Source: Alphaproteobacteria bacterium (GTDB lineage: Bacteria; Pseudomonadota; Alphaproteobacteria; Ferrovibrionales; Ferrovibrionaceae). From it: DNA of 64,000 nt. Position numbers and translations under genes: made by a program. Under the pieces are notes generated by a model. That model searched no databases. It was not told the origin of the DNA and worked only from the letters and a program-made list of their open reading frames with translations. Within the stretch, counting starts at the first letter, position 1. Each line of letters starts with the position of its first letter. Positions 1-64,000 of this stretch are shown here, piece by piece. The stretch is taken from positions 1 through 64,000 of the forward strand of contig JAHCJR010000003.1 of assembly GCA_026126165.1 (NCBI GenBank), read 5' to 3'.

Positions 1-135
1 ACCATCCTGTGCAGCGGCCGTGCTCAGGGTCAGGCCTGCGTTCGAGTCAATCGAGATCGGCATTGCGAGAACTGCCAGCGCAAGGGCGCTGGCCGAGGCC
101 GAAAGCAGAAGCCGTTTGCGTAGCTCGATGTTCAT
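1..135 (-). CDS. N-terminus of a secreted protein, cut by the window edge
   Basis: Only the first 45 codons are present; the rest lies beyond the left edge. The start is supported by a strong AGGAGG ribosome binding site about nine bases upstream of an ATG at 135-133. The residues form a classic signal peptide: a basic N-region (MNIELRKRLLL), an alanine/leucine-rich hydrophobic core, and a possible AAA-type cleavage region near residues 39-43. The mature protein is therefore expected in the periplasm or outside the cell. The function cannot be told from this fragment. It is transcribed away from the TetR gene, across an AT-rich intergenic stretch. Confidence 0.6.
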   Translation of the reverse strand, partial: MNIELRKRLLLSASASALALAVLAMPISIDSNAGLTLSTAAAQDG

Positions 136-483
136 TTCGGTGTTCCTCCTGTGCATGACGCGGGAACCGTCTCTGACGATTCCAGTTCGCGCGTGTCACG
201 ACGTGGCACGCCAGACTGTCGGTGCCTATAGACTAACCTGACAATATACATGTCGTCATTTCCACTGTTCTAAGGCAACAGAAATATAACAGCCAAATAT
301 GCGGTATAGTTTGCAAGTTACTGATCAAATATTCAATTTGATGACAATTTCATATTTTAACTATATTTGGGACGGTCAAGGCTTCGCAGAGAGAGTCCTT
401 GTGCCGCGCCGCCTTGAGCCCCCTTTCGGTTGCGTTGACGGAAAGGGCATGATCTGCCCTATAAGACTTCCGACAGATGGGGA
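136..483. other. AT-rich intergenic region between the secreted protein and TetR genes
   Basis: About 350 bases carry no convincing gene. Roughly 240-370 is strikingly AT-rich compared with the surroundings and probably holds regulatory sites for the leftward gene. The only defined element I see is a promoter-like pair at 435-465 for the rightward TetR gene. Small reading frames here lack ribosome binding sites and recognisable protein character. Confidence 0.5.
435..465 (+). promoter_or_regulatory. Candidate promoter of the TetR gene
   Basis: TTGACG at 435-440 and TATAAG at 460-465 are separated by 19 bases, one or two longer than ideal. The predicted transcript start near 472 sits just upstream of the GTG at 484. 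This is a pattern match only. Confidence 0.4.
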
Positions 484-1155
484 GTGCATAGCCTGACCAG
501 TGCAAGCCGGACGCGCGGCGTCCATGCAATCGGCAAGAATGGCGGCGTGAGCGCCAAGGAAAAGCTTTTGCAAGCGGCGGAGCATGAATTCGCGGCCAAC
601 GGGCTGCGGGGTGCGCGCATGGACGTCATCGCCCGCCGCGCCGGCGTCAACAAGCAGCTTCTCTACCATTACTTCGGCGACAAGGAAGAGGTCTATCTGG
701 CGACCCTGGAAAGGGTCTACGCGGACTTCCGCCTTCGCGAACAGGAACTCGATCTCGACCATCTGGATCCGTGGGCGGCGATGGAGCGCTTTCTGACGTT
801 CAAGTTTCGCTATCTGGCCGCGCATCCGAACTATGTCGCACTGCTGATGGACGAGAATATGCATCGCGGCCGGCACGTCCGTCGCTCGAAGACGCTGGCG
901 GACATGCACGCTAATCTTGTGGAGAAACTTGCGGCGGTGGTCCGCCGGGGCGAGAGGGCAGGGGTCTTCCGCGAGGGCGTCGATCCGCTTCAGCTCTATA
1001 TCTCGCTCGCGGGGCTCTGCTATTTCTACTTCGGGAACATCCACACCTTGACCGCGGTGCTGCGCCGCAAGCTCGCCAGCCGCAAGGCGCTGGACGAACG
1101 CTGCAGGCATGTCATCGACCTGGTCCGGGCATCGATCCTGAAGCCCGCCGCATGA
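484..1155 (+). CDS. TetR/AcrR family transcriptional regulator
   Basis: A 223-residue one-component regulator. The N-terminal helix-turn-helix domain (about residues 22-70) carries the typical TetR pattern: GARMDVIARRAGVNKQLLYH with F/Y and K/E following the recognition helix. The C-terminal ligand/dimerisation domain follows the form seen in RutR/YsiA-like members. The start is uncertain: a GTG at 484 matches the promoter at 435-465, while a GTG at 547 would begin right at the HTH domain. It lies 65 bases upstream of the DUF3604-Tct operon, and a palindrome at 1194-1207 sits in that gap, so it probably controls the operon by ligand-relieved repression. The ligand is unknown. Confidence 0.85.
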   Translation: MHSLTSASRTRGVHAIGKNGGVSAKEKLLQAAEHEFAANGLRGARMDVIARRAGVNKQLLYHYFGDKEEVYLATLERVYADFRLREQELDLDHLDPWAAMERFLTFKFRYLAAHPNYVALLMDENMHRGRHVRRSKTLADMHANLVEKLAAVVRRGERAGVFREGVDPLQLYISLAGLCYFYFGNIHTLTAVLRRKLASRKALDERCRHVIDLVRASILKPAA

Positions 1156-1162
1156 GCCTTTC

Positions 1163-1192
1163 TTGACGTGGCAGGCCGGCTTCCGTCATTAT
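1163..1192 (+). promoter_or_regulatory. Candidate promoter of the DUF3604-Tct operon
   Basis: TTGACG at 1163-1168 and CATTAT at 1187-1192 are separated by 18 bases. This places transcription start near 1199, inside the palindrome at 1194-1207, and leaves a leader of about 20 bases before the ATG at 1221. Confidence 0.45.
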
Positions 1193-1193
1193 C

Positions 1194-1207
1194 CAACCAG
1201 TTGGTTG
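1194..1207. promoter_or_regulatory. Candidate TetR operator palindrome
   Basis: CAACCAGTTGGTTG is a perfect 6+6 inverted repeat with a 2-base centre. It lies directly downstream of the -10 candidate and upstream of the first operon ATG. Position and symmetry suit repression by the TetR protein encoded just upstream. Confidence 0.5.
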
Positions 1208-1220
1208 ATGCGGGGGCACG

Positions 1221-2714
1221 ATGGCGCGGCGCTACCAGATTCTTTTCGGTGACATCCACAATCACAATGCCCATGGCTATGGCGTCGGATCGATGGAACG
1301 CTCCATCGATGTGGCGCGCACGCATCTGGACTTCTTCGCCTTCACCGGACATTCGAGCTGGCATGATCTCAAACCCATGGAAGGCGGCAGGGAGCGCCAC
1401 TGGCTCAAGGGATTCGAGCGGCTGAAGGAAACCTGGCCCGAGGTTCAGAGACTGATCGCGGCATCGAACCGCGACGGCGAGTTCTCGGCATTCCTTGGTT
1501 TCGAATGGCATTCAAGTACCTTCGGCGACCAGTGCGTCGTTTTTCCCGACGACAATCAGCCGCTGCATTACGCGGACCATGTGGATGAACTCCGGCGGTT
1601 CTGCGCCGCCCGCAACGCGCTTATGATTCCGCATCACGTGGCTTATCCACGCGGCATGCGCGGCGCGAACTGGGATATCTTCACCGAAGAATGCACCCCG
1701 GTCGTCGAAATCTACTCGGAGCACGGCAATTCCGAGGACGATCGCGGCCCGTTCGCGATGTACACGCATTCCATGGGCGGACGGGAAACCGCCAATACCG
1801 CGCGGGCCGCGCTGGAGCGCGGCCTCAAGTTCGGCTTCGTGGCGTCGAGCGACAATCACGCAGGGTTTCCCGGCGCTTATGGCGAGGGCCTGATGGCGGC
1901 GCTGTGCACGGATTTCAGCCGGGCCGGCATCATGGAGGCGATCCGAAGCCGCCGCACCTACGCGCTCACCGGCGATCGCATCGAACTCGATTTCCAGGTC
2001 AATGGCGCGCCGATGGGCGCGGCGATCGCGACCGGCGCCGAGGTCGAAGCGGCCTGGTCGGTCGCGGGACGGGATGAACTGGATGTCCTCGATATCGTTC
2101 AGGACGGCCGGATCGTCCATCGCGACCATGCACGGGAGGCGATCGGGCCGGAAGAGGCGCTGACAGGGCCGGTCCAGGTGCGGCTCGAATGGGGATGGGG
2201 CCCATGGGGGGCGCTGGCGCTGGAGCGGATCTGCGACTGGAAGTTCGGCCTTTCTGTCTCGGGCGGGCGGCTGCGCCGCATCTTCCCATGCTTGCAATCC
2301 GGGCCCTTCGACGAGAACCGCCGTCATCGCTTTCACAGGAGCGGCGAAGACCGGGTGGAGGTGACGTCATATACCTCGCGCAAACAGGCTTACCGCGAGA
2401 ACCCGAACCAGAGCCTGATCCTCGAACTCGACGCCACGCCGGCGCTCGAACTGCAACTCGAGTTCGAGCTGCCGAACCGGGCAACATCCAAGGTAGGATT
2501 TGACGATATTTTCAGGGGTTCGATCAATCGTCAGGTCGGCCCGTTTCCGCAGGAGAGCTGGCAATGGCACCGGGTCGTGCCGCTGGCCGCCTCCTCGCTC
2601 GCCGGCACCTGCCGTTTGCAGGTGCCGCGGCATCCCTCGTACCTTTACGCGAGGGTCAGACAACGCAATGGTCACATGGCCTGGGGCAGCCCGGTCTTTC
2701 TTAACTACCGATAG
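1221..2714 (+). CDS. DUF3604-like PHP-type metal-dependent protein
   Basis: A 497-residue protein with no signal peptide. It opens with FGDIHNHNAHG (residues 9-19), an H-x-H metal motif typical of PHP/amidohydrolase-like phosphoesterase folds. Other likely metal-binding residues follow at FTGHSS (H44), in IPHHVAYP, and in SSDNHAG. The arrangement matches my memory of the DUF3604 family, whose substrate is not established and which often lies near catabolic operons. A GGGGG tract four bases ahead of ATG 1221 is the ribosome binding site. It is the first gene of the operon, 18 bases upstream of tctC, so it is likely a hydrolase acting on the imported carboxylate or a conjugate. The role is inferred from context. 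Confidence 0.72.
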   Translation: MARRYQILFGDIHNHNAHGYGVGSMERSIDVARTHLDFFAFTGHSSWHDLKPMEGGRERHWLKGFERLKETWPEVQRLIAASNRDGEFSAFLGFEWHSSTFGDQCVVFPDDNQPLHYADHVDELRRFCAARNALMIPHHVAYPRGMRGANWDIFTEECTPVVEIYSEHGNSEDDRGPFAMYTHSMGGRETANTARAALERGLKFGFVASSDNHAGFPGAYGEGLMAALCTDFSRAGIMEAIRSRRTYALTGDRIELDFQVNGAPMGAAIATGAEVEAAWSVAGRDELDVLDIVQDGRIVHRDHAREAIGPEEALTGPVQVRLEWGWGPWGALALERICDWKFGLSVSGGRLRRIFPCLQSGPFDENRRHRFHRSGEDRVEVTSYTSRKQAYRENPNQSLILELDATPALELQLEFELPNRATSKVGFDDIFRGSINRQVGPFPQESWQWHRVVPLAASSLAGTCRLQVPRHPSYLYARVRQRNGHMAWGSPVFLNYR

Positions 2715-2732
2715 CAACGGGGAGAAGGCACC

Positions 2733-3677
2733 ATGAAGACGACACGCAGAATCCTGATTGGCGCGCTGCTGGCGCTCCCGCTCGCGACGCACGCATTCAC
2801 CGCCTCGGCGCAGCAGTATCCCGCCAAGCCGATCACCTTCATCGTGCCCTGGCCGGCCGGTGGCACCACGGACATCATCGGCCGTCTGCTTGGCGAGGCA
2901 ATGTCCAAGGAACTCGGCCAGCCGGTCGCCGTGGTCAACCGCGTCGGTGGCGGTGGCGCCGTCGGCACCAAGGCGGCGTTCGATGCACCCAAGGACGGCT
3001 ACACCGTCCTGGTCACGACGAGCGGCAACCATGTGCTGACGCCGATCAAGGGCAATGTCGGATACCAGCCCGATGACTTTATCGGAATCGGGCAAATCTC
3101 CTCCCGCACGCTGATCCTGGCCACCAAGTCGGATCGCTGGAAATCCGCCAGGGAACTGATCGCCGACGCGAAGGCCAATCCGGGCAAGTTCACCTTCGGC
3201 GCGGTTCCGAACGTGTTGCCATTCCTCGTCGCCTCGGGTTTCGCCAGGGCGGCCGAAATCAAGCTCACCCATGTACCGCAGACCGGCGGCGCGCCGGGCG
3301 TGACGGGCGTGCTGGGCGGCCATCTCGATCTCGTGCCGGAAAGCCTTGAGTCCGTGCAGCAGCATCTCAAGTCCGGGGCCATGCGTGGCCTCGTCGTCTT
3401 TAACGAAGCGCGCGACCCGGCGGCGCCCGACGTTCCGACCGCCAAGGAACTGGGCTTCGACGTGGTCGGCAATCCCTGGACCGGCCTGGCGGTGGCCAAG
3501 GGCACGCCCGAGCCGATCGTTGCCCGCCTGCGCGACGTCATGGCGAAGGTCGCCAAGGACCCGGCCTTCGTCGCGACGGTGGAGCGCAGCGGAGCGAGCG
3601 TCGAGTATCTCGACGGTCCGGCATTCACCGCGCTGTTCAGCCGCGACTTCGAGAAGTTCAAGGCGGCCAGCCAGTAG
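2733..3677 (+). CDS. tctC: Tripartite tricarboxylate transporter substrate-binding protein (TctC/Bug family)
   Basis: A 314-residue periplasmic binding protein that captures a carboxylated solute for the TctAB membrane complex. Residues 1-27 are a signal peptide ending near ASAQQ. The family signature follows: YPAKPITFIVPWPAGGTTD, then GRLL and a long Venus-flytrap body. The length is normal for the family. It is preceded by GGGGAG and followed 20 bases later by tctB, so all three Tct components are in one transcript. The Bug family is much expanded in proteobacteria and binds many different acids, so the substrate cannot be named here. Confidence 0.93.
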   Translation: MKTTRRILIGALLALPLATHAFTASAQQYPAKPITFIVPWPAGGTTDIIGRLLGEAMSKELGQPVAVVNRVGGGGAVGTKAAFDAPKDGYTVLVTTSGNHVLTPIKGNVGYQPDDFIGIGQISSRTLILATKSDRWKSARELIADAKANPGKFTFGAVPNVLPFLVASGFARAAEIKLTHVPQTGGAPGVTGVLGGHLDLVPESLESVQQHLKSGAMRGLVVFNEARDPAAPDVPTAKELGFDVVGNPWTGLAVAKGTPEPIVARLRDVMAKVAKDPAFVATVERSGASVEYLDGPAFTALFSRDFEKFKAASQ

Positions 3678-3697
3678 GCAGGGCCGGCGGGGCGCAC

Positions 3698-4147
3698 ATG
3701 AAGCGTCCGAGTGAAGAAGCAGGACTGGCCGCGATCCTTCTCGCGGCCAGTCTCGTGCTCGCGGCGATTACGCCGTTCCAGGTTACCGGGGGCGAAATCT
3801 GGGGCATTGGCTCCGCCACTCTGCCCATCGCACTCGCCGTGGCCATCGCCCTGCTCGCCGCCTGGCTGCTGGTTGATGCCTTGCGGAACCAGCGTCCCGC
3901 CGAAGAGCCGCGGCAGCGAAGCTGGCCGATCCCGGTCATGACGCTCGGCCTCGTTGCCTATATCGCCGCCCTGCCCTGGCTCGGCTTCTATCTGTCAACC
4001 GTTCTTCTGGTCGGCGGCCTCGCCAGACTGTTCGGCGAAGGACGTATCCTGGCTATCCTCGTTTTGGCACTGGCGGTGCCGGCGGTGCTGCTGGTCTTCT
4101 TCGAGCGTTTCATGATCATTCTGCTTCCGGCCGCCGCATGGAACTGA
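3698..4147 (+). CDS. tctB: Tripartite tricarboxylate transporter small membrane subunit (TctB)
   Basis: A 149-residue inner-membrane protein with four predicted hydrophobic segments: about residues 11-28, 38-60, 77-98 and 112-146, the last perhaps two. This is the size and layout of TctB. It partners TctA in the proton- or sodium-driven uptake complex. Its 3' end overlaps the start of tctA by ten bases, indicating translational coupling. Sequence conservation in this family is low, so the call rests on size, topology and position. Confidence 0.88.
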   Translation: MKRPSEEAGLAAILLAASLVLAAITPFQVTGGEIWGIGSATLPIALAVAIALLAAWLLVDALRNQRPAEEPRQRSWPIPVMTLGLVAYIAALPWLGFYLSTVLLVGGLARLFGEGRILAILVLALAVPAVLLVFFERFMIILLPAAAWN

Positions 4148-5625
4148 TCTTTCCTGCCATCGGCGAGGTGATGCAGCCGATCAACCTCGTCGTCATGGCG
4201 ATCGGGCTCGTCATCGGCATGGCGATCGGTGCGATACCGGGGCTCAACGTCCCGCTCGCCGTCGCCATTTCGCTGCCGATCACCTTCCATCTGGCCCCGC
4301 TGGCCGGCATCGCCATGCTGGTGGGCATCTATAAAGGCGGGACTTATGGCGGATCGATCTCCGCCATTCTCATCAACGTCCCGGGAACGCCTGCGGCGGG
4401 CGCGACCGCGCTCGATGGCTATGCGCTGACCCAGCAGGGCCATGCCAGCAAGGCGCTTCGTGTGGCGCTGTACAGTTCGTTTACCGGTGGCCTGATCAGC
4501 GATCTGTCCTTGATCATGTTCGCAATTCCCGTGGCGATGCTTGCGCTCAAGATCGGCCCCGCCGAGAACTTCGCGCTCGGCATCCTCGCGCTGACCCTGA
4601 TCGGCGTCCTGTCCGAAGGTAACATGGTGAAGGGGCTCATCGCCGGTGCGTTTGGCATACTTCTGTCCACCGTCGGGCTCGACCCCCTGAACGGCGAAAC
4701 GCGCCTGACCTTCGGCCTGCTTGATCTTTCCGGCGGCTTTCAGTTCATATCGCTGATCATCGGCGTATTCGCCATCGCCGAGGCGTTCGCGCTGGCCCAT
4801 GCGACGGCGGGGCGCCTGGTCGCCTCGGTCGGCCAGAGGATATCGGCGGCAGGCAAGGGTATGAGTGCTGCCGACTGGCGCCTCTGCCTGCCGGTCATGC
4901 TGCGCGCGGCGCCGGTCGGGGTCTTTATCGGCGCCGTCCCGGGGCTGGGCAGCGCGATCTCGGCCTTCATCAATTACGGTATTGCCCGCAATTTCTCGCG
5001 CGAGCCGGAGAAGTTCGGCAAGGGCTCGCTCGAGGGCGTCGCGGCGGCGGAGTCGGGCAACAATGCCGTCTGCGGTTCGACTTTCATCCCGCTGCTCACG
5101 CTGGGCATCCCCGGCGATACCATCACTGCGATCATGCTTGGCGCCTTCATGGTGCATGGACTGATACCCGGTCCGGCGCTGTTCACGACCAATGCCGATT
5201 TCGTCGCCGCATTCTTTGTCGCCATGCTGGTCTCGAGCATCCTGATGCTTGCGATCGGTCGGCTCGGCCTGCCGCTATTCGTGCAGGCGGTGCGCATCCC
5301 CAACAAGGTGCTTTTCCCGATCGTCGTCGCCCTCTGCATGACGGGCGTCTATGCTTCAAGCAGTTCCTATTTCGATCTCTATGTGATGCTTGGTTTCGGC
5401 CTTCTGGGCTATGGCATGAAGAGGTTCGGTTTTCCCGTCGCGCCCCTGCTGATCGGCTTCATTCTCGGTCCCATCGTCGAGGTTGGGCTGCGTCAGAGCC
5501 TGATCATCTCTCGTGGCAGCCTGGAAATCTTCGTCACGCGACCGATCGCGCTGATCTGCCTCCTCCTTGCAGCGTTGGTGGCGGCATGGGTGGCGATCAG
5601 GCAGAGCAAGGGTGTCAAATCATGA
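4138..5625 (+). CDS. tctA: Tripartite tricarboxylate transporter large membrane subunit (TctA)
   Basis: A 495-residue polytopic membrane protein with about 10-12 hydrophobic helices, the transport subunit of the Tct system. Conserved TctA landmarks are visible: the early GAIPGLNVPLAVAISLP segment, YKGGTYGGSISAILINVPGTP, and in the second half GAVPGLGSAISAFINYG with EGVAAAESGNNAVCGSTFIPLLTLGIPG. The halves look like an inverted pair, each with a PG-rich loop, as known for the family. Its stop overlaps the next start as ATGA, so the following enolase-family gene is translationally coupled to it. Confidence 0.95.
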   Translation: MELIFPAIGEVMQPINLVVMAIGLVIGMAIGAIPGLNVPLAVAISLPITFHLAPLAGIAMLVGIYKGGTYGGSISAILINVPGTPAAGATALDGYALTQQGHASKALRVALYSSFTGGLISDLSLIMFAIPVAMLALKIGPAENFALGILALTLIGVLSEGNMVKGLIAGAFGILLSTVGLDPLNGETRLTFGLLDLSGGFQFISLIIGVFAIAEAFALAHATAGRLVASVGQRISAAGKGMSAADWRLCLPVMLRAAPVGVFIGAVPGLGSAISAFINYGIARNFSREPEKFGKGSLEGVAAAESGNNAVCGSTFIPLLTLGIPGDTITAIMLGAFMVHGLIPGPALFTTNADFVAAFFVAMLVSSILMLAIGRLGLPLFVQAVRIPNKVLFPIVVALCMTGVYASSSSYFDLYVMLGFGLLGYGMKRFGFPVAPLLIGFILGPIVEVGLRQSLIISRGSLEIFVTRPIALICLLLAALVAAWVAIRQSKGVKS

Positions 5626-6752
5626 AGATCGAGCGGATCGAACTGTTCGCGGTTCGTCTTCCCCTGAAGGCGGTCCTGACCCTGGCGCGCGGGGCGTCGC
5701 GCAGCATCGAGGAGGGCAAGCGGCTGGTGCTTCTCAAGATGACCGGAGACGACGGCACTGTCGGCTGGGGCGAGAGTGGGCCGAGCCGACGCTGGTCGGC
5801 AGAGACGCTGGAATCCTGCCTGACAAGCCTGCGCGAGTATCTTGTTCCAGCGGTGCTGGGTCGCGATCCCTTCGATATCGCCGGCCTGCACGAGAGCATG
5901 AACCGCGAACTTGCCCCGATGCTCGATCCGGGGCAGCCGATAGCGAAGAATGCCATCGACGTGGCGGCGCATGATCTAGTCTGCCGCAAGCTCGGCATAC
6001 CGCTGCAGTCATGGTTCGGCGCAAAGCGGCGGAGCGAAGTTCGCCTCGCCCGCCTGGTCTCGGCAGAGACGCCCGAGCAGGCGGAGCGGATCACCCGTGA
6101 TGCGGTGACCGAAGGCTATCAGGGGTTCAAGGTCAAGGTCGGTCATTGGCCCACGCGTGATGCCGATATCCTGCGCGCCGTCAGGGACGCGGCCGAGGGC
6201 GGGTTCGTCTGGCCAGACGCCAATCAGGGCTATGACACGGAACAGGCCCTTGCCATGGCACGCCTCTGCGCCGGTCTTGGCATTACCATCTTCGAGCAAC
6301 CGGTCTCGGTCAGCAACATCCTCGGTCTTGAAGCGCTGCGCCGGTCCGGATTGGTGACGGTGGTGCTCGACGAGTCCGTCATGTCGCCGGCCATGATCAT
6401 CGATTTCCTGCGCCGCGATCTGATCGAGGGCATTGCCGTCAAGGTGAACAAGGCTGGTGGCTTGCATCACGCGCGACAGATGTGCGACATCGCACTGAAC
6501 TCGGGACTCAAGCTGATCGGCAGTGGGCTGATGGACGCGCCGATCGGCTTCGTGGCGTCCAGTCATCTGTTCGCCGCCTATGGCATGGAGCTCCCCGTGG
6601 ATCTGAACGGACCGCAATTCATTGCCGAGGATTATCTGCGCGAGCCGCTGGTGCTCGAGCGGCAGACATTTTGCATCCCGGACCGTCCCGGACTCGGCAT
6701 CGAGGTCGACGAGGAGAAGGTCGCGAGATTCGGGCTCCCGGTGGCGGCCTGA
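5622..6752 (+). CDS. Mandelate racemase/muconate lactonizing enzyme family protein (enolase superfamily)
   Basis: A 376-residue cytosolic enzyme that abstracts the alpha proton of a carboxylate with Mg2+ help. The N-terminal capping domain (about 1-125) precedes the TIM barrel. MLE-type active-site residues are visible: FKVKVG with K170 and K172, metal ligands D199 (PDANQGY), E225 (FEQP) and D250 (LDES), and the opposite-face lysine K274 (AVKVNKAGG). This lysine/lysine set fits cycloisomerases, epimerases or o-succinylbenzoate synthases rather than mandelate racemase itself. The ATG at 5622 overlaps the tctA stop. The likely substrate is the acid brought in by TctABC or a product of the neighbouring hydrolases. 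Confidence 0.88.
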   Translation: MKIERIELFAVRLPLKAVLTLARGASRSIEEGKRLVLLKMTGDDGTVGWGESGPSRRWSAETLESCLTSLREYLVPAVLGRDPFDIAGLHESMNRELAPMLDPGQPIAKNAIDVAAHDLVCRKLGIPLQSWFGAKRRSEVRLARLVSAETPEQAERITRDAVTEGYQGFKVKVGHWPTRDADILRAVRDAAEGGFVWPDANQGYDTEQALAMARLCAGLGITIFEQPVSVSNILGLEALRRSGLVTVVLDESVMSPAMIIDFLRRDLIEGIAVKVNKAGGLHHARQMCDIALNSGLKLIGSGLMDAPIGFVASSHLFAAYGMELPVDLNGPQFIAEDYLREPLVLERQTFCIPDRPGLGIEVDEEKVARFGLPVAA

Positions 6753-6754
6753 AC

Positions 6755-8311
6755 ATGGCACGAAACGTCCTCTTCATCATGTGCGACCAGTTGCGCGCCG
6801 ATCACCTTGGCTGTGCAGGCCATCCGGCCCTGCGGACGCCCAATATCGATCGACTGGCCAGGCGCGGCGTGCGCTTCTCGAACGCCTTCGTGCAGTCTCC
6901 GGTCTGCGGCCCGTCGCGCATGTCCTTCTATACCGGCCGGTACGTGTTCAGCCATGGCGCGAGCTGGAATCGCGTGCCGCTTAGCCTGCGGGAACTTACG
7001 ATCGGCGATTACCTGCGCCCGCTAGGCATCGATGCGGCGCTGGCAGGCAAGACCCACGTCCTGCCGGACGAGGCGGCGCTGGAGCGTTTCGGCATCGAAG
7101 GCGCCTCGGCCATATCGGCGCTGCTTCGCAACGGTGGCTTTGTCGAACTGGACCGCTATGACGGACATTCGCCGCCGGGCAGCGAAAGCCATTATGCCGA
7201 CTTCCTGCGCGACCACGGCTACGTGAGCGGGGATCCGTGGAGCGACTACGTGATCTCGGTCGCGGGCCCGGGCGGGGAAGTTCTGAGCGGCTGGAACATG
7301 CGCAATGTGCGGCATCCCGCGCGTGTGGCGGCCCGGCATTCGGAGACCGCCTACATGACCGACCAGGCGATGGCCTTCATCCGCGCCCGTGGCGACAGGC
7401 CATGGTTCCTGCATCTGAGCTATGTCAAGCCCCATTGGCCCTATGTCGCGCCGGCACCCTATAACGACATGCATGGCGTCGACGACTGTCTTCCTGTCAT
7501 CCGCCATCCGCGCGAGATCGGCGAGGCGCACCCGGTGGTCGCCGCCTACCGTCAGCACGACGAGTCCGTCAGCTTCGCGCGCGACGAGGTGATCGAGACG
7601 GTGCGGCCGGTCTATATGGGCCTTGTGCGGCAGATCGACGACGAGCTCGGGCGCCTCTTCGCCCTGCTGGAGGAGACGGGGCGCTGGTCCGATACGCTGA
7701 TCGTCTTCACGGCCGATCACGGCGATCTGCTCGGCGACCACTGGCTCGGCGAGAAGGAACTGTTCTATGAATCCGCGTTGCGGATTCCCTTCATTCTCTA
7801 CGATCCGGATCGCGCGGCCGATGCCAGCCGTGGCCGGGTGGACGGGCGGCTGGTGGAGGGGGTCGATCTTTTGCCCACCTGCCTGGATGCGTTGGGCATC
7901 GAGATACCGCGGCATCTGATCGAAGGCCGTTCGCTGCTGGCCGCGACGCGCGGCGGGGATGGGCCGTGGCGGGACTTTGTCGTCTCGGAACTCGATTACT
8001 CGTTTCGCAAGGCGCGGCACATCTTGCGGCGGGGGCCGCGCGAGTGCCGTGGCTGGATGATACGTGACGAAAGATGGAAGTACGTGCTTTGGGATGGATT
8101 CCGCCCGCAACTCTTCGATCTGGTGGACGATCCCGAAGAGTTCGCCGATCTTGGCGGCGATCCCGGTCATGAGGGCGTGCGCCGGGACATGCACGAGCGG
8201 CTGTTCGGCTGGATGCGCGGGCGCAAGCTGCGCACCACCGTCGACGATGCCTGGGTCGAGGCGCGCACCGACGCCCATCGCCGACACGGCATCCACTACG
8301 GCATCTGGTAG
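6755..8311 (+). CDS. Formylglycine-type sulfatase / phosphonate monoester hydrolase-like enzyme
   Basis: A 518-residue alkaline-phosphatase-superfamily hydrolase. The sulfatase signature CGPSR lies at 51-55, followed by MSFYTGRY; C51 would be oxidised to formylglycine by a maturation enzyme not encoded in this window. Metal and substrate residues fit the family: D11 (MCDQ), H220 and H227, D321-H322 (TADHGD) and K334. The overall pattern, including the HLSYVKPHWPY region and the tail of arginine/histidine-rich residues, recalls rhizobial phosphonate monoester hydrolases more than classic arylsulfatases, but I cannot settle which ester it cleaves. ATG 6755 is two bases after the previous stop. 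It ends the operon and meets the next gene tail to tail. Confidence 0.85.
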   Translation: MARNVLFIMCDQLRADHLGCAGHPALRTPNIDRLARRGVRFSNAFVQSPVCGPSRMSFYTGRYVFSHGASWNRVPLSLRELTIGDYLRPLGIDAALAGKTHVLPDEAALERFGIEGASAISALLRNGGFVELDRYDGHSPPGSESHYADFLRDHGYVSGDPWSDYVISVAGPGGEVLSGWNMRNVRHPARVAARHSETAYMTDQAMAFIRARGDRPWFLHLSYVKPHWPYVAPAPYNDMHGVDDCLPVIRHPREIGEAHPVVAAYRQHDESVSFARDEVIETVRPVYMGLVRQIDDELGRLFALLEETGRWSDTLIVFTADHGDLLGDHWLGEKELFYESALRIPFILYDPDRAADASRGRVDGRLVEGVDLLPTCLDALGIEIPRHLIEGRSLLAATRGGDGPWRDFVVSELDYSFRKARHILRRGPRECRGWMIRDERWKYVLWDGFRPQLFDLVDDPEEFADLGGDPGHEGVRRDMHERLFGWMRGRKLRTTVDDAWVEARTDAHRRHGIHYGIW

Positions 8312-8317
8312 GCGCCT

Positions 8318-9376
8318 TCAAGAGCCATCGCGTGGCGCGCGCGGCCAGGCATTGATGATCGCCTGGATGACGGTGGCCAGCGGAATGGCGAAGAACACCC
8401 CCCAGAATCCCCAGAGTCCACCGAAGAAAAGGATGGCGACGATGATTGCTACTGGATGGATGTTCACCGCGTCGCTGAGCAGGAGCGGCGCGAGGACGTT
8501 ACCGTCGATTGCCTGGATCACGGCATAGGCAATCAGCACATAGAGAAAATCATCGCTGATGCCCCATTGCGCATAGGCGACGAGGGCGACCGGCAGGGTG
8601 ACGACGACGGCGCCGACATAGGGGATCAGCACGGAGAGGCCGGTAGCGACGGCGAGCAGGGCTGCATAGTTCAGGCCGAGAAGCTGGAAGGTCACGAAGG
8701 TCGCCGCCGCGACGATCACGATCTCGACGGACTTGCCGCGGATATAATTGCTCATCTGCTGCTCGACCTCGGCCCAGACCCGGCTCGCGAGTTCCCGTTC
8801 CCTGGGCAGGAAGGCGGTGAGCCAGGCAATGATCCGTTCATGGTCGCGCAGGAAGAAGAAGACGAGAAAGGGGAGCAGAACACAGTAGACGAGCAGCGTG
8901 ACGGCGCCGACGACCGAGGAAAAGGAGTAGCTCAGCGCCATCTGGCTGATGGCTATGATCTCGGCCCTTAGGGTCTGCATGGCACTGGCGACCTCCGCCT
9001 CGGAGATGAAGGTGGGGTAGCGTTCGGGGAGCTGCATCAGCGCCGACTGCGCTGCAAGCAGCATCGCCGGCACCTGCTGGACGAGGAGCGTGAGCTGCTG
9101 GAACAGCATGGGCAGGAGCCAAAAGATGACGAGCAGAAGCATTGTCACAAAAAGCAGGAACACTACAAGAACGGCGGCCAGATGCGGCATTCCGGCGCGG
9201 CGCAGCCAGCGCACCGGCGGATGCAGGAGAAAGGCCAGAATGACTCCGGCGATGACCGGCGCCAGCATCCGGGCGGTGGCAATGATGGCGATGCCGGCCA
9301 CAAGCAGGATCGCCGTCAGGATCACCACCTGCGGGTTAGAAAATGTCTGCTGGAACCAGCGGCGGATCGTTTCCAT
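8318..9376 (-). CDS. AI-2E family transporter (PerM-like permease)
   Basis: A 352-residue inner-membrane protein with about eight hydrophobic helices: two near the N-terminus, a pair around residues 65-95, a soluble loop, then a C-terminal set. The family features are present: the LLHPPVRWLRR loop, FFFLRD after the fourth helix, LIPYVGAVVVTLP, and IDGNVLAPLLLS. This superfamily includes autoinducer-2 exporters and ion antiporters, so the substrate is unknown. It converges on the sulfatase-like gene with a six-base gap, leaving no room for a separate terminator. It is not obviously linked to the genes on either side. Confidence 0.9.
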   Translation of the reverse strand: METIRRWFQQTFSNPQVVILTAILLVAGIAIIATARMLAPVIAGVILAFLLHPPVRWLRRAGMPHLAAVLVVFLLFVTMLLLVIFWLLPMLFQQLTLLVQQVPAMLLAAQSALMQLPERYPTFISEAEVASAMQTLRAEIIAISQMALSYSFSSVVGAVTLLVYCVLLPFLVFFFLRDHERIIAWLTAFLPRERELASRVWAEVEQQMSNYIRGKSVEIVIVAAATFVTFQLLGLNYAALLAVATGLSVLIPYVGAVVVTLPVALVAYAQWGISDDFLYVLIAYAVIQAIDGNVLAPLLLSDAVNIHPVAIIVAILFFGGLWGFWGVFFAIPLATVIQAIINAWPRAPRDGS

Positions 9377-9456
9377 GCGACATATCTAGCAGAATTGGCG
9401 GCGCGAATCCCTCGGCGAGGACTCAGGGTCCCTGGCTGGCCTTCTTCGCTCCGGCC

Positions 9457-10584
9457 TCAGTCCCGCCACTGACCGTTCAGCACCATGCCCCGGCATCGCA
9501 GATGCGCGCTCCCCTGCAACCTTTCGCCGGTGGAATCCACGAAATCGAACCGTCCTTCTTCGACGGAGAGGATGGTGGCATCGCCCAACAGGCCCGGGCG
9601 TAGGGTGCCGCGATCCCCCCGCCCGATGGCCCGCGCGGGATTGATGGTGCTGGCGCGGATTACCTCGCCAAGCGGAATCCCCAAGGCCAGGAATTTCGAC
9701 ATGGTGTTGAGCTGATCATAGGCGGGGCCGTTGATGGACAAGGTATGCACGTCGCTCGAGATCACATCGGGCAGGAATCCGGCCTTGAGCATGCCGACCG
9801 CCGTCTCGAAGCCGAAGCTTCCCTTGCCGTGCCCAATATCGAATATGACGCCGCGCGCGCGCGCCTGCCGGACGTCCTCGTGGATGCGATCGTCCGCGAT
9901 CAGCGGCGAATTGGGGAACGGCCGGAAACAGTGCGTCAGGATATCGCCACGGCGCAGCCGCGGAAGCACTTCGCCACGATAGGGCGGAGGGTGATCCAGG
10001 TGGGCCATGACGGGAAGGCCGAGCCGGCCCGCCGTCTCGAGACCCATGTCGAGCGGCGCGATGCCGATCGGTCCACTCGTCGAGCGGCCGACCCTCACCT
10101 TGATTCCGACCACGATATCGGCATGCTCGCGTGCCGCGGCGATACAGTCGATGGGAGAGATCAGCCGTAGGTTCTCGCACTCGCCAACCATGACATTCTG
10201 GCTGAAGGCGAAGATGCCGGGAAACGAGATGTTGAGAAATGGCAGGATGCGCACCTCGGCACGTTCGATTACGTGCCGGCGGAAACCCAGGATGTTGGCG
10301 GGGCCGGCGGAGCCGGCATCGACCAGGGTCGTGCAGCCCGACCGCCGCGCATAGGCATCGGGCTCGACGCCAAGCGAGGTGCCGCCGAAATAGACGTGGG
10401 AATGCAGGTCGATCAGACCCGGCGTCACGATCCGCCCCGCGACGTCGCGGATTTCCCGTCCTTCCAGTCGTTCCCCGATGGCTGCGACCTTGCCGTCGGA
10501 GAAAGCGACGTCGACGATCCGGTCGATGCCCTGGTCGGGATCGATGACGCGACCGCCACGCAGTACGAGATCGTGCATGTCCAA
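9457..10584 (-). CDS. Amidohydrolase family deacetylase/deacylase (COG3964-like)
   Basis: A 375-residue cytosolic metal hydrolase. The N-terminal beta-sandwich strand FDLVLRGG-type start is followed by VTPGLIDLHSHVYFGG with the H-x-H pair H61/H63. The bridging lysine is expected in VVGIKVRVGRS, further histidines lie in MAHLDHP and LTHCFRP, and the catalytic aspartate in ISSDVHTL. This set and the length match the COG3964 group. From memory, characterised members release acetate from acetylated alpha-hydroxy or amino acids. It sits eight bases downstream of the PLP-enzyme gene and is the last gene of the leftward block, which suits a late step of N-acyl amino acid processing. Exact substrate unknown. 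Confidence 0.82.
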   Translation of the reverse strand: MDMHDLVLRGGRVIDPDQGIDRIVDVAFSDGKVAAIGERLEGREIRDVAGRIVTPGLIDLHSHVYFGGTSLGVEPDAYARRSGCTTLVDAGSAGPANILGFRRHVIERAEVRILPFLNISFPGIFAFSQNVMVGECENLRLISPIDCIAAAREHADIVVGIKVRVGRSTSGPIGIAPLDMGLETAGRLGLPVMAHLDHPPPYRGEVLPRLRRGDILTHCFRPFPNSPLIADDRIHEDVRQARARGVIFDIGHGKGSFGFETAVGMLKAGFLPDVISSDVHTLSINGPAYDQLNTMSKFLALGIPLGEVIRASTINPARAIGRGDRGTLRPGLLGDATILSVEEGRFDFVDSTGERLQGSAHLRCRGMVLNGQWRD

Positions 10585-10592
10585 TCCGCCCG

Positions 10593-11672
10593 TCAGGTCA
10601 GCTTGCCGCGCGCCGCGACGGGAAGCTCGCCCACGATCTCGTCGCCGCGCACGGTCACGAAACGGTCCACCATGTTGGAGACCACGCAGACATGGTTGGG
10701 TATAACGCGCACCACCTCGCCGATCTCGGGACGACGATTGGAGGCGGAAAGGTCGAGAAAGCCATGTTCCTCGGAAAACTTGGCGATGCGCGCCTGCGGG
10801 TATTCGAGGATCATGCCGTAGCCGTCGAGGTCGGGTGGCCGGTCGCTGGTCAGCGTCTTCGAGCCGGAATCAAGAATGCCCCGGTCGCTTGCCGCCCGGC
10901 TGACTACCGTGGCATGCACGGTCAGCGCGCAGTCTTCGAGCCGGGCCGCACCGCAGGCCATCATCATGCGGTCGTTGAAGATGCAAGTGCCGGCCCGGTG
11001 TTCGGTGACGCCGCGTATCTTGCCGAGATTGGCGAGATTTGGCGTACCTCCGTTCGAGACGACGCGCACTTCGAGGCCCGCCGCGCGCACGCCTTGCGTC
11101 GCCTCATCGAGAAACGCCTGCGTGGCTGCGATGGCATCTTCGGGTGGATAGATCATGAAACCGGCAAAGCGCAGGCCTGGTCGCGAAGCGATGTCCCGGG
11201 CAAGCGCGATCGCCTCACCCGGGGTCTCCACACCCGCACGCTTGCGGCCGGTGTCGCATTCCACCAGGACATCGAGCGGACGGTCTGCCTCAAGCCGCCC
11301 CAGACCCTCCACCACGACCGGATTGTCGGCGGCGACGCTCACCCTGGCGCGTCGCAGCAGGCGGGCCAGACGGGCAATCTTCTCCTCGCCGAGGAGGTTG
11401 TAGCTGATGAAGATGTCGTCGAGTCCACCATCGGCCATGACCTCCGCTTCGCCAAGCTTCTGGCAGGTAATGCCGCTTGCCCCCGCATCGCGCTGCATCG
11501 CCGCAAGAACCGGGCTCTTGTGGGTCTTGATGTGCGGGCGGTTGCCGATGCCGGCGGCATCGCACATGGCCTGGACGCGGGCGATGTTGCGCTCGACGAT
11601 GTCGAGATCGACGACCACGGCCGGCGTTCCGAAGTTGCGCGCGATCTCGCGCTTGAGTCTTTCGATATTCAT
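10593..11672 (-). CDS. D-threonine aldolase / D-serine dehydratase-like PLP enzyme
   Basis: A 359-residue fold-type III (alanine-racemase-like) PLP enzyme. The N-terminal barrel opens with GTPAVVVDLDIVERN and carries the PLP lysine motif RPHIKTHKSP (K49 expected to form the Schiff base). Further family landmarks are CQKLGEAEVM, VVSNGGTPNL and the C-terminal metal-site region with IPNHVCVVSNM, whose His and Cys match the metal pair of D-threonine aldolase and D-serine dehydratase. These enzymes act on D-beta-hydroxy amino acids. The ATG at 11672 follows GAGGGAcc; a longer in-frame extension upstream overlaps the amidase gene and is not needed. Its place between an amidase and a deacetylase supports a role in D-amino acid catabolism. 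Confidence 0.86.
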   Translation of the reverse strand: MNIERLKREIARNFGTPAVVVDLDIVERNIARVQAMCDAAGIGNRPHIKTHKSPVLAAMQRDAGASGITCQKLGEAEVMADGGLDDIFISYNLLGEEKIARLARLLRRARVSVAADNPVVVEGLGRLEADRPLDVLVECDTGRKRAGVETPGEAIALARDIASRPGLRFAGFMIYPPEDAIAATQAFLDEATQGVRAAGLEVRVVSNGGTPNLANLGKIRGVTEHRAGTCIFNDRMMMACGAARLEDCALTVHATVVSRAASDRGILDSGSKTLTSDRPPDLDGYGMILEYPQARIAKFSEEHGFLDLSASNRRPEIGEVVRVIPNHVCVVSNMVDRFVTVRGDEIVGELPVAARGKLT

Positions 11673-11680
11673 GGTCCCTC

Positions 11681-13177
11681 TCAGGAGAATGCGCTCGCGG
11701 GCGGCGGCGCCGTCACGATGGATTTCAGTTCCGGCCTCGGCGCCGCCAGCCGTTGCAGATCGGGTCGCGGCCGGCCGAGTTCCGGCATGCGCGCGAACAC
11801 CTGCTCGAGTTCCTCGGCCGCATCGAGCAGAGCGAGATCGCCACGGAAGCGTCCGATGACCTGAAGCCCGAAAGGCATGCCCTTGCCATCGGTGCCGCAA
11901 GGCAGGGCGATCGCCGGGTTTGTCGTCAGGGTGATGAAATAGGTCAATGCCAGCCAATGGTAATAGTTGCGCAGCCTCACGCCGTCGAGGCTCTCGAGAT
12001 AAAGCTGTCGCCAGGGGAAGGGGGAAACCGGCGTGGTCGGCGCCATGACCAGATCGTAATCGCGAAACGTGCCCTGGAAGCGGCGAAAGAGTTTGGTCTG
12101 CTCGGCATGGGCCCAGGCCGCATCGGCAAGGCTCATTGCTGCCCCGATCTCGTAGTTGGCGCGAATGTTCGGCCCGAGTTGCGCGCGGTCGCGGTCGTAG
12201 GTCTCCTTGTGACGTGCAACGAAGTTGAGCGCCCGAATGACGTCGAAGCAGCGGTCCGCCTCGCCGAAGTCGAAGCTGACTTCCTCGCAGCGATGAAAAA
12301 GGTGCGCAATCCGCTTCATGCGCGCACGCATGAGGTCACGAACTTCGTTGCCGACCGGGCACTGGCCGAAATCCGTCGTCCAGGCGACGCGGAGCCCGCC
12401 AAGGTCGAGAGGGCGATGGCTGCCCGCCCGATCCGGATCGAGCGGCTGGGAGAGCGGATCGCGATCATCGACGCCAAGCTGGGCGGCAAAGAGAAGGCGC
12501 GTGTCCGCGACGTTGCGGCCCATCGGTCCGAGGACGGAAATCGGCGTCCAGCCAAGTCCGCGTCCATCCATGGGGACGAGGCCGGGCGATGGCCGGAAGC
12601 CGACGACACCGCAGAGCGCGGCAGGAATGCGGAGCGAGCCCCCCGTGTCCGATCCGGTGCAGATCGGCAGCATGTCGCAGGCCAGCGCCGCCGCCGATCC
12701 ACCCGACGAGCCGCCGGCATTCAGTTCCGGATCGAAGGGATTGCCGGTCGCTCCCCAGACCGGGTTACGGGAATTGGCGCCGGCGCCGAATTCCGGCACG
12801 TTGGTCTTGGCGACGACGATGGCACCTGCGCGGCGGACGAGTGCCACCTGGGCCGAATCCGCCTTTGGGACATGGTCGCGGTAAAGGGGCGAGCCGTGCG
12901 TGGTGAGCAGGCCCGCCGTGTCTTGCAGATCCTTGATACCCACGGGCAGGCCATGCAGCCGGCCAAGCGGCTCGCCGCGCTGCACGGCCGCCTCCGCCGC
13001 CCGGGCCTCGGCGCGCGCCCGCGCAAAGCACCGGGCGGCGATGGCATTGACCGCAGGGTCTAGCCGTTCGATGCGCGCGATGCAGGATTCGAGCAGTTCG
13101 ACCGGCGAAACCTCCCGCCTCCCGATCAGGCGGCGGAGTTCGGTCGCCGGAAGTTCTGCAAGCTGGTCCATCGGCAT
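11681..13177 (-). CDS. Amidase signature family hydrolase
   Basis: A 498-residue Ser-cisSer-Lys amidase. The triad is visible: K82 (GIKDL), cis-Ser S157 in the glycine/serine-rich NAGGSSGGS loop, and nucleophile S181 in GSDTGGSLRIPA. The 24-residue spacing between the two serines is that of well-studied members. There is no GatB/GatC neighbour, so it is a catabolic amidase rather than the tRNA amidotransferase subunit. It is eight bases upstream of the PLP-enzyme gene and 19 bases downstream of the peptide transporter ATPase, so it probably deamidates or deacylates imported material in the cytosol. Confidence 0.92.
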   Translation of the reverse strand: MPMDQLAELPATELRRLIGRREVSPVELLESCIARIERLDPAVNAIAARCFARARAEARAAEAAVQRGEPLGRLHGLPVGIKDLQDTAGLLTTHGSPLYRDHVPKADSAQVALVRRAGAIVVAKTNVPEFGAGANSRNPVWGATGNPFDPELNAGGSSGGSAAALACDMLPICTGSDTGGSLRIPAALCGVVGFRPSPGLVPMDGRGLGWTPISVLGPMGRNVADTRLLFAAQLGVDDRDPLSQPLDPDRAGSHRPLDLGGLRVAWTTDFGQCPVGNEVRDLMRARMKRIAHLFHRCEEVSFDFGEADRCFDVIRALNFVARHKETYDRDRAQLGPNIRANYEIGAAMSLADAAWAHAEQTKLFRRFQGTFRDYDLVMAPTTPVSPFPWRQLYLESLDGVRLRNYYHWLALTYFITLTTNPAIALPCGTDGKGMPFGLQVIGRFRGDLALLDAAEELEQVFARMPELGRPRPDLQRLAAPRPELKSIVTAPPPASAFS

Positions 13178-13196
13178 CGGCGGCAGCCTCCTTGTC

Positions 13197-14218
13197 TCAT
13201 ACGGTCGGCGTCAGTGGCACCGGCTCGGCGCCGGCAGGGCGTCGCAGGCAGGCCACCCGATGGCTGGGCGCCACTTCGATGAGCGGCGGCACTTCCGCCC
13301 GGCAGACGGGCAGCGCATAGGGGCAGCGCGTATGGAAGTGACACCCTGGCGGCGGGGTTGCCGGACTTGGAACATCGCCCTGGATGATCATGCGCCGCCC
13401 GCTCCTGCGTTTCGGATCGGGGACGGGAGCGGCCGCGAGCAGTGCTTCCGTATAGGGATGCAGCGGCATCGTGAAGAGCGAGCGCTTGTCCGCCAGTTCG
13501 ACAATGCGGCCGAGATACATCACGGCGATGCGATGACTGATATGCCGGACCACCGCGAGGTCATGGCTGATCATCAGGTAGGCGAGACGATATTCCTCCT
13601 GCAGGTCGATCAGAAGGTTGAGGACCTGAGCCCGCACCGAAACGTCGAGCGCCGATACCGGCTCGTCGGCGACGATGACGTCGGGATTGACCGCAAGCGC
13701 CTTGGCTATGCCAAGACGCTGGCGCTGGCCGCCGGAAAATTCATGGGTATATCGCCGCATGCTCTCCGGGCGGAGGCCCACGCGCTCGAACAGGCGCGCC
13801 ACCCGCTCCTCCCGCTCCGCACCGGTGGCGATCCCGAAATTCTCCAGCGGTTCGCCTACGATCGTTCCGGCGGTGAGGCGCGGATTGAGGGACGAATAGG
13901 GATCCTGAAAGACGGTCTGTATGCGCCTGCGATGCGGCCACATGGCCCGTTGGGAGAAGTATGTGACATCGGTGCCGCCCAGCAGGATTTCGCCGGAGGT
14001 GGGGTCGAGCAGCTTGAGAACGGTCTTGCCGACGGTGGATTTTCCGCAGCCGGATTCGCCCACCACCCCAAGCGTCTCGCCTCGCCGGATAGAGAAGCTC
14101 ACGCCGTCAAGCGCGCGCACGGTGCCGACCTGGCGCTGCAACAGGCCGCCCAGGATGGGAAAATGCTTGACGAGGTTGCGCACCTCCAGGCTGGGCGCCT
14201 CGCCGGCGGTCTCGCCGT

Positions 14219-14222
<4 letters not shown>
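13197..14222 (-). CDS. dppF: Dipeptide/oligopeptide ABC transporter ATP-binding protein (DppF/OppF type)
   Basis: A 341-residue ATPase. Walker A GESGCGKS lies at 55-62, the signature [15 protein letters not shown] and Walker [15 protein letters not shown] follow. The C-terminal oligopeptide extension shows the cysteine pattern [14 protein letters not shown]. It is the second ATPase of the Dpp/Opp importer and drives uptake together with the DppD-type partner. Its ATG overlaps the stop of that gene as ATGA. The genes named dpp here follow the family type; peptide specificity is not proven and nickel- or sugar-peptide-type substrates are also possible in this superfamily. Confidence 0.92.
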
Positions 14223-15216
<994 letters not shown>

Positions 15217-15220
<4 letters not shown>

Positions 15221-16089
15221 ATGCGCCTCGACAATCGCGGATCGAGCCGGTCGCGCAAGCCATCGCCCAGCATGTTCACCGCCAGAACCGTGAGGGTCAG
15301 GAAGGCGCCCGGGATGAGAATGCTCCATGGCGCGATCTGGAAAAAGGAGCGGCCCTGCGAGATGATGTTGCCCCAGCTCGGAATCTCCGGCGGCACGCCG
15401 GCGCCGAGGAAACTCAGGCCCGCTTCCACCAGCATGGCCGAGGCGCTGATATAGGTGGCCTGGACGATGAGAGGGGCGACGGTATTAGGGAGAATGTGCC
15501 TGATCATGAGCTTGGCCCCCCGCGTCCCGCCGGCGATGGCGCTTTCGATATAGGGCTGGGTGCGGATCGAGAGCACCACGCTGCGAACCAGGCGCACGAC
15601 GCGGGGTACTTCCGGTATGACGATCGCCACCAGCACGATGGCGAGCCCGGGACGGGTGAGGGTGATCAGGGCAATGGCGAGCAGGATCGAGGGTATCGCC
15701 ATGATGCCATCCATGACGCGCATCACGATGGCATCGACCCGTCGAAGGTAGCCGCAGAGCAGGCCCAGCGTCAGTCCGACCAGGCTGGCGGCCGAAGCGA
15801 CTGCCAGTCCAACGACGAGGGAGACCTGCGCGCCGTGCAGGGTGCGGGCGAAGACATCACGGCCGAACTGGTCGGTTCCGAACCACCAGCGTTCGGAAGG
15901 CGGGCGCAGCCGCTGTGCCGGCGTAAGCTTCAGAGGGTCGCCGGCGATCCAGGGTGCGAGGACGGCCATGATCGTAAGGATGACGAGTATCAGGCCGCCG
16001 GCAAAGATGGTCGGGTTGCGCCGGATGGCGGTGCCGATACGCTGGCCCCATCCCGGCGACCCCGTCACCTCCGCAGCGATTGCCACCAT
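15217..16089 (-). CDS. dppC: Dipeptide/oligopeptide ABC transporter permease (DppC/OppC type)
   Basis: A 290-residue inner-membrane permease. The N-terminal OppC region (about residues 15-70) has one hydrophobic helix and the typical GTDQFGRDVFAR segment, followed by five more helices. The cytoplasmic EAA loop, which docks on the ATPases, is visible as AIAGGTRGAKLMIRHILPN. Its partner permease (DppB type) is not beside it but some 5 kb away on the opposite strand, which is unusual. It is the first transporter gene of the leftward block, 130 bases downstream of the M81 peptidase genes, and is coupled to dppD by a GTGA overlap. Confidence 0.93.
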
Positions 16090-16219
16090 CGACCAGAGCC
16101 CCGATCAGCCTGTTGCCTGTACGGCTTGTCTCCCCGTGCCGGGGCGAGACAGTCGCCGCCCGCTCCCTGCGGGGAAATTTGAACAGAAAGCCCGTGGCCT
16201 GTCCAATGCCATGGCCGGT

Positions 16220-17689
16220 TCAATAGATCAGTCCCGGCCGCGTCTCGGCATCGAGCGGCCAGATCGGGCGCGCAATGCGCGTATAGGGGATCTTCCGGTA
16301 GTCGCGGCTGAGCGGCGCATCGGACTCGACATAGATGACTTTCCGGGCGATCGGGCCGAACGCGGCCATGAAATGGTTCGTCGATTTCACCACCACCACT
16401 TGCCGCGTCGTCGGGTCAATTCCCACGTTCTGAAACAACTCGAGTCCCAGAGCCTGCGTGCGGCCACTGATGAGAACGACCTCGATGCCGCCTAGCCGGA
16501 TCGCCGCGCAGTCGCCGAGCGAGACGCGCGTCGGACCGAACGACTGCCAGCAATCGCGCTTCAGGCCGGTCACCTCGACTGTCGCGTCGATGGGCTGGCC
16601 CGAGGCGGGACCGATCTTGCCACCGAAGCGAAGCGGGATACTGGCGCCCAGGCCCGCATCGAAGCACAGTCGGACCGCGACCGGGTCCCAGAGGGGGCCA
16701 ACCGCGGCGGATTGGGCGCCGCACTCGATGAGCTGGCGCAGGATCGTCGTGTTGTCGGAGGGGGCGCCGCCACCGGCATTGTCCGCCGGATCGGCGAGGA
16801 TGACCGGCCGGTCGTTGAAGGCAAGAGCCGTGCGCACTCCGTCCGCGACGGACAGGAACTCCGGCATGGTTCGGCCGCGCATGGAGACGAACTCCTCGCC
16901 CAGTTGCGTGGCAAGCGCGTCTGCCTTGCCCTTGTCGCCATCCGCGATGACGAGGATGCGTCCGCCGAGTTCGGGAACGTCGGCATAGGGAAAGCAGTGC
17001 ACGACGGAGACTGAGAGGATCCCGTTTGTTCCTTCCATCGCCTTGATCCGGTCGACGAAGGCACGCATGAGCGGCAAGGTTGTAGGGTAGCTGCCTATTT
17101 GCCGGCAGTCGTATAGCGACATGACCGGCCTGATCTCGCCCCGGATTGTGCCAAGCACGAGGCGGAGCAGATCTTCGGCCCGGTCGACCACGTCGGTATG
17201 CGGAAACTCCTTGTAGCAAATGATGATATCTGCCGATTGGACGCGCTTCAGGGTCATGTGGCAGTGCGGATCGAGTTCCACGCCGATGACACAGCGTTCG
17301 CCGACAATGGCGCGCGCCCGTTCGATGATGTCGCCTTCCACGTCGTCGTATCCATGCGCCACCATGGCGCCGTGCAGTCCGAGCAGCAGGCCATCCAGGG
17401 GGAGGGCGGCGCGCATCTGCTCGAGGACTTCGTCGCGCATGCGCTCGTAGTCCTGGCGGTTGACGGTGCCGGCGGGGCTCGCGGCGAAGCAGGAACCTTC
17501 GATCAGCGTGAAGCCCTGCCGTGCCGCCTCCCGGCGGGCGACGAACAGTGGCGCGGTGCAGCTTCGCGGCGCGTCGTCCGGATGTTCGCCCGGTCGCAGG
17601 AAGACCAGTTCGCGAAAGGCGTCAATGCCCGTGGGAAGCGGGGAGAAGGTGTTGGTTTCGGTGGCGATGGTGGCGGAGAAAAGACGCAT
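16220..17689 (-). CDS. M81 family metallopeptidase (MlrC-like), copy 1
   Basis: A 489-residue protein of the DUF1485/MlrC family, whose namesake microcystinase C cleaves linear peptides from cyclic-peptide breakdown. Family landmarks: AxIATETNTFSP at the N-terminus, LLGLHGAMVAHGYDDVEGD, the metal motif ELDPHCHMT (H-x-H), KEFPHTD, DPADNAGGGAPSDNT and KSTNHFMAAF near the C-terminus. No signal peptide is present, so it acts in the cytosol after import. It lies 30 bases downstream of a second M81 gene and 130 bases upstream of a Dpp-type permease, tying it to peptide uptake. MlrC-like genes are far commoner than microcystin degraders, so the natural substrate is probably some other peptide or amide. 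Confidence 0.88.
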   Translation of the reverse strand: MRLFSATIATETNTFSPLPTGIDAFRELVFLRPGEHPDDAPRSCTAPLFVARREAARQGFTLIEGSCFAASPAGTVNRQDYERMRDEVLEQMRAALPLDGLLLGLHGAMVAHGYDDVEGDIIERARAIVGERCVIGVELDPHCHMTLKRVQSADIIICYKEFPHTDVVDRAEDLLRLVLGTIRGEIRPVMSLYDCRQIGSYPTTLPLMRAFVDRIKAMEGTNGILSVSVVHCFPYADVPELGGRILVIADGDKGKADALATQLGEEFVSMRGRTMPEFLSVADGVRTALAFNDRPVILADPADNAGGGAPSDNTTILRQLIECGAQSAAVGPLWDPVAVRLCFDAGLGASIPLRFGGKIGPASGQPIDATVEVTGLKRDCWQSFGPTRVSLGDCAAIRLGGIEVVLISGRTQALGLELFQNVGIDPTTRQVVVVKSTNHFMAAFGPIARKVIYVESDAPLSRDYRKIPYTRIARPIWPLDAETRPGLIY

Positions 17690-17719
17690 TTCCGGTTCCC
17701 CTTCGTGACGCCAGGCCGT

Positions 17720-19252
17720 TCAGCCGGACGGCTCCTGCCATGTGGCATGCTCGTCCAGCGGATAGACCGGTCGCGGCAGACGCGTCCAGGCGAAGTTGTG
17801 CAGCGCCGGCGAGGTAAGTCCCGGGCAGTCCACTTCAATGATTCGCTCGCTCGCGAAGTATTCGTCGAAACCGGCTCGGAAATGGCCGCGGCTCTTGACC
17901 ACCAGGCAGCGCAGACGGCCGATATCGACGCCGAGCGCTTCGATCTGGCTTGGGTCCATGCATTGCTGGCGATTGGATATGACGACGACACCCACGCTCC
18001 CGATCTGCAGCAGGCAGGAGGGTCCCAGATCGCCCGACACGCCCTTAAGCACGCCGCGCCGACCGACGAACGGGCCATCATGCAGAAACGCAACTTGTGC
18101 CCTGGCCTCGAACGGCTGGGAGAATGCGTCGGTCTCCCCGGTGTTGAACTGCGCCTGGAACTCCGCGCCGACGCCGAGCCGGTGCGCCATGGCGGCGAGC
18201 GGCGGATCGTTGAAGACGGCAAGCAGGGCGCCGGTTACCCTTGCTTCGACGAGGGCACGAAGAATAAAGGTGGTGTTGCCGCGTCCGCCACCGCCTGGAT
18301 TGTCCGCCACATCGGCGAGGAGGACCGACGGCAGCGTCATGTCGTGCCCGGCCGCGCCGGCCATGGCGATGGCGTCCGCCAGCCCGGTCATGGACTTGCG
18401 AAAGCGCGTGCGCATCTTCCATGTGCGGCGACAGATATCGAGCGCAAGGGCGCGCGCCGCGCCGGAATTGGCGTTGCGCGCCGTGACCACGGCGCTGTAA
18501 CCGTTCTTTGGTGTGTCGCTGAAGGCGAACCCGGCCATGACCGAGACGTTCATGATGTCGCCGCCGACCCTTTCCTGCCCGTAAGCGATCATCTCGCCAT
18601 AGGGACCGTCGGCGGTCAGCAGCGCGATGGAAGGCGGGACCAGCGGCAGCTTGACCATGGCGATGGCCGTCTTTTCGCCTCCGAGGAGTTCGCGCATGTG
18701 CCGTGCGGCTTCGATGCCGCGATCATGTATGTCCGTATGCGGGTTCCTCAGATAGCCGACGAACACCGACAGGTTTCTGACCATCGCCTCGGAGACGTTG
18801 GCGTGCAGATCGAGCACGGCGATGACCGGAACGTCCGGCCCAACTATGGCGCGGACCGATGCGAAGAGTTCGCCGTCCGGGTCGTCGTTCTCCGTGCAGA
18901 GCGCGGCACCGTGCGATGAGATGAAGACCCCGTCGAGCGGCAGGGCGGCGCGCAGGCCGGCTTCGATCTCGGCATGGAACCCATCGAAGAATTCCTGCTG
19001 CACCGGCCCGCCCGGCTGCGCCAGCGCCACGCGCAAGGGAACCGGCGTCCAGGGGCCGGTCCTGTCCATCTCGGAAAAGAAGCCGGGCAGGTCGGGCAGC
19101 GTGATCGAAGCCCCCGAACGCGCTTCCTCGACGATGCGCTCGCCGCGTATGTCGACATCCTGCACGAAGTCTGCCGCCGTGCTGACCGGCGAGAAACGGT
19201 TGCATTCGATGGCAAAGCCGAGGATCGCGATTCTCGGGCTGGCTGGCGGCAC
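17720..19252 (-). CDS. M81 family metallopeptidase (MlrC-like), copy 2
   Basis: A 510-residue paralogue of the adjacent gene, starting at GTG 19252. It shares the family order of motifs: LGFAIECNRFSP, SSHGAALCTENDDPDGE, VLDLHANVSEAM, NPHTDIHDRG, LLADVADNPGGGGRGNT and VKSRGHFRAGF. At the metal motif it has H-A-N where copy 1 has H-C-H, so the two are diverged and probably differ in substrate. The H-x-N form is, as I recall, the usual one in this family. It heads the leftward block and shares an intergenic region with the divergent binding-protein gene. Confidence 0.87.
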   Translation of the reverse strand: MPPASPRIAILGFAIECNRFSPVSTAADFVQDVDIRGERIVEEARSGASITLPDLPGFFSEMDRTGPWTPVPLRVALAQPGGPVQQEFFDGFHAEIEAGLRAALPLDGVFISSHGAALCTENDDPDGELFASVRAIVGPDVPVIAVLDLHANVSEAMVRNLSVFVGYLRNPHTDIHDRGIEAARHMRELLGGEKTAIAMVKLPLVPPSIALLTADGPYGEMIAYGQERVGGDIMNVSVMAGFAFSDTPKNGYSAVVTARNANSGAARALALDICRRTWKMRTRFRKSMTGLADAIAMAGAAGHDMTLPSVLLADVADNPGGGGRGNTTFILRALVEARVTGALLAVFNDPPLAAMAHRLGVGAEFQAQFNTGETDAFSQPFEARAQVAFLHDGPFVGRRGVLKGVSGDLGPSCLLQIGSVGVVVISNRQQCMDPSQIEALGVDIGRLRCLVVKSRGHFRAGFDEYFASERIIEVDCPGLTSPALHNFAWTRLPRPVYPLDEHATWQEPSG

Positions 19253-19362
19253 TTGCGGATCCCTGGCGGAGTGAGGTGCTGATCGAGGAGGAGCGCGGTA
19301 GTCAAGGCATGCACTACTACTTTACAACTACCATTTTGTCTGTTGCGCTTCTTTACGTCACG

Positions 19363-19368
19363 TATAAT
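19363..19368 (+). promoter_or_regulatory. Candidate -10 element of the dppA-dppB transcript
   Basis: A perfect TATAAT lies 52 bases before the binding-protein ATG. No good -35 match is found at 17 bases; TTGCGC at 19343 is only 14 bases away. A short inverted repeat GTAGT/ACTAC at 19298-19317 lies upstream in the same divergent intergenic region and might bind a regulator. Confidence 0.35.
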
Positions 19369-19420
19369 CTTGTTCCAATGCCATCATAAATTACCAATAA
19401 CAGGGGAAAGGAATACGGAG

Positions 19421-21025
19421 ATGGGCAGGACGAAATCTGTATTTCGCGGCGTGCTTCTGGGCTCGGTTTCGGCGCTGTTCCTCGTTCACGCGGCTGCGAC
19501 GCCTGCCTCGGGGGAGAGCGTGCTGCGCGCGTCCATGCATGCGGATGTCAGGACGCTCGATCCGCACTGGACGACACAGACCATTGCCGGCATTCACGGC
19601 ATGCTGGTCTACGACACCCTGTTCGGCGTCGACGACGAACTGGTCCCGAAGCCGCAGATGGTGGGCGACTACAAGATCAGCGACGACCGCAAGACATATA
19701 CTTTCACCCTGCGCGAAGGGCTGAAGTTCCATGACGGGACGCCGGTCACGACCAACGACGTGATCGCCTCGCTCAAGCGCTGGGGCGCCAAGGACCAGGC
19801 GGCGCGCGCCATGATGGGTTACGTGAGCGCGCTGGAGAAGGTGGACGAACGCACCTTCCGCATGGTCCTGACCGAGCCTTACGGACTTGTGCTCGACACG
19901 CTCGGCAAGACCGGCACGATGGTTCCGATCATCATGCGCGAGAAGGATGCGAAGACCGAGGGCAACGCGCAGGTGACCGAGGCAATCGGGTCCGGCCCCT
20001 TCCGGATGCTGAAGGAGCAATGGGTTCCCGGCAGCAAGACGGTCTATGTCAAGAACGCGGATTACGTGCCGCGCAAGGAGGCGCCGTCCGGCTTCTCCGG
20101 CGCCAAGGTGCCCAGGGTTGATCGCATCGAGCTGCTGTGGATTGCCGATGCGCAGACGCGCATGCAGGCGCTGATCGCTGGCGAGATCGATTTCCTGGAA
20201 CAGCCATCCGTCGACTTCGTGCCGATTCTCGAGCAGACGCCGAACGTCAAGGTGATACGCACCGGCTCGGTGGACAGTCACTGGGGAACCATTCGCATCA
20301 ATCATCTGCATCCCCCGTTCGACAAGCCGGAGGCACGGCAGGCGCTCTATCACCTGGTCAAGCAGGAGGATTTCCTGCAGACCATCGTCGGAAATCCGCA
20401 GTATTACCGGGTCTGCTACAGCTTCATCACCTGCGGCACGGCCTATGCCGACGAGACCGGAAAGGAACAGGTCGGAGACTACAATCCGAAGAAGGCGCTC
20501 GAGAAGCTGAAGGCGGCCGGTTACAAGAACGAGCCGATTTCCGTGCTCGCGGCGACGGATCACCATACGATCACGCCGGCCTCCCAGGTTCTTCTGGCCA
20601 GCATGCGGGCGGCCGGGATCAACGTCGATGCGGTTTCCATCGACTGGGGTTCGGTGGTGGCGCGGCGGGCCAAGCGCGAGAAGCCGGAAGCTGGCGGCTG
20701 GAACATCTTCGTCACCACGTCGTCCGGCGTTTCCTCGCTGAATCCGGCTCTCAACACCTGGCTCGGCGCAGGGTGCGAGAAGGCCAATGTCGGCTGGCCA
20801 TGCGATGAGGAACTCGACCGGCTGCGTGCCCAGTTCGCCTTCGCCGGAAGCGTCGAGGAGCGCAAGCAGATCGCGAGGAAGATCCAGGAACGCGCCGTGC
20901 ATGTGGTGCCCTACATCATCTTCGGTCAGTGGACGCAGCCGCTCGCTTACCGCTCGGACAAGATCGACGGCATCGTTCCGGTGACCGGCACCACGGTGTT
21001 CTGGAACATCGCGAAGAAGGGCTGA
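19421..21025 (+). CDS. dppA: Peptide/solute ABC transporter substrate-binding protein (SBP_bac_5, DppA type)
   Basis: A 534-residue periplasmic binding protein. ATG 19421 is chosen because it begins a good signal peptide (MGRTKSVFRG, hydrophobic core, cleavage near ASGES) with GGAG just upstream; the frame extends 26 codons further but that part has no signal character. Family features include ASMHADVRTLDPHWTT, the LREGLKFHDGTPVTTNDV motif and a typical C-terminal IVPYIIFGQ region. It starts the rightward half of the transporter: permease DppB follows after a strong hairpin. Substrate probably a peptide or peptide-like compound, by context with the M81 peptidases. Confidence 0.92.
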   Translation: MGRTKSVFRGVLLGSVSALFLVHAAATPASGESVLRASMHADVRTLDPHWTTQTIAGIHGMLVYDTLFGVDDELVPKPQMVGDYKISDDRKTYTFTLREGLKFHDGTPVTTNDVIASLKRWGAKDQAARAMMGYVSALEKVDERTFRMVLTEPYGLVLDTLGKTGTMVPIIMREKDAKTEGNAQVTEAIGSGPFRMLKEQWVPGSKTVYVKNADYVPRKEAPSGFSGAKVPRVDRIELLWIADAQTRMQALIAGEIDFLEQPSVDFVPILEQTPNVKVIRTGSVDSHWGTIRINHLHPPFDKPEARQALYHLVKQEDFLQTIVGNPQYYRVCYSFITCGTAYADETGKEQVGDYNPKKALEKLKAAGYKNEPISVLAATDHHTITPASQVLLASMRAAGINVDAVSIDWGSVVARRAKREKPEAGGWNIFVTTSSGVSSLNPALNTWLGAGCEKANVGWPCDEELDRLRAQFAFAGSVEERKQIARKIQERAVHVVPYIIFGQWTQPLAYRSDKIDGIVPVTGTTVFWNIAKKG

Positions 21026-21061
21026 CCTTCCTCGCGCGATCCCTGTTGACGATCCGTCACC

Positions 21062-21087
21062 GCGGCGGCCGCCTTCGCGGCCGCCGC
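21062..21087 (+). terminator. Strong hairpin between dppA and dppB
   Basis: An 11-base perfect inverted repeat (GCGGCGGCCGC, loop CTTC, then its complement) lies 36 bases after the binding-protein stop. There is no T-run, so it more likely protects or attenuates the upstream mRNA than terminates fully. This is a common way to keep a binding protein in excess over its permease. Confidence 0.5.
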
Positions 21088-21107
21088 CCTTCGCTCCGGA
21101 GACCGGC

Positions 21108-22049
21108 ATGGGCGCCTATATAGTCCGGCGGCTGCTGGCCACCTTTCCGGTCATGGCGGTGGTGGCAGTGTTCGTATTCCTCCTGCTGCGGCTCGCGCCG
21201 GGTGATCCGGCCGCGCTGATTGCGGGAGACGACGCCACCAGCGCGGATATCGATGCGATCCGCGCCAAGCTCGGGCTCGACCTGCCGATCTGGGAGCAGT
21301 TCGTCCTGTGGATCGCCGATATCCTGCGCGGCGACCTCGGCGTCTCGATCTTTTCAAACCTGCCGGTCACGGTCCTGATCGGCCAGCGGCTAGAACCCAC
21401 GCTCATGCTGATGCTGGCAACCCTGTTCGTGGCGGTGACGCTGGCGATTCCGCTTGGCGTCCTCGCCGCATGGAAGGCTCGGACGGCGATCGACCGGATA
21501 GTCATGGTCTTTTCCGTTCTCGGCTTTGCGGTACCCGTATTCCTGGCTGGCTATGTGCTGATCTATGTGTTTTCGATCCAGCTCCGCTGGCTGCCAGTCC
21601 AGGGTTATCGCCCGCTCGCCCAGGGGCTCTGGCCCTGCTTGCAGGGCCTCATCCTGCCGGCGATCGCGCTCGGGACAACCTACATGGCGCTGATCGCCCG
21701 GATCACCCGCGCCTCCATGCTCGAAGTGCTGGCGCAGGACTATATCCGCACCGCGAATGCGAAAGGGTTGGCGACACGGCGGGTTCTGCTGCTGCATGCG
21801 CTCAAGAACGCATCTGTCCCGATTGTGACTGTAATTGGCATCGGCATTGCCCTGCTGATTTCCGGCGTCGTGATCACGGAGACGGTGTTCAACATTCCCG
21901 GCCTAGGCCGCCTTACGGTCGATGCGGTGCTCAAGCGGGATTACCCGATCGTGCAGGGCCTGATCCTGGTGTTCGCCGGGGTGAAGGTTCTGATAAACCT
22001 GATGATCGATCTCTCCTATGTCTTTCTCGATCCGCGCATCCGCTACTGA
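21108..22049 (+). CDS. dppB: Dipeptide/oligopeptide ABC transporter permease (DppB/OppB type)
   Basis: A 313-residue inner-membrane permease with six hydrophobic helices and the OppB-type N-terminus (YIVRRLLATFPVM, then LRLAPGDPAALIAG). The EAA docking loop is YIRTANAKGLATRRVLLLHALKNA. It is the missing partner of the DppC-type permease encoded on the other strand at 15217-16089; no second ATPase or DppC gene lies on this strand. The ATG at 21108 follows GGAGACCGGC. A weak inverted repeat (AACAGT/ACTGTT, 22076-22095) lies after its stop and may mark the transcript end. Confidence 0.93.
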   Translation: MGAYIVRRLLATFPVMAVVAVFVFLLLRLAPGDPAALIAGDDATSADIDAIRAKLGLDLPIWEQFVLWIADILRGDLGVSIFSNLPVTVLIGQRLEPTLMLMLATLFVAVTLAIPLGVLAAWKARTAIDRIVMVFSVLGFAVPVFLAGYVLIYVFSIQLRWLPVQGYRPLAQGLWPCLQGLILPAIALGTTYMALIARITRASMLEVLAQDYIRTANAKGLATRRVLLLHALKNASVPIVTVIGIGIALLISGVVITETVFNIPGLGRLTVDAVLKRDYPIVQGLILVFAGVKVLINLMIDLSYVFLDPRIRY

Positions 22050-22159
22050 TCGCTCTCGGGGCTGAGCCCTGTGTTAACAGTTTGTAGAGACTGTTCTCCC
22101 TAACCTTGCCGGAGAGGAATATCACAGGCGCTGGGCATGCTTGCCCGAGCGGGGCAGCC

Positions 22160-24412
22160 GTGTCGAAAAACCCCATCGAGCCGGATACGACGAGCGAGCC
22201 CGGAATGCGAGCGACCGGCACGGCCGGCGGTGCCAGGCAGTTGCGACTAAGGCTGAGCTTCCGCGCTTCCATCATGGCGGTATCGCTGGTGACGATCCTC
22301 GTCACTTCGGCTGCCGTCCACTTTCCCTGGCATTTCACCTCGCGCGAGAACAACGCCCAGATCGTCGGCACGCTCAACCAGACCATTCTCGATGGAATCC
22401 GGCGCGAGATCGACGAGCTGTTCCGGTCCACGGAGGTGGCGCAGCAGACCGTGCTCGAACTGCTCGAGAAGGACATCGTGCGCATCGAGGACAGGGAACG
22501 ACGCGAGCAGATGATGTTCGGCTTCCTGCGGGCGAACCGGCATTTCTCCTGGGTCAGCTTCGGGCGGCCAGATGGAAACTTCTACGGGGCGCAGCGTCGC
22601 GACGAGGACAATTTCCGGCTGGTCGAGAGTATCTGGAGCGCCGACCGGGCCGAGGCGACACGGACGGAGGCTTACTATGCAAGCGATGGCGAAGGCATAT
22701 TCGCCACGCAGACCAAAGTGAAGACGAACGACTATTTCGCACCGGGCCGCGAATGGTACCGGCTGGCGGTGGACAGCGCCGGCCAGCATGTCTGGACGGA
22801 TGTCTATGTTTTTGCATCCAGCGGCAAGCCCGGCATCAATTCCGCCATCACGTTCGATCGCGACGGCGAACTGGTCGGGGTCGTCAGCATCGCCATCGAG
22901 CTGGACCGCATCTCCACCTATCTGCGCGAACTGCGGATCGCCGAAGGGGGCCAGGCCTTCATCGTCAACCGGGAAGGGGAGATCATCGCCTTTAGCGACC
23001 CGGCCGAGGTGACCACGGCCAGTGGCACCGAATACCGTTTCCTCCGCAAGCTCGGCGAATCCTGGAATCCAGTCCTGCGCATCGCCAATCTCGCCATTAA
23101 GGGTTCCGGCATCGACCTGAACGGTGTTTCGGCGCCCGTGCAGGCGATCCAGGTCGGACCGGAGGACCACGAGCGCTACTTCGTCACCATGGCGCCGGCA
23201 GGCAGGCGGGACTGGCTGATCGGGACGGTCATTCCGGAACGCGATTTCATGACCGGCATCGAACGCAATCAGGAGCGCCTACTCTATACCATACTTGCCG
23301 CAGTGGTCCTGGTGGTCCTGGTCGCGGCGGGCGTCTCGCGCTGGCTCTTCATCCATCCGATCACGCGGATGATCCGCCAGAGCGCGCGCATCAGGCGTTT
23401 CGATACGGGCTCCATAGAGCCGGTCCCTTCGCTGATCTCCGAACTCGAGGGTCTGTCGGCTGCTCAAGTGAGCATGGCGCAGGGACTTGAATCCTTCCGT
23501 CGCTACCTTCCGGCGGACCTGCTGCAGACGCTGATGGAACAGGGCGTGGCGGCCGAGGTGGGCGGCGAGCGCCGCACAATGACCGTGCTCTTCATGGATC
23601 TCGCCAACTTCACGACCTTGACCGAGCGCATGGGTCATCGCATCCTGCCCATGCTTGGCGACTATCTCGGCGCCATGTCGAAGGGCCTCATCGCCCATCG
23701 GGCGACGATCGACAAGTTCATCGGCGACGCGGTCATGGCTTTCTGGGGCGCTCCGCGGTTCAACGAGGAGCATCCGACCGATGCCTGCCGCGCCGCGCTC
23801 GACTGTCAGCGCCGCATGGCGGAACTCAAGGCCCGCTGGCGAGGCATGGGCCTGCCGGAGCTCGATGTGCGCATCGGCATCAATACCGGCCGGGTGGTAG
23901 TGGGGAATATCGGCTCGGCCGAACGGCTCGATTACACGGTGATCGGCGATCCGGTCAATCTGGCGAGCCGCCTGGAAGGTCTCAACAAGCTCTACGGCAC
24001 GGGTATCATCATCGGACAATCGACTTACGAGCTGGCGAAATACGATATCGTCGCCCGGCGCCTCGACTACGTGAATGTCAAGGGCAAGGATGAGACCATC
24101 GCCGTGTATGAACTGTTGGAGATGGCGGATGGACCGATGGAACGGCCATCCGTGGACTGGATCCGCGCCTATGAGGAGGGGCTCGAGTTCTACCGGGGCG
24201 GCGAATACGAGCGGGCGCAGCACTGTTTCCGGCGCGCCATCGACCTTCGCGGCGGCGATGCGCCTGCTGCGCGCTATGTGGATTTGTGCGCGCAGAAACT
24301 CATGCGCGCCGCCCGTCCCCGGCGGCCATCGGCCGGGCGCCGATCCGCCACCGGCGCGACGCCAATTCCCTTGCCCTCGCCGCGCGAGACGCGGCGCGGC
24401 GGCGCGGACTGA
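22160..24412 (+). CDS. Membrane adenylate/guanylate cyclase with extracytoplasmic Cache sensor
   Basis: About 750 residues (from GTG 22160; a TTG at 22106 or ATG at 22205 are alternatives). Order: short cytoplasmic N-terminus, transmembrane helix near 36-55, a large double-Cache-like periplasmic sensor (about 75-365, with REWYRLAVD and WTDVYVFASSG), a second helix near 373-397, a HAMP-like linker, and a class III cyclase domain (about 465-645). Metal aspartates are D480 (LFMDLANF) and D523 (FIGDAVMAFWG); YTVIGDPVNLASRLEG carries Thr at the base-recognition site, as in class IIIb adenylate cyclases. A C-terminal TPR-like helical tail follows. It should make cAMP in response to a periplasmic ligand. 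It converges on the next operon with a 36-base gap. Confidence 0.9.
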   Translation: MSKNPIEPDTTSEPGMRATGTAGGARQLRLRLSFRASIMAVSLVTILVTSAAVHFPWHFTSRENNAQIVGTLNQTILDGIRREIDELFRSTEVAQQTVLELLEKDIVRIEDRERREQMMFGFLRANRHFSWVSFGRPDGNFYGAQRRDEDNFRLVESIWSADRAEATRTEAYYASDGEGIFATQTKVKTNDYFAPGREWYRLAVDSAGQHVWTDVYVFASSGKPGINSAITFDRDGELVGVVSIAIELDRISTYLRELRIAEGGQAFIVNREGEIIAFSDPAEVTTASGTEYRFLRKLGESWNPVLRIANLAIKGSGIDLNGVSAPVQAIQVGPEDHERYFVTMAPAGRRDWLIGTVIPERDFMTGIERNQERLLYTILAAVVLVVLVAAGVSRWLFIHPITRMIRQSARIRRFDTGSIEPVPSLISELEGLSAAQVSMAQGLESFRRYLPADLLQTLMEQGVAAEVGGERRTMTVLFMDLANFTTLTERMGHRILPMLGDYLGAMSKGLIAHRATIDKFIGDAVMAFWGAPRFNEEHPTDACRAALDCQRRMAELKARWRGMGLPELDVRIGINTGRVVVGNIGSAERLDYTVIGDPVNLASRLEGLNKLYGTGIIIGQSTYELAKYDIVARRLDYVNVKGKDETIAVYELLEMADGPMERPSVDWIRAYEEGLEFYRGGEYERAQHCFRRAIDLRGGDAPAARYVDLCAQKLMRAARPRRPSAGRRSATGATPIPLPSPRETRRGGAD

Positions 24413-24448
24413 TCTATCGTTTGGCGTCGGTGACGGGCGGCTGGCGGT

Positions 24449-25624
24449 TCAACGGGCCGCTGCCTGGAGCGGCAGGATGCGCTTGCCGCCCTGCCGGACG
24501 AGCCGGCCCTCCGGGTCGATCACCGTTCCGGCCCGCTCGAAGAAATCGAAAGGAATCTTGAGGCCGATGGCGCGGGCGCGCTCGAAGCTGATGGCGATGT
24601 CCGGCGGCGTGACGATGCCGACCGGCAGTTCGCCGGGCCGCGCTGTTCCGTCCAGAACATGGCCGGCATAGACGGCGGCGAGATAGGCGTTGCTCTCGAA
24701 GCTCACGCCGATGGAAATGACCGCACTATCCTTCCCCGGCTGAACAATGTCCGGAACGGCGCTCAGGACCGGGAGACGGCCTGCTGCCTGGTTGATGACG
24801 GCAATCTCCTGGAATACCGAGGTGCTGCCGGTGATCCAGAGGGCGCTGTGCGCGAGAGCGGGGTCGGTTTCGCGCATGCGCTCGAGCGCCGCCGGGATCA
24901 GTTCGCGCAATTCGCGGCTGGCCTGCTCGGGGTCGCGAACCGCAACCTCGATGGCACGCAGCCCCTCGCGCTCCGCCGCCGCGATCAGCGGCCGGGACTG
25001 GGTCTGCACGGCACTCTGATTGTCGGCATCGACGAGCACGGCGAGCGCGCGCAGGCCGGGCATGAGCTTGCGGATATAGGCAAGCTGCACATCGACCGAC
25101 ATGTTGAGGGAGGTGAAGGCGAAGTTGGTCTGCGAGCCCTTCTCGTAGTGCGCGATCTGCCCCAGCTCCACGGGGTCCTTGGCACAGACGCTGAGCACGG
25201 GTATCGCACCGCCGCGATAGTGCGCGTGAAGCCAGGCGACGCTGTCGGATCCCATCGCGAGGATAAGATCGGCTGCGATCGTCTCCGCCCGGGCGAGGGC
25301 CGCGCGGCCGCGATGATCCCGCCGCTTGAAGTTGAAGGCCTCGAAGATGATATTGTCGCCGCGCTGGCGGAAGTATTCGAGCATGCGCGACATTGCCGTG
25401 TCGTAGGCGCTCGACTGACGGGGGTAGAGGACGAGCACGCTTCTCGCGGGCGCGCGCCCTGCATTGACCGGCTGAATGCGTACCCGTCGGTCGTCCAGTT
25501 CCGTCGCGATCCAGTTTCGCGCCGCTTCCTCGCTCAGCGCGAACCAGTCGCTGACCGGCAGCATCTCGGCGCGAAGCGGGCCGGCGAGCAGAAGGATGGC
25601 GAACAGCGCGAGGATCGGCCTCAT
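24449..25624 (-). CDS. ABC-type substrate-binding protein (ABC_sub_bind/DUF534-like), without its own transporter
   Basis: A 391-residue exported protein starting at ATG 25624, which begins a signal peptide (MRPILALFAILLLAGPLRAE) and overlaps the upstream MFS-fusion stop as ATGA. The body has two Rossmann-like halves: SVLVLYPRQSSAYDTAMSRM, ADLILAMGSDSVAW, VLSVCAKDPVELG, then VLVDADNQSAVQTQS and a C-terminal TPPDIAISFERARAIGLKIP. This resembles the periplasmic TrpX-like binding proteins. No ABC permease or ATPase is near, so it may feed ligand to the MFS fusion or act as a sensor. Translational coupling makes joint function likely. It is the last gene of the operon. Confidence 0.75.
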   Translation of the reverse strand: MRPILALFAILLLAGPLRAEMLPVSDWFALSEEAARNWIATELDDRRVRIQPVNAGRAPARSVLVLYPRQSSAYDTAMSRMLEYFRQRGDNIIFEAFNFKRRDHRGRAALARAETIAADLILAMGSDSVAWLHAHYRGGAIPVLSVCAKDPVELGQIAHYEKGSQTNFAFTSLNMSVDVQLAYIRKLMPGLRALAVLVDADNQSAVQTQSRPLIAAAEREGLRAIEVAVRDPEQASRELRELIPAALERMRETDPALAHSALWITGSTSVFQEIAVINQAAGRLPVLSAVPDIVQPGKDSAVISIGVSFESNAYLAAVYAGHVLDGTARPGELPVGIVTPPDIAISFERARAIGLKIPFDFFERAGTVIDPEGRLVRQGGKRILPLQAAAR

Positions 25625-27978
25625 GCGGCCACCGGGACCGGCCGCGCGTTGCGTTCCGGCGTCGAGAAGAGCAAGGTGAGGATGGCGAGGCCGGCGGCGA
25701 CCCATAGGAAGGCGGTGCCAGTCGTGCCGGAAAGCATGAGCGCCTGGCCGGCGACCAGCGGGCCGGCGATATGGCCGGTGCGCTCCAGCAGTCGATAGCT
25801 TGCCGTCACGCGGGCCTCGCCGATACGGGCGGCGAGGCTGCCATTGGCCACGTGGCTCACGATCGGGGCGTTGATGCAGCCATGGGCGATTCCGGTGGCG
25901 AAACTAGCCAGCGCCGCGCCGGCCATGGCGATGGACGCCCCGTTGCCGCCATTTGTGCCGTACATGATCGCTGCCGCCAGGCCGACAAGACCTAGTGCGG
26001 AGAGCGCGCCGCCGGCCAGGACGACCGGCTTGGGGCGCCCGAGCCGATCGCAGAGGCGCGCGGCCGGTCCGGTGCAGAGCAGTACGCCCAGGGCATAGAG
26101 CATGATGATCTGCCCGATATCGTCCTGCGCGAAGCCCGCGCTGCCGAGCATGATCGGCAGTGCGAATACGATGCAGCCGGTCATGACCATCTTGGCGGGA
26201 ATTCCGGCTGCGAGCATGGCCTTGAGGAAATCGGCATCGGTCAGGATCGTGCCCAGCTCGCGCCAGGTGCCCCGGCGGCGGATCGTCGATGGCGTGGCCA
26301 TGACCAGTCGCGGGAAACGAACGAAGATCAGGAACGCCAGCCCCGCGGCGATCGCCAGGGCGATATGAATGACCCCGTCTGGTCCGAGATAGACCACAAG
26401 GAGCGAGCCGATCGCCACTCCGGAGATCATGCCGCCCTGGAACCCGGTGACGATCACCGATGCGGCGGCGGCTTTCCGTCCGATTCCGGCCTCGTTCAGC
26501 AGGGCTTGCTGCACGGCAATGAAGATGAAGCCCTGGCCAAGGCCGGCGGCCAGACGTGCCGTCAGCACCAGCGCGAGCCGTTCCTGCGCGAGCGCGAGCA
26601 GGAGGAAACTCGCGAGGATCGCAGCGGCGCCGGCCAGCATGACCGGCCGCGCGCCGAGCCGCGCGGTGAGCGAGGATGCGGGCATGAGGCTGAGCGCGAA
26701 CATGAGAAAGTAGGACATGAACAGCAGCGAGACCGCATGACCGCCGAGCCCGGCCACCTGCGCGATGTTCTGCAGGACCCCGGGAAGGAACGGGTAGATC
26801 ATGTGCTCGATGAAGACGGCGCCGAAGAAAACCGGGTGAATGACCGAAGCGGCCGCGGTCCCGTCGCGTGCCGGAGGTCCTTCGCGCCCGTCGCGGGCGG
26901 TTGCGGCAAGCTGGAGAAAGACCGCCGCCAGGAGTGCCGACGCGACGAAGAGCGCGGCGAAACTTCTGATCCCGCGCAGGAGCTGCGACCAGACCGCATC
27001 GGCCGGCAGGACGACGAAGGCCCGGGAATGGCCCAGCGGATCGATGGCGCGACCATGCTCGAAGCTCCAGCGCTGGTCGCGCCAGGGCTGGCCGGCCTGG
27101 CCGGGGTCGCTGTGGATCACGGCGATGCCGTCGACCACGAGCGCGGCAGCGGCGATGTCCGGGTTGTTCCGGCGATATTCGGCGAAGGTCTGGTCCAGGC
27201 CGGTCACGTCGGCGGTCGTGAGGCCAAGTTCGATCAGGCTGGCCAGCCGATGCCCAAGCGACGCACCGAGCGCCCGTGCCTTCGCCTGCACGCCGTCGGC
27301 GTAAAGCTGGATCATGGTGGCCAGCACCGCCGCCGCCATCGCGCAGAAGAACGCGGCGAGGACTACCTGCCGCAACCTTGCGGGCGCTACATTCCATCTG
27401 CGAGCCAGGATGGCGCAGGCGAACGGAAAGGCACAGGCCAGCAGGATGGCGAGCGGCAGTAGTGGCGCGAAGGCCCGGTCGATGTCCGCGCGCAGGCGGG
27501 ATTCGGGCATCGAGACGATGATCTCGCCCACCGTCTCGAAGCGATTGTGCAGCGGGCGCGCCACCTGCAGATGTCCTGCGCCGCGCCGTGCATCGATCGT
27601 ATTGGGCTGCCGCGCGCTCCTGGCGCCGTCGGCTGGTATCGCCGCGAGATCGGCGGGGCCGACGGCGAAAACCTGCCTGCCGGTCCGATCCAGGACCAGG
27701 ATTCCCTCGATCGTTTCGTCGGATTCGAGGATGCTCCGGGCAATGGTATCGAAGCCGGCGAACTGCTCCAGCGGTAGCCCGGCCTGGACGTGCGGGTCCA
27801 TGGCGCCGGCAAGCAACTCGCCCTGGGCGGCCAGCTTCTCGAACTGGAAGCGTGGCTGGACGCGGGAGACCTCGCTCCAGCCGATATACAGCAGCAACAG
27901 GAGCGAGGCAGCGGCGACGCAAGCGAGGATCGGAAAGCCGGCAATGCCGGCATGGATCGCACTCCGAAGGCTGGTCAA
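25621..27978 (-). CDS. MFS transporter fused to N-terminal extracytoplasmic sensor domains
   Basis: A 785-residue protein, nearly twice the usual MFS length. Order: helix 13-33; a periplasmic domain about 34-170 with Cache/PAS-like strands (EGILVLDRTGRQVFAVG, then VARPLHNRFETVGEIIVSMPES); two helices near 172-192 and 204-226; a second periplasmic domain 227-338 (AAAALVVDGIAVIHSDPG); a helix near 339-358; and a 12-helix MFS transporter from about 380 to the end with the loop-like RLGARP and DRLGRPKP motifs. The start is TTG 27978, overlapping the ATP-grasp stop as TTGA, preceded by GGAG. A ligand-gated transporter or transceptor is a reasonable inference. The fusion is continuous, with no sign of frameshift. 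Confidence 0.82.
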   Translation of the reverse strand: MTSLRSAIHAGIAGFPILACVAAASLLLLLYIGWSEVSRVQPRFQFEKLAAQGELLAGAMDPHVQAGLPLEQFAGFDTIARSILESDETIEGILVLDRTGRQVFAVGPADLAAIPADGARSARQPNTIDARRGAGHLQVARPLHNRFETVGEIIVSMPESRLRADIDRAFAPLLPLAILLACAFPFACAILARRWNVAPARLRQVVLAAFFCAMAAAVLATMIQLYADGVQAKARALGASLGHRLASLIELGLTTADVTGLDQTFAEYRRNNPDIAAAALVVDGIAVIHSDPGQAGQPWRDQRWSFEHGRAIDPLGHSRAFVVLPADAVWSQLLRGIRSFAALFVASALLAAVFLQLAATARDGREGPPARDGTAAASVIHPVFFGAVFIEHMIYPFLPGVLQNIAQVAGLGGHAVSLLFMSYFLMFALSLMPASSLTARLGARPVMLAGAAAILASFLLLALAQERLALVLTARLAAGLGQGFIFIAVQQALLNEAGIGRKAAAASVIVTGFQGGMISGVAIGSLLVVYLGPDGVIHIALAIAAGLAFLIFVRFPRLVMATPSTIRRRGTWRELGTILTDADFLKAMLAAGIPAKMVMTGCIVFALPIMLGSAGFAQDDIGQIIMLYALGVLLCTGPAARLCDRLGRPKPVVLAGGALSALGLVGLAAAIMYGTNGGNGASIAMAGAALASFATGIAHGCINAPIVSHVANGSLAARIGEARVTASYRLLERTGHIAGPLVAGQALMLSGTTGTAFLWVAAGLAILTLLFSTPERNARPVPVAA

Positions 27979-29204
27979 TTCGCTCCGCTCCCCGCGTCGG
28001 CCAGCGCAGGCAGGCGCCCGGCTGCGTCCGGACGCATGGCCAGGAGTTCATGTAGCCGGCTGGCCAGGATGGAGAGGATCAGGTCGTCGTAGCTCATGCC
28101 CTGCTCGTCGAGGCCGAGCGCGACCAGGTTGGTCGAATTGCCGTCGGGAACCTTGAGGTCCGGTTTGGGATTCGCTTCGAGGATATGCAGCTTGCCCTGC
28201 TCGTCGGCGCGCAGGTCTATACGGACGATCGTTTCCAGGTTGAAATCGAGATAGACGTGCCGGGCGAGCCGGCAGAGCCTGCGGCGCAGGAGCGCGTCCT
28301 GCGGCAGCGCGGCATCCAGCAGGCGTACCCGATCCGGCGTGATGGCGCGGTGATCCATCGAGGCGAAGATCGCCTCGCCGGGATCGAGAAGCCGTTCGGT
28401 CGGCGAAAGAACGAACGGCGTGCGTGACCAGAAGAGTTCCCCTTCACGGGCGACGACGGGGCCCATGACCGCGATGCAGAATTCGCGGCCGGGCAGGAAT
28501 CGCTCGATCAGGACCAGGTTGCGGCAGCTCGCCGCCACCTGGTCGACGGTCGCCCCCAGATCCTCCGTGGTCTCTGCCGTGTGAATGTTGAGCGATGCGC
28601 GGCCGGTCACCGGCTTGACGACGAACGGACCGTGATAGTCGCGGAAGGTTGCCCGGAAGCGCGAGTTCATCGCCGGCAAAAACCGGCCCCGATCGGGGTT
28701 CCAGACCATGAACTCCGCCGTCGGATATCCCAGTGCGACCAGTTCGCGCTTGAAGGCGTGCTTGTTGTCGAGCAGCGCCGCGTTGAGCGGATTGTGCCCG
28801 ACATAAGGCATGCCAAGCATCTCCAGCAGGGCGGGGGCATGGCAGACCGGGCTTAACCCCTGCAGCCCGCCGGTATTGAGCCAGACCAGATCGATATGCT
28901 CGCGCCGCAGCCGCTCCGGCAGCCGCATGTCCTCCGGCAGCGTCAGCGCCGCGCGCACACCGATCCGTCGCAAGGCGCCGGCAAGATCTTCGGCGACGGC
29001 AGCATAGCTCTTCCAGGATCTGGTCAGGCGGCCGGCATGGAGGACGGCTCCCGCCTCCGCGCGATCCCCGCCATGGACGACCGCGATGCGCAGCCGGGCA
29101 ATGGTCTGCGCGATCCGCTCGTGCCACTCCCTCGCCGGAAAGGGCTGGAGCCGGCGCATCTGGCGATCAGGAGATGGCCGTTGCAGATTGGCCGACTGGG
29201 ACAT
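27975..29204 (-). CDS. ATP-grasp ligase, D-alanine-D-alanine ligase-like
   Basis: A 409-residue cytosolic enzyme. A preATP-grasp domain (about 38-150, with LVWLNTGGLQG and YVGHNPLNAALLDNKH) precedes an ATP-grasp domain (about 165-395) with ATP-binding strands GPFVVKPVTG and LIERFLPGREFCIAVMG and the magnesium-site motif ILEANPKPDL. It is not a housekeeping Ddl: no mur or fts genes are near, and it is coupled by TTGA to the MFS fusion. Ligases of this type join a carboxylate to an amine at the cost of ATP, so it may build or modify a small peptide-like molecule that the MFS protein exports or senses. Product unknown. Confidence 0.8.
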   Translation of the reverse strand: MSQSANLQRPSPDRQMRRLQPFPAREWHERIAQTIARLRIAVVHGGDRAEAGAVLHAGRLTRSWKSYAAVAEDLAGALRRIGVRAALTLPEDMRLPERLRREHIDLVWLNTGGLQGLSPVCHAPALLEMLGMPYVGHNPLNAALLDNKHAFKRELVALGYPTAEFMVWNPDRGRFLPAMNSRFRATFRDYHGPFVVKPVTGRASLNIHTAETTEDLGATVDQVAASCRNLVLIERFLPGREFCIAVMGPVVAREGELFWSRTPFVLSPTERLLDPGEAIFASMDHRAITPDRVRLLDAALPQDALLRRRLCRLARHVYLDFNLETIVRIDLRADEQGKLHILEANPKPDLKVPDGNSTNLVALGLDEQGMSYDDLILSILASRLHELLAMRPDAAGRLPALADAGSGAN

Positions 29205-29305
29205 CCGGTTCCCTCGGTGCGATGCCGTGCATACAGGTTCGGGCAGGCCCGAACGGGCATTGTGGCGACCAAGGGTTTACACTCTGTTAGCCTCGCCGGC
29301 GGCGG

Positions 29306-31669
29306 TCACTTCTCCTTCAGGGTCCATACCCCGTCCCAGTCGGCGGGTGGGGGATGCTGCAGGCAATGGCTGCAGCGATCGACATAGATCGCGGCGACCC
29401 GGTCCGACTGGTTCAGCGCGAGCGCCTCCCGAAAGGCCGCACCGGCATCCCGCCATTGGCGCGCGCGATAGAGGTCGAGGCCGTGGGCGAAGCAGCGAAG
29501 GGCCGGTATCAGGTTGGGGAAGGTCTCCTCGGTATGATATCCGAGCGCTTCGTAGATCGTGGTCGGACGGCTCTTGCCCTTGACGCGGATCAGGTCGACC
29601 TCGCGAACGATGCCGGGCGCGCGGGCATTCACCAGGGTTTCGCCCGCCAGGAGGACCGACGTGCCGAAGTATTTGTTGGCGCCTTCCAGTCGTGCCGCGA
29701 GGTTGACGCTGTCGCCGATCACCGTGTAATCCATGCGCTTCATCGAGCCGATGGAACCGGCAAGGACCGGACCCGTAGCCAGTCCGATGCCGATCTCGAT
29801 CGCGGGCTGTCCCTCGGCCGCGCGCCGGGCGTTCAGGCGGCGCAATGCCCGCATCATCTCGTTGGCGACCGCCAGCGCATTGTCCGCGTCGGCGGCGCTC
29901 GCGATCGGCGCGCCGAAAGTCGCCATGATCGCATCGCCGATATACTTGTCGAGAATGCCGCCATGGCGAAACACGACCTCGACCATGTCGGAGAAGTATT
30001 CGTTCAGCATGCGCACGGTCTCGCGTGCCGTCATGCCTTCCACCAGGCTGGTGAATCTGCGGATGTCGGAGAAGAGCACCGTCGCGAGTTGGGAGGTGCC
30101 TTCCGTGACGCTTTCCCCCTCCGCGAGCAGGCGGTCTACGACCTCCTTTGCCATATACCGGGACATGGTGGAGCGGACGCGCTTCTCGCGGGTGATATCC
30201 TCGAAAACCAGCATATAGCCGATCACGGTGCCCTGCAGATCCCTGAGCGAGGTTGCAGTGAGATTGACCGAGGCCCGGGCACCGCCGGGCAGGATCAGGT
30301 CGGTATCGGCGGAAAAGTCACTCTCGCCGCTCTTCATCACTCGCTCGAGGCTGCGCATGATCCAGGGATTGATTTCCCCGAACACCTCTTCCGCCGGACG
30401 GCCTTCGATCCCGTCGCCGGTCAGGCGGAGCAGGCGCGCCGCGCTCTCGTTGACCTTGACCACGCGGCAGTTCCTGTCGAGCGTGAGAACGCCGTTGGTC
30501 AGCGATTTGAGGACACTTTCATTGTAGTTTTTCAGCTCAAGAACATCGGTAAAGAGTCGCGCGTTGGCGATGGCAATGGCGATCTGCGCGGAGAAGGCCT
30601 TCAGCCGGCGCACGCAGTGCGGCGTAAAGGGACCATCGCGCCGGTTGAGCACCTGCATGACGCCGATTTTGTCCCCAGCCTTGTCGCGCACCGGCAGGCA
30701 GAGAATGCTTCTGGTGCGGAATCCGGACCGCCGGTCGACGTGCTGGTTGAAACGGGGATCCAGGTAGGCATCGGCGATGTTCTCCACTTCGCCGCTGCGG
30801 AAGGCACTGCCGGCGATGCCCGTGCCGGCCGGCATGCGGATCTCCGCCAGGGCGGTTCCTCCGCCGGTCGCTACCTTGGACCAGAGTTCGTCTCGCACCG
30901 GATCGTGCAGGAACAGCGTGGCGCGCTCCGCATCGAGCAGTTCGGTGGTCGCCTGCACGATGCGACCGAGCAGGGTATCAAGTTGCAGGTCGGAGGAAAT
31001 CGCCTCGCTGATTTCCAGAAGCTGTGCTTCTTCCCGACGTGCCCGTTCCAGGCTTTCGTAGAGCCGCGCATGCTCCAGCGCCGCCGCAGCCTGGGCGGCG
31101 ATCGCTTCGAGCATGGCGCGGTCGGCCTGATCGAAGGTTCGCGACTGGCGGTTCAGGGCCTGCGCGACGCCGACGACGCGGGATGCGGGATCCTTGACCG
31201 GCACGCAGAGGATGTCGCGGGTGCGGAAACCGGAGCGGCGGTCGACCTCCGTATTGAACCGCGGATCGGCGTATGCGTCGGGAACGATTTCGGATTGCCC
31301 GGAACGAAATACCGCGCCTGCGATTCCGGCGCCGGCCGGTATGCGGATTTCCTCGATCCGCGTGCCGGCCATGACACGGGAGAAAAGCTCGTCCGATTCA
31401 GGGTCGTGCAGAAACAGGCTCGCCGTCTCGGCTTCCATGACCTCGGCGATCAATGCGACCATGCGCGGCAGCATGGTATCCAGGGGCAGGGTGGCTGGAA
31501 TCGTATTGACCACCTGCACCAATTGCGAGAGGCGCCGGATCGTCGATGCCGCACGCTCCGCCATCTCCGCGCCGCCGGATGCAAGCCCCTCGGCCAGTTG
31601 CCGCGCCTCTGCCGCATCCAGGCCGCGCGCGAACGCCAGATCGACAAGTTGCTCCGGAGATTTCGGCAT
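29306..31669 (-). CDS. GAF-GAF-PAS adenylate cyclase
   Basis: A soluble 787-residue signalling enzyme. Order: helical N-terminus (1-50), GAF1 (about 60-205), GAF2 (about 225-375), PAS (about 385-500), class III cyclase (about 520-710) and a TPR-like C-terminal tail ending near DWDGVWTLKEK. The GAF domains are close duplicates; both contain VDRRSGFRTR followed by ILC(V/L)PV(K/R)D. Metal aspartates are D535 (LFSDIRRF) and D579 (KYIGDAIMATFG); YTVIGDSVNLAARLEG indicates class IIIb. It should make cAMP under control of small cytosolic ligands or redox state. It heads the leftward operon; TAGAAT (plus-strand 31687-31692) is a possible -10. A 100-base gap separates it from the ATP-grasp gene. Confidence 0.9.
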   Translation of the reverse strand: MPKSPEQLVDLAFARGLDAAEARQLAEGLASGGAEMAERAASTIRRLSQLVQVVNTIPATLPLDTMLPRMVALIAEVMEAETASLFLHDPESDELFSRVMAGTRIEEIRIPAGAGIAGAVFRSGQSEIVPDAYADPRFNTEVDRRSGFRTRDILCVPVKDPASRVVGVAQALNRQSRTFDQADRAMLEAIAAQAAAALEHARLYESLERARREEAQLLEISEAISSDLQLDTLLGRIVQATTELLDAERATLFLHDPVRDELWSKVATGGGTALAEIRMPAGTGIAGSAFRSGEVENIADAYLDPRFNQHVDRRSGFRTRSILCLPVRDKAGDKIGVMQVLNRRDGPFTPHCVRRLKAFSAQIAIAIANARLFTDVLELKNYNESVLKSLTNGVLTLDRNCRVVKVNESAARLLRLTGDGIEGRPAEEVFGEINPWIMRSLERVMKSGESDFSADTDLILPGGARASVNLTATSLRDLQGTVIGYMLVFEDITREKRVRSTMSRYMAKEVVDRLLAEGESVTEGTSQLATVLFSDIRRFTSLVEGMTARETVRMLNEYFSDMVEVVFRHGGILDKYIGDAIMATFGAPIASAADADNALAVANEMMRALRRLNARRAAEGQPAIEIGIGLATGPVLAGSIGSMKRMDYTVIGDSVNLAARLEGANKYFGTSVLLAGETLVNARAPGIVREVDLIRVKGKSRPTTIYEALGYHTEETFPNLIPALRCFAHGLDLYRARQWRDAGAAFREALALNQSDRVAAIYVDRCSHCLQHPPPADWDGVWTLKEK

Positions 31670-31791
31670 CCGTTCCCCCGATCACGATTCTAGGGCGGAT
31701 CGCGGTCCGATGGAATCATTCTTAAGCGACTGTCCGGAGCCGACTGCATCCGCTCGCAACCGGTGGTGGCGCGAGGCGGGCAAATGCCTGC

Positions 31792-33060
31792 TCAACGCCG
31801 CTCGAAGTCGATCCTTTCGTCGACGGGCTTGCCCAGCAGATGGCGGCGCAGGGAATCGAGAGCCATTTCGCCGGCGCCGAGGCGCAGCCAGTCGCGGCCG
31901 CCAAGCATGCGGGCACTGCGGCCAATGGTGCCGGCGGAGGAAGCGATGCCAATGAAGATGTCGCCGCCGAATTCGACGCCATCCTTGTCTCCATCAGGGA
32001 GGACCAGGGCGGCAAGTGCATGACTGGCGCCGGTCGTCTCCCGTAGCGCGCCTGCGATCGCCTGTGCCGTCCCGGCATCGGTCGTCGCGTCCTTTGCCGG
32101 AGCGAGGTTGCAGGCGACGCGAAGTTCGGCCACTTCCAGCGCCGCAAGGGCGCGGCGGAAAATGCCGCGGGCGGCTTCGAGGGGAGCGATGCGTGCGGCG
32201 ATGGCGCCACCGGTGAAGGTTTCCGCAAGGGCGAGCGAGCCGCCCTCGCGCCGCAACCGGTCCAGGATGACGCTTTCCATCGTCTCGTCGTCCTCGGCGA
32301 CGATGAAGTTGCCGAGCCGCCGGCGTACTTCCGCTTCGACCGGCACCAGGGCGACGGCAAGAGCTTCCGCATCGGCTCCCCGCGCCGCCAGTTTGGTCTC
32401 GAGCTGTGGGTAATGCGCCTGGAAACCGATCTTGACCAGTCCCTCCGGTGCCAGGCGCTCGACACCGGACAGCATCTCATCGACCCGGGACTCACCCAGT
32501 CCGAATGTGTGGAAACGTTTGAGGCGGATGGCGTGCTGCCCGCCACCGGCGGCGAGCAGGCGCGGCAGGATCTGTTCGTCCAGCATGCGACGCAGTTCCC
32601 GCGGCACGCCGGGCGTAAAGAAGAACCGCGCTCCGCCGATCCGCATGGCGAAGCCACAGGCGGTGCCGATCGGGTTGTCGAGCAGCTCCGCGCCGGCAGG
32701 GAGCATCGCCTGTTTGCGGTTGTTCGCCGGCATGACGCGACCCCGCCGCCGGTAATAATCCTCCATCCGCGCGAACCAGTCCGCGTTCAGCACCAGCTCG
32801 ACACCTGCCGCCCGCGCCGCAATCTCCTGCGAGAGGTCGTCGACGGTGGGACCAAGTCCGCCATTGACGATTACCGCCTGCGCGCGCGCGGCGGCGCGCG
32901 CGAAGGCATCGAGCAGGTTCCGCCGGTCGTCGCCGACCGTCGTGCCCCATTCGACGCCGAGGCCAACCTCGTGCAAGCGACGTGCGATATGGCTGTAATT
33001 CGTGTTGATGGTCTTGCCGGAGAGAATCTCGTCGCCGGTACAGATGATCTCGATACGCAT
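31792..33060 (-). CDS. cinA: CinA-like protein: molybdopterin-binding domain plus degenerate PncC domain
   Basis: A 422-residue protein. The N-terminal MoCF-like domain (about 1-170) is well conserved: CTGDEILSGKTINTN, NGGLGPTVDDLSQE and NPIGTACGF. A KH-like middle segment follows. The C-terminal NMN-amidohydrolase (PncC) domain normally opens with AESCTGG and later carries Tyr and Lys catalytic residues in a G-V-x-Y-S-N-x-x-K stretch. Here it reads AETFTGG (279-285) and the Tyr/Lys stretch is replaced by alanine-rich sequence, so deamidase activity is doubtful. The N-terminal ADP-ribose pyrophosphatase-like function may remain. It is read in the same direction as the AsmA gene, after a hairpin. 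Confidence 0.85.
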   Translation of the reverse strand: MRIEIICTGDEILSGKTINTNYSHIARRLHEVGLGVEWGTTVGDDRRNLLDAFARAAARAQAVIVNGGLGPTVDDLSQEIAARAAGVELVLNADWFARMEDYYRRRGRVMPANNRKQAMLPAGAELLDNPIGTACGFAMRIGGARFFFTPGVPRELRRMLDEQILPRLLAAGGGQHAIRLKRFHTFGLGESRVDEMLSGVERLAPEGLVKIGFQAHYPQLETKLAARGADAEALAVALVPVEAEVRRRLGNFIVAEDDETMESVILDRLRREGGSLALAETFTGGAIAARIAPLEAARGIFRRALAALEVAELRVACNLAPAKDATTDAGTAQAIAGALRETTGASHALAALVLPDGDKDGVEFGGDIFIGIASSAGTIGRSARMLGGRDWLRLGAGEMALDSLRRHLLGKPVDERIDFERR

Positions 33061-33109
33061 CGGGGGTCCTGGGCGCTGATAGACACGGCAGGGCGATGTC
33101 GCCGGGGGA

Positions 33110-33138
33110 CATGGCCGCCCGGTTCGCGGGCGGCCATG
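33110..33138 (-). terminator. GC-rich hairpin between the AsmA and CinA genes
   Basis: A perfect 12-base inverted repeat (CATGGCCGCCCG and its complement, 5-base loop) lies 47 bases beyond the AsmA stop on the leftward strand. It lacks a clear T-run, so it is a possible terminator or 3' mRNA stabiliser rather than a textbook intrinsic terminator. Confidence 0.5.
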
Positions 33139-33185
33139 CTTACTCCACGCCGGAGATTTGCGCCAGAACCGTCGCCGTCATCCGC

Positions 33186-36100
33186 TCAGAACGGACTCCG
33201 GATGCTGGGCAGGCGGATGCCGCCAGTGGGCGGCTTCTGCTCGGTCTGCGTCTCGGGCTTCTTCTCCTCGGTGCTGCCTGAAGGCGCCGCAGGCGCGGCC
33301 GGCGCCGGTTGCAGGACGCGCGGCAGCAGCCCGCCAGCTCCTCCCGTCGCCGGCGCGCCCGAGCCTGTGCCCGGAAGCTGCGGGATCGACGGCAGCGCAC
33401 CGCCGGCGCCGCCGATTGCGCCGGCACCCGGCAGGCTGATACCGAGATTCTGCCCGAGATCGCGGAACTCCTTCGGCATGTTCGCCAGACGTTGCGGGTC
33501 CTTGGCCGCCTCGGCGAAGACGCTCTTCCAGTCGACGCCGTAGGTCGGTTCGTCCCACGAACCCTGGACGCTGACCGGGATCGGCAGACCGGCCAGCGGA
33601 TCGCTGGCGCCCTGGCCCTGCAGGGACGCGACGAGCTTCGCCTCCACCTTGTAGTCCACCGTGCGCGGCGGCATGGGAACGACGCCGCCGCCGGAAAGGC
33701 GGACGAGCGGCGCCAGCATCTGCAGGTCGCGGTTCTCCAGCACGCCGTCCTTGATCGTGTAGCTGCCGGAGAGTTCGGCAAAGTCGGTCTTCTCTTCACT
33801 GGACTGCGAGAAGCCGAGCGTGCGGGCGCGGCGCAACGTATTGGCAATGTTGATGCCGTGGATCGCCCCGTCGCGGAACATGAACCGGCCCTTGCCGTTC
33901 AGCGCCTCGACAAGCTGCTTCTGGTTTGCGCCGGCGGTCTTGCCGTCGGTCTCGAATTCCAGCGTTCCGCTCAGCCGGTCGGTGCCGGCGAAGGTCTTGA
34001 GCACCGGACGCGCCTGGACGCCGGACAGCTTGATGTTGTAGTCGGCCGCCGCCGCCTGTTTCGAGCCGTCGAGCAGGGCCTGAAGCTGCAGCGTGCCGCC
34101 GGCCAGTTTCATCTGCTCGACGACAGCCTTGAGCACGCCCTTGTCGATGGCAACCGTGACTAGCGCATCCTGGACGTCCACCTCGCCATAGCGCAGCTTG
34201 CCGATCCTGAGCTTCGCCGTGCCCTCGTTCTCGCGCAGTGCCGAAAGCTCGATCGGGTCTTCGCTCCAGCGCCCGGGCGTTTTCTGGGCTGGCTGCGCCG
34301 GCGCGGCCTGCGGGGTCGGCTTGGTATCCTTCGCGGGCGGCAGGTAGGCATTGAGGTCCGCCTCGGTGATCTCCACATCCGCATCGAAACGCCGCGGCAT
34401 GGCTGTGAGATCGATACCGCCGGTCGCCTTCACCCTGATTGCCTTGCCGTCGATGGTGGCTTCCCGCAGCGTCGCCTTGGTTCCGCCACCGGCGAAGGTC
34501 GCCTTGACACTAAGCGGGCCGGGATCGGGCTGCTCTTTCGGCAACGGATTGCCGACCCAGGCGAGAAGCTGGCCGACCGAGGGAATGTCGAGCTGAAGCT
34601 GCCCGTCGGCGCCCGGCGCCGGCTGGAGCTGCAACGCGCCATCGTAACCGAGTTTCACCCGGCGCGAATCGACGGCGAGCTTGAGCGGCCATTTCTCGGC
34701 CGAAAGGGCCTTCTCCAGTGGGTCCGTGACCAGCGAAAATGCGACATCCTCGCGATTGAACTGCAGCGAGCCTTTGACGCTGGTATTGCCGGCTCCGCCC
34801 GGCAGGTCGACGGCCAGATCGAACTTCGAGAGCGTGCCGGCCGGGCTGCGTGCATCCATTCCGGCAAGCGAGGCGGTGAGCGCCGCCTTCATGCCGCGCA
34901 CCAGGGCACGCGGACTGCGTCCGCTCGCCTGCGCATCGAGCGAAAGATTGGCGATGCCGGTGACGGCCGCGTCCGCGCCCTGGGCGGCACGGGCAAGCGC
35001 GCCGACATTGACCTTGTCGACGTTGAGCTTGCTGGCGAGCGAGAGCGCATCGCTCGCCGCGTTCAGGTCGAGATTGCCGGTGACGTTACCGCCATAGAGG
35101 CGCAACTCCGCGAGCCTGGCCGCGATGACGCCGTTCTTCCCCGTGGCATCGAGCGCGATCCGTCCGACCTCGTAGCCGACCGCCTTGATGCCGCCGATGG
35201 CGACCTTGACGTCAAGGTCGAACTGCTTCAGCGCCGAAAGATCGATCGGATCGTCGGGCAGGAGCTGCATCGGCGTGCGCGCCGGCTGCGGGTCGCGGCG
35301 TGCCGGCTGCACCACCGGCGGCGCGGATCTGTCCGCCGGCGGCAGATAACGGTCCAGGTCCAGCACGCCCGCCGTGAGATTGAGCGCAACGCGACGGGTC
35401 TGTCCGGAGAAGTCGAGCTCGCCCGTCGCCTGGGCCTGCAGGCCGGTTCCCTCCAGGGTGAAGGTCTTGAGCAGGGTCCTGGCGTCGCGGCCCTCGAACT
35501 CTGCGCGCATGACGAAGCGTCCCGGATCCTGCTGGCCCGCCGGCAGTGGCCGGCCGAGCCAGCTTGCGAGCCGGCCGGCGGAGGGCACGTCGAGATCGAA
35601 CTTGCCATCGACCGTCGGCACCTTGGCCAACCGGACCGCGCCGTCGTAGGCGAGCTTGATGTCGGGCGCGTCCAGGCTGGTCTGGATCGTGGTGCGCTGC
35701 GCGCCGAGCAGCGCGCCCGGCGTCGACAGCGCGGTCTTCAGCGTCAGCGGTTTCTCGTTCAGGACGGTCTGCAGGTCGAGTTGGAAGGGCTTTGAGAAGT
35801 TCTCGAGCACCGCCTTTATGTTGAGTGTCTTGGCGGTGATCTTCTGCCCGGTGCGGGCGTCCGTGAAGGTAATCAGCCCGTCGGTCAGCCGGACGTTCTC
35901 CAGCACCAGGTCCGATATCGGCAAACCGCCCCCGCCATCGGAGGCAGGTGCGGGCGCGGCTGCGGGCTTCGCCGGATCGGCGGCGCCGGCAAAGACCCAG
36001 TTGGGGCGTCCTTGCCGGTCGATCTCGAGATGGAGTTCGGGCTTGGCGATGATGAGTTCCCGGACCTCGACCTTGCGGCCGATCAGCGGGAAGAGGGCGA

Positions 36101-36374
36101 GCCGGCCCTGGACGTGGCCGAGCGAGAACATCTGCTGGTTGGCCGCCCCCGGCGCATTGGAAAGACGCACATCGGCGAGGCGGAACGATATGTCGGGGAA
36201 GATCGACACGTCGATATTGCCGTCGATCGCCAGATCCCGCCCGGTGGCGGACTTCACCGCCTCGGCGATGTCGGCCTTGTAATTGTTCCAGTTGATGAAG
36301 CGGGGAACCGCGACGACGGCGACCGCGAGCAGCACGATCAAGCCGACCACGCCAATGAGTATCTTCTTGATCAT
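33186..36374 (-). CDS. AsmA family protein with internal duplication
   Basis: A 1062-residue inner-membrane-anchored protein: one N-terminal helix (about 5-25, MIKKILIGVVGL), then a long periplasmic body. The AsmA signature is at 26-75 (RFINWNNYKADIAEAV, GNIDVSIFPDISFRLADVRLSN) and the conserved C-terminal region lies near 800-960. Family members are thought to move or balance lipids between membranes. Residues 241-347 align without gaps to 575-681 (LAYDGA with LGYDGA, RYLPPA with AYLPPA), so the central 334 residues have been duplicated; this makes it longer than classic AsmA (about 600). The C-terminus is a glycine/proline-rich tail. ATG 36374 has GGGGAG nine bases upstream. Confidence 0.88.
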   Translation of the reverse strand: MIKKILIGVVGLIVLLAVAVVAVPRFINWNNYKADIAEAVKSATGRDLAIDGNIDVSIFPDISFRLADVRLSNAPGAANQQMFSLGHVQGRLALFPLIGRKVEVRELIIAKPELHLEIDRQGRPNWVFAGAADPAKPAAAPAPASDGGGGLPISDLVLENVRLTDGLITFTDARTGQKITAKTLNIKAVLENFSKPFQLDLQTVLNEKPLTLKTALSTPGALLGAQRTTIQTSLDAPDIKLAYDGAVRLAKVPTVDGKFDLDVPSAGRLASWLGRPLPAGQQDPGRFVMRAEFEGRDARTLLKTFTLEGTGLQAQATGELDFSGQTRRVALNLTAGVLDLDRYLPPADRSAPPVVQPARRDPQPARTPMQLLPDDPIDLSALKQFDLDVKVAIGGIKAVGYEVGRIALDATGKNGVIAARLAELRLYGGNVTGNLDLNAASDALSLASKLNVDKVNVGALARAAQGADAAVTGIANLSLDAQASGRSPRALVRGMKAALTASLAGMDARSPAGTLSKFDLAVDLPGGAGNTSVKGSLQFNREDVAFSLVTDPLEKALSAEKWPLKLAVDSRRVKLGYDGALQLQPAPGADGQLQLDIPSVGQLLAWVGNPLPKEQPDPGPLSVKATFAGGGTKATLREATIDGKAIRVKATGGIDLTAMPRRFDADVEITEADLNAYLPPAKDTKPTPQAAPAQPAQKTPGRWSEDPIELSALRENEGTAKLRIGKLRYGEVDVQDALVTVAIDKGVLKAVVEQMKLAGGTLQLQALLDGSKQAAAADYNIKLSGVQARPVLKTFAGTDRLSGTLEFETDGKTAGANQKQLVEALNGKGRFMFRDGAIHGINIANTLRRARTLGFSQSSEEKTDFAELSGSYTIKDGVLENRDLQMLAPLVRLSGGGVVPMPPRTVDYKVEAKLVASLQGQGASDPLAGLPIPVSVQGSWDEPTYGVDWKSVFAEAAKDPQRLANMPKEFRDLGQNLGISLPGAGAIGGAGGALPSIPQLPGTGSGAPATGGAGGLLPRVLQPAPAAPAAPSGSTEEKKPETQTEQKPPTGGIRLPSIRSPF
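34332..34652 (-). repeat. AsmA internal repeat, copy 2 (residues 575-681)
   Basis: Encodes a 107-residue stretch that aligns without gaps to residues 241-347 at an offset of 334. Conserved anchors are YDGA, DIPS-G-L-AW-G-PLP, QPDPG and AYLPPA. Confidence 0.7.
35334..35654 (-). repeat. AsmA internal repeat, copy 1 (residues 241-347)
   Basis: Counterpart of the repeat at 34332-34652. Anchors are YDGA, DVPS-G-L-SW-G-PLP, QQDPG and RYLPPA. Each copy is followed within about 30 residues by DPI(D/E)LSAL. Confidence 0.7.
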
Positions 36375-36618
36375 GTCGCAATCTCCCCGGAATGGGCGCC
36401 GCGCGAAGAAACAGGCGTATCCTCGCGAGGGCGCCGGATGTGACGCTGCGCTGCGGGTTCTGCGAATGCCCGATTGTCCCGCCGGCGGGCGAGAAGGGCC
36501 GGACGCAGGATCGTTCCGCGAACGGAACCCCTGCCAGGCCATATTGATCGATCAACCCCTTGAAAAAATTATCGCCGCGGCTGCTTCCGCGCGCAAGCGC
36601 TACGTGGTGCCGGGGGCC

Positions 36619-37269
36619 TCAGTCGGCAGCTTGCGCCGCACCCTTGCGGCGCCGGTAGTGGCGCTGGGCCTTTGCACGGTTGCCGCAACTGCTCATGGAA
36701 CACCAGCGGCGGTTACCGCTCTTGCTGTCATCGACGAACAGCCACAGGCACTCGCGATTGGCGCAGCGCTGCACGCGCGCCGGCAGCGGCTTCACCAGCA
36801 GGTCGGCGGCAGACCACAGGATGGGGGCGAGCAGGTCGGGCAGGATGGACGGGGCAAGCACCAGCTTCCAGCCAAAACCGCCCGCGCTCGACCTGGCCAG
36901 GCCGCGGCGCGCCGGCAAGGTCGCGAGAGCCTGGTTGAGACCGTCAAGGTCCGCATCCTCCGGCGCCATGCCCTGGGCCACCCTGTCGAAAATGCCGTGG
37001 ATCGTCTCGCGCAGGGCGATCGCCGCCGCCAGATCCGCCTCTGCCGACCCGCGCTCCGCTTCCCAGCGCGCCATGAGTGCCTGGGTCGGCGGTTCGGAGG
37101 GATGGAGCGCAGAGCGCAGCCAGTCGAGCAGGTCGGGTGCGCTTTTCAGGGTCTCGACCGGTTCGGGTCTGCCGCGCCATTGCCGCGTATTGGCGAAATC
37201 GAGGCAAAGACCCTCCGGTGCCACCACGACGAGGGTGGCCGGCTGCCCATTGCGGTCTTTCGCATCCAT
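36619..37269 (-). CDS. CGNR zinc-finger (ABATE-domain) putative regulator
   Basis: A 216-residue protein. The N-terminal ABATE-like part carries GLCLDFANTRQWR, and the C-terminus has the zinc-finger pattern RCANRECLWLFVDDS followed by RWCSMSSCGNRAKAQRHYRR, with four cysteines and the diagnostic CGNR. These proteins are believed to be stress-linked transcription regulators with an N-terminal ligand/sensor domain, but few have been studied. It is divergent from a VOC-family gene with 96 bases between the starts, in which two copies of an operator-like sequence lie, so it probably regulates itself and that gene. Confidence 0.87.
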   Translation of the reverse strand: MDAKDRNGQPATLVVVAPEGLCLDFANTRQWRGRPEPVETLKSAPDLLDWLRSALHPSEPPTQALMARWEAERGSAEADLAAAIALRETIHGIFDRVAQGMAPEDADLDGLNQALATLPARRGLARSSAGGFGWKLVLAPSILPDLLAPILWSAADLLVKPLPARVQRCANRECLWLFVDDSKSGNRRWCSMSSCGNRAKAQRHYRRRKGAAQAAD

Positions 37270-37281
37270 CGCCGGACCCTA

Positions 37282-37299
37282 CTAACCTGCTAGCTGGTT
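37282..37299. promoter_or_regulatory. Operator-like repeat 1 in the CGNR/VOC intergenic region
   Basis: CTAACCTGCTAGCTGGTT is nearly palindromic around AACC/GGTT arms. It matches the second copy at 37324-37341 at 14 of 18 positions and overlaps the TTGACA -35 candidate. Confidence 0.55.
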
Positions 37300-37325
37300 G
37301 ACAAGTTCGCGCGGTGGAGTATTCT
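37298..37325 (+). promoter_or_regulatory. Candidate promoter of the VOC gene
   Basis: A perfect TTGACA at 37298-37303 and TATTCT at 37320-37325 are separated by 16 bases. Operator-like repeats overlap its -35 and -10 ends, as expected for a repressed promoter. Confidence 0.5.
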
Positions 37326-37341
37326 AACCTTATAAGTGGTT
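37324..37341. promoter_or_regulatory. Operator-like repeat 2 in the CGNR/VOC intergenic region
   Basis: CTAACCTTATAAGTGGTT shares the pattern CTAACCTNNTANNTGGTT with repeat 1. The two lie exactly 42 bases apart, four turns of the helix, so proteins bound to them would sit on the same face of DNA. Confidence 0.55.
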
Positions 37342-37365
37342 ATAAAACGAAGGGGAGTGTGGGAC

Positions 37366-37746
37366 ATGTTCAATCACGTTTCGATCGGAGTGCGCGATCT
37401 GGCGGCCTCGCGGAAATTCTATGATGCGGCTCTGGCGCCGCTCGGCCTTTCCTGTCTCAGTTCGGGTGAAAGCCATCTCGGCTATGGCGCGAAGGGCGCG
37501 ATCGGCCTGTGGCTTGGGCCCACCGGCCATCCGGTGCCCGCCGACGAGCGGTCCGGGCTGCATTTCTGTTTCGACGCGCCGAACCGGGCTTCGGTACGCG
37601 CATTTTACGAGTCCGCGCTCAAAGCCGGGGGGCGGGACAATGGCAAGCCCGGCCTTCGCAAGGAGTACGGGGACAATTACTACGCTGCCTTTGTCGTCGA
37701 TCCGGATGGCTATCGGATCGAAGCCTATTGCGGCAGCGCGGAGTGA
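37366..37746 (+). CDS. VOC (glyoxalase/bleomycin resistance) superfamily protein
   Basis: A 126-residue single-module VOC protein of two beta-alpha-beta-beta-beta units: FNHVSIGVRDLAASRKFYDAAL at the N-terminus, GLHFCFDAPNRASVRAFYESAL in the middle, and YYAAFVVDPDGYRIEAYC at the end. H4, H57 and E121-like residues could bind a metal. Related small proteins act as lyases, isomerases or drug-binding proteins, so no reaction is assigned. ATG 37366 is preferred over a GTG at 37336, which lies inside an operator-like repeat. It is divergent from the CGNR gene and convergent with osmC-like after three bases. Confidence 0.87.
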   Translation: MFNHVSIGVRDLAASRKFYDAALAPLGLSCLSSGESHLGYGAKGAIGLWLGPTGHPVPADERSGLHFCFDAPNRASVRAFYESALKAGGRDNGKPGLRKEYGDNYYAAFVVDPDGYRIEAYCGSAE

Positions 37747-37749
37747 GGA

Positions 37750-38166
37750 TCAGTCCTCGATCAGTTCGAAATCGTGCGTCACGGTCGCGGTCTTGGCCAT
37801 CATGGCGGAGGCCGAGCAGTACTTCTCGGCAGAAAGTTCGATGGCACGCTTGACCTTCGCCGGGTCGAGATTGCGGCCGCTGACACGGAAATGCATGTGG
37901 ATGCGGGTGAAGACCCTGGGATCGCTGTCCGCGCGGTCCGCATCCAGCAGCACCTCGCAGCCGGTCACCGTCTGCCGGCCCTTCTCCAGGATCAGGACCA
38001 CGTCATAGGCGGAACAGCCGCCGGTGCCGATCAGGACCAGTTCCATCGGGCTCGGTCCCGGTTCGGGCCGGTCCTCCGCACCCGGGCGGCCCAGCACGAT
38101 GGAATGGCCGCTGGCATTCTGTCCGACAAAGGTCCGTTCTTCCAGCCAGGCCACGCGCGCCTTCAT
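37750..38166 (-). CDS. OsmC family protein
   Basis: A 138-residue protein of the OsmC/Ohr fold. The two characteristic cysteines are present: one in LVLIGTGGCSAYDVVLIL and one in SAEKYCSASAMM. Members reduce organic hydroperoxides with a Cys pair; YhfA-like members of this length (this one ends with VTHDFELIED) are less studied. It is likely cytosolic. Divergent from the ammonia-lyase gene 145 bases away. Confidence 0.9.
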   Translation of the reverse strand: MKARVAWLEERTFVGQNASGHSIVLGRPGAEDRPEPGPSPMELVLIGTGGCSAYDVVLILEKGRQTVTGCEVLLDADRADSDPRVFTRIHMHFRVSGRNLDPAKVKRAIELSAEKYCSASAMMAKTATVTHDFELIED

Positions 38167-38311
38167 GTCATCGCTCCCGCTTGCGCCAGTTGTCAGGCGG
38201 AAGGATATGCCATGCCACGCCGCGTCGGGAAAGCGGCTCGAGCCGGCATCGACGCTGTACCGCGATTCCGACTAGTATCCGCGCCATGTCTCGCCCGGGA
38301 GGCCGCCCGTC

Positions 38312-39844
38312 ATGGAAACCCTGACCATCGTTCCAGGCCAACTGGGCCTCGCGGACTTGCGAAGAATTTGGGCTGGCGGGATCGGGCTCGAGCTGGCGGA
38401 GGATGCGCGCGGCGCAGTGGACCGCGCGCGCGGAGTGATCGAGCGCGCGGCGGCGCGCGGCGCCGTCGTCTATGGCGTCACCACCGGCTTCGGCAAACTG
38501 GCGCAGACCCGCATTCCCGCCGATCGCCTGGCCCGGTTGCAGCTCAACCTGCTGCGCTCGCACGCCGTCGGCGTCGGCGCGCCGCTGGGGGACGATATCA
38601 TCCGCCTTGCGCTCGCGCTTAAGGCGAACTCGCTGGCGCGCGGGCATTCCGGCGTGCGTTTCGCCCTCATCGAGGCGCTGCTGGCGCTGCACAATGCCGG
38701 CATCGTTCCGGTGGTTCCCGCCAAGGGCTCGGTCGGTGCCTCCGGTGATCTCGCGCCACTCGCCCACATGGCGCTGCCGCTGATCGGCGAGGGCCTGGTG
38801 CGTCAGGCGGGGACGGTGCGGCCGGCGCGCGCCGCGCTGGAGGCTGCCGGCATCGCGCCCGTTGCCCTCGAGCCGAAGGAGGCGATATCGCTGATCAACG
38901 GCACGCAGATTTCCACTGCAATTGCGCTGGCGGCGCTGTACCGGGGTGAACGCCTCTTCGCCTCGGCCCTCGTCGCGGGCGCCCTCTCCGTCGATGCCGC
39001 GCGCGGCTCGGACACGCCCTTCGATGCGCGCATCCAGGCGGCACGGGGACAGAAGGGACAGATGCGCGTCGCCGGCCTGCTGCGCAATCTTCTGCGCGGC
39101 AGCGGCATTCGCCACAGCCATCTGGAATGCGGACGTGTGCAGGATCCCTATTCGCTGCGCTGCCAGCCGCAGGTGATGGGCGCCTGCCTCGACCAGTTCG
39201 AGACTGCGGCTGCGACGCTGCTCCGCGAGGCGAATGCGGTATCCGACAACCCCCTTGTCTTTCCGGAGGAAGAGGAAGTGCTCTCCGGCGGCAACTTCCA
39301 TGCCGAGCCGGTGGCGATGGCCGCGGACGGCATGGCGCTGGCGCTGGCCGAGATCGCGAACATGAGCGAGCGCCGCATTGCGCTGCTGGTCGACGCCGCG
39401 AGCAGCGGACTGCCCGCGTTCCTGGTGGCCGAGCCCGGGCTGAATTCCGGCTTCATGATGCCCCAGGTCACTGCGGCCGCGCTGGCCAGCGAGAACAAGA
39501 TCCTCGCCCATCCGGCGAGCGTCGACACGATCCCGACCTCCGCCAACCAGGAAGATCATGTCAGCATGGCGACGCATGGCGCGCGCCGGCTGCTGGAGAT
39601 GATCGAGAATTCCGCCGGCGTGGTGGCGATCGAGCTGCTTGCGGCGGCCCAAGGGGTGGAACTGCTCCGTCCGCTGCGGTCGTCGGCGCCGCTGGAAAGG
39701 GCGCTGGCGCTGGTTCGCGAGGGATCGGCGTTTCTCGACCAGGACCGCGCCCTTTCGCCGGAGATCGAGCGCACCCGTTCGCTCGTCCTCTCCGCGACCA
39801 TGCTCGAGATGGCCGGCGGCGCGGTTTTCGGTGTTGTTGGTTGA
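38312..39844 (+). CDS. hutH: Histidine ammonia-lyase family enzyme (HutH type)
   Basis: A 510-residue cytosolic lyase that removes ammonia from an aromatic amino acid without a cofactor other than the self-made MIO group. The MIO tripeptide Ala-Ser-Gly lies in GSVGASGDLAPLAHM. Other family motifs: YGVTTGFGKLA, QDPYSLRCQPQVMG, and TSANQEDHVSM. Ser-His in LLRSHAVG fits histidine rather than phenylalanine or tyrosine as substrate. GGGAGG precedes the ATG at 38312. No hutU, hutI or formiminoglutamate genes are present in the window, so the urocanate formed would have to be used elsewhere; a related substrate remains possible. Confidence 0.88.
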   Translation: METLTIVPGQLGLADLRRIWAGGIGLELAEDARGAVDRARGVIERAAARGAVVYGVTTGFGKLAQTRIPADRLARLQLNLLRSHAVGVGAPLGDDIIRLALALKANSLARGHSGVRFALIEALLALHNAGIVPVVPAKGSVGASGDLAPLAHMALPLIGEGLVRQAGTVRPARAALEAAGIAPVALEPKEAISLINGTQISTAIALAALYRGERLFASALVAGALSVDAARGSDTPFDARIQAARGQKGQMRVAGLLRNLLRGSGIRHSHLECGRVQDPYSLRCQPQVMGACLDQFETAAATLLREANAVSDNPLVFPEEEEVLSGGNFHAEPVAMAADGMALALAEIANMSERRIALLVDAASSGLPAFLVAEPGLNSGFMMPQVTAAALASENKILAHPASVDTIPTSANQEDHVSMATHGARRLLEMIENSAGVVAIELLAAAQGVELLRPLRSSAPLERALALVREGSAFLDQDRALSPEIERTRSLVLSATMLEMAGGAVFGVVG

Positions 39845-39928
39845 CGGTTACGGGTAAGCAACAAATAATCGGTCGTGTCAGCGCCCGGGCCGGTTTCGGC
39901 GAAGAGGCGCATCGGGGAGGAAGCAGGA

Positions 39929-40603
39929 ATGCGGGGCGGACCCGGGCGGCCAACGGCGGCCGACCGTGCGCGCGAGCCGGCACTGGTCATCGTCGACATG
40001 CAGAACGACTTCGTGCGCGTCGGTGCGCCGCTCGAGGTGCCGAAGGCGCGCGAGACGATCGAGGCCCATCGCCGGCTAATCGCGGCGTTTCGCGCCGCCG
40101 GCCGCCCCGTCATCTACACCAGGTTCATATCGCGGCCTTACGAAACGCTTCTCTGGAACTGGTCGCCCCAATGCCGGCCGCCGGTAAGGAATTGCTGGAA
40201 GGGACATCGTCGCAGCTACGGCGATTGCGAAGGCGAGCGGGAATGCACCGACGTGATCGACGAGCTCCGGCCGGCCGACGGCGAGCTGATCCTGGAAAAA
40301 TACGGCTATGGCGCGTTCCACGATACCGGGCTTGCCGGAAGGTTGCGCGCGCTTGGCATCGCCTCGCTCTTCGTTACCGGCACGGTGACGCAGATATGCG
40401 TCGAGGAAACGGGGCGGGAGGCTTTTCATCACGGCTTTCCGACCACCTTGGTCGCCGATGCGGTGTCCTCCTTCGACGATGAGCTGCATCGGGCCACGCT
40501 CCGCAATTTCGCCATGAAGTTCGGCTGGGTGGAGAATGCCGACGACGTCATTGCCAGACTGAACGGACTGCGGAACACGGCAGGGGTGGCTGCCGGCGGG
40601 TGA
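39929..40603 (+). CDS. Isochorismatase-like cysteine hydrolase
   Basis: A 224-residue enzyme with the catalytic triad of the family: D23 (IVDMQNDF), K124 (LEKYGYGAF) and C157 (GTVTQICVEETGREAFHHGF). Relatives include N-carbamoyl-amino-acid hydrolases, nicotinamidases and biuret hydrolases, so a C-N bond hydrolysis in the cytosol is likely, but the substrate is not assigned. ATG 39929 is chosen for the GGAGGAAG tract upstream; the frame is open for 18 more codons without a good site. It lies 84 bases after the ammonia-lyase and 33 before an amidohydrolase, on the same strand. Confidence 0.88.
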   Translation: MRGGPGRPTAADRAREPALVIVDMQNDFVRVGAPLEVPKARETIEAHRRLIAAFRAAGRPVIYTRFISRPYETLLWNWSPQCRPPVRNCWKGHRRSYGDCEGERECTDVIDELRPADGELILEKYGYGAFHDTGLAGRLRALGIASLFVTGTVTQICVEETGREAFHHGFPTTLVADAVSSFDDELHRATLRNFAMKFGWVENADDVIARLNGLRNTAGVAAGG

Positions 40604-40636
40604 AAATCGCGCGGTCCTGCAATCGGGGAGGGCTAC

Positions 40637-41917
40637 GTGAGCGGAATTCTGTTCAAGAACGTGCGCGTGATCGACGCGGTGGCGCGGACGCCCTTCCAGG
40701 GCGAAGTTCTCGTCGAGGGCAATCGCATCAGGGCCGTGGCCAGGAAGCCGGGCGGAATCAAGCCCGCGGTGGGAACCGGCATCGTCGATGGCGGCGGCGC
40801 AACCCTCATGCCCGGCCTCGTCGAGGCGCATGCACATCCGAGCTTCGCCAATACTTCGACGCTCGAGGCACTCGGCGACATCCCGCCGGAGGAACATGTG
40901 CTCCTGACGATGAAGCATGTTCGACTGCTGCTCGATCACGGCTTCACCAGCATCAACTCCGCCGCGTCCGCCAAGCCGAGGCTCGATATCGTCATCCGCA
41001 ACGCGATCAATGCAGGTGACATCCCGGGCCCTCGCATGCTCGCCGCTTCGCCGGAAATGACGGTCACAAGCGGCCTTGGCGACGTAAGCCTCATGCACAT
41101 GCAGCGCGACACCTTCGCCATGGTCGCCGACGGCCCCGACGAATTCCGCCGCCTGGCGCGGCTCTTCGTGCGAGAGGGGGTGGATACGCTCAAGATCAAC
41201 CCGTCGGGCGATGAGTTCGTTCCCTATGCCCGGGCGCGTCATACGGTGATGAACGAGGCGGAGGTCGCGGCGGTGTGCGAGGTGGCGCGCTCGCGCGACA
41301 AGCGCGTCGCCGCCCATGCCCGCAGCGCAGAGTCGGTCAAGCTCGCGCTGCGGCATGGCGTGGAGATCATTTTTCACGCGACGCTGGCGGACGAGGAGGC
41401 CCTCGACATGCTCGAGGCGGCGAAGGAGCGTGTCTTCGTCGCGCCGACCGTGGGCATCACCTATGCGACCTACCGGGAGGCGGCGGATCACGGCATCGTC
41501 CTGCCCGACGACGTGGTGCGCGCGCTCGAGGTCGAGTTGCAGTGCGCCTGCGACAACATGAAGGCGCTCAAGCGCCGGGGCGTGCGGGTACTGCCCGGCG
41601 GCGATTATGGCTTTGCCTGGAATCCGATCGGCCGCAATGCGCGGGATCTCGAGTATTTCGTAAACCTTTTCGGTTTCAGCCCCATGGAAGCGATCGTGGC
41701 GGCGACGCGGCTCGGCGGGGAGCTGATGATGCATCCTGGCGAACTCGGCCAGATCAAGGTCGGCTGCCTTGCCGATCTCCTGCTGGTCGACGGCGATCCG
41801 TTGCAGGACATCCGCATCCTCCAGGACCGGGAGCGGCTGCTTGCCATCATGAAAGATGGACGCTTCCACAAGAACCTGCCGGCCGACCGCATCGCACGCC
41901 CGCTGGCTGCGGACTAG
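40637..41917 (+). CDS. Amidohydrolase (imidazolonepropionase/prolidase-like group)
   Basis: A 426-residue metal hydrolase starting at GTG 40637 behind GGGGAGGG. H65/H67 lie in MPGLVEAHAHPSF; a possible bridging lysine is in DTLKINPSG, further metal histidines in RVAAHARSAE and IFHATLADE, and the catalytic aspartate in GGDYGFAW. This belongs to the COG1228-type group, which cleaves cyclic or linear amide bonds. It could continue the breakdown of the compound handled by the two upstream enzymes, and a Liv-type importer follows directly. Substrate not assignable by sequence alone. Confidence 0.87.
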   Translation: MSGILFKNVRVIDAVARTPFQGEVLVEGNRIRAVARKPGGIKPAVGTGIVDGGGATLMPGLVEAHAHPSFANTSTLEALGDIPPEEHVLLTMKHVRLLLDHGFTSINSAASAKPRLDIVIRNAINAGDIPGPRMLAASPEMTVTSGLGDVSLMHMQRDTFAMVADGPDEFRRLARLFVREGVDTLKINPSGDEFVPYARARHTVMNEAEVAAVCEVARSRDKRVAAHARSAESVKLALRHGVEIIFHATLADEEALDMLEAAKERVFVAPTVGITYATYREAADHGIVLPDDVVRALEVELQCACDNMKALKRRGVRVLPGGDYGFAWNPIGRNARDLEYFVNLFGFSPMEAIVAATRLGGELMMHPGELGQIKVGCLADLLLVDGDPLQDIRILQDRERLLAIMKDGRFHKNLPADRIARPLAAD

Positions 41918-42000
41918 CGGGCGGCTGATCGCCCGGGGTCGCAGCGAGCCCAGCTTGACTCATCCGACAGGATTGGCTCATGCTTCTATCATAAGAAATA

Positions 42001-42022
42001 GCTTTTCACAATGCGGAAAAGC
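42001..42022. promoter_or_regulatory. Inverted repeat upstream of the Liv binding-protein gene
   Basis: GCTTTTC and GAAAAGC form 7-base arms around an 8-base spacer, 52 bases before the ATG at 42074. The nearby IclR-type regulator is a plausible binder; a small mRNA hairpin is the alternative. Confidence 0.35.
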
Positions 42023-42073
42023 CGCCGGGCGTCTCCGGCGTCCGCGGCGCCGCGAAAGCTGGGGAGGAACAGA

Positions 42074-43267
42074 ATGAAACGCCGCATATTCCTTGTCGCC
42101 GCGTCATCCTTCGCCATGGCCGTTTCCTTTGGCGCGATGGCGGCCGATCCGATCAAGGTCGGCTTCCCGATGATCCTTTCCGGTCCGGGCGCGCTTTTCG
42201 GCGAACCGGCCCTGAAGGGTGCGCAGATGTATGTGGAGGAAGTGAATGCCAAAGGTGGCGTGCTCGGCCGCAAGATCCAGCTCATTTCGCGCGACACGAA
42301 AGGCAATGCCGACGAGGCGGTGCGCGTCGTGCGCGAACTGATCCTGCGCGAGGACGTCAATTTCATCGTCGGCACCCTGACCTCGGCCGAGGGTCCCGCA
42401 GTCTCGCCGATCGCCAAGGAGAACAAGATCGTCTTCGTGGCGCCGATCACCAAGACCGATCAGCTCACGGCGCCGGCAAACCTGCATCCCTACGTCTTCC
42501 GTTCCGCATCGACCACGACCATCGAGGGCCGGACCGCGGCCGAAATCGTTGCCAAGTGGCCTGTGACGCGGGTCGCCACCATCAGCCCCGACTATGCCTA
42601 CGGGCAGGACGTCACCAAGGCGTTCGTCGAGCACCTGAAAAAGATCAAGCCGGGCGTGGAGATCGTCGACCAGCAATGGCCGAAGCTTGGCGAGGCAGAC
42701 TATACGCCCTTCATCAACGCCCAGCTCGCGAAGCGGCCGGAGGCGGTATTCTCGTCCCTCTGGGGCGGGCATTTCGTGACCTTCGCCAAGCAGGCCAAGC
42801 CGCTCAACTACTTCCAGGCCATCAACAACAATTTCATCGGCGCGGGCGAAGCGGCCTCGATCGAATCGACGAAGTCCATGGGCGCCGACTATCCGGTCGG
42901 CATCTGGGGCAACAGCTATGACGTGTTCGACTGGCCCGACGGGCCGCAGTCGCACAAGGACTACATCGCGCGGCTGAAGAAGTTCACCAACGAGGAGCAT
43001 CCCTCCTCCTGGCCGATCACCGGCTACATCGCCATGCAATTCCTGACCGCGGCCATCGCCAAGGCGGGCAGCATAGATTCCGACAAGGTCTCGGCGGCGA
43101 TGAAGGATATCTCGGTCGACACGCCGCTCGGCAAGATGACCATGCGCGCCAAGGATCATCAGGCCAATCACGGCCAGTTCTGGGGCAAGACGAAGCGCGA
43201 TCCGAAGTATCCCTTCGCGGTCATCGAGAACGTGACCCGGATCGATCCCGCGCCGTTCATGGATTGA
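42074..43267 (+). CDS. livJ: Branched-chain-amino-acid-type ABC transporter substrate-binding protein
   Basis: A 397-residue periplasmic binding protein of the Leu/Ile/Val type. ATG 42074, behind GGGGAGGAAC, begins a signal peptide (MKRRIFLVAASSFAMAV) cleaved near AMAADP. Typical features: IKVGFPMILSGPGALFGEPALKGAQMYV near the mature start, and ISPDYAYGQDVTKAF in the second lobe. Such proteins bind many amides, acids and aromatics besides branched-chain amino acids; the neighbours suggest an amide or aromatic compound. Its transporter genes follow after an IclR gene. Confidence 0.92.
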   Translation: MKRRIFLVAASSFAMAVSFGAMAADPIKVGFPMILSGPGALFGEPALKGAQMYVEEVNAKGGVLGRKIQLISRDTKGNADEAVRVVRELILREDVNFIVGTLTSAEGPAVSPIAKENKIVFVAPITKTDQLTAPANLHPYVFRSASTTTIEGRTAAEIVAKWPVTRVATISPDYAYGQDVTKAFVEHLKKIKPGVEIVDQQWPKLGEADYTPFINAQLAKRPEAVFSSLWGGHFVTFAKQAKPLNYFQAINNNFIGAGEAASIESTKSMGADYPVGIWGNSYDVFDWPDGPQSHKDYIARLKKFTNEEHPSSWPITGYIAMQFLTAAIAKAGSIDSDKVSAAMKDISVDTPLGKMTMRAKDHQANHGQFWGKTKRDPKYPFAVIENVTRIDPAPFMD

Positions 43268-43307
43268 GCGGGCGGTGTCCGCCGTGATCCTTCGCGCGTA
43301 GCATATC

Positions 43308-44072
43308 GTGTCCGGTACGGTGAAGAGCGTGGCCAAGGTGCTCGATATTCTCGAGCATCTTGGTCATGCCGGCCGCCCGGTCGGAATTTCCGACCTGGCG
43401 CGCGCCACGTCACTGCATGTCAGCACCGCCCACCGCCTGCTTCGCACGCTCTCGAGCCGTGGCTATGTCGAGCAGCGCGCGGAGAGCCGGCGATACGCGC
43501 TCGGGCCCAGGGTGTTCGAGCTGGGCAATGCCTATGTGAGCGGCCGCGACTTCGTGACCCTTGCCCGGCCGCGTATCGAGGCGCTGCGCGACAGGATCGG
43601 AGAGACGGTGCATCTGGGTGTCCTCTCGGACGGCGACGTGGTCGAGGTATGCAGCGCCTTGAGCCAGAAACCCATCGGCGTCTCGGTGCGCACGGGTTGG
43701 CGCGATCCGGCCCATTGCTCGGCGGTCGGCAAGGTCATCCTCGCCCATCTTCCCGACGAGGAGCGCAAGGCGATCCTGGCGCGCCGTTCACTGGAACGAA
43801 GGACGGCGCGCACCATCACCACGCGCCGCGAACTCGAGGCGGAGCTTTCCAGGGTGCGGGCGCAGGGCTATGCCGTCGACGACGAGGAACTCTCGGATGA
43901 TCTCTGCTGCGTCGCGGTGCCGCTGCTGGACGGGGCGGGCCGGGCGATCGCGGGCATGTCGGCGGCCATGCCGAAGGCCCGTTTCCATTCCGAACGTATC
44001 GCGGAACTGGTGCGCCTGCTCGGCGAGGCCGCGCGCGGCCTGGCGCGCCAGGCTGAATTCGCCAAGGACTAG
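43308..44072 (+). CDS. IclR family transcriptional regulator
   Basis: A 254-residue regulator beginning at GTG 43308. The N-terminal winged HTH (about 1-65) shows SVAKVLDILEHLG, ISDLARATSLHVSTAHRLLRTL and GYVEQ, followed by the IclR effector-binding domain with HLGVLSDGDVV, AHCSAVGKVILAHLP and GYAVDDEELSDDLCCVAVPL. It is placed inside the transport operon, 40 bases after the binding protein and 11 bases before livH, so it most likely controls this catabolic block in response to a pathway intermediate. Confidence 0.92.
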   Translation: MSGTVKSVAKVLDILEHLGHAGRPVGISDLARATSLHVSTAHRLLRTLSSRGYVEQRAESRRYALGPRVFELGNAYVSGRDFVTLARPRIEALRDRIGETVHLGVLSDGDVVEVCSALSQKPIGVSVRTGWRDPAHCSAVGKVILAHLPDEERKAILARRSLERRTARTITTRRELEAELSRVRAQGYAVDDEELSDDLCCVAVPLLDGAGRAIAGMSAAMPKARFHSERIAELVRLLGEAARGLARQAEFAKD

Positions 44073-44083
44073 GAAGAGCGCCG

Positions 44084-44971
44084 ATGCCCGAGCCCGCTTT
44101 CCTCTTCGGCCAGTTCGTGGGCGGTCTTACCGCGGCGATGTTCCTGTTCATGATCGCAGCCGGCCTGTCGCTGATCTTCGGCGTGCTGCGGATCCTGAAC
44201 TTCGCGCATGGCTCCTTTTACATGTTCGGCGCCTACCTCGCCTGGCAGTTCATGCGCTGGCTTGGTCCCGGGACCGAGTATTTCTGGCTCGCCGCCATCG
44301 GCGCGGCGACCGGCGTCGCCATGATCGGAGTGGCCATCGAGCGGCTGCTGCTCTGCCGCCTGTACCGCCGTGAGGAGCTCTACCAGCTCCTGTTCACTTA
44401 CGGCTTCGTCCTGATCCTCGCCGACATCGCCAAGATCGTCTGGGGCACCCAGCAACTCTCTGTCTCGCGTCCGCCAAGCCTCTCCGGCTCGTTCGAGATC
44501 CTCGGCACCACGGTGCCGCACTACAATCTTTTCATCATCCTGCTTGGACCCTCGATCGCGCTGGCCCTTTGGCTGCTCATGCACCGGACCGGCGTCGGCC
44601 GGTTGATCCGCGCCGCGGTGCTCGATCGCGAGATGCTGGGTGCGCTGGGCGCGAACGTGGGCGGGCTCTACACGATCATGTTCGGCGTCGGTTCGTTCCT
44701 CGCCGGACTGGGCGGCGCGCTGGTGACACCGGTCAAGAGCATCGTGCCGGGGATGGATGTCGAGGTGATCGTCGAGGTGTTCATCATCGTGGTGATCGGC
44801 GGCCTCGGCTCGCTCTGGGGAACCTTCCTTGGTGCATTCGTTTTCGGGCAGGTGCTGGCCTTCGGCATCCTGATCATGCCGCGATTTTCCATCTTCTCGG
44901 TCTTTGCCCTGATGGCGATCATCCTGATCTGGCGCCCCTGGGGCCTGCTGGGGAGGCCGCTTTCACGATGA
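44084..44971 (+). CDS. livH: Liv-type ABC transporter permease (LivH)
   Basis: A 295-residue inner-membrane permease with about eight hydrophobic helices. LivH landmarks are present: LSLIFGVLRILNFAHGSFYMFGAY near the N-terminus and VVIGGLGSLWGTFLGAFVFGQV in the second half. It forms the channel with LivM. The stop overlaps the livM start as ATGA. Confidence 0.95.
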   Translation: MPEPAFLFGQFVGGLTAAMFLFMIAAGLSLIFGVLRILNFAHGSFYMFGAYLAWQFMRWLGPGTEYFWLAAIGAATGVAMIGVAIERLLLCRLYRREELYQLLFTYGFVLILADIAKIVWGTQQLSVSRPPSLSGSFEILGTTVPHYNLFIILLGPSIALALWLLMHRTGVGRLIRAAVLDREMLGALGANVGGLYTIMFGVGSFLAGLGGALVTPVKSIVPGMDVEVIVEVFIIVVIGGLGSLWGTFLGAFVFGQVLAFGILIMPRFSIFSVFALMAIILIWRPWGLLGRPLSR

Positions 44972-45933
44972 TCAACCGCATCCCCTGGGTCCTGGTGATC
45001 TTCCTCGTGGCGCTCTGGGTGCCGTGGTATGGCTCGCGCTTCTATACTTTCCTTGCCACCGATATCGCCATCCTGGCGCTTTTTGCGCTCAGCCTGAACC
45101 TTCTGCTTGGCTATACCGGTCTGGTTTCGTTTGGACATGCCGCGTATTTCGGCATCGGCGCCTATACCTCGGCGATCCTGATGAAGACGCATGGCGTGCC
45201 GTTCGCGGTGAGTTTTCCCGCGGCCGGCGTGATGGCTGCTGCCTTCGCGCTGGTGTTCGGATATTTCTGCGTGCGCCTGACCAAGATCTATTTTGCCATG
45301 CTGACGCTGGCCTTCGCGCAGATCGTCTGGGCGATCTGCTTCAAGTGGAACGACGTCACCGGCGGCGAGCAGGGCATGCCGAACGTGCCCTATCCCGACA
45401 TGTCATGGATGGCGGCAATACCCGGCCTCGGCGGCCTGCGCCTGGGCGACCAGTTCTATCTTCTGGTGCTGGTGCTGGTCGCGCTCGCCGTGGCGGCCCT
45501 GCGACGCATCGTCTCCTCGCCGTTCGGACGTATGTTGACTGTCATACGTGAGAATCCGGAGCGGGCGGAGTTCATCGGCATCAATGTCCGCCGCTACCAG
45601 CTCGCCGCGTTCGCCGTCGCCGGTTTCTTCGCCGGCCTGGCCGGCGCGCTCTTCGGCATCTTCAATCGCGGCGTCTTTCCGGATTTCGCCTATTGGACCA
45701 AGTCGGCGGAAGTCCTGATCATGACCATCCTTGGCGGCATGGGGCATTTCTGGGGACCGGCCGTCGGCGCGATGGTGCTGACGCTCCTCAACCAGCAGAT
45801 CACATCCTATACGGAATACTGGCCGCTGATCCTGGGCAGTATCCTGGTCGTGCTTCTGTTTGCTTTTCCGGGCGGGATCGTCGGCGCGCTGGTCTCGGCC
45901 GGCCGCCGCCTGACGAGGCGCGGGAATGCTTGA
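44968..45933 (+). CDS. livM: Liv-type ABC transporter permease (LivM)
   Basis: A 321-residue inner-membrane permease. ATG 44968 overlaps the livH stop, and this frame's upstream part runs through livH and is not coding. LivM motifs: LSLNLLLGYTGLVSFGHAAYFGIGAY, VIRENPERAEFIGINVRRYQLAAFAVAG, and ILGGMGHFWGPAVGAMVL. It pairs with LivH. The end overlaps livG by eight bases. Confidence 0.95.
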   Translation: MINRIPWVLVIFLVALWVPWYGSRFYTFLATDIAILALFALSLNLLLGYTGLVSFGHAAYFGIGAYTSAILMKTHGVPFAVSFPAAGVMAAAFALVFGYFCVRLTKIYFAMLTLAFAQIVWAICFKWNDVTGGEQGMPNVPYPDMSWMAAIPGLGGLRLGDQFYLLVLVLVALAVAALRRIVSSPFGRMLTVIRENPERAEFIGINVRRYQLAAFAVAGFFAGLAGALFGIFNRGVFPDFAYWTKSAEVLIMTILGGMGHFWGPAVGAMVLTLLNQQITSYTEYWPLILGSILVVLLFAFPGGIVGALVSAGRRLTRRGNA

Positions 45934-46663
45934 GCTTCGCGACCTGCACAAGCGCTTCGGCGGTTTCAGTGCCGTGGCCGGCGTCAGCCTCGAGCTGCCG
46001 AAAGGCTCCATCATGGCGATCATCGGCCCGAACGGCGCGGGGAAGTCGACGCTGTTCAACCTGATCACCGGGCACATCCCGCCCAGTGCCGGGCAGGTGT
46101 TGCTGGCCGGCCGCGACATTACCGGCGCGCCGCCCTACGAGATCTGCCGCCTTGGCGTCGGCCGCTCGTTCCAGCGTACCAACATCTTCCCGCATTTGAG
46201 CGTTTTCGAGTGCATCCAGGCGGCGCTGATCGCCCATCACCGGATGGGGCGGAATTTCTGGCGCCGTTCCGAAACGCTCTATCGGACCGAAACGCTAGCG
46301 CTGCTGCGCTCCCTTGGCCTCGCCGACAAGGCGGACAGCCCGGCCGGCGCCCTGTCGCATGGCAACCAGAAACAGATCGAGCTTGGTATCGCGCTGGCCA
46401 GCGATCCCGAAATCCTGCTGCTCGACGAGCCGACGGCCGGCATGTCCGCGGTGGAGACGCACGAAACGATCGACCTGATCGCCCGCATCGCGCGCGAGCG
46501 CAGGCTCACACTGCTCTTTACCGAGCATGACATGGAGGTCGTGTTTTCCATCGCGCAGAGCATCGGCGTGCTGCACCAGGGCCGGCTGATCGCACTCGGC
46601 GCGCCCGAAGCGGTGCGCGCCGATCCGGAAGTGCGCCGCGTCTATCTGGGAGAGCGCGAATGA
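45926..46663 (+). CDS. livG: Liv-type ABC transporter ATP-binding protein (LivG)
   Basis: A 245-residue ATPase with Walker A GPNGAGKST, signature LSHGNQKQIELGIAL (LSHG instead of LSGG, common in LivG), Walker B ILLLDEPTAGMS and H-loop FTEHDMEVVF. The length and the C-terminal LGERE are typical of LivG. It drives transport with LivF; its stop overlaps the livF start as ATGA. Confidence 0.95.
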   Translation: MLELRDLHKRFGGFSAVAGVSLELPKGSIMAIIGPNGAGKSTLFNLITGHIPPSAGQVLLAGRDITGAPPYEICRLGVGRSFQRTNIFPHLSVFECIQAALIAHHRMGRNFWRRSETLYRTETLALLRSLGLADKADSPAGALSHGNQKQIELGIALASDPEILLLDEPTAGMSAVETHETIDLIARIARERRLTLLFTEHDMEVVFSIAQSIGVLHQGRLIALGAPEAVRADPEVRRVYLGERE

Positions 46664-47367
46664 GCGCGCTCCTCGCCCTGCACGACATCCACACCGCCTA
46701 CGGCCTCTCGCGCGTCCTGTTCGGTATCTCGCTCGAGATCGCGGCCGGCGAATGCGTCTGCCTGCTGGGCCGCAATGGCGTCGGCAAGACGACCACCATG
46801 CGCTCCATCATGGGCCTGACGCGGCCGAGTTCCGGGCGCGTGGTGTGGAAGGGCGGGGACATAGCTGGCTGGCCACCGCACCGCGTGGCGAAAGCCGGAA
46901 TAGGCCTGGTGCCGGAGGATCGGCGCGTTTTCGCCGAACTCACGGTCTGGGAGAATCTGGACGTGGCGCAGCGCGCCTGCCGCAGGCCCGGCCCATGGAA
47001 CGTGCAACGGGTCTACGAGGTCTTTCCCAAGCTGCGGGAACTCGCCGACCGGCAGGCGGGATTCCTCTCCGGCGGCGAGCAGCAGATGCTCACCATCGGC
47101 CGCACCCTGATGTGCAATCCCGAACTGCTTCTGCTCGACGAACCATCCGAAGGACTGGCGCCGCTCGTCGTCGACCGTCTGCTCGAGCAGGTCGGCGAAC
47201 TGAAGCAGCAGGGCCTCACCATTCTTCTGGCGGAACAGGGGGTGGATTTTTCCCTTCGCCTCGCCGACCGGGTCTATGTGCTGGAGAAGGGCACGGTCCG
47301 GCATTCCGGACCGGCCCTGGAACTGCGCGAGGATGCCGCGTTGCGCGACCGCCTGCTTGCCTTGTGA
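46660..47367 (+). CDS. livF: Liv-type ABC transporter ATP-binding protein (LivF)
   Basis: A 235-residue ATPase with Walker A GRNGVGKTT, signature LSGGEQQMLTIGRTL, Walker B LLLLDEPSEGLAP and the EQGVDF H-loop replacement typical of LivF (Gln-Gly in place of His). It completes the five-part importer LivJHMGF. Thirty bases separate it from a tautomerase-like gene. Confidence 0.94.
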   Translation: MSALLALHDIHTAYGLSRVLFGISLEIAAGECVCLLGRNGVGKTTTMRSIMGLTRPSSGRVVWKGGDIAGWPPHRVAKAGIGLVPEDRRVFAELTVWENLDVAQRACRRPGPWNVQRVYEVFPKLRELADRQAGFLSGGEQQMLTIGRTLMCNPELLLLDEPSEGLAPLVVDRLLEQVGELKQQGLTILLAEQGVDFSLRLADRVYVLEKGTVRHSGPALELREDAALRDRLLAL

Positions 47368-47397
47368 GAGCTTCAACCGGAGGAAAGGAGCCCAATC

Positions 47398-47598
47398 ATG
47401 CCGTTCGTGAATATCCGCATACTCGAAGGCCATTCGCAGCAGCGCAAGGACGAGATCAGCCGCCGCGTGACGTCCGCCATCAGCGAAGTGGCGGAACTCC
47501 CGAAGGAAGCGGTCTGGGTCGTGTTCGAGGACGTCAAGGCGGACGACTGGTATGTCGGCGCCAAGACCGTCAGCGAACTCAAGAAGCAGGCGAAGTAG
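47398..47598 (+). CDS. 4-oxalocrotonate tautomerase family small protein
   Basis: A 66-residue protein with Pro directly after the initiator Met (MPFVNIRILEG), the catalytic base of this superfamily once Met is removed. The length matches 4-oxalocrotonate tautomerase (about 62), and the EVAELPKEAVWVVFEDV strand fits the family. Members tautomerise 2-hydroxymuconates and related enols, often as hexamers. It is preceded by GGAGGAAAGGAG and lies two bases before the lactonase-like gene. By location it would tautomerise an intermediate of the imported compound. Confidence 0.88.
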   Translation: MPFVNIRILEGHSQQRKDEISRRVTSAISEVAELPKEAVWVVFEDVKADDWYVGAKTVSELKKQAK

Positions 47599-47600
47599 CC

Positions 47601-48491
47601 ATGTCGGTCGAGATCCGGGACGCACGGTTCTCCGCCGTCGTCGGCGAGGAGGTGGCGTTCGAGCAGATCGGCACCGGGTTCCTGTTCACCGAGGGGCCGC
47701 TCTGGCACCCCAGGGAGAGGTTCCTGCTGTTCAGCGACATGCCGGGCGATCACTTGCGCCGCTGGAGTGCCGACAAGGGCGTCAGCACCTTCCGCAAGCC
47801 CTGCAACATGTCGAACGGACTGACCTGGGATCGGCAGGGACGGCTGCTCGCCTGCGAGCATGCATCGAGCCAGGTGACCCGGACGGAAGCGGACGGGCGC
47901 ATCGGCGTGATCGCCAGCCACTACAACGGCAAGGAACTGAACAGCCCCAACGACATCGTGGTGCGGAGCGACGGCGGCATCTATTTCAGCGATCCGACTT
48001 ACGGGCGGATGGAGTATTACGGCCGGAAGCGCGAATGCGAGCTGGATTTCCGCGGCGTCTACCGGGCGGAGCCCGAGGGCGGCAAGCTCACCCTGCTCGC
48101 GGACGATTTCGCGCAGCCCAACGGTCTCTGTTTCTCGCTCGATGAGGCCCGGCTCTTCGTCAACGACACCGATCGGCAGCATATCCGCGTCTTCGACGTG
48201 CGTCCCGACGGCACGCTCGCCAACGGGCGCGTCTGGGCGGAGACGAAAGGTGACGGCGCGGGGGCGCCCGACGGCATGAAGATCGACAGCGCCGGGAACC
48301 TCTATTGCTGCGGGCCGGGCGGCATCCATGTCTTCGCGCCCGACGCCACCGCGCTCGGCGTCGTCAAGGTGCCGGAATACACCGCGAACTTCTGCTGGGG
48401 CGACGACGACATGCGGAGCCTGTTCATCACCGCCTCGACCTCGGTCTACCGGATGCGGGTCAAGGTTCCGGGTCGTCCCCAGCTCTATTGA
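47601..48491 (+). CDS. SMP-30/gluconolactonase family lactonase
   Basis: A 296-residue six-bladed propeller hydrolase. The calcium/metal-site residues of the family are visible: E in FLFTEGPLWHP, N in ELNSPNDIVV, and D in GAPDGMKID. ATG 47601 lies two bases after the tautomerase stop; the same frame upstream runs through livF and is not coding. Such enzymes hydrolyse sugar or other lactones. With the tautomerase it suggests a ring-cleavage or lactone step at the end of this catabolic block. Confidence 0.88.
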   Translation: MSVEIRDARFSAVVGEEVAFEQIGTGFLFTEGPLWHPRERFLLFSDMPGDHLRRWSADKGVSTFRKPCNMSNGLTWDRQGRLLACEHASSQVTRTEADGRIGVIASHYNGKELNSPNDIVVRSDGGIYFSDPTYGRMEYYGRKRECELDFRGVYRAEPEGGKLTLLADDFAQPNGLCFSLDEARLFVNDTDRQHIRVFDVRPDGTLANGRVWAETKGDGAGAPDGMKIDSAGNLYCCGPGGIHVFAPDATALGVVKVPEYTANFCWGDDDMRSLFITASTSVYRMRVKVPGRPQLY

Positions 48492-48559
48492 CGGATGTTT
48501 CGGGTGCCCCGGCGCGGAGTTCGGACTCGGTTCAGGCCGACGCTTGCGCCTTTCAACCA

Positions 48560-48591
48560 TTGATGGATCGGCGCGCGAGTTCTGGTAATAT
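48560..48591 (+). promoter_or_regulatory. Candidate extended -10 promoter of the HExxH gene
   Basis: TGGTAATAT at 48583-48591 matches an extended -10 element; TTGATG at 48560-48565 is a -35 candidate with a long 20-base spacer. It lies 27 bases before the ATG at 48618. Confidence 0.3.
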
Positions 48592-48617
48592 TGCGCGCTG
48601 GGCTGATGGGGGGCGCC

Positions 48618-49100
48618 ATGCCGCTGGGCGTGCTTGGCCTCGAATCCGAACCGGGCGATTGCTGGCCGGCGCGGGATCCGCGCCCCTGGCGCCGCGCCGA
48701 AGGGCTGGTGCGTCGCTTCGCCGCCGCCTTTCCCGAAATCAGGTACGACATTTTCGCCGGAACCGCGCTGGCGAACGCCCAGGCCTTCCGGCTCGGGCCG
48801 CTCCGCTGCGTGCGGCTCTATGGCGGCCTGGTGCGGCATCGGACGATCGGGCTGGCCGGGCTCGCCTTCGCGTTGGCGCACGAGACGGGCCACCATCTCG
48901 GCGGGCCGCCGGCCGATCCAGTTTATCCATGGCTGAGCAGCGAGGCGGCCGCGGACGAATGGGCGCTGGCCATCGGCCTGCCGCGGGTATTTGGCGCCGC
49001 GCGGGGACGAAGGCTCGGCGCACGTGGCCTCGCCCAGCGCGCGGCGCTGCGTGCCGCCCTCGGCGACGATGCTGCCGGCCGCGACGACCGGTCCCGCTGA
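48618..49100 (+). CDS. Small putative zinc metalloprotease with HExxH motif
   Basis: A 160-residue protein whose only clear motif is LAHETGHHLGG, with H88-E89-x-x-H92, a zincin active site, followed 17 residues later by SEAAADEWA (E109), which could supply the third zinc ligand as in M48- or ImmA-type peptidases. No transmembrane segment or clear signal peptide is seen, so it should be cytosolic. ATG 48618 is chosen for the GGGGGGC tract just upstream; ATG 48606 and TTG 48591 are in frame. It is 17 bases upstream of an unknown gene with a GGAGGA site, so the two are probably co-transcribed. Function otherwise unknown. Confidence 0.68.
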   Translation: MPLGVLGLESEPGDCWPARDPRPWRRAEGLVRRFAAAFPEIRYDIFAGTALANAQAFRLGPLRCVRLYGGLVRHRTIGLAGLAFALAHETGHHLGGPPADPVYPWLSSEAAADEWALAIGLPRVFGAARGRRLGARGLAQRAALRAALGDDAAGRDDRSR

Positions 49101-49117
49101 TCACGGAGGATGCCGCG

Positions 49118-49657
49118 ATGGGTCTCTTGTTCGACACCGAATTCACGATCGAGGTGGTGAACCGGCTCGACCGCCGATTCAACCAGACCGGCTTTGCCGA
49201 GGTGCGGAGCACGGACCGGCTGAAGGCCCTTTTCGATCCAGCGGGGAACCGCGCGTTGCGCCAGATATCGGTCGCCCTCGGCATCCATCCCGGACGTTCG
49301 CCCACCGACGAACCGGCACGGCGCTGGTGGCTGTTCCTGCTCAACCTGCATGACAAACGCGATCCGCGTGGCGCGAGGCTCGGCCCGAAGATCCGCGCCC
49401 TGATCTGGGAGGCCCTCGACAGTCCCGGCGCCGGTGCCGGCAGCCCGATCGTCGCCATCAAGTTCTGCGCCGTCGAAGGCACGCCGGAGGACGTCTTTTA
49501 CGAGGATGTCAGCCTGCCGGCAGAAGGCCAACCAAGGGATCGCTGGCCGCGCGTGCGCACCATCGTCCTGCAGACGCTACCGCATACCGGCAATGGGATC
49601 GCCCCGGACGAGAAGCTGAGCGAAGGGGAAGCGGCGGCGCCGGATAGCTCCAAGTAG
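49118..49657 (+). CDS. Uncharacterised protein next to the HExxH protein
   Basis: A 179-residue protein I do not recognise. It begins MGLLFDTEFTIEVVNRLDRRFN behind CGGAGGA, is soluble and mixed in charge, contains RRWWLFLLNLHDKRDPRGARLGPKI, and ends in an acidic, low-complexity tail. The N-terminal two thirds look alpha/beta and the protein may interact with the metalloprotease-like neighbour. GC and codon use match the surrounding genes, arguing that it is real. It converges on the aldolase gene with a seven-base gap. Confidence 0.6.
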   Translation: MGLLFDTEFTIEVVNRLDRRFNQTGFAEVRSTDRLKALFDPAGNRALRQISVALGIHPGRSPTDEPARRWWLFLLNLHDKRDPRGARLGPKIRALIWEALDSPGAGAGSPIVAIKFCAVEGTPEDVFYEDVSLPAEGQPRDRWPRVRTIVLQTLPHTGNGIAPDEKLSEGEAAAPDSSK

Positions 49658-49664
49658 CAGGCCG

Positions 49665-50477
49665 CTAGTCGAACATGTCGGGTGCGCGGGCGGCGAGTTC
49701 GTCGTAGATCGGCTGGAAGTGCAGCCAGCCGATATACTCGCTGCCCACATGCTCGCGGCTGTAGCGCGCCTTATCGTCGGGGATGCGCACCGGCGTGCGG
49801 CCGGTCGCCTCGACCATCAATTGCTGCCGGCAGCAGCGCTCGAGCGCCATGAACCAGAATGCGGCCGCGTCGATCGAATGGCGGCTGGCGGAAAAGAGGC
49901 CGTGGTTCTGATGGATCGCCGCCTTCACGCCCTTGAAGGCCGTGGCGACGCGCGGGCCGGCATCGTCCTCCACCGCCACCTGGCCGGCATCCTCGGTGAT
50001 CACGGCGTGGTCCTCGAAGAAGGCGCAGGCATCCTGCGTGATCGGCTCGAGCGGTCGGCCAAGCGCGGCGAAAGCCGTGCCATGGACGGTGTGTGCATGG
50101 CACATGGCGAGGATGTCGGGATGGGCTTCGTGCACGGCCGCGTGCAGCACGAAACCCGCCCGGTTGACCGCATACTCGCCCTCGACCACCTTGCCGGCAT
50201 GGTCCACGAGAATCAGGTTGGAGACCCTGACCTGCTCGAAATGCACGGCCATCGGGTTGGTCCAGTAGAGTTCCGGATGGGCCGGGTCGCGGATGGTGAG
50301 ATGGCCGGCGAAGCCGTAATCGAGCCGCTCGCGCGCAAAGGCGCGGCAGGCCGCGACCAGTCGCTTCTTGCGGTGCAGCCGCAATTCCTCGTTGGAGTTG
50401 AAACCGGGCTCTTCCGGGAACTTGAGACCCTTCTGCTCCGGCTGGTAGATGGATACGCGGCTGCCGAGATCGACCAT
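49665..50477 (-). CDS. Class II aldolase/adducin family protein
   Basis: A 270-residue cytosolic enzyme. Zinc-binding histidines are visible: H127/H129 in AMCHAHTVHG and H192 in IHQNHGLF. ATG 50477 is chosen because AGGGGG lies just upstream and the product begins MVDLGSRVSIYQPEQ; a longer start at 50537 adds 20 residues of poor character. The family includes fuculose-phosphate aldolases, epimerases and decarboxylases, and the members most like this one (KxFPEEPGFNS, GFAGHLTIRDP) are uncharacterised. The substrate is therefore open. Confidence 0.88.
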   Translation of the reverse strand: MVDLGSRVSIYQPEQKGLKFPEEPGFNSNEELRLHRKKRLVAACRAFARERLDYGFAGHLTIRDPAHPELYWTNPMAVHFEQVRVSNLILVDHAGKVVEGEYAVNRAGFVLHAAVHEAHPDILAMCHAHTVHGTAFAALGRPLEPITQDACAFFEDHAVITEDAGQVAVEDDAGPRVATAFKGVKAAIHQNHGLFSASRHSIDAAAFWFMALERCCRQQLMVEATGRTPVRIPDDKARYSREHVGSEYIGWLHFQPIYDELAARAPDMFD

Positions 50478-50554
50478 GCTCGCCCCCTGATGGCTGGCCG
50501 CCAAGACTAGACGGGCGGAAGGCATTGGAAAAGACACCCTGACGCTCTGCGGTT

Positions 50555-50583
50555 TTGCGCAGGCCAGTAACCATCCCTAGAAT
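50555..50583 (+). promoter_or_regulatory. Candidate promoter of the HerA-like ATPase gene
   Basis: TTGCGC at 50555-50560 and TAGAAT at 50578-50583 are separated by an ideal 17 bases, 31 bases ahead of the ATG at 50614. Confidence 0.45.
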
Positions 50584-50613
50584 GCGGGTGGCAGGTAAGG
50601 GAGCAGATAGGCG

Positions 50614-52194
50614 ATGCCGGTCCAGCAGAACGACAAGCTTTTCCTCGGCGCCAGTTCGAAACCCGAATATCTCGCGCTGCGCTTCGCCAACCGTCACGGC
50701 CTTGTCGCCGGCGCGACCGGGACCGGCAAGACGATCACCTTGCAGATACTCGCGGAAGGTTTCTCCAATGCGGGCGTTCCCGTCTTTTGCGCCGACATCA
50801 AGGGCGACGTGGCCGGCCTGGCCGCCTCGGGCGAGGAAAAGGACTTCCTCATCAAGCGCGCGAAGAAGATAAAGTTTGCCGGTGAGTATCGCCACGAAGC
50901 CTTTCCGGTCGTCTTCTGGGATCTTTTCGGGAAGGACGGGCACCCGATCCGCACCACGGTGTCGGAGATGGGGCCGCTTCTTCTCGCCCGGATCCTCGGC
51001 CTGAACGAGACGCAGGAAGGCGTGCTCAACATCGCCTTCCGCCTTGCCGACGATGAAGGCTTGCTGCTGCTTGATCTCAAGGATCTGCGGGCGCTGCTGG
51101 CCCACGTGGCCGAGCGAGCGAGCGAGCTTGGCGCGCGCTATGGCAACGTCTCGAAGGCGAGCGTCGGCGCGCTGCAGCGCTCACTGCTCGTGCTCGAGGA
51201 GCAGGGCGGCGCCCGCTTTTTCGGCGAGCCGGCGCTGCACGTATCTGAACTGATACGTACGACCCGCGACGGGCGCGGCGTCATCAATATCCTCGCGGCG
51301 AACACGCTGATGCAGTCGCCGCGCCTCTATGCGACCTTTCTGCTCTGGCTGCTTTCCGAACTGTTCGAGGAACTGCCGGAAATCGGCGATCCGGAGAAGC
51401 CACGCCTCGTCTTCTTCTTCGACGAGGCGCACCTGCTGTTCGAGGACGCGCCGAAGGCATTGCTGAAGAAGATCGAGCAGATCGCCCGCCTGATCCGCTC
51501 GAAGGGCGTCGGCATCTATTTCGTGACGCAGAACCCGCTGGACGTGCCCGATACGGTTCTGTCCCAGCTCGGCAACCGCATCCAGCACGCGCTGCGCGCC
51601 TTCACGCCGCGCGACATGAAGGCGGTGAAGGCAGCGGCCGATACCTTCCGGCCGAACCCGGAATTTTCCGCCTTCGAGGCCATCACCCGGCTCGAAGTGG
51701 GCGAGGCGCTGGTCTCCACTCTCGAAGGCAAAGGCGTGCCCTCGGTGGTGCAGCGGACGCTGATCCGTCCGCCGTCCTCGCGCATCGGCACGCTCACGGC
51801 GCAGGAGCGTCGCGCCGTCATTGCCGCGAGCCCGATCGGGATCGCATATGACAAGACCGTGGATCGCGAATCCGCTTACGAAATTCTGGCGACTGATGTC
51901 GACACGAAGGTCGCGGCCGCTCCGGCTCCCGCGCCGTCGACGGAAGGTCAGACCGAAACCGGTACAGCCGGCGGCGTCGGCGGCTGGCTCGGCGATATCC
52001 TTGGCACTAGCCGCCCGCGCGGCAAGCGCCTGACCACCTCGCAACATGTCGCGCGTTCGGTGACGCGCACCGTCACCACCCGCGTCGCCGGCGGCCTCGC
52101 GGCCGAGGTCGGAAAATCGGTTGCCGGTTCGCTCGGCGCGTCCATCGGCCGCGCAGTGGTGCGCGGCATCCTGGGCGGCATCCTCAGGCGGTGA
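50614..52194 (+). CDS. HerA/YjgR-type DUF853 ATPase
   Basis: A 526-residue P-loop ATPase of the HerA/FtsK group. Walker [11 protein letters not shown] is near residue 33, a conserved [11 protein letters not shown] follows, Walker B is [13 protein letters not shown], and [28 protein letters not shown] carries the sensor/arginine-finger region. The length and the C-terminal [11 protein letters not shown] tail match YjgR of Escherichia coli, whose role is not well defined; a hexameric nucleic-acid motor is likely. The middle of the C-terminal part is an alanine/proline linker. It converges on the cyclase-ATPase gene with six bases between stops. Confidence 0.92.
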
Positions 52195-52200
52195 AAGACT

Positions 52201-55200
52201 CTAGACTGCCATCGTCCGCCGCGCCTTGTGCAGATCGGGAAGCGCCGTCCGGTGCTGCAGGTTTTCGCCGGTCTCGATAAGGCGATCGAGTTCGGCCGCC
52301 AGCCCGGCGGAACGCTCGCCGCGCAGGGCTCGCGCCAGCGCAAGTCCGCGATCGGCGTAGAAGAGCAGGGCGACCATCTGCGGCTCGGTGCAGTAATCCT
52401 TCAGGGCACGCGCATGGCGCGCCGCCTCCTCGTACTCGCCGCTGCCGAGGGACGCATCGATGATCCTGGTCCTGAAGAAGATGTGGTTATGGCTGATCGA
52501 ACCCTTCTCGAGCAGCACTTCCGCTTCGGCCGCGACCGCCTGCCTCTCCGCAAGGTCGTCCGTCATTGCCGCGAGTGCCCCCAGGATCATCGGCCCCATA
52601 TATGCCATGCCGGCTTCGCGGATGATCGCCACGGCGCGGCGGACCCTTCGCAATGCCTCGGCCGCCTTGCCTTCCATATATTCGACATCGGCAAGAAAGC
52701 ATTCCGATTCGGCCTCGAAGCGGCGGGCGCCGAGCCGGACCGCCAGCGCGGTGGCAGCCCGAGCGTGGTGGGCGGCGCGCTCCAGATTGCCGAGAGGCTT
52801 GTAGCAGACGTGAGCCGAATGATGCGCGATCATCTCGGCCCGGCCGTGCCCCACCCGCCGTGCAGCCTCGACCGCGGCCAGGGCGGCCTCCAGCGCCGGA
52901 CCGATTGCACCGCACCAAAGCGACGTAATGGCGATCATCGGCAGATTCGCGACCTCGGTCCGGCCGAAACCGTGCCTGCGGCTGACCGCGGCACATTCCG
53001 CAAAGCGCTGGCTGGCACTGTGGTAGCGGCCGCGCATGTATTCGGCATCGCCCAACCCGCCAAGGGCGGCGGCCTCCATCTCGGCCGAACCCGCCTGCCG
53101 CGCCAGTTCCAGGGCACGCGTGTGTTCGCGCAGGCAGCCTTCGATCTCCCCGCGCGGAAACAGCAGGTTGCCCCTGATGAAGCGCGCTCGCGCCGCCTCG
53201 GCGACAAGGCCAAGGCGGTCCGCGATTGCCTGCGCGACGTCCAGATCGGTCAGCGCGCCATCCAGATCCTCGGTGATCCGCTTGACACCGGCCATGCCAA
53301 GCAAGGCACGACAGCGCGCCGCATCGTCGTCCGCTGCCGCGCGGGCTTCCTCGAATGCCGCGCGGGCCCCTGTCAGCTCGCCGGTATCGTGCTCCACCTC
53401 CCCCAGCGCGAGGGAGAGCGCCACCCTGTCCGCCGGCAGTTTCGCAAGTCCTCTGCCCCTTGTCAGAAGCGCAATCGCCGCGGCGTAGCGGTAGCTTGCC
53501 GCTTCCGCCCGGGCCGCCTCCAGAAAGGCGGCAGGTGCCCGCTCATCCCCGGCAAGCTCGAGATGTTCGGCATGAAGCACCGGGTCGCCTCCTGCGAACC
53601 ATTCGGCTGCTTTCCGGTGCAGACGAGCGCGCGCGGCGGTCAGGATCGAGCCATAGACCGCGTCGCGGATCAGCGCATGGGCAAAGAGGTAATCCTCACC
53701 CTCCGGCCGAATGAGCTGCTGGCGAAGCAGTTCGGTGCAGCCATAGTCCGGCGCATCGAGCAGATGCCGAAGTGAAGCCAACGAGAATCGCTGCCCGAAA
53801 ACCGATGCGGCCTGAAGGGCGCGCTTGTCGAGCGGCCTGAGCCGGTCCATCCGCGCCTGCACGAGACTCTGGATCGAGCCCGGCACCTCGCTCGCCGCCG
53901 AAGCGTTCTCGATGACGCTCTGCAGAAGTTGCTCCAGGAACAATGGATTGCCGGCCGCCCGTTCGAGGCATTCCGTCAGCCGGTCCTCGTTCGCCCGGGC
54001 GAAGCTCGCCGCCATCTCGCGCGCCTCGCCGAGGCGGAGCGGTCCCAGATTGATGATGCTGATCGGCCGGTCCAGTGCGATCGTGCGCCAGGCGGTTTCC
54101 ATCGGGTCGCCTTCCGGCCGGGTCGTGGCCAGCAGGGCCACGCGGTTATCGCCGGCCGCCGCCATGACCGCCGAGAGACTGTCGAGCGTCGCGGTATCGG
54201 CCCAATGCAGGTCTTCGACCATGACAAGTTGGGGCATGTCGCGGCTGGCCCAGGTGACCAGGCCTGCCAGCAGTGTCCTGCGGCCCTCGCGCCGCGCGGT
54301 ATCGTCCATCGCGTCGTAGAGCGCGCGCAACTCCAGTGGCTGCGGCAGATCGAGCAGGTCGTTGACGAACACCCTGTCGGCGGCCGCGAAAGCCCCGGCG
54401 GCGAGAGCCGCGTCCGCCGCGCGGCCGCGCTCCTCCCTTGTGCTGGAGGAGGGGAGCCCGAGCAGGCTGCGCACCAGGGCGGGAACCGCGGCCTGTCCCT
54501 TGCGCGAGCCGAAATCGAGCACCAGGCTGCGATGCAGGGCAAATCCGCACTCGAGCGCGGCGCGGGCGACCTCCTCGGCGAGGCGGGTCTTGCCGATCCC
54601 GGCCGGGCCGCGCAGGAGGATCGTCTGCCCATCTCCCCTGGCCACCACCTCCTGCAGGATGGCCCGGCATTGGCCAAGTTCGGCCCGTCGCCCGACGAAG
54701 GGTGTTCCGCGCCGCTCGCCTGCCGGCTCCTGCGCGCCGTCGATACGCCAGACCTCGACCGGGCGCTCGATGCCTTTCAGTCGCCGGGGACCCAGTCGGG
54801 TGGTGGTAAACCGCCCGGCGACTTGTCGTTGCACAGAGCCGGAGATCAGGGTCTCGCCTGGCCCGGCCAGTCCCTGCAGTCGCGCCGCCAGGTTCACCGA
54901 ATCGCCGATCACCGTATACTCGCGATGGCTGTCGCTGCCGGTGCCGCTGGCCACGACCTGACCGCTGGCGATGCCGACATGGAGCGCCAGCACGCCGCCG
55001 CCCGGCAGGGCGATTGCGCCGGCCGCCTCGTGCATGGCAAGTGCGGCGCGCGCGGCTCTCTCGGGGTCGTTGTCATGGGTGACCGGCGCGCCGAACACGG
55101 CCATGACGCCATCGCCCATATGCTTGTCCACCGTGCCGCCGAACTCCTCGACGATCCTGTCGGCGGCCTCGAAGTACCGGTTCAGCAGCTTGTGCATCTC

Positions 55201-55506
55201 TTCGGCGCCGAGCCGCTCCGACATGGCGGTGTAGCCGGCGATATCGGCAAACAGCACCGTGACCTGGCGACGTTCGCCGTCGGCCGTCTTCAGCGCGGAA
55301 GGGGCGCCTTCGGTTTCAACATTGTCTTCGTCAAGTCTGGCGATGGCCTTGAGAAGCCGCTTGCGGTCGGCAAGGCGGGTGATGCCGAGATCCTTGAGAT
55401 CGTCGTTCGACAGCTCCCGCAGCAAGGCGCCGTCCACGCCATTCTCGGCGAAGGCCGCGATGTATTCATCGAGGCCGAGCCCCCGCAACCAGGCATCGAT
55501 ATCCAT
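52201..55506 (-). CDS. SAM-adenylate cyclase-AAA ATPase-TPR regulator
   Basis: A 1101-residue multidomain signalling protein. Order: SAM domain (about 1-58, MDIDAWLRGLGLDEYIAAF), class III cyclase (about 78-255, with D88 in LFADIAGY, D132 in KHMGDGVMAVFG, and YTVIGDSVNLAARLQG), an AAA/STAND-type ATPase with P-loop GPAGIGKT at 300-307 and DFGS plus MVEDLHWAD Walker B, a winged-helix-like segment, and a long TPR-like C-terminus. No membrane segment. Proteins of this architecture are common in proteobacteria and few are studied. ATG 55506 starts the SAM domain; 14 upstream in-frame codons lack a signal. Confidence 0.9.
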   Translation of the reverse strand: MDIDAWLRGLGLDEYIAAFAENGVDGALLRELSNDDLKDLGITRLADRKRLLKAIARLDEDNVETEGAPSALKTADGERRQVTVLFADIAGYTAMSERLGAEEMHKLLNRYFEAADRIVEEFGGTVDKHMGDGVMAVFGAPVTHDNDPERAARAALAMHEAAGAIALPGGGVLALHVGIASGQVVASGTGSDSHREYTVIGDSVNLAARLQGLAGPGETLISGSVQRQVAGRFTTTRLGPRRLKGIERPVEVWRIDGAQEPAGERRGTPFVGRRAELGQCRAILQEVVARGDGQTILLRGPAGIGKTRLAEEVARAALECGFALHRSLVLDFGSRKGQAAVPALVRSLLGLPSSSTREERGRAADAALAAGAFAAADRVFVNDLLDLPQPLELRALYDAMDDTARREGRRTLLAGLVTWASRDMPQLVMVEDLHWADTATLDSLSAVMAAAGDNRVALLATTRPEGDPMETAWRTIALDRPISIINLGPLRLGEAREMAASFARANEDRLTECLERAAGNPLFLEQLLQSVIENASAASEVPGSIQSLVQARMDRLRPLDKRALQAASVFGQRFSLASLRHLLDAPDYGCTELLRQQLIRPEGEDYLFAHALIRDAVYGSILTAARARLHRKAAEWFAGGDPVLHAEHLELAGDERAPAAFLEAARAEAASYRYAAAIALLTRGRGLAKLPADRVALSLALGEVEHDTGELTGARAAFEEARAAADDDAARCRALLGMAGVKRITEDLDGALTDLDVAQAIADRLGLVAEAARARFIRGNLLFPRGEIEGCLREHTRALELARQAGSAEMEAAALGGLGDAEYMRGRYHSASQRFAECAAVSRRHGFGRTEVANLPMIAITSLWCGAIGPALEAALAAVEAARRVGHGRAEMIAHHSAHVCYKPLGNLERAAHHARAATALAVRLGARRFEAESECFLADVEYMEGKAAEALRRVRRAVAIIREAGMAYMGPMILGALAAMTDDLAERQAVAAEAEVLLEKGSISHNHIFFRTRIIDASLGSGEYEEAARHARALKDYCTEPQMVALLFYADRGLALARALRGERSAGLAAELDRLIETGENLQHRTALPDLHKARRTMAV

Positions 55507-55989
55507 TGCCAGAGCACCAGCGCCGCAGGTCTGTCCGAACGACAGCATGCATCAGCCATGCCCGGCCGGCAAATCGCGACCTGTGCTGGCCGCCCAGGCC
55601 CGGATGCAGCCGGAATTGACCGGCCGCGGTGGTCCAGGGTTGGCGGCGAGGTCACCTTCGGGCAGACTCTACGTCATTGCCGAAGGAATTTTCCGTGCTC
55701 GCGTCACCTGGAGAAAGTCATCAGTGAGGGGTCGCGGTCAAAGACCCTATGCGGCTCAAACATTGGAAGAAGACCCGATGCGGTTCAAACATCGGAAGTA
55801 GAGAGACTGATCTCGCACGCAGCCGAGTCAGCAAGAACAGAGCATCGAAAGCAACTATTGTCGCGTTTAAATCCTCTGGCCAAGGCCGGTACATTTGCCA
55901 AATCATGGCACGAGTGCTAGTTTTTCAGATCGTTTTCACCAGTCCCACAAAATGGGGCTAAATAAACCACAAAAAACAATGGGGCAATC
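55507..55989. other. Intergenic boundary region, gene-poor
   Basis: About 480 bases without a convincing gene. The left half keeps the local high GC; the right half is much richer in A and T and leads into the transporter operon. It contains a 29-base tandem repeat at 55743-55800 and a weak promoter-like pair (TTGCCA at 55895, TAGTTT at 55918, 17 bases apart). It may mark the left edge of transferred DNA. Confidence 0.5.
55743..55800. repeat. 29-base tandem repeat, two imperfect copies
   Basis: Copies at 55743-55771 and 55772-55800 agree at 25 of 29 positions and abut exactly. Core shared sequence is ATGCGG(C/T)TCAAACAT. No coding role seen. Confidence 0.75.
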
Positions 55990-56799
55990 ATGCGCAGGAT
56001 CCCTTTTTTCATAGCCGCCTTGGCTGCCACGGCCATGGCCACAACTGCAATTGCTGCGGACCTTGGAGAAATAACGAAACGGGGGCGAATGATTGCGGCA
56101 ACAAGCGGCAATCTGCCACCCAACACTTTTGTCGACAGCAATAATCAGCTCACGGGCTATGACATAGAGGTCGCGCGGATCGTCGAGAAAGCGATTGGAA
56201 TCCCGATCCATTTCGAAAAGCTCGATTTCAAGGGAATAATGCCTGGTCTGCAGACGGGCCGGTTCGATATCGTCTTTTCGAACGTGAACATCACGGAGGA
56301 ACGCAAGCAGATATTCGATTATTCGATACCGTATTCGCGTGCGGCCGTCATCGTGCTCATTCCTTCGAATGTCCAGGGGATTTCCAGCTTCAAGGATCTC
56401 AAGGGACGCAATGTCGGCGGGATCTCGGGGGCTGCCGATGGCGAGATTCCGGCCAGGGAAATCAGTGAGAAATTTGGCGCATTCAAATCCTTCAAGGGTT
56501 ATCCCGGATACGCCGAGATGTTCACCGACCTGCGGACCGGGCGTCTTGATGCGATCATTTGTCCTGATCTGGCTGCAGCCGATTTCCTGAACAAGAATCC
56601 CGGCGCCGGGAAGATTCTTGCGGAACCCTATTCCGTTCGTTTTGTCGGAGCGCCGATGCAGAAGGGATCAACGCAGTTGAAAGCGGCGGTCGATGCAGCG
56701 ATCCGAAAGGCTCGGCAGGAGGGCACCCTGGACCAGTTGGCAAAGAAATACTTCGGCCTCGACCAGTTCAGCAAGGAGCTCATCGATCGGGTCCCCTAA
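55990..56799 (+). CDS. Amino-acid-type ABC transporter substrate-binding protein (SBP_bac_3)
   Basis: A 269-residue periplasmic binding protein with a signal peptide (MRRIPFFIAALAATAMATTAIA). Family pattern: NNQLTGYDIEVARIVEKAIG, GRFDIVFSNVNITEERKQIFDYS, and LDAIICPDLAAADFLN. It binds a polar amino acid or related small solute. Base composition is clearly lower in GC than in genes left of 55.5 kb (an inspected 60-base line, 56101-56160, is 50 percent GC), hinting at transfer. It is the first gene of a three-part transporter operon that continues to a hydantoinase. Confidence 0.92.
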   Translation: MRRIPFFIAALAATAMATTAIAADLGEITKRGRMIAATSGNLPPNTFVDSNNQLTGYDIEVARIVEKAIGIPIHFEKLDFKGIMPGLQTGRFDIVFSNVNITEERKQIFDYSIPYSRAAVIVLIPSNVQGISSFKDLKGRNVGGISGAADGEIPAREISEKFGAFKSFKGYPGYAEMFTDLRTGRLDAIICPDLAAADFLNKNPGAGKILAEPYSVRFVGAPMQKGSTQLKAAVDAAIRKARQEGTLDQLAKKYFGLDQFSKELIDRVP

Positions 56800-56882
56800 C
56801 GGGCCGGCTTGGGGGCATGAGACCGGTCTGATGATCTCCGATAGGTGAGCCACCGTCCCAGCGGCACATTCGGGTAAGGTCG

Positions 56883-57590
56883 ATGAACCTTGATTTCGGG
56901 GTAGCGGTAGCATACCTGCCGCATCTATTGCAGGCTGCCGGGCTGACGATTTTTCTTGCCCTCACAAGCCAGGCGATCGGCACGGGCTTGGGTACTCTCC
57001 TGGCTCTGGGACGGAGTGCTGGACCACGGTGGCTGTCTGCAATCATCTGGGTGTATGTCTGGATTTTCCGAGGCACCCCGATGCTGCTGCATCTGTTTTT
57101 CATCTACTACGCGGCACCTCTGTTCGGCCTCACGCTCGATGCCCTGCCTGCAGCGATCATCGCAATGTCGCTCAGTACCACCGCCTATAGCTGCGAAATC
57201 ATTCGTTCGGGCATACAGGCCATTCATCACGGCCAGATTGAAGCGGCGCGAGCCGTCGGCATGACGTACCCAAAGATCGTGCGGCGGATCATCATGCCGC
57301 AGGCCATCCGCATCATCATTCCACCCTATATGAGCAACTTCATCAGCCACACCAAGAACACCTCCCTGGCCTCGGTCATCACCGTCCCTGAACTGATGCT
57401 GACCGCGCAGATGATTTACAGTTCCACCTATCGCGCAATTGAGATTCTGAGCACCGCTGGCCTGATCTACCTCTTTCTGACCTCATGCTTGACATGGCTG
57501 CAGCTATATTTCGAACGTGCAACGGCCTATGAAAAGCGGGGCCTGAGCGAGCGGCGCAAACGCCTGCTTGGAGTGTCTCAGCCATCATGA
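56883..57590 (+). CDS. Polar amino acid ABC transporter permease
   Basis: A 235-residue His/Glu/Gln/Arg/opine-type permease with about five helices. Conserved pieces: WIFRGTPMLLHLFFIYY, STTAYSCEIIRSGIQAI and the EAA loop EAARAVGMTYPKIVRRIIMPQAIRI. Only one permease gene is present, so it probably works as a homodimer. It follows the binding-protein gene after 83 bases. Confidence 0.93.
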   Translation: MNLDFGVAVAYLPHLLQAAGLTIFLALTSQAIGTGLGTLLALGRSAGPRWLSAIIWVYVWIFRGTPMLLHLFFIYYAAPLFGLTLDALPAAIIAMSLSTTAYSCEIIRSGIQAIHHGQIEAARAVGMTYPKIVRRIIMPQAIRIIIPPYMSNFISHTKNTSLASVITVPELMLTAQMIYSSTYRAIEILSTAGLIYLFLTSCLTWLQLYFERATAYEKRGLSERRKRLLGVSQPS

Positions 57591-57626
57591 CTCTGTGGCC
57601 CGGCCCATCATCAGGCGATGTGAAAA

Positions 57627-58382
57627 ATGATAGAAGCTATCGATCTACATAAGAGGTTCGGGGCACTGGAGGCCTTGCGGGGGGTCTCTGTCGAAGTTAC
57701 GCGTGGTGAAGTTCTCGTACTTATCGGGCCGAGCGGCTCTGGCAAGAGCACGCTGCTGCGGTGCATGAATTTCCTGGAGGAACCCACCTCGGGTATTGTG
57801 AGGCTCGATGGCCGACGCCTGGGCGTGATCGATTCCAATGGAAAGAGTCGTCGAATGGTCGGTCGCGAGCTTGCCGAGATGCGCTCGCAGATCGGTATGG
57901 TGTTTCAGCTTTTCTATCTCTGGCCCCATCTGACCGCGATCGAGAACGTGATGGCCGGCCTGACCGACGTTCGCCGCATGTCAACCAGAGCCGCCGCGGA
58001 GATGGCGCGCGCGCAGCTAGCCAAGGTCGGCCTCGCGGACAAGTTTACCGCATACCCCGAACAGCTTTCCGGCGGGCAGCGTCAGCGTGTGGCGATTGCT
58101 CGCGCCCTCGCGATGGAGCCGAAGGTGATGCTGTTTGACGAACCTACCTCCGCCCTTGATCCGGAACTCGTCGACGAGGTTCTTGCCGTGATGGAGAAGG
58201 TCGCCGAAGAAGGAATGACCATGATCGTGGCAACTCATGAAATGGATTTCGCGCGGCGAGTCGCCGATCGTGTGGCATTCATGGACGAGGGCCAGATCGT
58301 TGAACTGAGTCCTCCGCAAGACATATTCGAGCAGCCGACCAACGAGCGTACGGTGCGGTTCCTGAGAAAGTACCTCGCGTGA
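57627..58382 (+). CDS. Polar amino acid ABC transporter ATP-binding protein
   Basis: A 251-residue ATPase with Walker [11 protein letters not shown]-loop [13 protein letters not shown], signature [15 protein letters not shown], Walker [15 protein letters not shown] and H-loop ATHEMDFAR, the GlnQ/HisP pattern. It completes the uptake system. It lies 36 bases after the permease gene and 40 bases before the epimerase gene, all in one direction. Confidence 0.94.
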
Positions 58383-58422
58383 GGCCGGATGGGGCGCACG
58401 CCAAGGCGCTTCGTGCCGATCG

Positions 58423-59412
58423 ATGACTGTTCTCGTGACCGGCGGCTCCGGGTTTGTTGGATTGAATGTGCTTGAAGCGCTTCTCACGGGTGGCGAAACA
58501 GTCATCAGCTGTGACCTTGGCCCGGTGCCGGGACCGGCATTGGAGACCTTCGGCAGCCTCTCCGGCACATTGCATGAAGAGACATTGGACGTGCGGGATC
58601 GCGCTGCGGTGCTCGCGCTACTTGCCCGGTTCCGTCCTTCTAAGGTCGTGCATGCGGCTGCGATCTCGCCTGCGGCTGAAGCGGAGTTGGAGGCGGCCGG
58701 GAACATTGTCGCCGTCAATATCGGCGGCACCGTCAATATACTCGATGCAGCATATTCGGCCGGCGCCGATCGGATTGTCATCCTGAGTTCGGCTGCTGTG
58801 TATGGAAGGGCGGGCTTTCGATTCCCGATTCTGACCGAGGAAACGCCGGCCGAGCCGACCAGCATTTATGGCATCAGCAAGTTCGCCGCCGAGCAGATCG
58901 CACTTCGCTACCGTGATCTTGGCTGCGACCTTGCAGCCTTGCGCCTCGGCAGCATCTTTGGCCCCTGGGAGCACGTAACTTCCGTCCGAGGAACCATCAG
59001 CCCGATGTGGCAGATCCTGGAGTTTGCCAAACAAGGACGACCCATTCGCCTGCCGAGGCCGGGTCGCCGGGACTGGATCTATGGTCGCGATGTCGGCGCT
59101 GCTGTGGTTGCCACCCTGGACTTTCCCGGCAGGGTACCGGCGCTGGTCAATATTGGTGCGGGATCGCAATGGAGCGTCGCCGATTTTTGCTCCCAGATGT
59201 CGGAAGTCGGCGTTGCGCTAGACTGGGCCATCGATCCGGCGGAGGCAAACATTGATTATCATGGTCCACGGGACCGGGCCCCGCTATCGACAGTGGCGCT
59301 GCGGGAGTTTCTGGACTTTTCGCCCAGATTTGACATTCGATCCGCCATCGTCGACTACTTGGCATGGGCCGAAGCGAAATGCCGGCAAGTTCCTCGACAG
59401 GACCAAGCATGA
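58423..59412 (+). CDS. NAD-dependent epimerase/dehydratase family protein
   Basis: A 329-residue extended short-chain dehydrogenase. The N-terminal nucleotide-binding motif is TGGSGFVGLNVLEAL, followed by VVHAAAISP, SSAAVYG and the catalytic YGISK (Tyr-x-x-x-Lys). Such enzymes usually act on nucleotide sugars or similar alcohols. Its job amid amino-acid transport and hydantoinase genes is unclear. The stop overlaps the hydantoinase start as ATGA, so they are co-translated. Confidence 0.9.
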   Translation: MTVLVTGGSGFVGLNVLEALLTGGETVISCDLGPVPGPALETFGSLSGTLHEETLDVRDRAAVLALLARFRPSKVVHAAAISPAAEAELEAAGNIVAVNIGGTVNILDAAYSAGADRIVILSSAAVYGRAGFRFPILTEETPAEPTSIYGISKFAAEQIALRYRDLGCDLAALRLGSIFGPWEHVTSVRGTISPMWQILEFAKQGRPIRLPRPGRRDWIYGRDVGAAVVATLDFPGRVPALVNIGAGSQWSVADFCSQMSEVGVALDWAIDPAEANIDYHGPRDRAPLSTVALREFLDFSPRFDIRSAIVDYLAWAEAKCRQVPRQDQA

Positions 59413-60806
59413 ATTTTGACCTCGTCATACGCAATGCCGACATTGCCACCGCAAGCGAGCGATTTGTTTCCGACATTGGCATCGCTGCGGGTCGGATCGC
59501 CGCGCTCGGCGAGCGCCTGCCGAAGGGGACACGCGAGATTGATGCCAGTGGTTTCCTTGTGCTTCCGGGAGGCGTCGATAGTCACTGTCACATCGACCAA
59601 CGCACAAGCCAGGGCCTTGTCACAGCGGACGATTTCGAGTCCGGGACCATATCTGCCGCGTTTGGCGGAACCACAACCATCATGTCCTTCGCCGCGCAGC
59701 ATAAAGGGCAGTCAGTGCGCGCCGTGGTCAATGACTACCATTCGCGTGCGGAAGGAAAGGCAATCATTGACTACACCTTTCACCTGATTATTTCCGATGC
59801 TGGCGAGCAAACGATCGGCCAGGAACTTCCAGCGCTGATCAAGGACGGCTATACGTCGCTAAAGATCTACATGACCTACGAGGCCCTCAGACTGCCCGAT
59901 CGGCAGTTCCTGGAGGTTCTCGACGTGGCTGGTCGCGAAGGCGCCATCGCCATGGTCCATGCCGAGAATCACGAACTTGTTGACTGGCTTACTGACAGGT
60001 TGCTGCGCGATGGTAAGACCGCCATGCGCTATCACGCCGCTGCGAGACCTGCGCTCGCGGAGAATGAAGCAACAAACAGGGCTATAACCTTTGCGGAGGC
60101 CGTCGGGGTTCGGATCCTTATCGTGCATGTTTCGAGCGACGAGGCCATGTCGACAATTCGGCGCGCTCAGGATCGCGGCGTACCCATTTTGGCCGAAACC
60201 TGCCCGCAGTATCTCTTCCTTACCGCATCTGATCTCGATCGAGAAGCATTTGAAGGTGCGAAGTATTGCTGCACTCCGCCGCCCCGGAGCTCCGCCGACC
60301 AGGCCGCGTTGTGGCGCGGAATTGCGAATGGCACGTTTCAGGTCATCTCCTCGGATCACTCGGCGTTTCGCTTTGACGATCCTAAGGGAAAAAAGGTGGC
60401 AGGGGCCAGCGCGCCCTTTAACAGGGTTCCGCAAGGAGTGCCCGGGATCGAGGTCCGTCTGCCACTGCTGTTTTCCGAAGGTGTGATGAAGAATCGGATC
60501 ACGCTGCAACAGTTTGTTTCGCTCACGGCCACGGCTCCGGCAGCGATTTACGGTTTGGCGCAGCGCAAGGGCACCATCGCAATCGGCGCGGATGCTGACA
60601 TCGCCCTATGGGATCCGACGCGCGAGGTCACCATCGACATTGACAACCTGCACGACAGGATGGACTACACGCCCTATCAGGGGATGACAATCACCGGCTG
60701 GCCGACGACGGTGCTGTCGCGTGGAGAGATTGTTTGCCAGGACGGGCGTCTTCTTGCACGCTCGGGCAGAGGCAAGTTTTTGCGACGGGCCCCATTTTCC
60801 CGCTAG
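59409..60806 (+). CDS. Dihydropyrimidinase/D-hydantoinase family enzyme
   Basis: A 465-residue cyclic amidase. The binuclear site is complete: H59/H61 in GGVDSHCHIDQ, carbamylated K152 in TSLKIYMTYE, H184 in MVHAENHE, H240 in LIVHVSSDE and D316 in ISSDHSAF. It opens the ring of dihydropyrimidines or hydantoins in the cytosol. ATG 59409 overlaps the epimerase stop. The end overlaps the deaminase gene tail to tail by four bases (CTAG). The transporter in front would bring in the cyclic amide or its product. Substrate not determined: no carbamoylase of the usual type is adjacent. Confidence 0.92.
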   Translation: MNFDLVIRNADIATASERFVSDIGIAAGRIAALGERLPKGTREIDASGFLVLPGGVDSHCHIDQRTSQGLVTADDFESGTISAAFGGTTTIMSFAAQHKGQSVRAVVNDYHSRAEGKAIIDYTFHLIISDAGEQTIGQELPALIKDGYTSLKIYMTYEALRLPDRQFLEVLDVAGREGAIAMVHAENHELVDWLTDRLLRDGKTAMRYHAAARPALAENEATNRAITFAEAVGVRILIVHVSSDEAMSTIRRAQDRGVPILAETCPQYLFLTASDLDREAFEGAKYCCTPPPRSSADQAALWRGIANGTFQVISSDHSAFRFDDPKGKKVAGASAPFNRVPQGVPGIEVRLPLLFSEGVMKNRITLQQFVSLTATAPAAIYGLAQRKGTIAIGADADIALWDPTREVTIDIDNLHDRMDYTPYQGMTITGWPTTVLSRGEIVCQDGRLLARSGRGKFLRRAPFSR

Positions 60807-61282
60807 TTTGCGGTCGGTGGTCGCCAGCTCCGCCGGTTTTCCTCACATTCTTCCGTGCACACGCCGGTTACTATTTCAAACTTCCGACCGGTCATCGCCA
60901 GCAGCTTTTCCATTGTATAGTCGCCGTAACTGGTGCTCTCCGGTGGCGCAAACCGTTTCATTCCCTGGTGGCGCGCGCCAAGGACCACCCGCTCAATGCC
61001 GACCTCAACCAGCGCCCAGCAGCACATCGGACAAGGCTCCATCACTGTGTAGCAGGTGCAATCCGACAAGTCTGCCCGTCGAAGATTGTGGCAGGCATCG
61101 CGGATCGCCTGGATTTCGGCGTGCGCCGTCGGGTCGCCGCTTGATAAAGCCACGTTATGGCCGACGCCAACGATACCGCCTTGTCGCACGATAACCGACC
61201 CAATCGGAGAATTCCCTCGCTCACGCCCGAGAGTTCCCTGCGCGAGAGCCAAGCTCATGAATCGGTGGTGGTCATTGTCCAT
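60803..61282 (-). CDS. Nucleoside/base deaminase (CDA superfamily)
   Basis: A 159-residue zinc deaminase: the catalytic motif H54-A-E56 lies in PTAHAEIQAI and the zinc cysteines C84/C87 in EPCPMCC. The pattern matches tRNA-adenosine/guanine-deaminase-like small enzymes that deaminate free bases or nucleosides. It is on the opposite strand, ending inside the hydantoinase gene by four bases, and may provide a deaminated pyrimidine or purine to the same pathway. Confidence 0.9.
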   Translation of the reverse strand: MDNDHHRFMSLALAQGTLGRERGNSPIGSVIVRQGGIVGVGHNVALSSGDPTAHAEIQAIRDACHNLRRADLSDCTCYTVMEPCPMCCWALVEVGIERVVLGARHQGMKRFAPPESTSYGDYTMEKLLAMTGRKFEIVTGVCTEECEENRRSWRPPTAN

Positions 61283-61443
61283 TCTGATCTCCCATTCCTG
61301 ACGAGATGCCGCGTCTCGAGATCCCCTGGACAGATGGTTCCGGAACGCGCTGTGCTATCCTGACCCTGTCCGCCTGAGGATGCCATACCCGGCTCGTTGT
61401 CTGCCTGGTGAGGACGCTCGAAATTATGCGGGGATTTCATGCC

Positions 61444-62724
61444 ATGGAGATTTCGGAGAATGTCAAAGTCATTGCCCTGGCGGGTGGCAGCCTGATCGAC
61501 GGCACGGGGGCCGATCCTCTGCCAAACAGTGTCGTCCTTGTGGAAGGCGCAAGGATCCAGAGAGTGGGTCGCGAAGGCGAGTTCGAGATTCCTTCATCTG
61601 CGCTCGTCATCGATACGACGGGTACCACGGTTATGCCCGGGCTCATCGATCTTCATGTGCATCTTCGCAGCGGGCCATCCGATCGCATGCGGTTGGGCAG
61701 TGGCGATGTTCCAACGCATCTTGACATGGCCTTGACCTTGATCGGGATCAAGGCCTATGCGAGGGCACGGCAGACCATGCGCATGGGCTTCACCACCTTG
61801 CGCGATGTCGGCGATGTCGGAAATATGGCGGTGTCGCTGCGCGATGCGATCGACAGTGGTACTGTGGAAGGCCCGAGAATTCTTGCGAGCGGTCCCAACT
61901 TGACAGCGACCGGCGGGACTGCCGATTACATACCCGACTGGCTGGTTCGAACCGATACCGAAACACGGGTCGTGGACGGCATTGAAGGTGTGCGGCGCGC
62001 CGTTCGGCGCAACATCAAGCACAAGACGGATTGGGTGAAGTTCTTCGCAACCGGCACATTTGGCGAGGGAGGTGATCAGGACTTTACTGACGATGAGATG
62101 CGGGCAATGGTCGATGAAGCGCATGCCAAGGGGAAGTTCGTCTGTGCTCATGCCTGTTTCGCGAAGGGTACTCTGGCTGCCGTCAGGGCAGGCGTGGACT
62201 CGGTTGAACATGGATCACAGCTTACCGACGAAATCATTGATCTCATGCTCCAGAAACAGACGACGCTCGTACCAACGATATACATATTCCACGCCATTCT
62301 TCACAGAGGGCGTCAGTCGGGGATGGGGAACGCCGCCATTTCTACTGCTCAAAGGATCTTTGATCGCCACATAGAAAGCTTCCGCAAGGCAATGGCTGCG
62401 GGCGTCAAGATTGCCATGGGGTCCGACTGCGGCAATGCGGTGACCGAACATGGTACCAACGCCATCGAACTGGAATTGATGGTCAAGCACGGCATGTCGC
62501 CCATGGAGGCCATTTTGTCTGCAACGCGCGATGCGGCGGCGACCCTCCGAATGTCCGACCGTATCGGTGCCGTCAAGGAGAACCTGCTCGCCGATATCAT
62601 CGCCGTTCATGGCAATCCGCTTGCGGACATAAGAATCTTGCAGGACAAGCTGAATATCGGACTGGTGATGAAACACGGCGCGGCGTTCCACTGCAATCTG
62701 CCGGCCCGCGGGGAAGCGTTCTGA
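61444..62724 (+). CDS. Amidohydrolase (imidazolonepropionase-like group)
   Basis: A 426-residue metal hydrolase. The H71/H73 pair is in MPGLIDLHVHLRS; further expected ligands are in DWVKFFATGTF, FVCAHACFAKG, SVEHGSQL and the aspartate in MGSDCGNA. ATG 61444 is used because GGGG lies nine bases upstream; GTG 61408 and ATG 61426 are in frame. It is separate from the hydantoinase operon by the deaminase gene. Related in fold to the enzyme at 40637-41917 but belonging to a different subgroup by its motifs. Confidence 0.87.
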   Translation: MEISENVKVIALAGGSLIDGTGADPLPNSVVLVEGARIQRVGREGEFEIPSSALVIDTTGTTVMPGLIDLHVHLRSGPSDRMRLGSGDVPTHLDMALTLIGIKAYARARQTMRMGFTTLRDVGDVGNMAVSLRDAIDSGTVEGPRILASGPNLTATGGTADYIPDWLVRTDTETRVVDGIEGVRRAVRRNIKHKTDWVKFFATGTFGEGGDQDFTDDEMRAMVDEAHAKGKFVCAHACFAKGTLAAVRAGVDSVEHGSQLTDEIIDLMLQKQTTLVPTIYIFHAILHRGRQSGMGNAAISTAQRIFDRHIESFRKAMAAGVKIAMGSDCGNAVTEHGTNAIELELMVKHGMSPMEAILSATRDAAATLRMSDRIGAVKENLLADIIAVHGNPLADIRILQDKLNIGLVMKHGAAFHCNLPARGEAF

Positions 62725-62852
62725 CCGGTTGTTCGTTTCCTGGCGGCGGGGCAGCACTTGCCTAGGACTGGTTCAAGTTGCTCGATTGTCACGATCCGAG
62801 CCCCGTTCTCCGCCAGCCACTCGAGATTTCACTATGCGAGTCAACCGAGCAA

Positions 62853-63107
62853 CCTTGGATCGACGCAGGCGTGCGGAGTCTCGAACTGGCGCAGAACGCG
62901 CAGCGCCTGTTCGAGCGCCAGGAACCGCGCCGGAAACGCCGCCTGCTCAACTTCCTGCTATCGAACTGCTCCTGGGCGGACGGAGAGATGACCGCCACCT
63001 TCCGCCAACCCTTTGATCTGTTGGCAGAAACCACCGCCATCGCCGCCCGTAAAGAGGCGGCGACAATGGCCAATTCGGGCAAAAGTGAGATTTGGCTGGG
63101 GGACTAG
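62853..63107 (+). pseudogene. Remnant of a large serine recombinase, C-terminal end only
   Basis: An in-frame stretch of about 85 residues carries the familiar end of large serine site-specific recombinases: ELAQNAQRLFERQEP, KRRLLNFLLSNCSW, and TATFRQPFDLLAET. The catalytic and DNA-binding domains are missing, so it is a truncated relic. Its last codons (WLGD, stop TAG at 63105-63107) lie inside the tRNA-Gln gene on the other strand, as happens when an element integrates at a tRNA 3' end. Confidence 0.8.
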
Positions 63108-63166
63108 GATTCGAACCTAGACAACCAGAGTCAGAGTCTGGGGTCCTACCGTTAGACGATCCCCCA
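63093..63166 (-). tRNA. tRNA-Gln (anticodon CTG)
   Basis: Read on the minus strand, the gene starts TGGGGGATCG and ends with CCCCCAGCCA. The acceptor stem TGGGGGA/TCCCCCA, the anticodon arm CCAGA-CTCTGAC-TCTGG and a T arm with TTCGAAT fold correctly. The seven-base loop puts CTG at positions 34-36, so it reads CAG. CCA is encoded (63093-63095). It appears intact despite the recombinase relic at its 3' end. Confidence 0.95.
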
Positions 63167-63192
63167 GCAGCCGGGATCGCTTAGAGGTGGGG

Positions 63193-63221
63193 AACATAGG
63201 AAGCTCGTTCCGGCTTGTCAA
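63193..63221 (-). promoter_or_regulatory. Promoter of tRNA-Gln
   Basis: On the minus strand a perfect TTGACA (63221-63216) and TATGTT (63198-63193) are 17 bases apart. The predicted start near 63186 is about 20 bases before the tRNA. Confidence 0.75.
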
Positions 63222-63386
63222 TGTGCGCCGGCGGTGAGCGAAAAAACCCTTTCTTTCCAGAAACTTGGGCCCGCATATGCCGCGGCGCTGTCATGGCGGG
63301 CGCGAAGTTGCTAGAGTGGGCGCGACAACGTCCGCCCGCGACGGCGCCGCCCCGGTGGCGACGGCGGGGGACGGGAGGATTACAGC

Positions 63387-64000
63387 GTGCGAGTGAACGA
63401 TCCCGAGCGGGGGCCGCCGCCGCGCATGCCCATCGGCGCTGCGCGGGATGGCGGCCGGGACAATGGCGATGGCCGGCCCTCGCCGGAGCGTTCCGTTTTC
63501 GGCGCGCTCGATGTCGGCACCAACAATTGCCGCCTTTTGATCGCCCGCCCGCAGGGGCCGGGCTTCCGCGTCATCGATGCTTTCTCCCGCATCGTCCGAC
63601 TTGGCGAGGGGGTCGGGCGCACCGGCCAGCTTTCCGAAGCGGCGGTCGAGCGCACCGTAGAGGCGCTGCGGATCTGTGCCGACAAGATGCGCCGGCGCTC
63701 CGTGACCCGGTTCCGCGCGGTGGCCACCGAAGCCTGCCGCCGCGCCATGAACGGCGCCGATTTTCTCGATCGCGTGGCGGCGGAGACGGGCATCCGGCTC
63801 GAGGTCATCACCACTGCCGAGGAAGCAAGGCTCGCCGTCGCCGGCTGCCTGCCGCTGATCGACCCCGCCCATGCCCATGCGCTGGTCTTCGATATCGGCG
63901 GCGGCTCGACCGAACTGATGTTCCTCGGGCTTGGACGCGGCGCCGAGCCGATCCTCATCGCCTGGGTGTCGCTGCCCTGCGGCGTGGTCACCCTGGCGGA
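63387..64000 (+). CDS. Ppx/GppA phosphatase family protein, N-terminal part (cut by the window edge)
   Basis: The reading frame is open to the end of the window (about 204 codons). It begins at GTG 63387, behind GGGAGGATTACAGC, with a low-complexity extension of some 38 residues rich in Pro, Arg and Gly; ATG 63426 is a possible later start. The actin-like fold opens with FGALDVGTNNCRLLIARP, followed by RTVEALRICADKM, VATEACRRA and the ATP/polyP-loop VFDIGGGSTELM. These proteins hydrolyse polyphosphate or pppGpp. In alphaproteobacteria this gene is often followed by the rRNA methyltransferase rlmE; that lies outside the window. Confidence 0.9.
   Translation, partial: MRVNDPERGPPPRMPIGAARDGGRDNGDGRPSPERSVFGALDVGTNNCRLLIARPQGPGFRVIDAFSRIVRLGEGVGRTGQLSEAAVERTVEALRICADKMRRRSVTRFRAVATEACRRAMNGADFLDRVAAETGIRLEVITTAEEARLAVAGCLPLIDPAHAHALVFDIGGGSTELMFLGLGRGAEPILIAWVSLPCGVVTLA

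Follow-up and report, generated by a model that had tools for sequence, protein, structure and literature searches.

A putative TetR-regulated operon for catabolism of a sulfated carboxylate, including a BT4655-type PHP hydrolase, in a member of Ferrovibrionaceae

Gene layout and regulation

The window analyzed in the present study comprises 64,000 nt (positions 1 to 64,000) of contig JAHCJR010000003.1 in assembly GCA_026126165.1, an Alphaproteobacteria bacterium (Ferrovibrionaceae). Seven genes, tetR and six structural genes, all on the + strand, were open at or near the coordinates assigned by an earlier sequence-only reading, the gene names of which fit the family matches (TetR, DUF3604 [weak], TctC/TctB/TctA, MR_MLE_N/C, and Sulfatase). 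The features are as follows:

484..1155, + strand: TetR-family regulator, 223 aa (TetR_N and TetR_C_29 matches)
1163..1192, + strand: sigma-70-like promoter TTGACG-18-CATTAT, candidate operon promoter (simple promoter scan)
1187..1210, no strand: imperfect palindrome CATTATCCAACC/AGTTGGTTGATG, candidate TetR operator (9/12 pairs, over the -10 element)
1221..2714, + strand: PHP/DUF3604 metallohydrolase, BT4655-type, proposed N-sulfatase (sulfamate hydrolase) (family matches, homology, tree)
2733..3677, + strand: tctC, TctC-type periplasmic solute-binding protein (PF03401, 140.7 bits)
3698..4147, + strand: tctB, TctB small membrane subunit (PF07331, 60.8 bits)
4138..5625, + strand: tctA, TctA large membrane subunit (PF01970, 471.3 bits)
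5622..6752, + strand: MLE-type enolase-superfamily enzyme (MR_MLE_N/C matches, active-site residues)
6755..8311, + strand: SpAS-type formylglycine sulfatase, 518 aa (Sulfatase match, CGPSR, relatives)

The six structural genes (1221-8311) were tightly packed, as previously described, with gaps of 2-20 bases or overlaps (+18, +20, -10, -4, and +2 bases in order). The distance from tetR, which has an alternative GTG start at 547, to the first of them was 65 bases. Since the gene after the sulfatase (8318-9376, AI-2E transporter) is convergent, the transcription unit ends at 8311. The gene order was identical in a sister MAG (L002), with 92-99% protein identity (95.5% for TetR), up to the end of its contig after sulfatase residue 450; therefore, the gene block is not a chance product of one assembly.

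The promoter at 1163-1192 is weak when taken alone because two promoter-like sites were found in 8.6 kb versus 1.7 expected. Both hexamers were unchanged in the sister MAG, and the palindrome at 1187-1210 was identical. Independent promoters had been named as evidence against a single operon, and this applies in part: tetR may be transcribed from a promoter of its own. The simple scan found no promoter-like site inside the six structural genes. Terminator-like sites in a simple scan were at the chance level (8 found versus 6.0 expected), and one (2681-2694) lay where the PHP gene ends. We propose that TetR represses the operon and that a bound ligand frees the promoter at 1163-1192.

The earlier view of one operon is supported. 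The overlapping genes, the single candidate promoter, and the order kept in both MAGs argue against the alternative that unrelated scavenging genes of broad range came by chance to share a promoter, which we regard as highly improbable even though every gene family occurs alone elsewhere and the exact gene set was found in only two MAGs of one genus among the genomes searched. At E 1e-20, the PHP protein had two matches in 385 class genomes, its own and G202 (residues 6-294 only). Among 61 relatives, it matched its own genome and the sister (G385) and none of 16 other same-family genomes. A 14-row PHP profile matched two of 299 phylum genomes at 1e-30, its own and G615 (304 positions only), and a scan of genome contigs yielded the sister MAG and one Opitutales MAG. 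PHP relatives were not found by a scan of viral contigs. The MLE-type protein matched only its own genome among 385 class genomes (1e-60) and 298 phylum genomes (1e-50), with no close relative outside the genus in these searches. Since no whole-operon orthologue was found outside the genus, the gene set is not datable or comparable beyond it.

The PHP/DUF3604 protein and its neighborhoods

The PHP protein matched DUF3604 (PF12228) at 31.4 bits (cut-off 20.4), a weak match without any single significant stretch, and 12 of the 14 PHP-family rows matched this model at E 0.01. A whole-genome search with PF12228 was uninformative, with no match even at the gene in the window or in 14 control genomes. 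The motifs HxH, H, E, H, H, and DxH are present (H13, H15, H44, E95, H138, H168, D211, and H213), and we take these residues to form the metal site. An invariant set of Y142, R147, and W151 was also noted. The PHP profile matched the solved structure 2anu, the PHP protein TM0559, only at E 0.014. An AlphaFold model from only three sequences (window, L002, and L003) had a pLDDT of 42.6 and was not used. A signal peptide was not seen by eye.

The PHP protein (residues 2-493) aligned with WP_022275186 of Bacteroides finegoldii across 509 columns at 31% identity (E 7e-77). The gene for the latter belongs to a heparin locus and is flanked by a sulfatase gene and a ROK gene; the sulfatase aligns to N-acetylglucosamine-6-sulfatase (PDB 5g2v, 1164 bits) and HepC matches 5jmd (1432 bits). 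Judged by its neighbor genes, WP_022275186 occupies the heparin-locus slot of BT4655, and likeness to BT4655 was assessed through this slot protein, not through the BT4655 sequence itself. In the tree, the window protein and the slot protein fell into one 10-row clade (10 versus 7 rows, support 98/99); the split is unrooted, the inner clade branching is not fixed, and two long branches lie on the other side. Four plasmid records of approximately half length (H14-H17, 24-26%) among 17 were left out, and G202 (L004), Natrinema (L068), and Halomontanus (L069) were treated as outer rows, not counted as family. By full-length homology and the shared clade, the protein is a member of the BT4655-type family. 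It groups with Palleronia on a long branch; this, together with 31% identity and the unfixed inner branching, means that its substrate may differ from that of BT4655.

In the portions of the literature available, a BT4655 deletion leaves N-sulfoglucosamine (GlcNS) unused in the medium of B. thetaiotaomicron, and a 2023 review calls BT4655 a novel, uncharacterized sulfatase family (PMC10154612). BT4655 has been purified in one paper, the available text of which shows no activity (PMC11980591). We found no published biochemistry of BT4655, and its role rests on the mutant; BT4655 is apparently required for N-desulfation. The sequence-only reading had proposed two ester-cleaving hydrolases. This remains suitable for the formylglycine sulfatase; however, the PHP protein groups with the BT4655-type N-sulfatase family, and, thus, an N-S bond is a better guess than an ester. 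Based on this kinship, the PHP protein would cut a sulfo group, most likely one bound to nitrogen.

The proposed linkage of DUF3604 to a sulfatase-like gene was recovered: a sulfatase gene lay in the flanks of nine out of ten clade loci (six out of seven lineages) versus none of seven control stretches. These 50-kb controls, one per plasmid from seven clade-member plasmids, were positioned manually at a distance from the PHP loci, not at random, and none was taken for the Opitutales contig, the phylum of which is rich in sulfatases at the title and abstract level. The sole exception was the nearest PHP relative found outside the genus (Palleronia sp. LCG004, RVY76_RS14740-14770, 52-53% identity), which had no sulfatase or Tct gene within 29 kb and instead has an NMT1-type ABC transporter; its next gene is glutamine-synthetase-like and would suit a freed amine. 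In GC-rich loci, a simple longest-ORF caller selected antisense frames, and its gene lists were left out except for four L063 genes (three confirmed by Pfam and one without a match).

Except for Palleronia, the annotated clade loci have sugar genes as neighbors; these include sugar ABC transporters, ROK, SIS, and Gfo/Idh/MocA genes, and a heparin lyase. The substrate may thus be a sulfated sugar acid, such as a heparan-type N-sulfated glucosamine derivative, in which case TctCBA would import the uronate part. Dehydration of sugar acids is a reaction of some enolase-family enzymes, and the names of NCBIfam models agree with this. However, the operon has no lyase, glycosidase, kinase, or deaminase gene, and the MLE-type enzyme scored 19-86 bits against sugar-acid dehydratase models with cut-offs of 311-829. 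Moreover, the conservation of DUF3604 with TctC anticipated by the sequence-only reading was not observed, with a Tct gene at none of the 12 other PHP-family loci. We consider a sugar acid to be unlikely.

The sulfatase, the transporter, and the MLE-type enzyme

A 609-aa ORF listed from 6482 extends back into the MLE gene, whereas a protein initiated at 6755 is 518 aa long, and alignments with its relatives begin at residues 1-4. The CGPSR motif at residues 51-55 contains the sulfatase-type motif cysteine (C51), and D11, D321, and H322 are putative metal-site residues by alignment. An FGE-like open frame is present in the host genome. These features and the Sulfatase match uphold the earlier assignment of a formylglycine-type hydrolase, apparently of the SpAS type. 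The protein aligned over nearly its whole length with SpAS1 and SpAS2 of Silicibacter/Ruegeria pomeroyi (PDB 4UPI and 4UPL; 546 and 512 bits), with the formylglycine motif and active-site motifs aligned, and a relative in NC_006569 of R. pomeroyi was 50.8% identical. To our knowledge, the natural substrate is known for neither SpAS1 nor SpAS2. PADLOC gave no match suggesting a defense role for the PHP protein or the sulfatase.

The PHP superfamily includes phosphoesterases. SpAS-type enzymes have a side activity on phosphonate monoesters, according to the available part of one paper (PMC12421950). The same source gives kcat/KM values for SpAS2 of 2.1e5 for sulfate, 4.0e2 for phosphonate, and 5.6 for phosphate, an approximately 500-fold preference for sulfate over phosphonate. 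The similarity to phosphonate monoester hydrolases (2w8s and 2vqr) was half as large in bits (263 and 258), which does not support them as the closest kin, and membership in PehA (NF045661) was rejected (340.7 bits, cut-off 900). KTH occurs in the window sulfatase and both SpAS rows versus YTT at the corresponding position in the phosphonate monoester hydrolase row. Based on these comparisons, the last gene is closest to SpAS-type arylsulfatases, not phosphonate monoester hydrolases. The sequence-only reading had allowed for a sulfated or a phosphonate/phosphate-esterified acid; the sulfated part is likely, whereas the bit scores and the SpAS2 preference weaken the other. Since the PHP clade is linked to sulfatases and the operon lacks phosphonate genes, an organic acid esterified with phosphonate or phosphate is an improbable substrate.

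TctC, TctB, and TctA are adjacent and all exceed their cut-offs, forming a complete tripartite tricarboxylate transporter and confirming the carboxylate-type transporter previously claimed. Tct genes lay near SpAS-type genes at three of four plasmid loci examined among 66 records (H21, H22, H23, and H25; H21 unannotated) and at four of 20 genome loci (the best 18 and two lower down among 59 other places). At the latter, scoring covered relatives of the seven proteins described above, Tct genes, and sulfatase genes, and none of these loci had a PHP- or MLE-like gene.

The active site of the MLE-type enzyme is complete (K172, D199, E225, D250, and K274, presumably catalytic and metal-binding), and its two lysines and three metal ligands align with the MLE subgroup (2P88, 1JPM, 3I4K, and 2CHR). 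However, its scores were about equal for several functions, and none of its NCBIfam matches reached the cut-off of the named family.

These data bear on an O-sulfated aromatic acid, from which the SpAS-type enzyme would free a phenol; the MLE-type enzyme would be a cycloisomerase of the ring-cleavage product, and the PHP protein would open an ester, carbamate, or lactone like CehA/McbA. On the R. pomeroyi megaplasmid (SPO_RS20400-20435), an SpAS-type sulfatase adjoins TctB, TctA, and TctC, and a cupin, an FAH-family gene, and an Asp/Glu racemase form a gentisate-type set. An SpAS-type gene of Variovorax RA8 lies beside TctC with a Rieske gene approximately 6 kb upstream, and the Palleronia PHP gene lies near oxygenase and protocatechuate genes. 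The best NCBIfam match of the MLE-type enzyme was muconate/chloromuconate cycloisomerase (TIGR02534), and the PHP protein matched CehA/McbA (NF038032). However, both scores were below the cut-offs (179.8 versus 334.95 bits and 57.7 versus 80 bits, respectively), the operon has no ring-cleaving dioxygenase, and the PHP clade is linked to sulfatase and sugar genes. An aromatic acid is a doubtful reading, albeit a better one than a sugar acid.

Proposed pathway and comparison with known systems

The last gene being nearest to the S. pomeroyi arylsulfatases and the linkage of the PHP clade to sulfatases make a sulfated carboxylate, which probably carries an N-sulfo group, the most likely substrate. 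We propose, with about even confidence, that TetR represses an operon for the catabolism of such a carboxylate, with Tct import and two sulfo-removing hydrolases. TctC would capture the intact sulfated acid in the periplasm and TctAB would carry it into the cytoplasm, where the arylsulfatase-type enzyme may cut an O-sulfate. The PHP-type enzyme would cut a sulfo group, most likely on nitrogen, to give sulfate and a free amine. The MLE-type enzyme may take the proton alpha to the carboxylate for racemization, cycloisomerization, or elimination, and the acid or a product would bind TetR, freeing the promoter.

More tentatively, the operon may be dedicated to an N-sulfonated carboxylate (for example, an amino acid with an N-sulfo group or a natural-product sulfamate fragment), with Tct import, racemization by an enolase-family enzyme of new function, and a metal-dependent BT4655-family N-S hydrolase outside sugar metabolism. 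We know of no N-sulfated carboxylate nutrient for the host organism, and such a dedicated route was not found among the matches listed in the open-licence literature.

The window PHP protein resembles BT4655 in its full-length homology, clade, His/Asp/Glu pattern, and nearby sulfatase gene; however, it lacks the Tat-type N-terminus, and Tct and an enolase-family enzyme stand where the BT4655 locus has lyases, a ROK kinase, and SusCD. The R. pomeroyi locus has ring-cleavage-type genes where the present operon has PHP and MLE genes. Bosea, Chelatococcus, and Shinella also degrade a sulfamic acid derivative, acesulfame; however, their route employs a metallo-beta-lactamase-type or formylglycine sulfatase and an amidase, with no PHP enzyme mentioned in the available portions (PMC10413263, PMC11500405). 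An acesulfame-type route was rejected for the operon because these enzymes differ. The operon appears to be carboxylate-linked and includes a BT4655-type hydrolase.

Enzymes that cut N-S bonds are important for the breakdown of heparan sulfate and sulfamate pollutants. The family represented by BT4655 lacks formylglycine and, in the available part of the 2023 review, biochemistry (PMC10154612). The present operon offers a member with no export signal seen, accompanied by a binding protein (TctC) and a repressor (TetR). Since these are encoded close to the PHP gene, the substrate may be sought by ligand screening and the family reaction tested directly, and the label DUF3604 would gain a testable function in this PHP branch.

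Operon layout and likely regulation

The sequence-only reading had placed a catabolic operon at the start of the window, and this is borne out by seven open frames, their close packing, and the same gene order in a sister MAG of the genus. The open frames are as follows.

484-1155, +, tetR
1221-2714, +, PHP/DUF3604 protein
2733-3677, +, tctC
3698-4147, +, tctB
4138-5625, +, tctA
5622-6752, +, MLE-type (enolase-family) enzyme
6755-8311, +, sulfatase

From first to last, the six structural genes are joined by gaps of 18 and 20 bases, overlaps of 10 and 4 bases, and a gap of 2 bases. A convergent AI-2E-type transporter gene (8318-9376) bounds the operon downstream. The MAG holding the window is 81% complete in 161 contigs. 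The order in the sister MAG is identical, with 92-99% protein identity, and its contig stops within the sulfatase gene.

Between tetR and the PHP gene lie 65 bases, which contain TTGACG-18-CATTAT (1163-1192); promoter-like sites numbered 2 in 8.6 kb against 1.7 expected by chance, which is weak evidence alone. An imperfect palindrome at 1187-1210 (9/12 pairs) lies over the -10 element of this site and is a candidate operator. It is identical in the sister MAG, which adds little because the two are so closely related. Judging from this arrangement, TetR is likely a repressor working on a promoter 3' of its own gene. Terminator-like sites were at chance level (8 seen, 6.0 expected); one (2681-2694) falls where the PHP gene ends.

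Other genes were noted in the window. An apparent divergent gene starts at 1-135 (-), with an N-terminus resembling a signal peptide by eye, and is truncated at the window edge. Beside the operon, 9457-13177 (-) encodes an amidohydrolase/deacetylase (PRK09237, above cut-off), a BhcC-like aldolase-family protein (under cut-off), and an amidase, which suggests that D-amino-acid or N-acyl compounds are used. Two tandem genes for MlrC/M81 (microcystinase-family) metallopeptidases (16220-17689 and 17720-19252, -) scored 414 and 163 bits, well under the NCBIfam microcystinase cut-off of 999, and lie close to an amidase gene and genes of Opp/Dpp-type ABC transporters.

The PHP/DUF3604 protein and the BT4655 family

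The PHP protein matched DUF3604 in Pfam (31.4 bits) and scored 57.7 bits with the CehA/McbA NCBIfam model, under its cut-off of 80. A tblastn search of 72,556 plasmid records matched 17, 12 of them with query coverage of 80% or more. Among the 17 was the record encoding Bacteroides finegoldii WP_022275186, which aligned with residues 2-493 in BLASTP (31% identity, E 7e-77). Its locus encodes, in order, a TonB receptor, SusD, DUF4995, HepC, a sulfatase, WP_022275186, ROK, a sugar MFS transporter, and DUF4962. Residues 23-535 of the sulfatase align with PDB 5g2v (1164 bits) and HepC with 5jmd (1432 bits), which we take to be BT4656 and BT4657, respectively. This order matches the BT4656-BT4652 numbering of the B. 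thetaiotaomicron heparin locus, described as sulfatase BT4656, BT4655, kinase BT4654, transporter BT4653, and lyase BT4652 (PMC10154612, PMC9067506).

Deletion of BT4655 reduced growth on heparin and heparan sulfate and left GlcNS in the medium (PMC10154612). The same 2023 review places BT4655 in a novel sulfatase family, biochemically uncharacterised at that date; it has also been termed a predicted 2-N-sulfatase (PMC9067506) and a putative glucosamine N-sulfatase for which formylglycine dependence was not predicted (PMC11980591). No published biochemistry of the family was found in that review or in searches of an open-licence library, which lacks most subscription papers.

A 17-row tree placed the window and B. 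finegoldii proteins in a 10-row clade (98/99 support) with the sister MAG, Palleronia, Subdoligranulum, an Opitutales MAG, Marinovum, Salipiger, Sinorhizobium RAC02, and Roseateles XES5. Across the split lay seven rows: three from haloarchaea, Cetobacterium, and three relatives at greater distance, of which two are annotated as DUF3604. The window, sister, and Palleronia proteins form a separate long branch, and the tree fixes no branching order inside the clade. The near-alike PHP genes of Roseateles sp. XES5 and Sinorhizobium sp. RAC02 stand in records under different classes; the former is flagged UNVERIFIED_ORG, and its species label may be wrong. Among the 14 rows remaining when the three distant relatives were removed, 34 positions were invariant, including D11, H13, E95, H138, H139, Y142, R147, W151, H168, and D211. 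The H44 and H213 histidines are present in clade members; H44 is absent from the three haloarchaeal rows and Cetobacterium, and H213 from the three haloarchaeal rows.

Sulfatase genes near the PHP genes

Using a profile built in this analysis, we detected a sulfatase ORF for 9 of the 10 clade rows within the flanks fetched, or for 6 of 7 lineages when the window/sister, Marinovum/Salipiger, and Sinorhizobium/Roseateles pairs were each counted once. The exception was Palleronia, with none in 29 kb. Outside the clade, one of the four nearer rows (Halomicrobium) had a sulfatase ORF; the three distant relatives had none, one being covered by only 2.4 kb. Some flank sulfatases were in the training set; each of the six was still detected when left out (E 1.7e-53 or better). 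As a control, a 50-kb stretch was chosen by hand on each of seven clade-member plasmids, leaving out the Opitutales contig. None of the seven held a sulfatase ORF, against 6/7 in the shorter flanks on those plasmids. Each of 20 stretches (12-19 kb) surrounding an SpAS-type gene contained one sulfatase ORF, namely the bait; in one of them (L051), tblastn also matched two short sulfatase-like pieces of C-terminal type. Since the sulfatases neighbouring the PHP-clade genes vary in score and type, their link looks functional rather than inherited as one block.

Just outside the clade, the PHP-type genes of Haloarcula (L065, L066) and Cetobacterium (L067) showed no sulfatase gene nearby in the flanks fetched, but are accompanied by sugar ABC or N-acetylglucosamine-type PTS genes. 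Their products lack the H44 histidine and may differ in activity from the clade.

Clade loci also carry sugar-type genes, e.g., ROK, SIS-domain, and Gfo/Idh/MocA. In Palleronia sp. LCG004 (L057, 7979-17355), the PHP gene, the closest relative found outside the genus and with a product 52-53% identical to that of the window, lies between an NMT1-type ABC transporter and, as the next gene, a glutamine-synthetase-like gene. Since amine catabolism can open with the joining of the amine to glutamate, this neighbour suits an enzyme freeing amines from sulfamates, although this is suggestive only. The locus is a candidate sulfamate or N-sulfo-amine route. It also fits the rival, aromatic reading of the window operon: a LigXa-C-type oxygenase gene lies upstream of the PHP gene, and protocatechuate genes are also close.

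The MLE-type enzyme, the sulfatase, and the substrate

The MLE protein aligned with the subgroup lysines K172 and K274 and the metal ligands D199, E225, and D250. Its best-scoring structures were labelled as a family protein, an Ala-Glu epimerase, a muconate lactonizing enzyme, and a chloromuconate cycloisomerase (137, 127, 127, and 124 bits, respectively). It fits no named family: these scores are similar across functions, all 17 NCBIfam matches are under cut-off, and no relative was found in 384 other genomes of the class (E 1e-60) or 297 others of the phylum (1e-50).

The window sulfatase retains the presumed active-site residues D11, C51 of CGPSR, K99-T100-H101, H227, D321, H322, and K334. 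The KTH triplet is common to the window sulfatase and both SpAS rows, and YTT stands there in the phosphonate monoester hydrolase row. The genome contains an FGE-like open frame (two match stretches, contig C129). Of the two substrates proposed from sequence only, a sulfated organic acid is the more likely and a phosphonate- or phosphate-esterified acid the less: the enzyme scored 546 bits to 4UPI (SpAS1; PMC5870055) and 512 to 4UPL (SpAS2; PMC12421950), against 263 and 258 to 2w8s and 2vqr, both phosphonate monoester hydrolases. The reported kcat/KM of SpAS2 is 2.1e5 for 4-nitrophenyl sulfate, 4.0e2 for the phenylphosphonate, and 5.6 for the phosphate (PMC12421950).

The SpAS-type family is common (55/385 class genomes at E 1e-100, own genome counted). 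Among the stretches fetched, 4 of the 20 from genomes and 3 of the 4 from plasmids carried Tct genes; none of the 20 carried a PHP- or MLE-like gene. In Ruegeria pomeroyi (L073, 891-8647), an SpAS-type gene directly follows TctB, TctA, and TctC, which are preceded by genes for a cupin, an FAH-family protein, and an Asp/Glu racemase. This set could be an operon acting on a sulfated, gentisate-like acid.

What is new in the window operon is its BT4655-type hydrolase, whose presence suggests that the substrate bears an N-sulfo group.

Follow-up and report, generated by a model that had tools for sequence, protein, structure and literature searches.

Five neighbouring genes on an alphaproteobacterial contig raise the question of whether a ligase, a transporter and a binding protein form one signalling unit, and what the adenylate cyclases on either side have to do with it. 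The locus lies in a window of 64,000 nucleotides, which is the whole stretch of DNA analysed here (contig JAHCJR010000003.1, Ferrovibrionaceae). The source assembly is a draft genome of 161 contigs that is 81% complete. The five genes are:

22106-24412, forward strand: A, Cache cyclase, a membrane dCache-class III adenylate cyclase (Pfam dCache_1 and Guanylate_cyc)
24449-25624, reverse strand: B, orphan solute-binding protein (TrpX/PF04392-like) with a signal peptide, cassette gene 3 (NCBIfam TrpX, PDB 6hni)
25621-27978, reverse strand: C, two Cache-like domains and a 12-TM MFS transporter, cassette gene 2 (Pfam MFS_1, AlphaFold model)
27975-29204, reverse strand: D, ATP-grasp ligase, a relative of D-Ala-D-Ala ligase, cassette gene 1 (Pfam Dala_Dala_lig_C, PDB 4zqi)
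29306-31669, reverse strand: E, GAF-GAF-PAS adenylate cyclase (Pfam two GAF, PAS_4 and Guanylate_cyc)

The layout was read again from the sequence. The D/C overlap is exactly TTGA and the C/B overlap exactly ATGA. A and B are convergent with their stops exactly 36 bases apart, and E lies 101 bases upstream of D. The genes, strands, overlaps and 36-base gap are all as the initial annotation had given them. The families that it had named were confirmed by Pfam domains for A, C, D and E. B, which it had called a binding protein, has no Pfam match, yet it matches the NCBIfam TrpX substrate-binding family (1.4e-9) and PDB 6hni (1.4e-12). The two sensors that it had seen in C carry no Pfam name; their predicted fold matches Cache/PDC sensor domains. 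The start of B was set within a longer open reading frame, and a signal peptide was thereby gained. A promoter and terminator scan of the locus gave the same counts as in shuffled sequences. Directly upstream of A and on the same strand (window 19343-22049) are a binding-protein gene and one permease gene, taken by eye to be of the DppA and DppB types, with no second permease or ATPase genes visible. They are preceded by two genes that we assume, also by eye, to be MlrC-like.

The conservation of D, C and B was followed across genomes. A first search with C among 96 relatives returned full-length homologues in several families, and in all eight strong full-length matches, the window itself excluded, D stands ahead of C and B after it. 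For the census, an alignment of C was searched against 84,980 species genomes, which gave 58 loci. These loci were then scanned with D, C and B profiles derived from relatives of the window, and 48 of them contain all three genes. The order D-C-B is kept in 47 of the 48 complete loci, the lone exception being C-B-D in Bosea (L086). Every complete locus lies on one strand, and the junctions mostly overlap or are shorter than 60 bases. D is lacking despite sufficient flank at L061, L088 and L103. The first two are second copies in genomes that also carry D-C-B, and L103 comes from a cyanobacterial MAG.

Co-occurrence was measured in 289 evenly sampled alphaproteobacterial genomes, with an E cut-off below 1e-60 for C. 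C was found in 10 genomes and D in 10, and both were present and adjacent in 9 (hypergeometric p 2.9e-15). The exceptions are G170, which has two D genes without C, both at contig ends, and G242, in which C is divergent. Outside Alphaproteobacteria, the D search found one of 196 Clostridia, and the C search found two of 194 genomes of the cyanobacterial phylum and five of 274 Gammaproteobacteria; D-C-B also occurs on six Vibrio plasmids. This rare and patchy distribution suggests horizontal transfer. The adjacency of D, C and B is far beyond chance. It had been anticipated that the three genes would stay adjacent in distant genomes, and this was decisively borne out by 47 of the 48 complete loci, which come from several phyla; scattering in relatives was not observed.

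Some copies are altered. In G242, the divergent sensor-MFS gene (L118) is accompanied by a good B, a SpoIIE phosphatase lying between them, and a HATPase_c_2 protein, without D. In a Devosia MAG (L073:3923-5332) an in-frame stop divides B, and in three genomes outside Alphaproteobacteria (G770, G970 and G122) the matched part of C contains 1-3 stop codons. These stops may reflect decay, an error of assembly or the ends of stretches.

Both cyclases have the motifs expected for their family, read from sequence as DLANFT, DKFIGDAV and DYTVIGDPVNLASR in A and as DIRRFT, DKYIGDAI and DYTVIGDSVNLAAR in E. The source genome contains 19 class III cyclase matches, so a cyclase neighbour alone is weak evidence. 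The neighbours were compared across loci. By domain calls, a signalling enzyme lies at or near the cassette edge in about 43 of the 58 loci; no partner was recognised in about 14, in several of them owing to contig ends. Of 112 cassette sides, 44 have an output gene within 1 kb, whereas at distances of 3-8 kb the figure is 0-2% per kilobase; the domain queries were partly seeded from cassette neighbours, which favours detection and not position. A cyclase of the A type adjoins the cassette in several genera and in Gammaproteobacteria, and the dCache-cyclase partner was found in the window, Ferrovibrio, Oceanibacterium, Aquibium, an Acidiferrobacteraceae MAG and a near relative of that MAG. At L101 the partner is a dCache-histidine kinase. 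A (GAF-)PAS-PAS-histidine kinase with response regulators is the partner mostly in Kiloniellales and their relatives, and a (GAF-)PAS-PAS-GGDEF-EAL protein mostly in Hyphomicrobiales. At L105 and L123 the dCache domain is joined to a channel domain; the match of the channel half to GLIC is marginal (E 0.006), and a Pro-loop-like pattern is present. In our judgement the cassette is very probably a genuine functional unit with ties to signal transduction.

The two cyclases of the window differ in their conservation. A full-length homologue of E adjoins the cassette only in the genus of the window, and the two-cyclase arrangement is likewise limited to that genus. E as a core member is thus unsupported; it is a lineage-specific neighbour whose membership of the cassette is unproven. 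The initial annotation had let both cyclases report the signal as cAMP. That part of the claim may hold for A, which adjoins the cassette, but cAMP is one of at least four outputs and E is lineage-specific. As a defining output cAMP was ruled out, because the partner in most relatives is a kinase or a GGDEF-EAL protein.

The receivers were then compared between partners with different outputs. Residues 15-425 of the L101 kinase and residues 43-454 of A are 40.6% identical over 414 aa. Residues 61-485 of the L060 kinase and residues 1-422 of the L075 GGDEF-EAL protein are 39.7% identical. A quick tree, in which some branches are weak, was drawn from the joined cassette sequences. It implies one change of receiver type and seven or more changes of output type, four of the latter inside the GAF-PAS-PAS group. 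The receiver halves are homologous across outputs, and the output halves have been swapped. This is the pattern expected of a cassette whose signal goes to the receiver, with the output half open to exchange.

D matches Pfam Dala_Dala_lig_C (9.7e-13) and the Ddl of PDB 4zqi (3e-19). The ATP-grasp catalytic core is present, with the ATP lysine, the Arg-x-Asp and the Glu-x-Asn metal ligands; aligned to 4zqi, residues K197, R328, D330, E343 and N345 are invariant in 43 homologues. The substrate-facing N-terminus is unlike Ddl in the same alignment. The score of D against the curated Ddl family TIGR01205 is 66.5 bits, below the cut-off of 245.65, and D misses every NCBIfam Ddl cut-off. The genuine Ddl is another gene elsewhere in the source genome (288.7 bits), and D as the housekeeping Ddl was ruled out on both grounds. 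From its conserved residues, D is taken as a probably active carboxylate-amine (or hydroxy-acid) ligase. The source genome (G000) also has two adjacent further Ddl-like ATP-grasp genes on contig C77:35914-37697, which are unrelated to the D locus.

C matches Pfam MFS_1 (5e-22), and its AlphaFold model, built from 45 homologues, has a pLDDT of 83.7. The top Foldseek matches of the MFS half include NorA, MdfA and VMAT, together with other MFS proteins such as FLVCR and sialin; profile matches are 3wdo and NorA. In the model, the MFS fold is closest to drug and monoamine exporters. Residues 1-364 were modelled separately (pLDDT 87), and they match the sensor domains of WalK, PacA, McpU, KinD and DctB with E from 1e-5 to 1e-2 and modest TM-scores. 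The two Cache-like domains (about residues 30-160 and 220-330) are predicted to be extracytoplasmic, between TM helices. For B, no paralogue was found in the source genome at E <= 1e-5, and no cognate permease or ATPase genes of a TrpXYZ-type ABC importer recur within the cassette neighbourhoods of the 58 loci.

Distant homologues of the sensor-MFS protein were found in 22 of the 289 alphaproteobacterial genomes, some members of the main group included. These sister clusters contain a PF04392 binding protein and mostly a SpoIIE phosphatase or a cyclase. A GCS2-type ligase is found at L045, L046, L167 and L168; its start overlaps the MFS stop as ATGA at L045, L167 and L168 and it is adjacent at L046. 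A DdaF-like ATP-grasp protein is found at L159 and L161, and two Ddl-like ligases at L165. In about half of the sister loci no ligase could be recognised. That amide ligases of different kinds have repeatedly joined the transporter-binding-protein pair is the strongest hint of ligand synthesis by the ligase. A protein of about 247 aa without a Pfam match (L159:9782-10525) recurs in the sister clusters L161, L051, L160 and L166; our guess is that it may be an acyltransferase.

Contractile weapons are found near some copies. On the Vibrio plasmids, D-C-B is embedded among type VI secretion genes, with tssH on one side and the FHA/tssJ genes on the other. On two of them (L174 and L175) an extra substrate-binding-domain gene directly follows B. 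In the clostridium Pseudobacteroides cellulosolvens (L105:5916-21299), where the partner is the Cache-ion-channel-like protein, the cassette is beside eCIS_core (DUF4157), an AAA ATPase, a DUF4280/PAAR-like gene and a cyclase-like gene. VgrG/TssH or Hcp-like genes adjoin the sister loci L046 and L047; the names Hcp and VgrG are our assignments by eye. No Tss genes were found in the 58 loci or the window, so the weapons link is a derived use and not the definition of the cassette. Type VI secretion as a general context was ruled out, with Tss matches confined to the Vibrio plasmids and to L046 and L047. The eCIS was ruled out in the same role: of 31 genomes with the cassette, 3 have PF14065, and Pseudobacteroides is the only one in which it lies close by.

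The best explanation is that D-C-B is a mobile signalling-input cassette. D would join a carboxylate to an amine to form a small peptide-like molecule. C would export this product, gated by its own two Cache domains, and B would bind it outside the membrane and present it to the partner receptor. In the window, the dCache adenylate cyclase A would convert the presented ligand into cAMP; in other lineages the cassette would drive a histidine kinase, a c-di-GMP enzyme or an ion channel. The ligand may act between cells. The GAF-PAS-PAS partners are cytosolic, so with them an external ligand must act via C or re-enter the cell. The proposal that a peptide-like molecule is made, moved and reported persists as the best-supported model, of which we infer the synthesis, the export direction and the presentation of the ligand. 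Cassette conservation, partner adjacency and the conserved receiver with swapped outputs argue for it, as do the invariant ligase core and the predicted exporter-like MFS and Cache-like sensor folds. The cytosolic nature of the GAF-PAS-PAS partners, the D-less copies (L061, L088 and L103), the sister loci without a recognisable ligase and the loci without a recognised partner argue against it, and the MFS of C could equally be an importer. For the full model, with synthesis of a small amide by D, its export by C and its presentation to the receptor by B, we consider the case evenly balanced.

Other explanations were weighed against this model. Ordinary linkage would mean three unrelated housekeeping genes with cyclases adjacent by chance, and the 19 cyclase matches do make the genome cyclase-rich. 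For D-C-B it is refuted by the order and strand kept over several phyla, by the co-occurrence of C and D and by the enrichment of output partners near the cassette, while for E it may still apply; as an account of the whole locus it is scarcely credible. A different view dispenses with a self-made signal: an outside amino-acid-like or peptide-like compound would be captured by B, imported or sensed by C and modified inside by D, and the partner would report its presence. B belongs to a nutrient-type family, the fold-matched Cache domains of PctA, Mlp24 and McpU bind amino acids and amines, and both the cytosolic GAF-PAS-PAS partners and the existence of D-less copies suit an imported ligand. 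The closest solved MFS folds to C are mostly exporters, however, catabolic genes were not seen to recur beside the cassette, and the differing amide ligases that recur in sister clusters suggest synthesis. Sensing of an environmental compound is possible but unlikely.

A role in self-protection, in the manner of Van or Bce systems, would have D modify a cell-wall precursor or a toxic compound and C expel it, with B and the partner receptor as sensors of the stress. D is related to the Ddl/Van ligases, although its N-terminal substrate region is unlike Ddl. The fold of C is closest to drug efflux pumps, and some genomes have contractile weapons close to the cassette or its sisters; no recurring VanX/VanH-like or biosynthetic cluster was seen, however, and the outputs are c-di-GMP, cAMP and ion channels, not a dedicated resistance regulator. 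We consider resistance quite improbable.

A broader proposal built on the signalling-input cassette is tentative. The cassette and its sisters may represent an undescribed but widespread kind of signalling, autocrine or between cells. Exchangeable amide ligases (ATP-grasp Ddl-like, DdaF-like, GCS2-like) would produce the signal, the Cache-MFS "transceptor" would export and monitor it, and the binding protein would present it. The readout would be cAMP, c-di-GMP, phosphorelay, SpoIIE partner switching or ion flux, with wiring to contractile injection systems on the Vibrio plasmids and in the clostridium. If the cassette model is right, a single portable input module has been connected to at least four output chemistries with the receiver unchanged, which would be a natural experiment in the rewiring of bacterial receptors. 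The cassette would also open a route to a new family of small, peptide-like signals whose synthase gene is already known. Several of the carriers are cultured and suited to laboratory work, with Methylobacterium, Bosea, Ferrovibrio and Oceanibacterium hippocampi as non-pathogenic examples, so ligand discovery is directly testable.

No description of the combination was found in the mainly open-access literature searched. Each gene family, the receptors coupled to solute-binding proteins and the synthase-exporter-receptor logic are already known; the D-C-B cassette looks undescribed. Among ATP-grasp amide ligases, Ddl, DdaF and BacD have the ATP-grasp core and the Mg/ATP residues in common with D; Ddl has an NTxPG motif, whereas D has a C-terminal NPKPD instead. 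LuxP/LuxQ, NspS/MbaA and ChvE/VirA are solute-binding-protein-coupled receptors. As in those systems, where a periplasmic binding protein stands beside a membrane sensor with a kinase or c-di-GMP output, A and its counterparts flank B or D, so that a binding-protein gene is next to a receptor with a signalling output. The stimulation of receptors by such proteins is described in PMC9602780. Those systems differ in having no ligase-transporter pair in the unit, another binding-protein family and one output type each, whereas the cassette has several outputs and a double-Cache MFS. Cache-channel fusions have been described among the dCache prokaryotic pentameric ligand-gated ion channels (PMC549065); the fusion and a nearby binding-protein gene are shared with the partners at L105 and L123, and a neighbouring ATP-grasp or other ligase, which the cassette has in D, is not mentioned there. 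DHA1-type MFS exporters (NorA, MdfA, VMAT) share the 12-TM fold predicted for C, and only C has two extracytoplasmic Cache-like domains ahead of the transporter. In quorum-sensing cassettes, an enzyme makes a small molecule, a transporter exports it and a receptor reports it. By analogy, the same logic is proposed for D-C-B and its partner, with the difference that the ligase here is of the ATP-grasp type and not a known autoinducer synthase.

Follow-up and report, generated by a model that had tools for sequence, protein, structure and literature searches.

Gene locus and operon

The window, by which we mean the whole stretch of 64,000 nucleotides that was analysed, carries a compact trio of genes on its minus strand, and the middle one encodes a transporter of the major facilitator superfamily (MFS) preceded by two sensor domains. 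The trio and its neighbours are listed here in order of transcription of the operon.

29306..31669, minus strand: GAF-GAF-PAS-adenylate/guanylate cyclase, about 100 nt upstream of the operon; position kept in the sister genome
27975..29204, minus strand: ATP-grasp ligase of the D-Ala-D-Ala ligase superfamily, first gene of the trio (profile searches and neighbourhood)
25621..27978, minus strand: sensor-sensor-MFS protein, 785 aa, TTG start (open reading frame, Pfam, AlphaFold2, orthologues)
27463..27882, minus strand: sensor 1 (about residues 33-172), predicted Cache/PDC fold of CitA/DcuS type (model and PDB comparison)
26962..27309, minus strand: sensor 2 (about residues 224-339), predicted Cache/PDC fold, homologous to sensor 1 (model and PDB comparison)
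25645..26865, minus strand: 12-helix MFS domain (about residues 372-778), DHA1-like (Pfam, family profile, structure comparison)
24449..25624, minus strand: substrate-binding protein of the TrpX/ABC_sub_bind superfamily, with a signal-peptide-like N-terminus (profile matches)
22106..24412, plus strand: dCache-adenylate/guanylate cyclase, convergent with the operon

The reading frame at 25621-27978 runs through 785 codons on the minus strand with zero internal stops. Its TTG start overlaps the stop of the upstream gene (TTGA), and its own stop overlaps the likely start of the next one (ATGA), at 25624, the longest open reading frame of this binding-protein gene extending to 25705; both overlaps indicate that the three genes are packed as one operon, in which the sensor-MFS gene stands between the ATP-grasp ligase and the substrate-binding protein. 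A frameshift or a sequencing or assembly artefact was ruled out, as the same architecture is found in orthologues from independent genomes.

The alignment of the ligase with Ddl covers the ATP-grasp core. Against the NCBIfam Ddl subfamily the protein scores 66.5 bits, far below the cut-off of 245.65, and a separate Ddl elsewhere in the genome reaches 288.7 bits; the ligase is therefore not the housekeeping Ddl of the cell, and from these two scores it would probably attach an amino acid to another partner. The binding protein matches TrpX (NCBIfam) at E 2e-9, under the cut-off, as well as 6hni and 3lkv in the PDB. Its relatives TrpX, VC_1101 and CD0873 bind the aromatic amino acids Tyr, Phe and Trp (PMC6816091). 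By its profile matches it appears to group with these binders at a low similarity, too distant to name the ligand, and it differs from them also in its surroundings, since no ABC permease or ATPase occurs among the neighbours common to at least four of the 44 orthologous loci described below.

Sensor and transporter domains

According to our analysis the 785-residue protein is built as TM-Cache-TM, TM-Cache-TM and then the 12-helix MFS. Hydropathy places four N-terminal helices ahead of the MFS, at about residues 12-30, 173-191, 205-223 and 340-358, which flank two soluble stretches, one of about 140 and one of about 115 residues. Most of the predicted cytoplasmic loops have more basic than acidic residues and the two soluble stretches do not, a charge pattern that puts both stretches outside the membrane. 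The full-length AlphaFold2 model, built with 40 orthologues, has a pLDDT of 88.1 and a pTM of 0.86, and that of residues 1-377, built with 34 orthologues, a mean pLDDT of 89.5. A sequence-only reading of this DNA had described a frameshift-free protein with two helix-sensor-helix units in front of a full 12-helix MFS, and on this the reading frame, the hydropathy and the models agree.

In the predicted structure each soluble stretch begins with a long helix that extends out from the membrane, followed by a short helix and a sheet of five or four strands that leads back to the membrane; the arrangement of a long N-terminal helix followed by a five-stranded sheet between two TM helices is that of the Cache/PDC fold. 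In comparison with PDB structures sensor 1 aligns with CitA (8bgb) at Z 12.0 over 114 residues and 2.9 A and with DcuS (3by8) at Z 11.8 over 116 residues and 2.9 A, while sensor 2 (model residues 221-336) aligns with PctB (5lto) at Z 9.0 over 109 residues and 3.0 A, and Cache-type receptors and kinases make up most of the Foldseek matches. Profile-profile comparison shows that the two sensors are homologous (E 1e-5). None of the Pfam Cache families stands out in the 34 orthologues, the best being sCache_3_2 (E 0.019) and dCache_1 (E 0.04); in a relative with a HAMP domain sCache_3_2 reaches E 3.5e-5, just below the cut-off. A PDB profile search with the sensor sequence gave no usable match, and structure comparison alone worked. 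These models support the assignment of both sensors to the Cache/PDC superfamily by fold, not by family membership. The Cache or PAS-like folds expected from the letters alone were thus recovered in both regions, the fusion of Cache-like sensors to a transporter is supported by the models together with the PDB comparison, and the alternative set beforehand as its refutation, that the regions are unfolded linkers or extra transport helices, is ruled out by the same models.

MFS_1 is the sole Pfam match in the whole protein (E 5e-22; 78.7 bits with a cut-off of 33.4), and Pfam finds no domain behind the MFS, hence no cytoplasmic output domain there. Structure comparison relates the MFS half to VMAT2 (Z 42.7 over 382 residues, 2.9 A), NorA (Z 38.7) and SotB (Z 37.6). 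The family profile matched NorA, SotB, EmrD, EfpA and an L-lactate transporter in the PDB, where phmmer with the MFS half of the window protein alone gave no match at 1e-3. The best-scoring solved relatives are mostly proton-coupled exporters (NorA, SotB, EmrD, EfpA). In the alignment of 45 orthologues, polar residues in or near the MFS helices, namely E391, R475, Q490, K596, H699, E732, R733 and H736, are kept in at least 90% of the rows, a conservation that argues for a working transporter and suggests that the MFS should transport.

Distribution and conservation of the gene trio

The sister genome contains the same fusion at 94% identity. A scan of named genomes gave clear orthologues at 44 loci, 28-42% identical outside the sister genome, so that the architecture, for which a search had been advised in the sequence-only reading, recurs in more than 40 genomes. 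The hosts are mostly Alphaproteobacteria (Kiloniellaceae, Pelagibius, Desertibaculum, Bosea, Methylobacterium and others); beyond this class we find Acidiferrobacteraceae, the clostridial Pseudobacteroides cellulosolvens and Vibrio plasmids. A phylum-wide search with a strict limit added alphaproteobacterial members exclusively. In a tree of the MFS part all 33 rows with sensors cluster together, separate from three plain MFS proteins (support 97/96); with its small outgroup and long branches, this tree makes a single origin of the sensor-bearing MFS likely, short of proof.

By a scripted count the trio is adjacent and collinear in 31 of the 44 loci; three loci (L040, L055, L058) fail it solely because the longest MFS reading frame starts too far upstream. 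Leaving out six loci whose contigs end inside the gene set (L047, L052, L053, L060, L061, L063), 38 remain with enough flank. Collinearity holds in 34 of these, two are rearranged (L046, L059), and two have no ligase (L028, L048), from which it follows that the ligase is not indispensable. The binding-protein gene is present in all 38. When 72,556 plasmids were searched by tblastn, the ligase and the binding protein each strongly matched only the same six Vibrio plasmids, and these are the ones that carry the sensor-MFS. In the three of them that were inspected the trio lies within a type VI secretion cluster, between tssH and an FHA gene. A further binding-protein gene accompanies the trio in these three plasmids. 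Distance correlation (mirror-tree) among sensor, MFS, binding protein and ligase reflects shared history only, with no specific contact signal.

Divergent sister groups

Two divergent groups repeat the design with other parts. The two-sensor sister group (L065-L074, L136, L137) has two sensors and an MFS, together with a GCS2 ligase, a binding protein and a SpoIIE phosphatase. Among its ten loci L065-L074 an ABC_sub_bind protein occurs at nine, a GCS2-type ligase directly after the MFS at five and a Cache-SpoIIE type phosphatase at six, and two loci (L072, L073) have an alanine-racemase-like protein. The GCS2 ligase is non-homologous to the ATP-grasp ligase that it replaces.

The HAMP-type group (L120-L133), to which the set of the laboratory strain Azospirillum brasilense Sp7 belongs, joins one sensor, a HAMP domain and the MFS in one protein. 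HAMP is a relay domain, and Pfam places it between sensor and MFS with 41.7 bits in L127 and 33.0 bits in L126, the cut-off being 25. An ABC_sub_bind protein lies close by at all 14 loci, SpoIIE at nine, and several loci have an RsbW-like kinase or a GNAT-like protein. At 13 of the 14 a separate TM-sensor-TM protein is encoded directly upstream of the sensor-MFS; this separate sensor and the HAMP-MFS are the counterparts of the two units fused in the window protein, with which they form a natural gene-fusion pair. The observation bears on the suggestion that the N-terminal domains have no sensory role and merely aid the folding or oligomerisation of an ordinary efflux pump. Pfam sees no known ligand-binding family in them, which speaks for this suggestion, but the confident Cache fold, its tandem homologous copies and the occurrence of one unit as a gene of its own beside a HAMP-bearing sensor-MFS make it very improbable.

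The 16 sister-group genomes contain 23 ABC_sub_bind genes in all, and 16 of these are beside a sensor-MFS, and we therefore discount neighbourhood by chance. Such a binding protein also adjoins a few plain MFS relatives that possess no sensors (L138, L142), and this pairing suggests that it may work for the MFS and not for the sensors. It would be logical, on this ground, to see in the system a binding-protein-dependent MFS importer, similar to TRAP and TTT systems, whose Cache-like domains are mainly a docking platform from which the TrpX-type protein hands substrate to the MFS. The binding protein is indeed the most constant partner across the groups (38/38 in the orthologues, 9/10 and 14/14 in the sister groups), and the conserved neighbours include no ABC permease or ATPase. 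However, the MFS is closest to exporters, and the HAMP domain that separates sensor and MFS in one group points to signalling, not docking, and we consider an importer of this kind distinctly unlikely.

Signalling neighbours

Of the 44 orthologous loci, 34 encode a signalling protein in the vicinity of the operon. This is either a histidine kinase, frequently accompanied by a response regulator, or a GGDEF-EAL protein or Cache-cyclase; the domains of these neighbours were checked in ten loci. A homologue of the window's dCache-cyclase adjoins the operon at seven other loci outside the sister genome.

Such neighbours invite the reading of the protein as a transceptor, where the MFS has become a receptor or relay with transport secondary or lost, and MFS and Cache domains sense together and talk to the neighbouring enzyme. 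UhpC is a precedent for a transceptor, the signalling enzymes near the gene are of four kinds, and in one sister group a HAMP relay precedes the MFS. PMC9100948 offers another precedent in CbrA/CrbS/RpuS-type proteins, SLC5-STAC histidine kinases that likewise join a transporter to signalling parts in one protein; as described there, their transporter belongs to another family and is connected to the kinase via STAC, whereas in our protein the sensors come first and no kinase is fused. Pfam accordingly places the window protein outside SLC5-STAC, finding MFS_1 alone and nothing behind it. The transport-type residues kept in at least 90% of the aligned orthologues speak against a lost transport function, as does the lack of an output domain behind the MFS against a receptor one, and the partner enzymes that were checked own Cache, GAF or PAS sensors, so that they need no input from the MFS. 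We regard a transceptor as unlikely, if worth keeping in mind.

The same neighbourhood, taken with the ligases, may be read as a signalling cassette, in which a small signal derived from an amino acid is made by the ligase and exported by the MFS, then read back by the binding protein and Cache domains, which pass it to a signalling protein (kinase, cyclase, GGDEF-EAL or SpoIIE). Comparable places are taken by unrelated amino-acid ligases (ATP-grasp, GCS2) and a racemase-like or GNAT-like protein, comparable gene sets nearly always include a binding protein and mostly a signalling enzyme, and the MFS is exporter-like. Yet the ligase is absent at two loci and its product could as well be a detoxified or metabolic compound, which makes the complete cassette, with each part in the role just given, an improbable reading.

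Discussion

We tentatively propose, with a confidence a little short of even, that a sensor-regulated secondary transporter is the membrane hub of a small periplasm-facing system. The sequence-only reading had suggested that transport is ligand-gated or that the transporter also acts as a receptor, and both would fit the evidence. The most likely function would be proton-coupled transport of an amino-acid-derived compound under the control of the sensors, the binding protein acting as periplasmic partner.

From the components and their genetic linkage, which we observe directly, we infer the ligand, the direction of transport, the gating and the signalling as follows. The binding protein would catch an amino-acid-like ligand in the periplasm and either present it to the Cache domains or compete with them for it. 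Via the TM helices and then the cytoplasmic linker, the ligand state would reach the MFS and set its activity. A compound made or modified inside by the ATP-grasp ligase would be moved by the MFS, most likely outward, and its level outside may be read by the binding protein and the Cache units, while the neighbouring kinase, cyclase or GGDEF-EAL protein may report the same condition to the cell.

Compared with known systems, the one described here in part resembles a Cache receptor, a transceptor and a binding-protein-dependent secondary transporter, and is a strict member of none. Among bacterial extracellular sensors, Cache domains form a very large class. Cache receptors (MCPs, histidine kinases, cyclases and GGDEF proteins; CitA, DcuS, PctB) have the same units of TM, long helix, Cache and TM, but the output domain of our protein is a 12-helix MFS transporter. 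In the 2016 census of Cache domains the partners listed are receptors, kinases, cyclases, phosphatases, transcription factors and ion channels, and the word "transporter" is absent from its main text (PMC4822843). With DHA1 exporters (NorA, SotB, and VMAT as a structural neighbour) the protein shares the 12-helix core, the motif B arginine and the aspartate before helix 9; unlike them it has an N-terminal extension of about 370 residues, comprising four TM helices and two periplasmic sensors, and a fixed genetic link to a binding protein. TRAP and TTT systems likewise pair a periplasmic binding protein with a secondary transporter, whose membrane subunits belong to other families than MFS, whereas the transporter here is an MFS with Cache domains of its own. 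We are aware of no other MFS that works with a periplasmic binding protein, and full-text searches of the open-access literature yielded no account of the fusion or of the operon.

Taken together, the groups may constitute one widespread and undescribed class of chemical communication or ligand control, in which the small product of an amino-acid ligase is moved by a Cache-fused or Cache-HAMP-fused MFS, read outside the membrane by the TrpX-type protein together with the Cache units, and reported by an interchangeable signalling enzyme (kinase, cyclase, GGDEF-EAL protein or SpoIIE phosphatase). This we hold to be possible, though doubtful, and if true it would also be a case of an MFS that works with a periplasmic binding protein.

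Each component is already known. The gene context, which the sequence-only reading had not covered, turns one odd fusion into a conserved multi-gene system, where Cache domains are built into a secondary transporter, via HAMP in one group, and this transporter is genetically tied to a binding protein, a ligase and a signalling enzyme. If the signalling cassette is real, it would be categorically new. If the proposed working of the sensor-regulated transporter is true, the family would allow the control of MFS transport by a ligand to be tested and might reveal a new signalling circuit based on a small molecule.

Gene neighbourhood

The operon of ligase, sensor-MFS and binding protein is flanked by two class III type cyclase genes. 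A further set (17720-22049) holds an ORF, which we take to resemble an MlrC-type peptidase, divergent from dipeptide-type ABC binding-protein and permease genes; outside the sister genome, this set is not kept with the trio.

29306-31669, - strand, class III type cyclase with GAF-GAF-PAS sensors
22106-24412, + strand, class III type cyclase with dCache sensors
19343-21025, dipeptide-type ABC binding protein
21108-22049, dipeptide-type ABC permease

On plasmids of Vibrio tubiashii, V. gigantis and V. crassostreae (L105, L118, L119) the trio and a second binding-protein gene are housed within a cluster of type VI secretion genes, with tssH on one side and the FHA gene on the other.

Related loci

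The organism's own genome carries two more Ddl-superfamily ligases in tandem on contig C77 (L108, L109), separate from the housekeeping Ddl on C128. At the Thermodesulfobacteriota sensor-MFS loci L072 and L073 no ligase was seen, and an alanine-racemase-like protein is encoded (L072:13016-14083, L073:5253-6314), with DUF1611 also present at L073, which gives a hint of D-amino-acid chemistry there.

A family of Cache-HAMP-MFS proteins (L120-L133, L146, L147) has the HAMP relay domain immediately N-terminal to the MFS part, and at nearly all of these loci a separate TM-sensor-TM gene adjoins on the upstream side. Plain MFS relatives of 400-460 aa, devoid of sensors, adjoin ABC_sub_bind proteins at L138 and L142, and therefore the pairing of MFS with ABC_sub_bind may be older than the sensor fusion, or independent of it.
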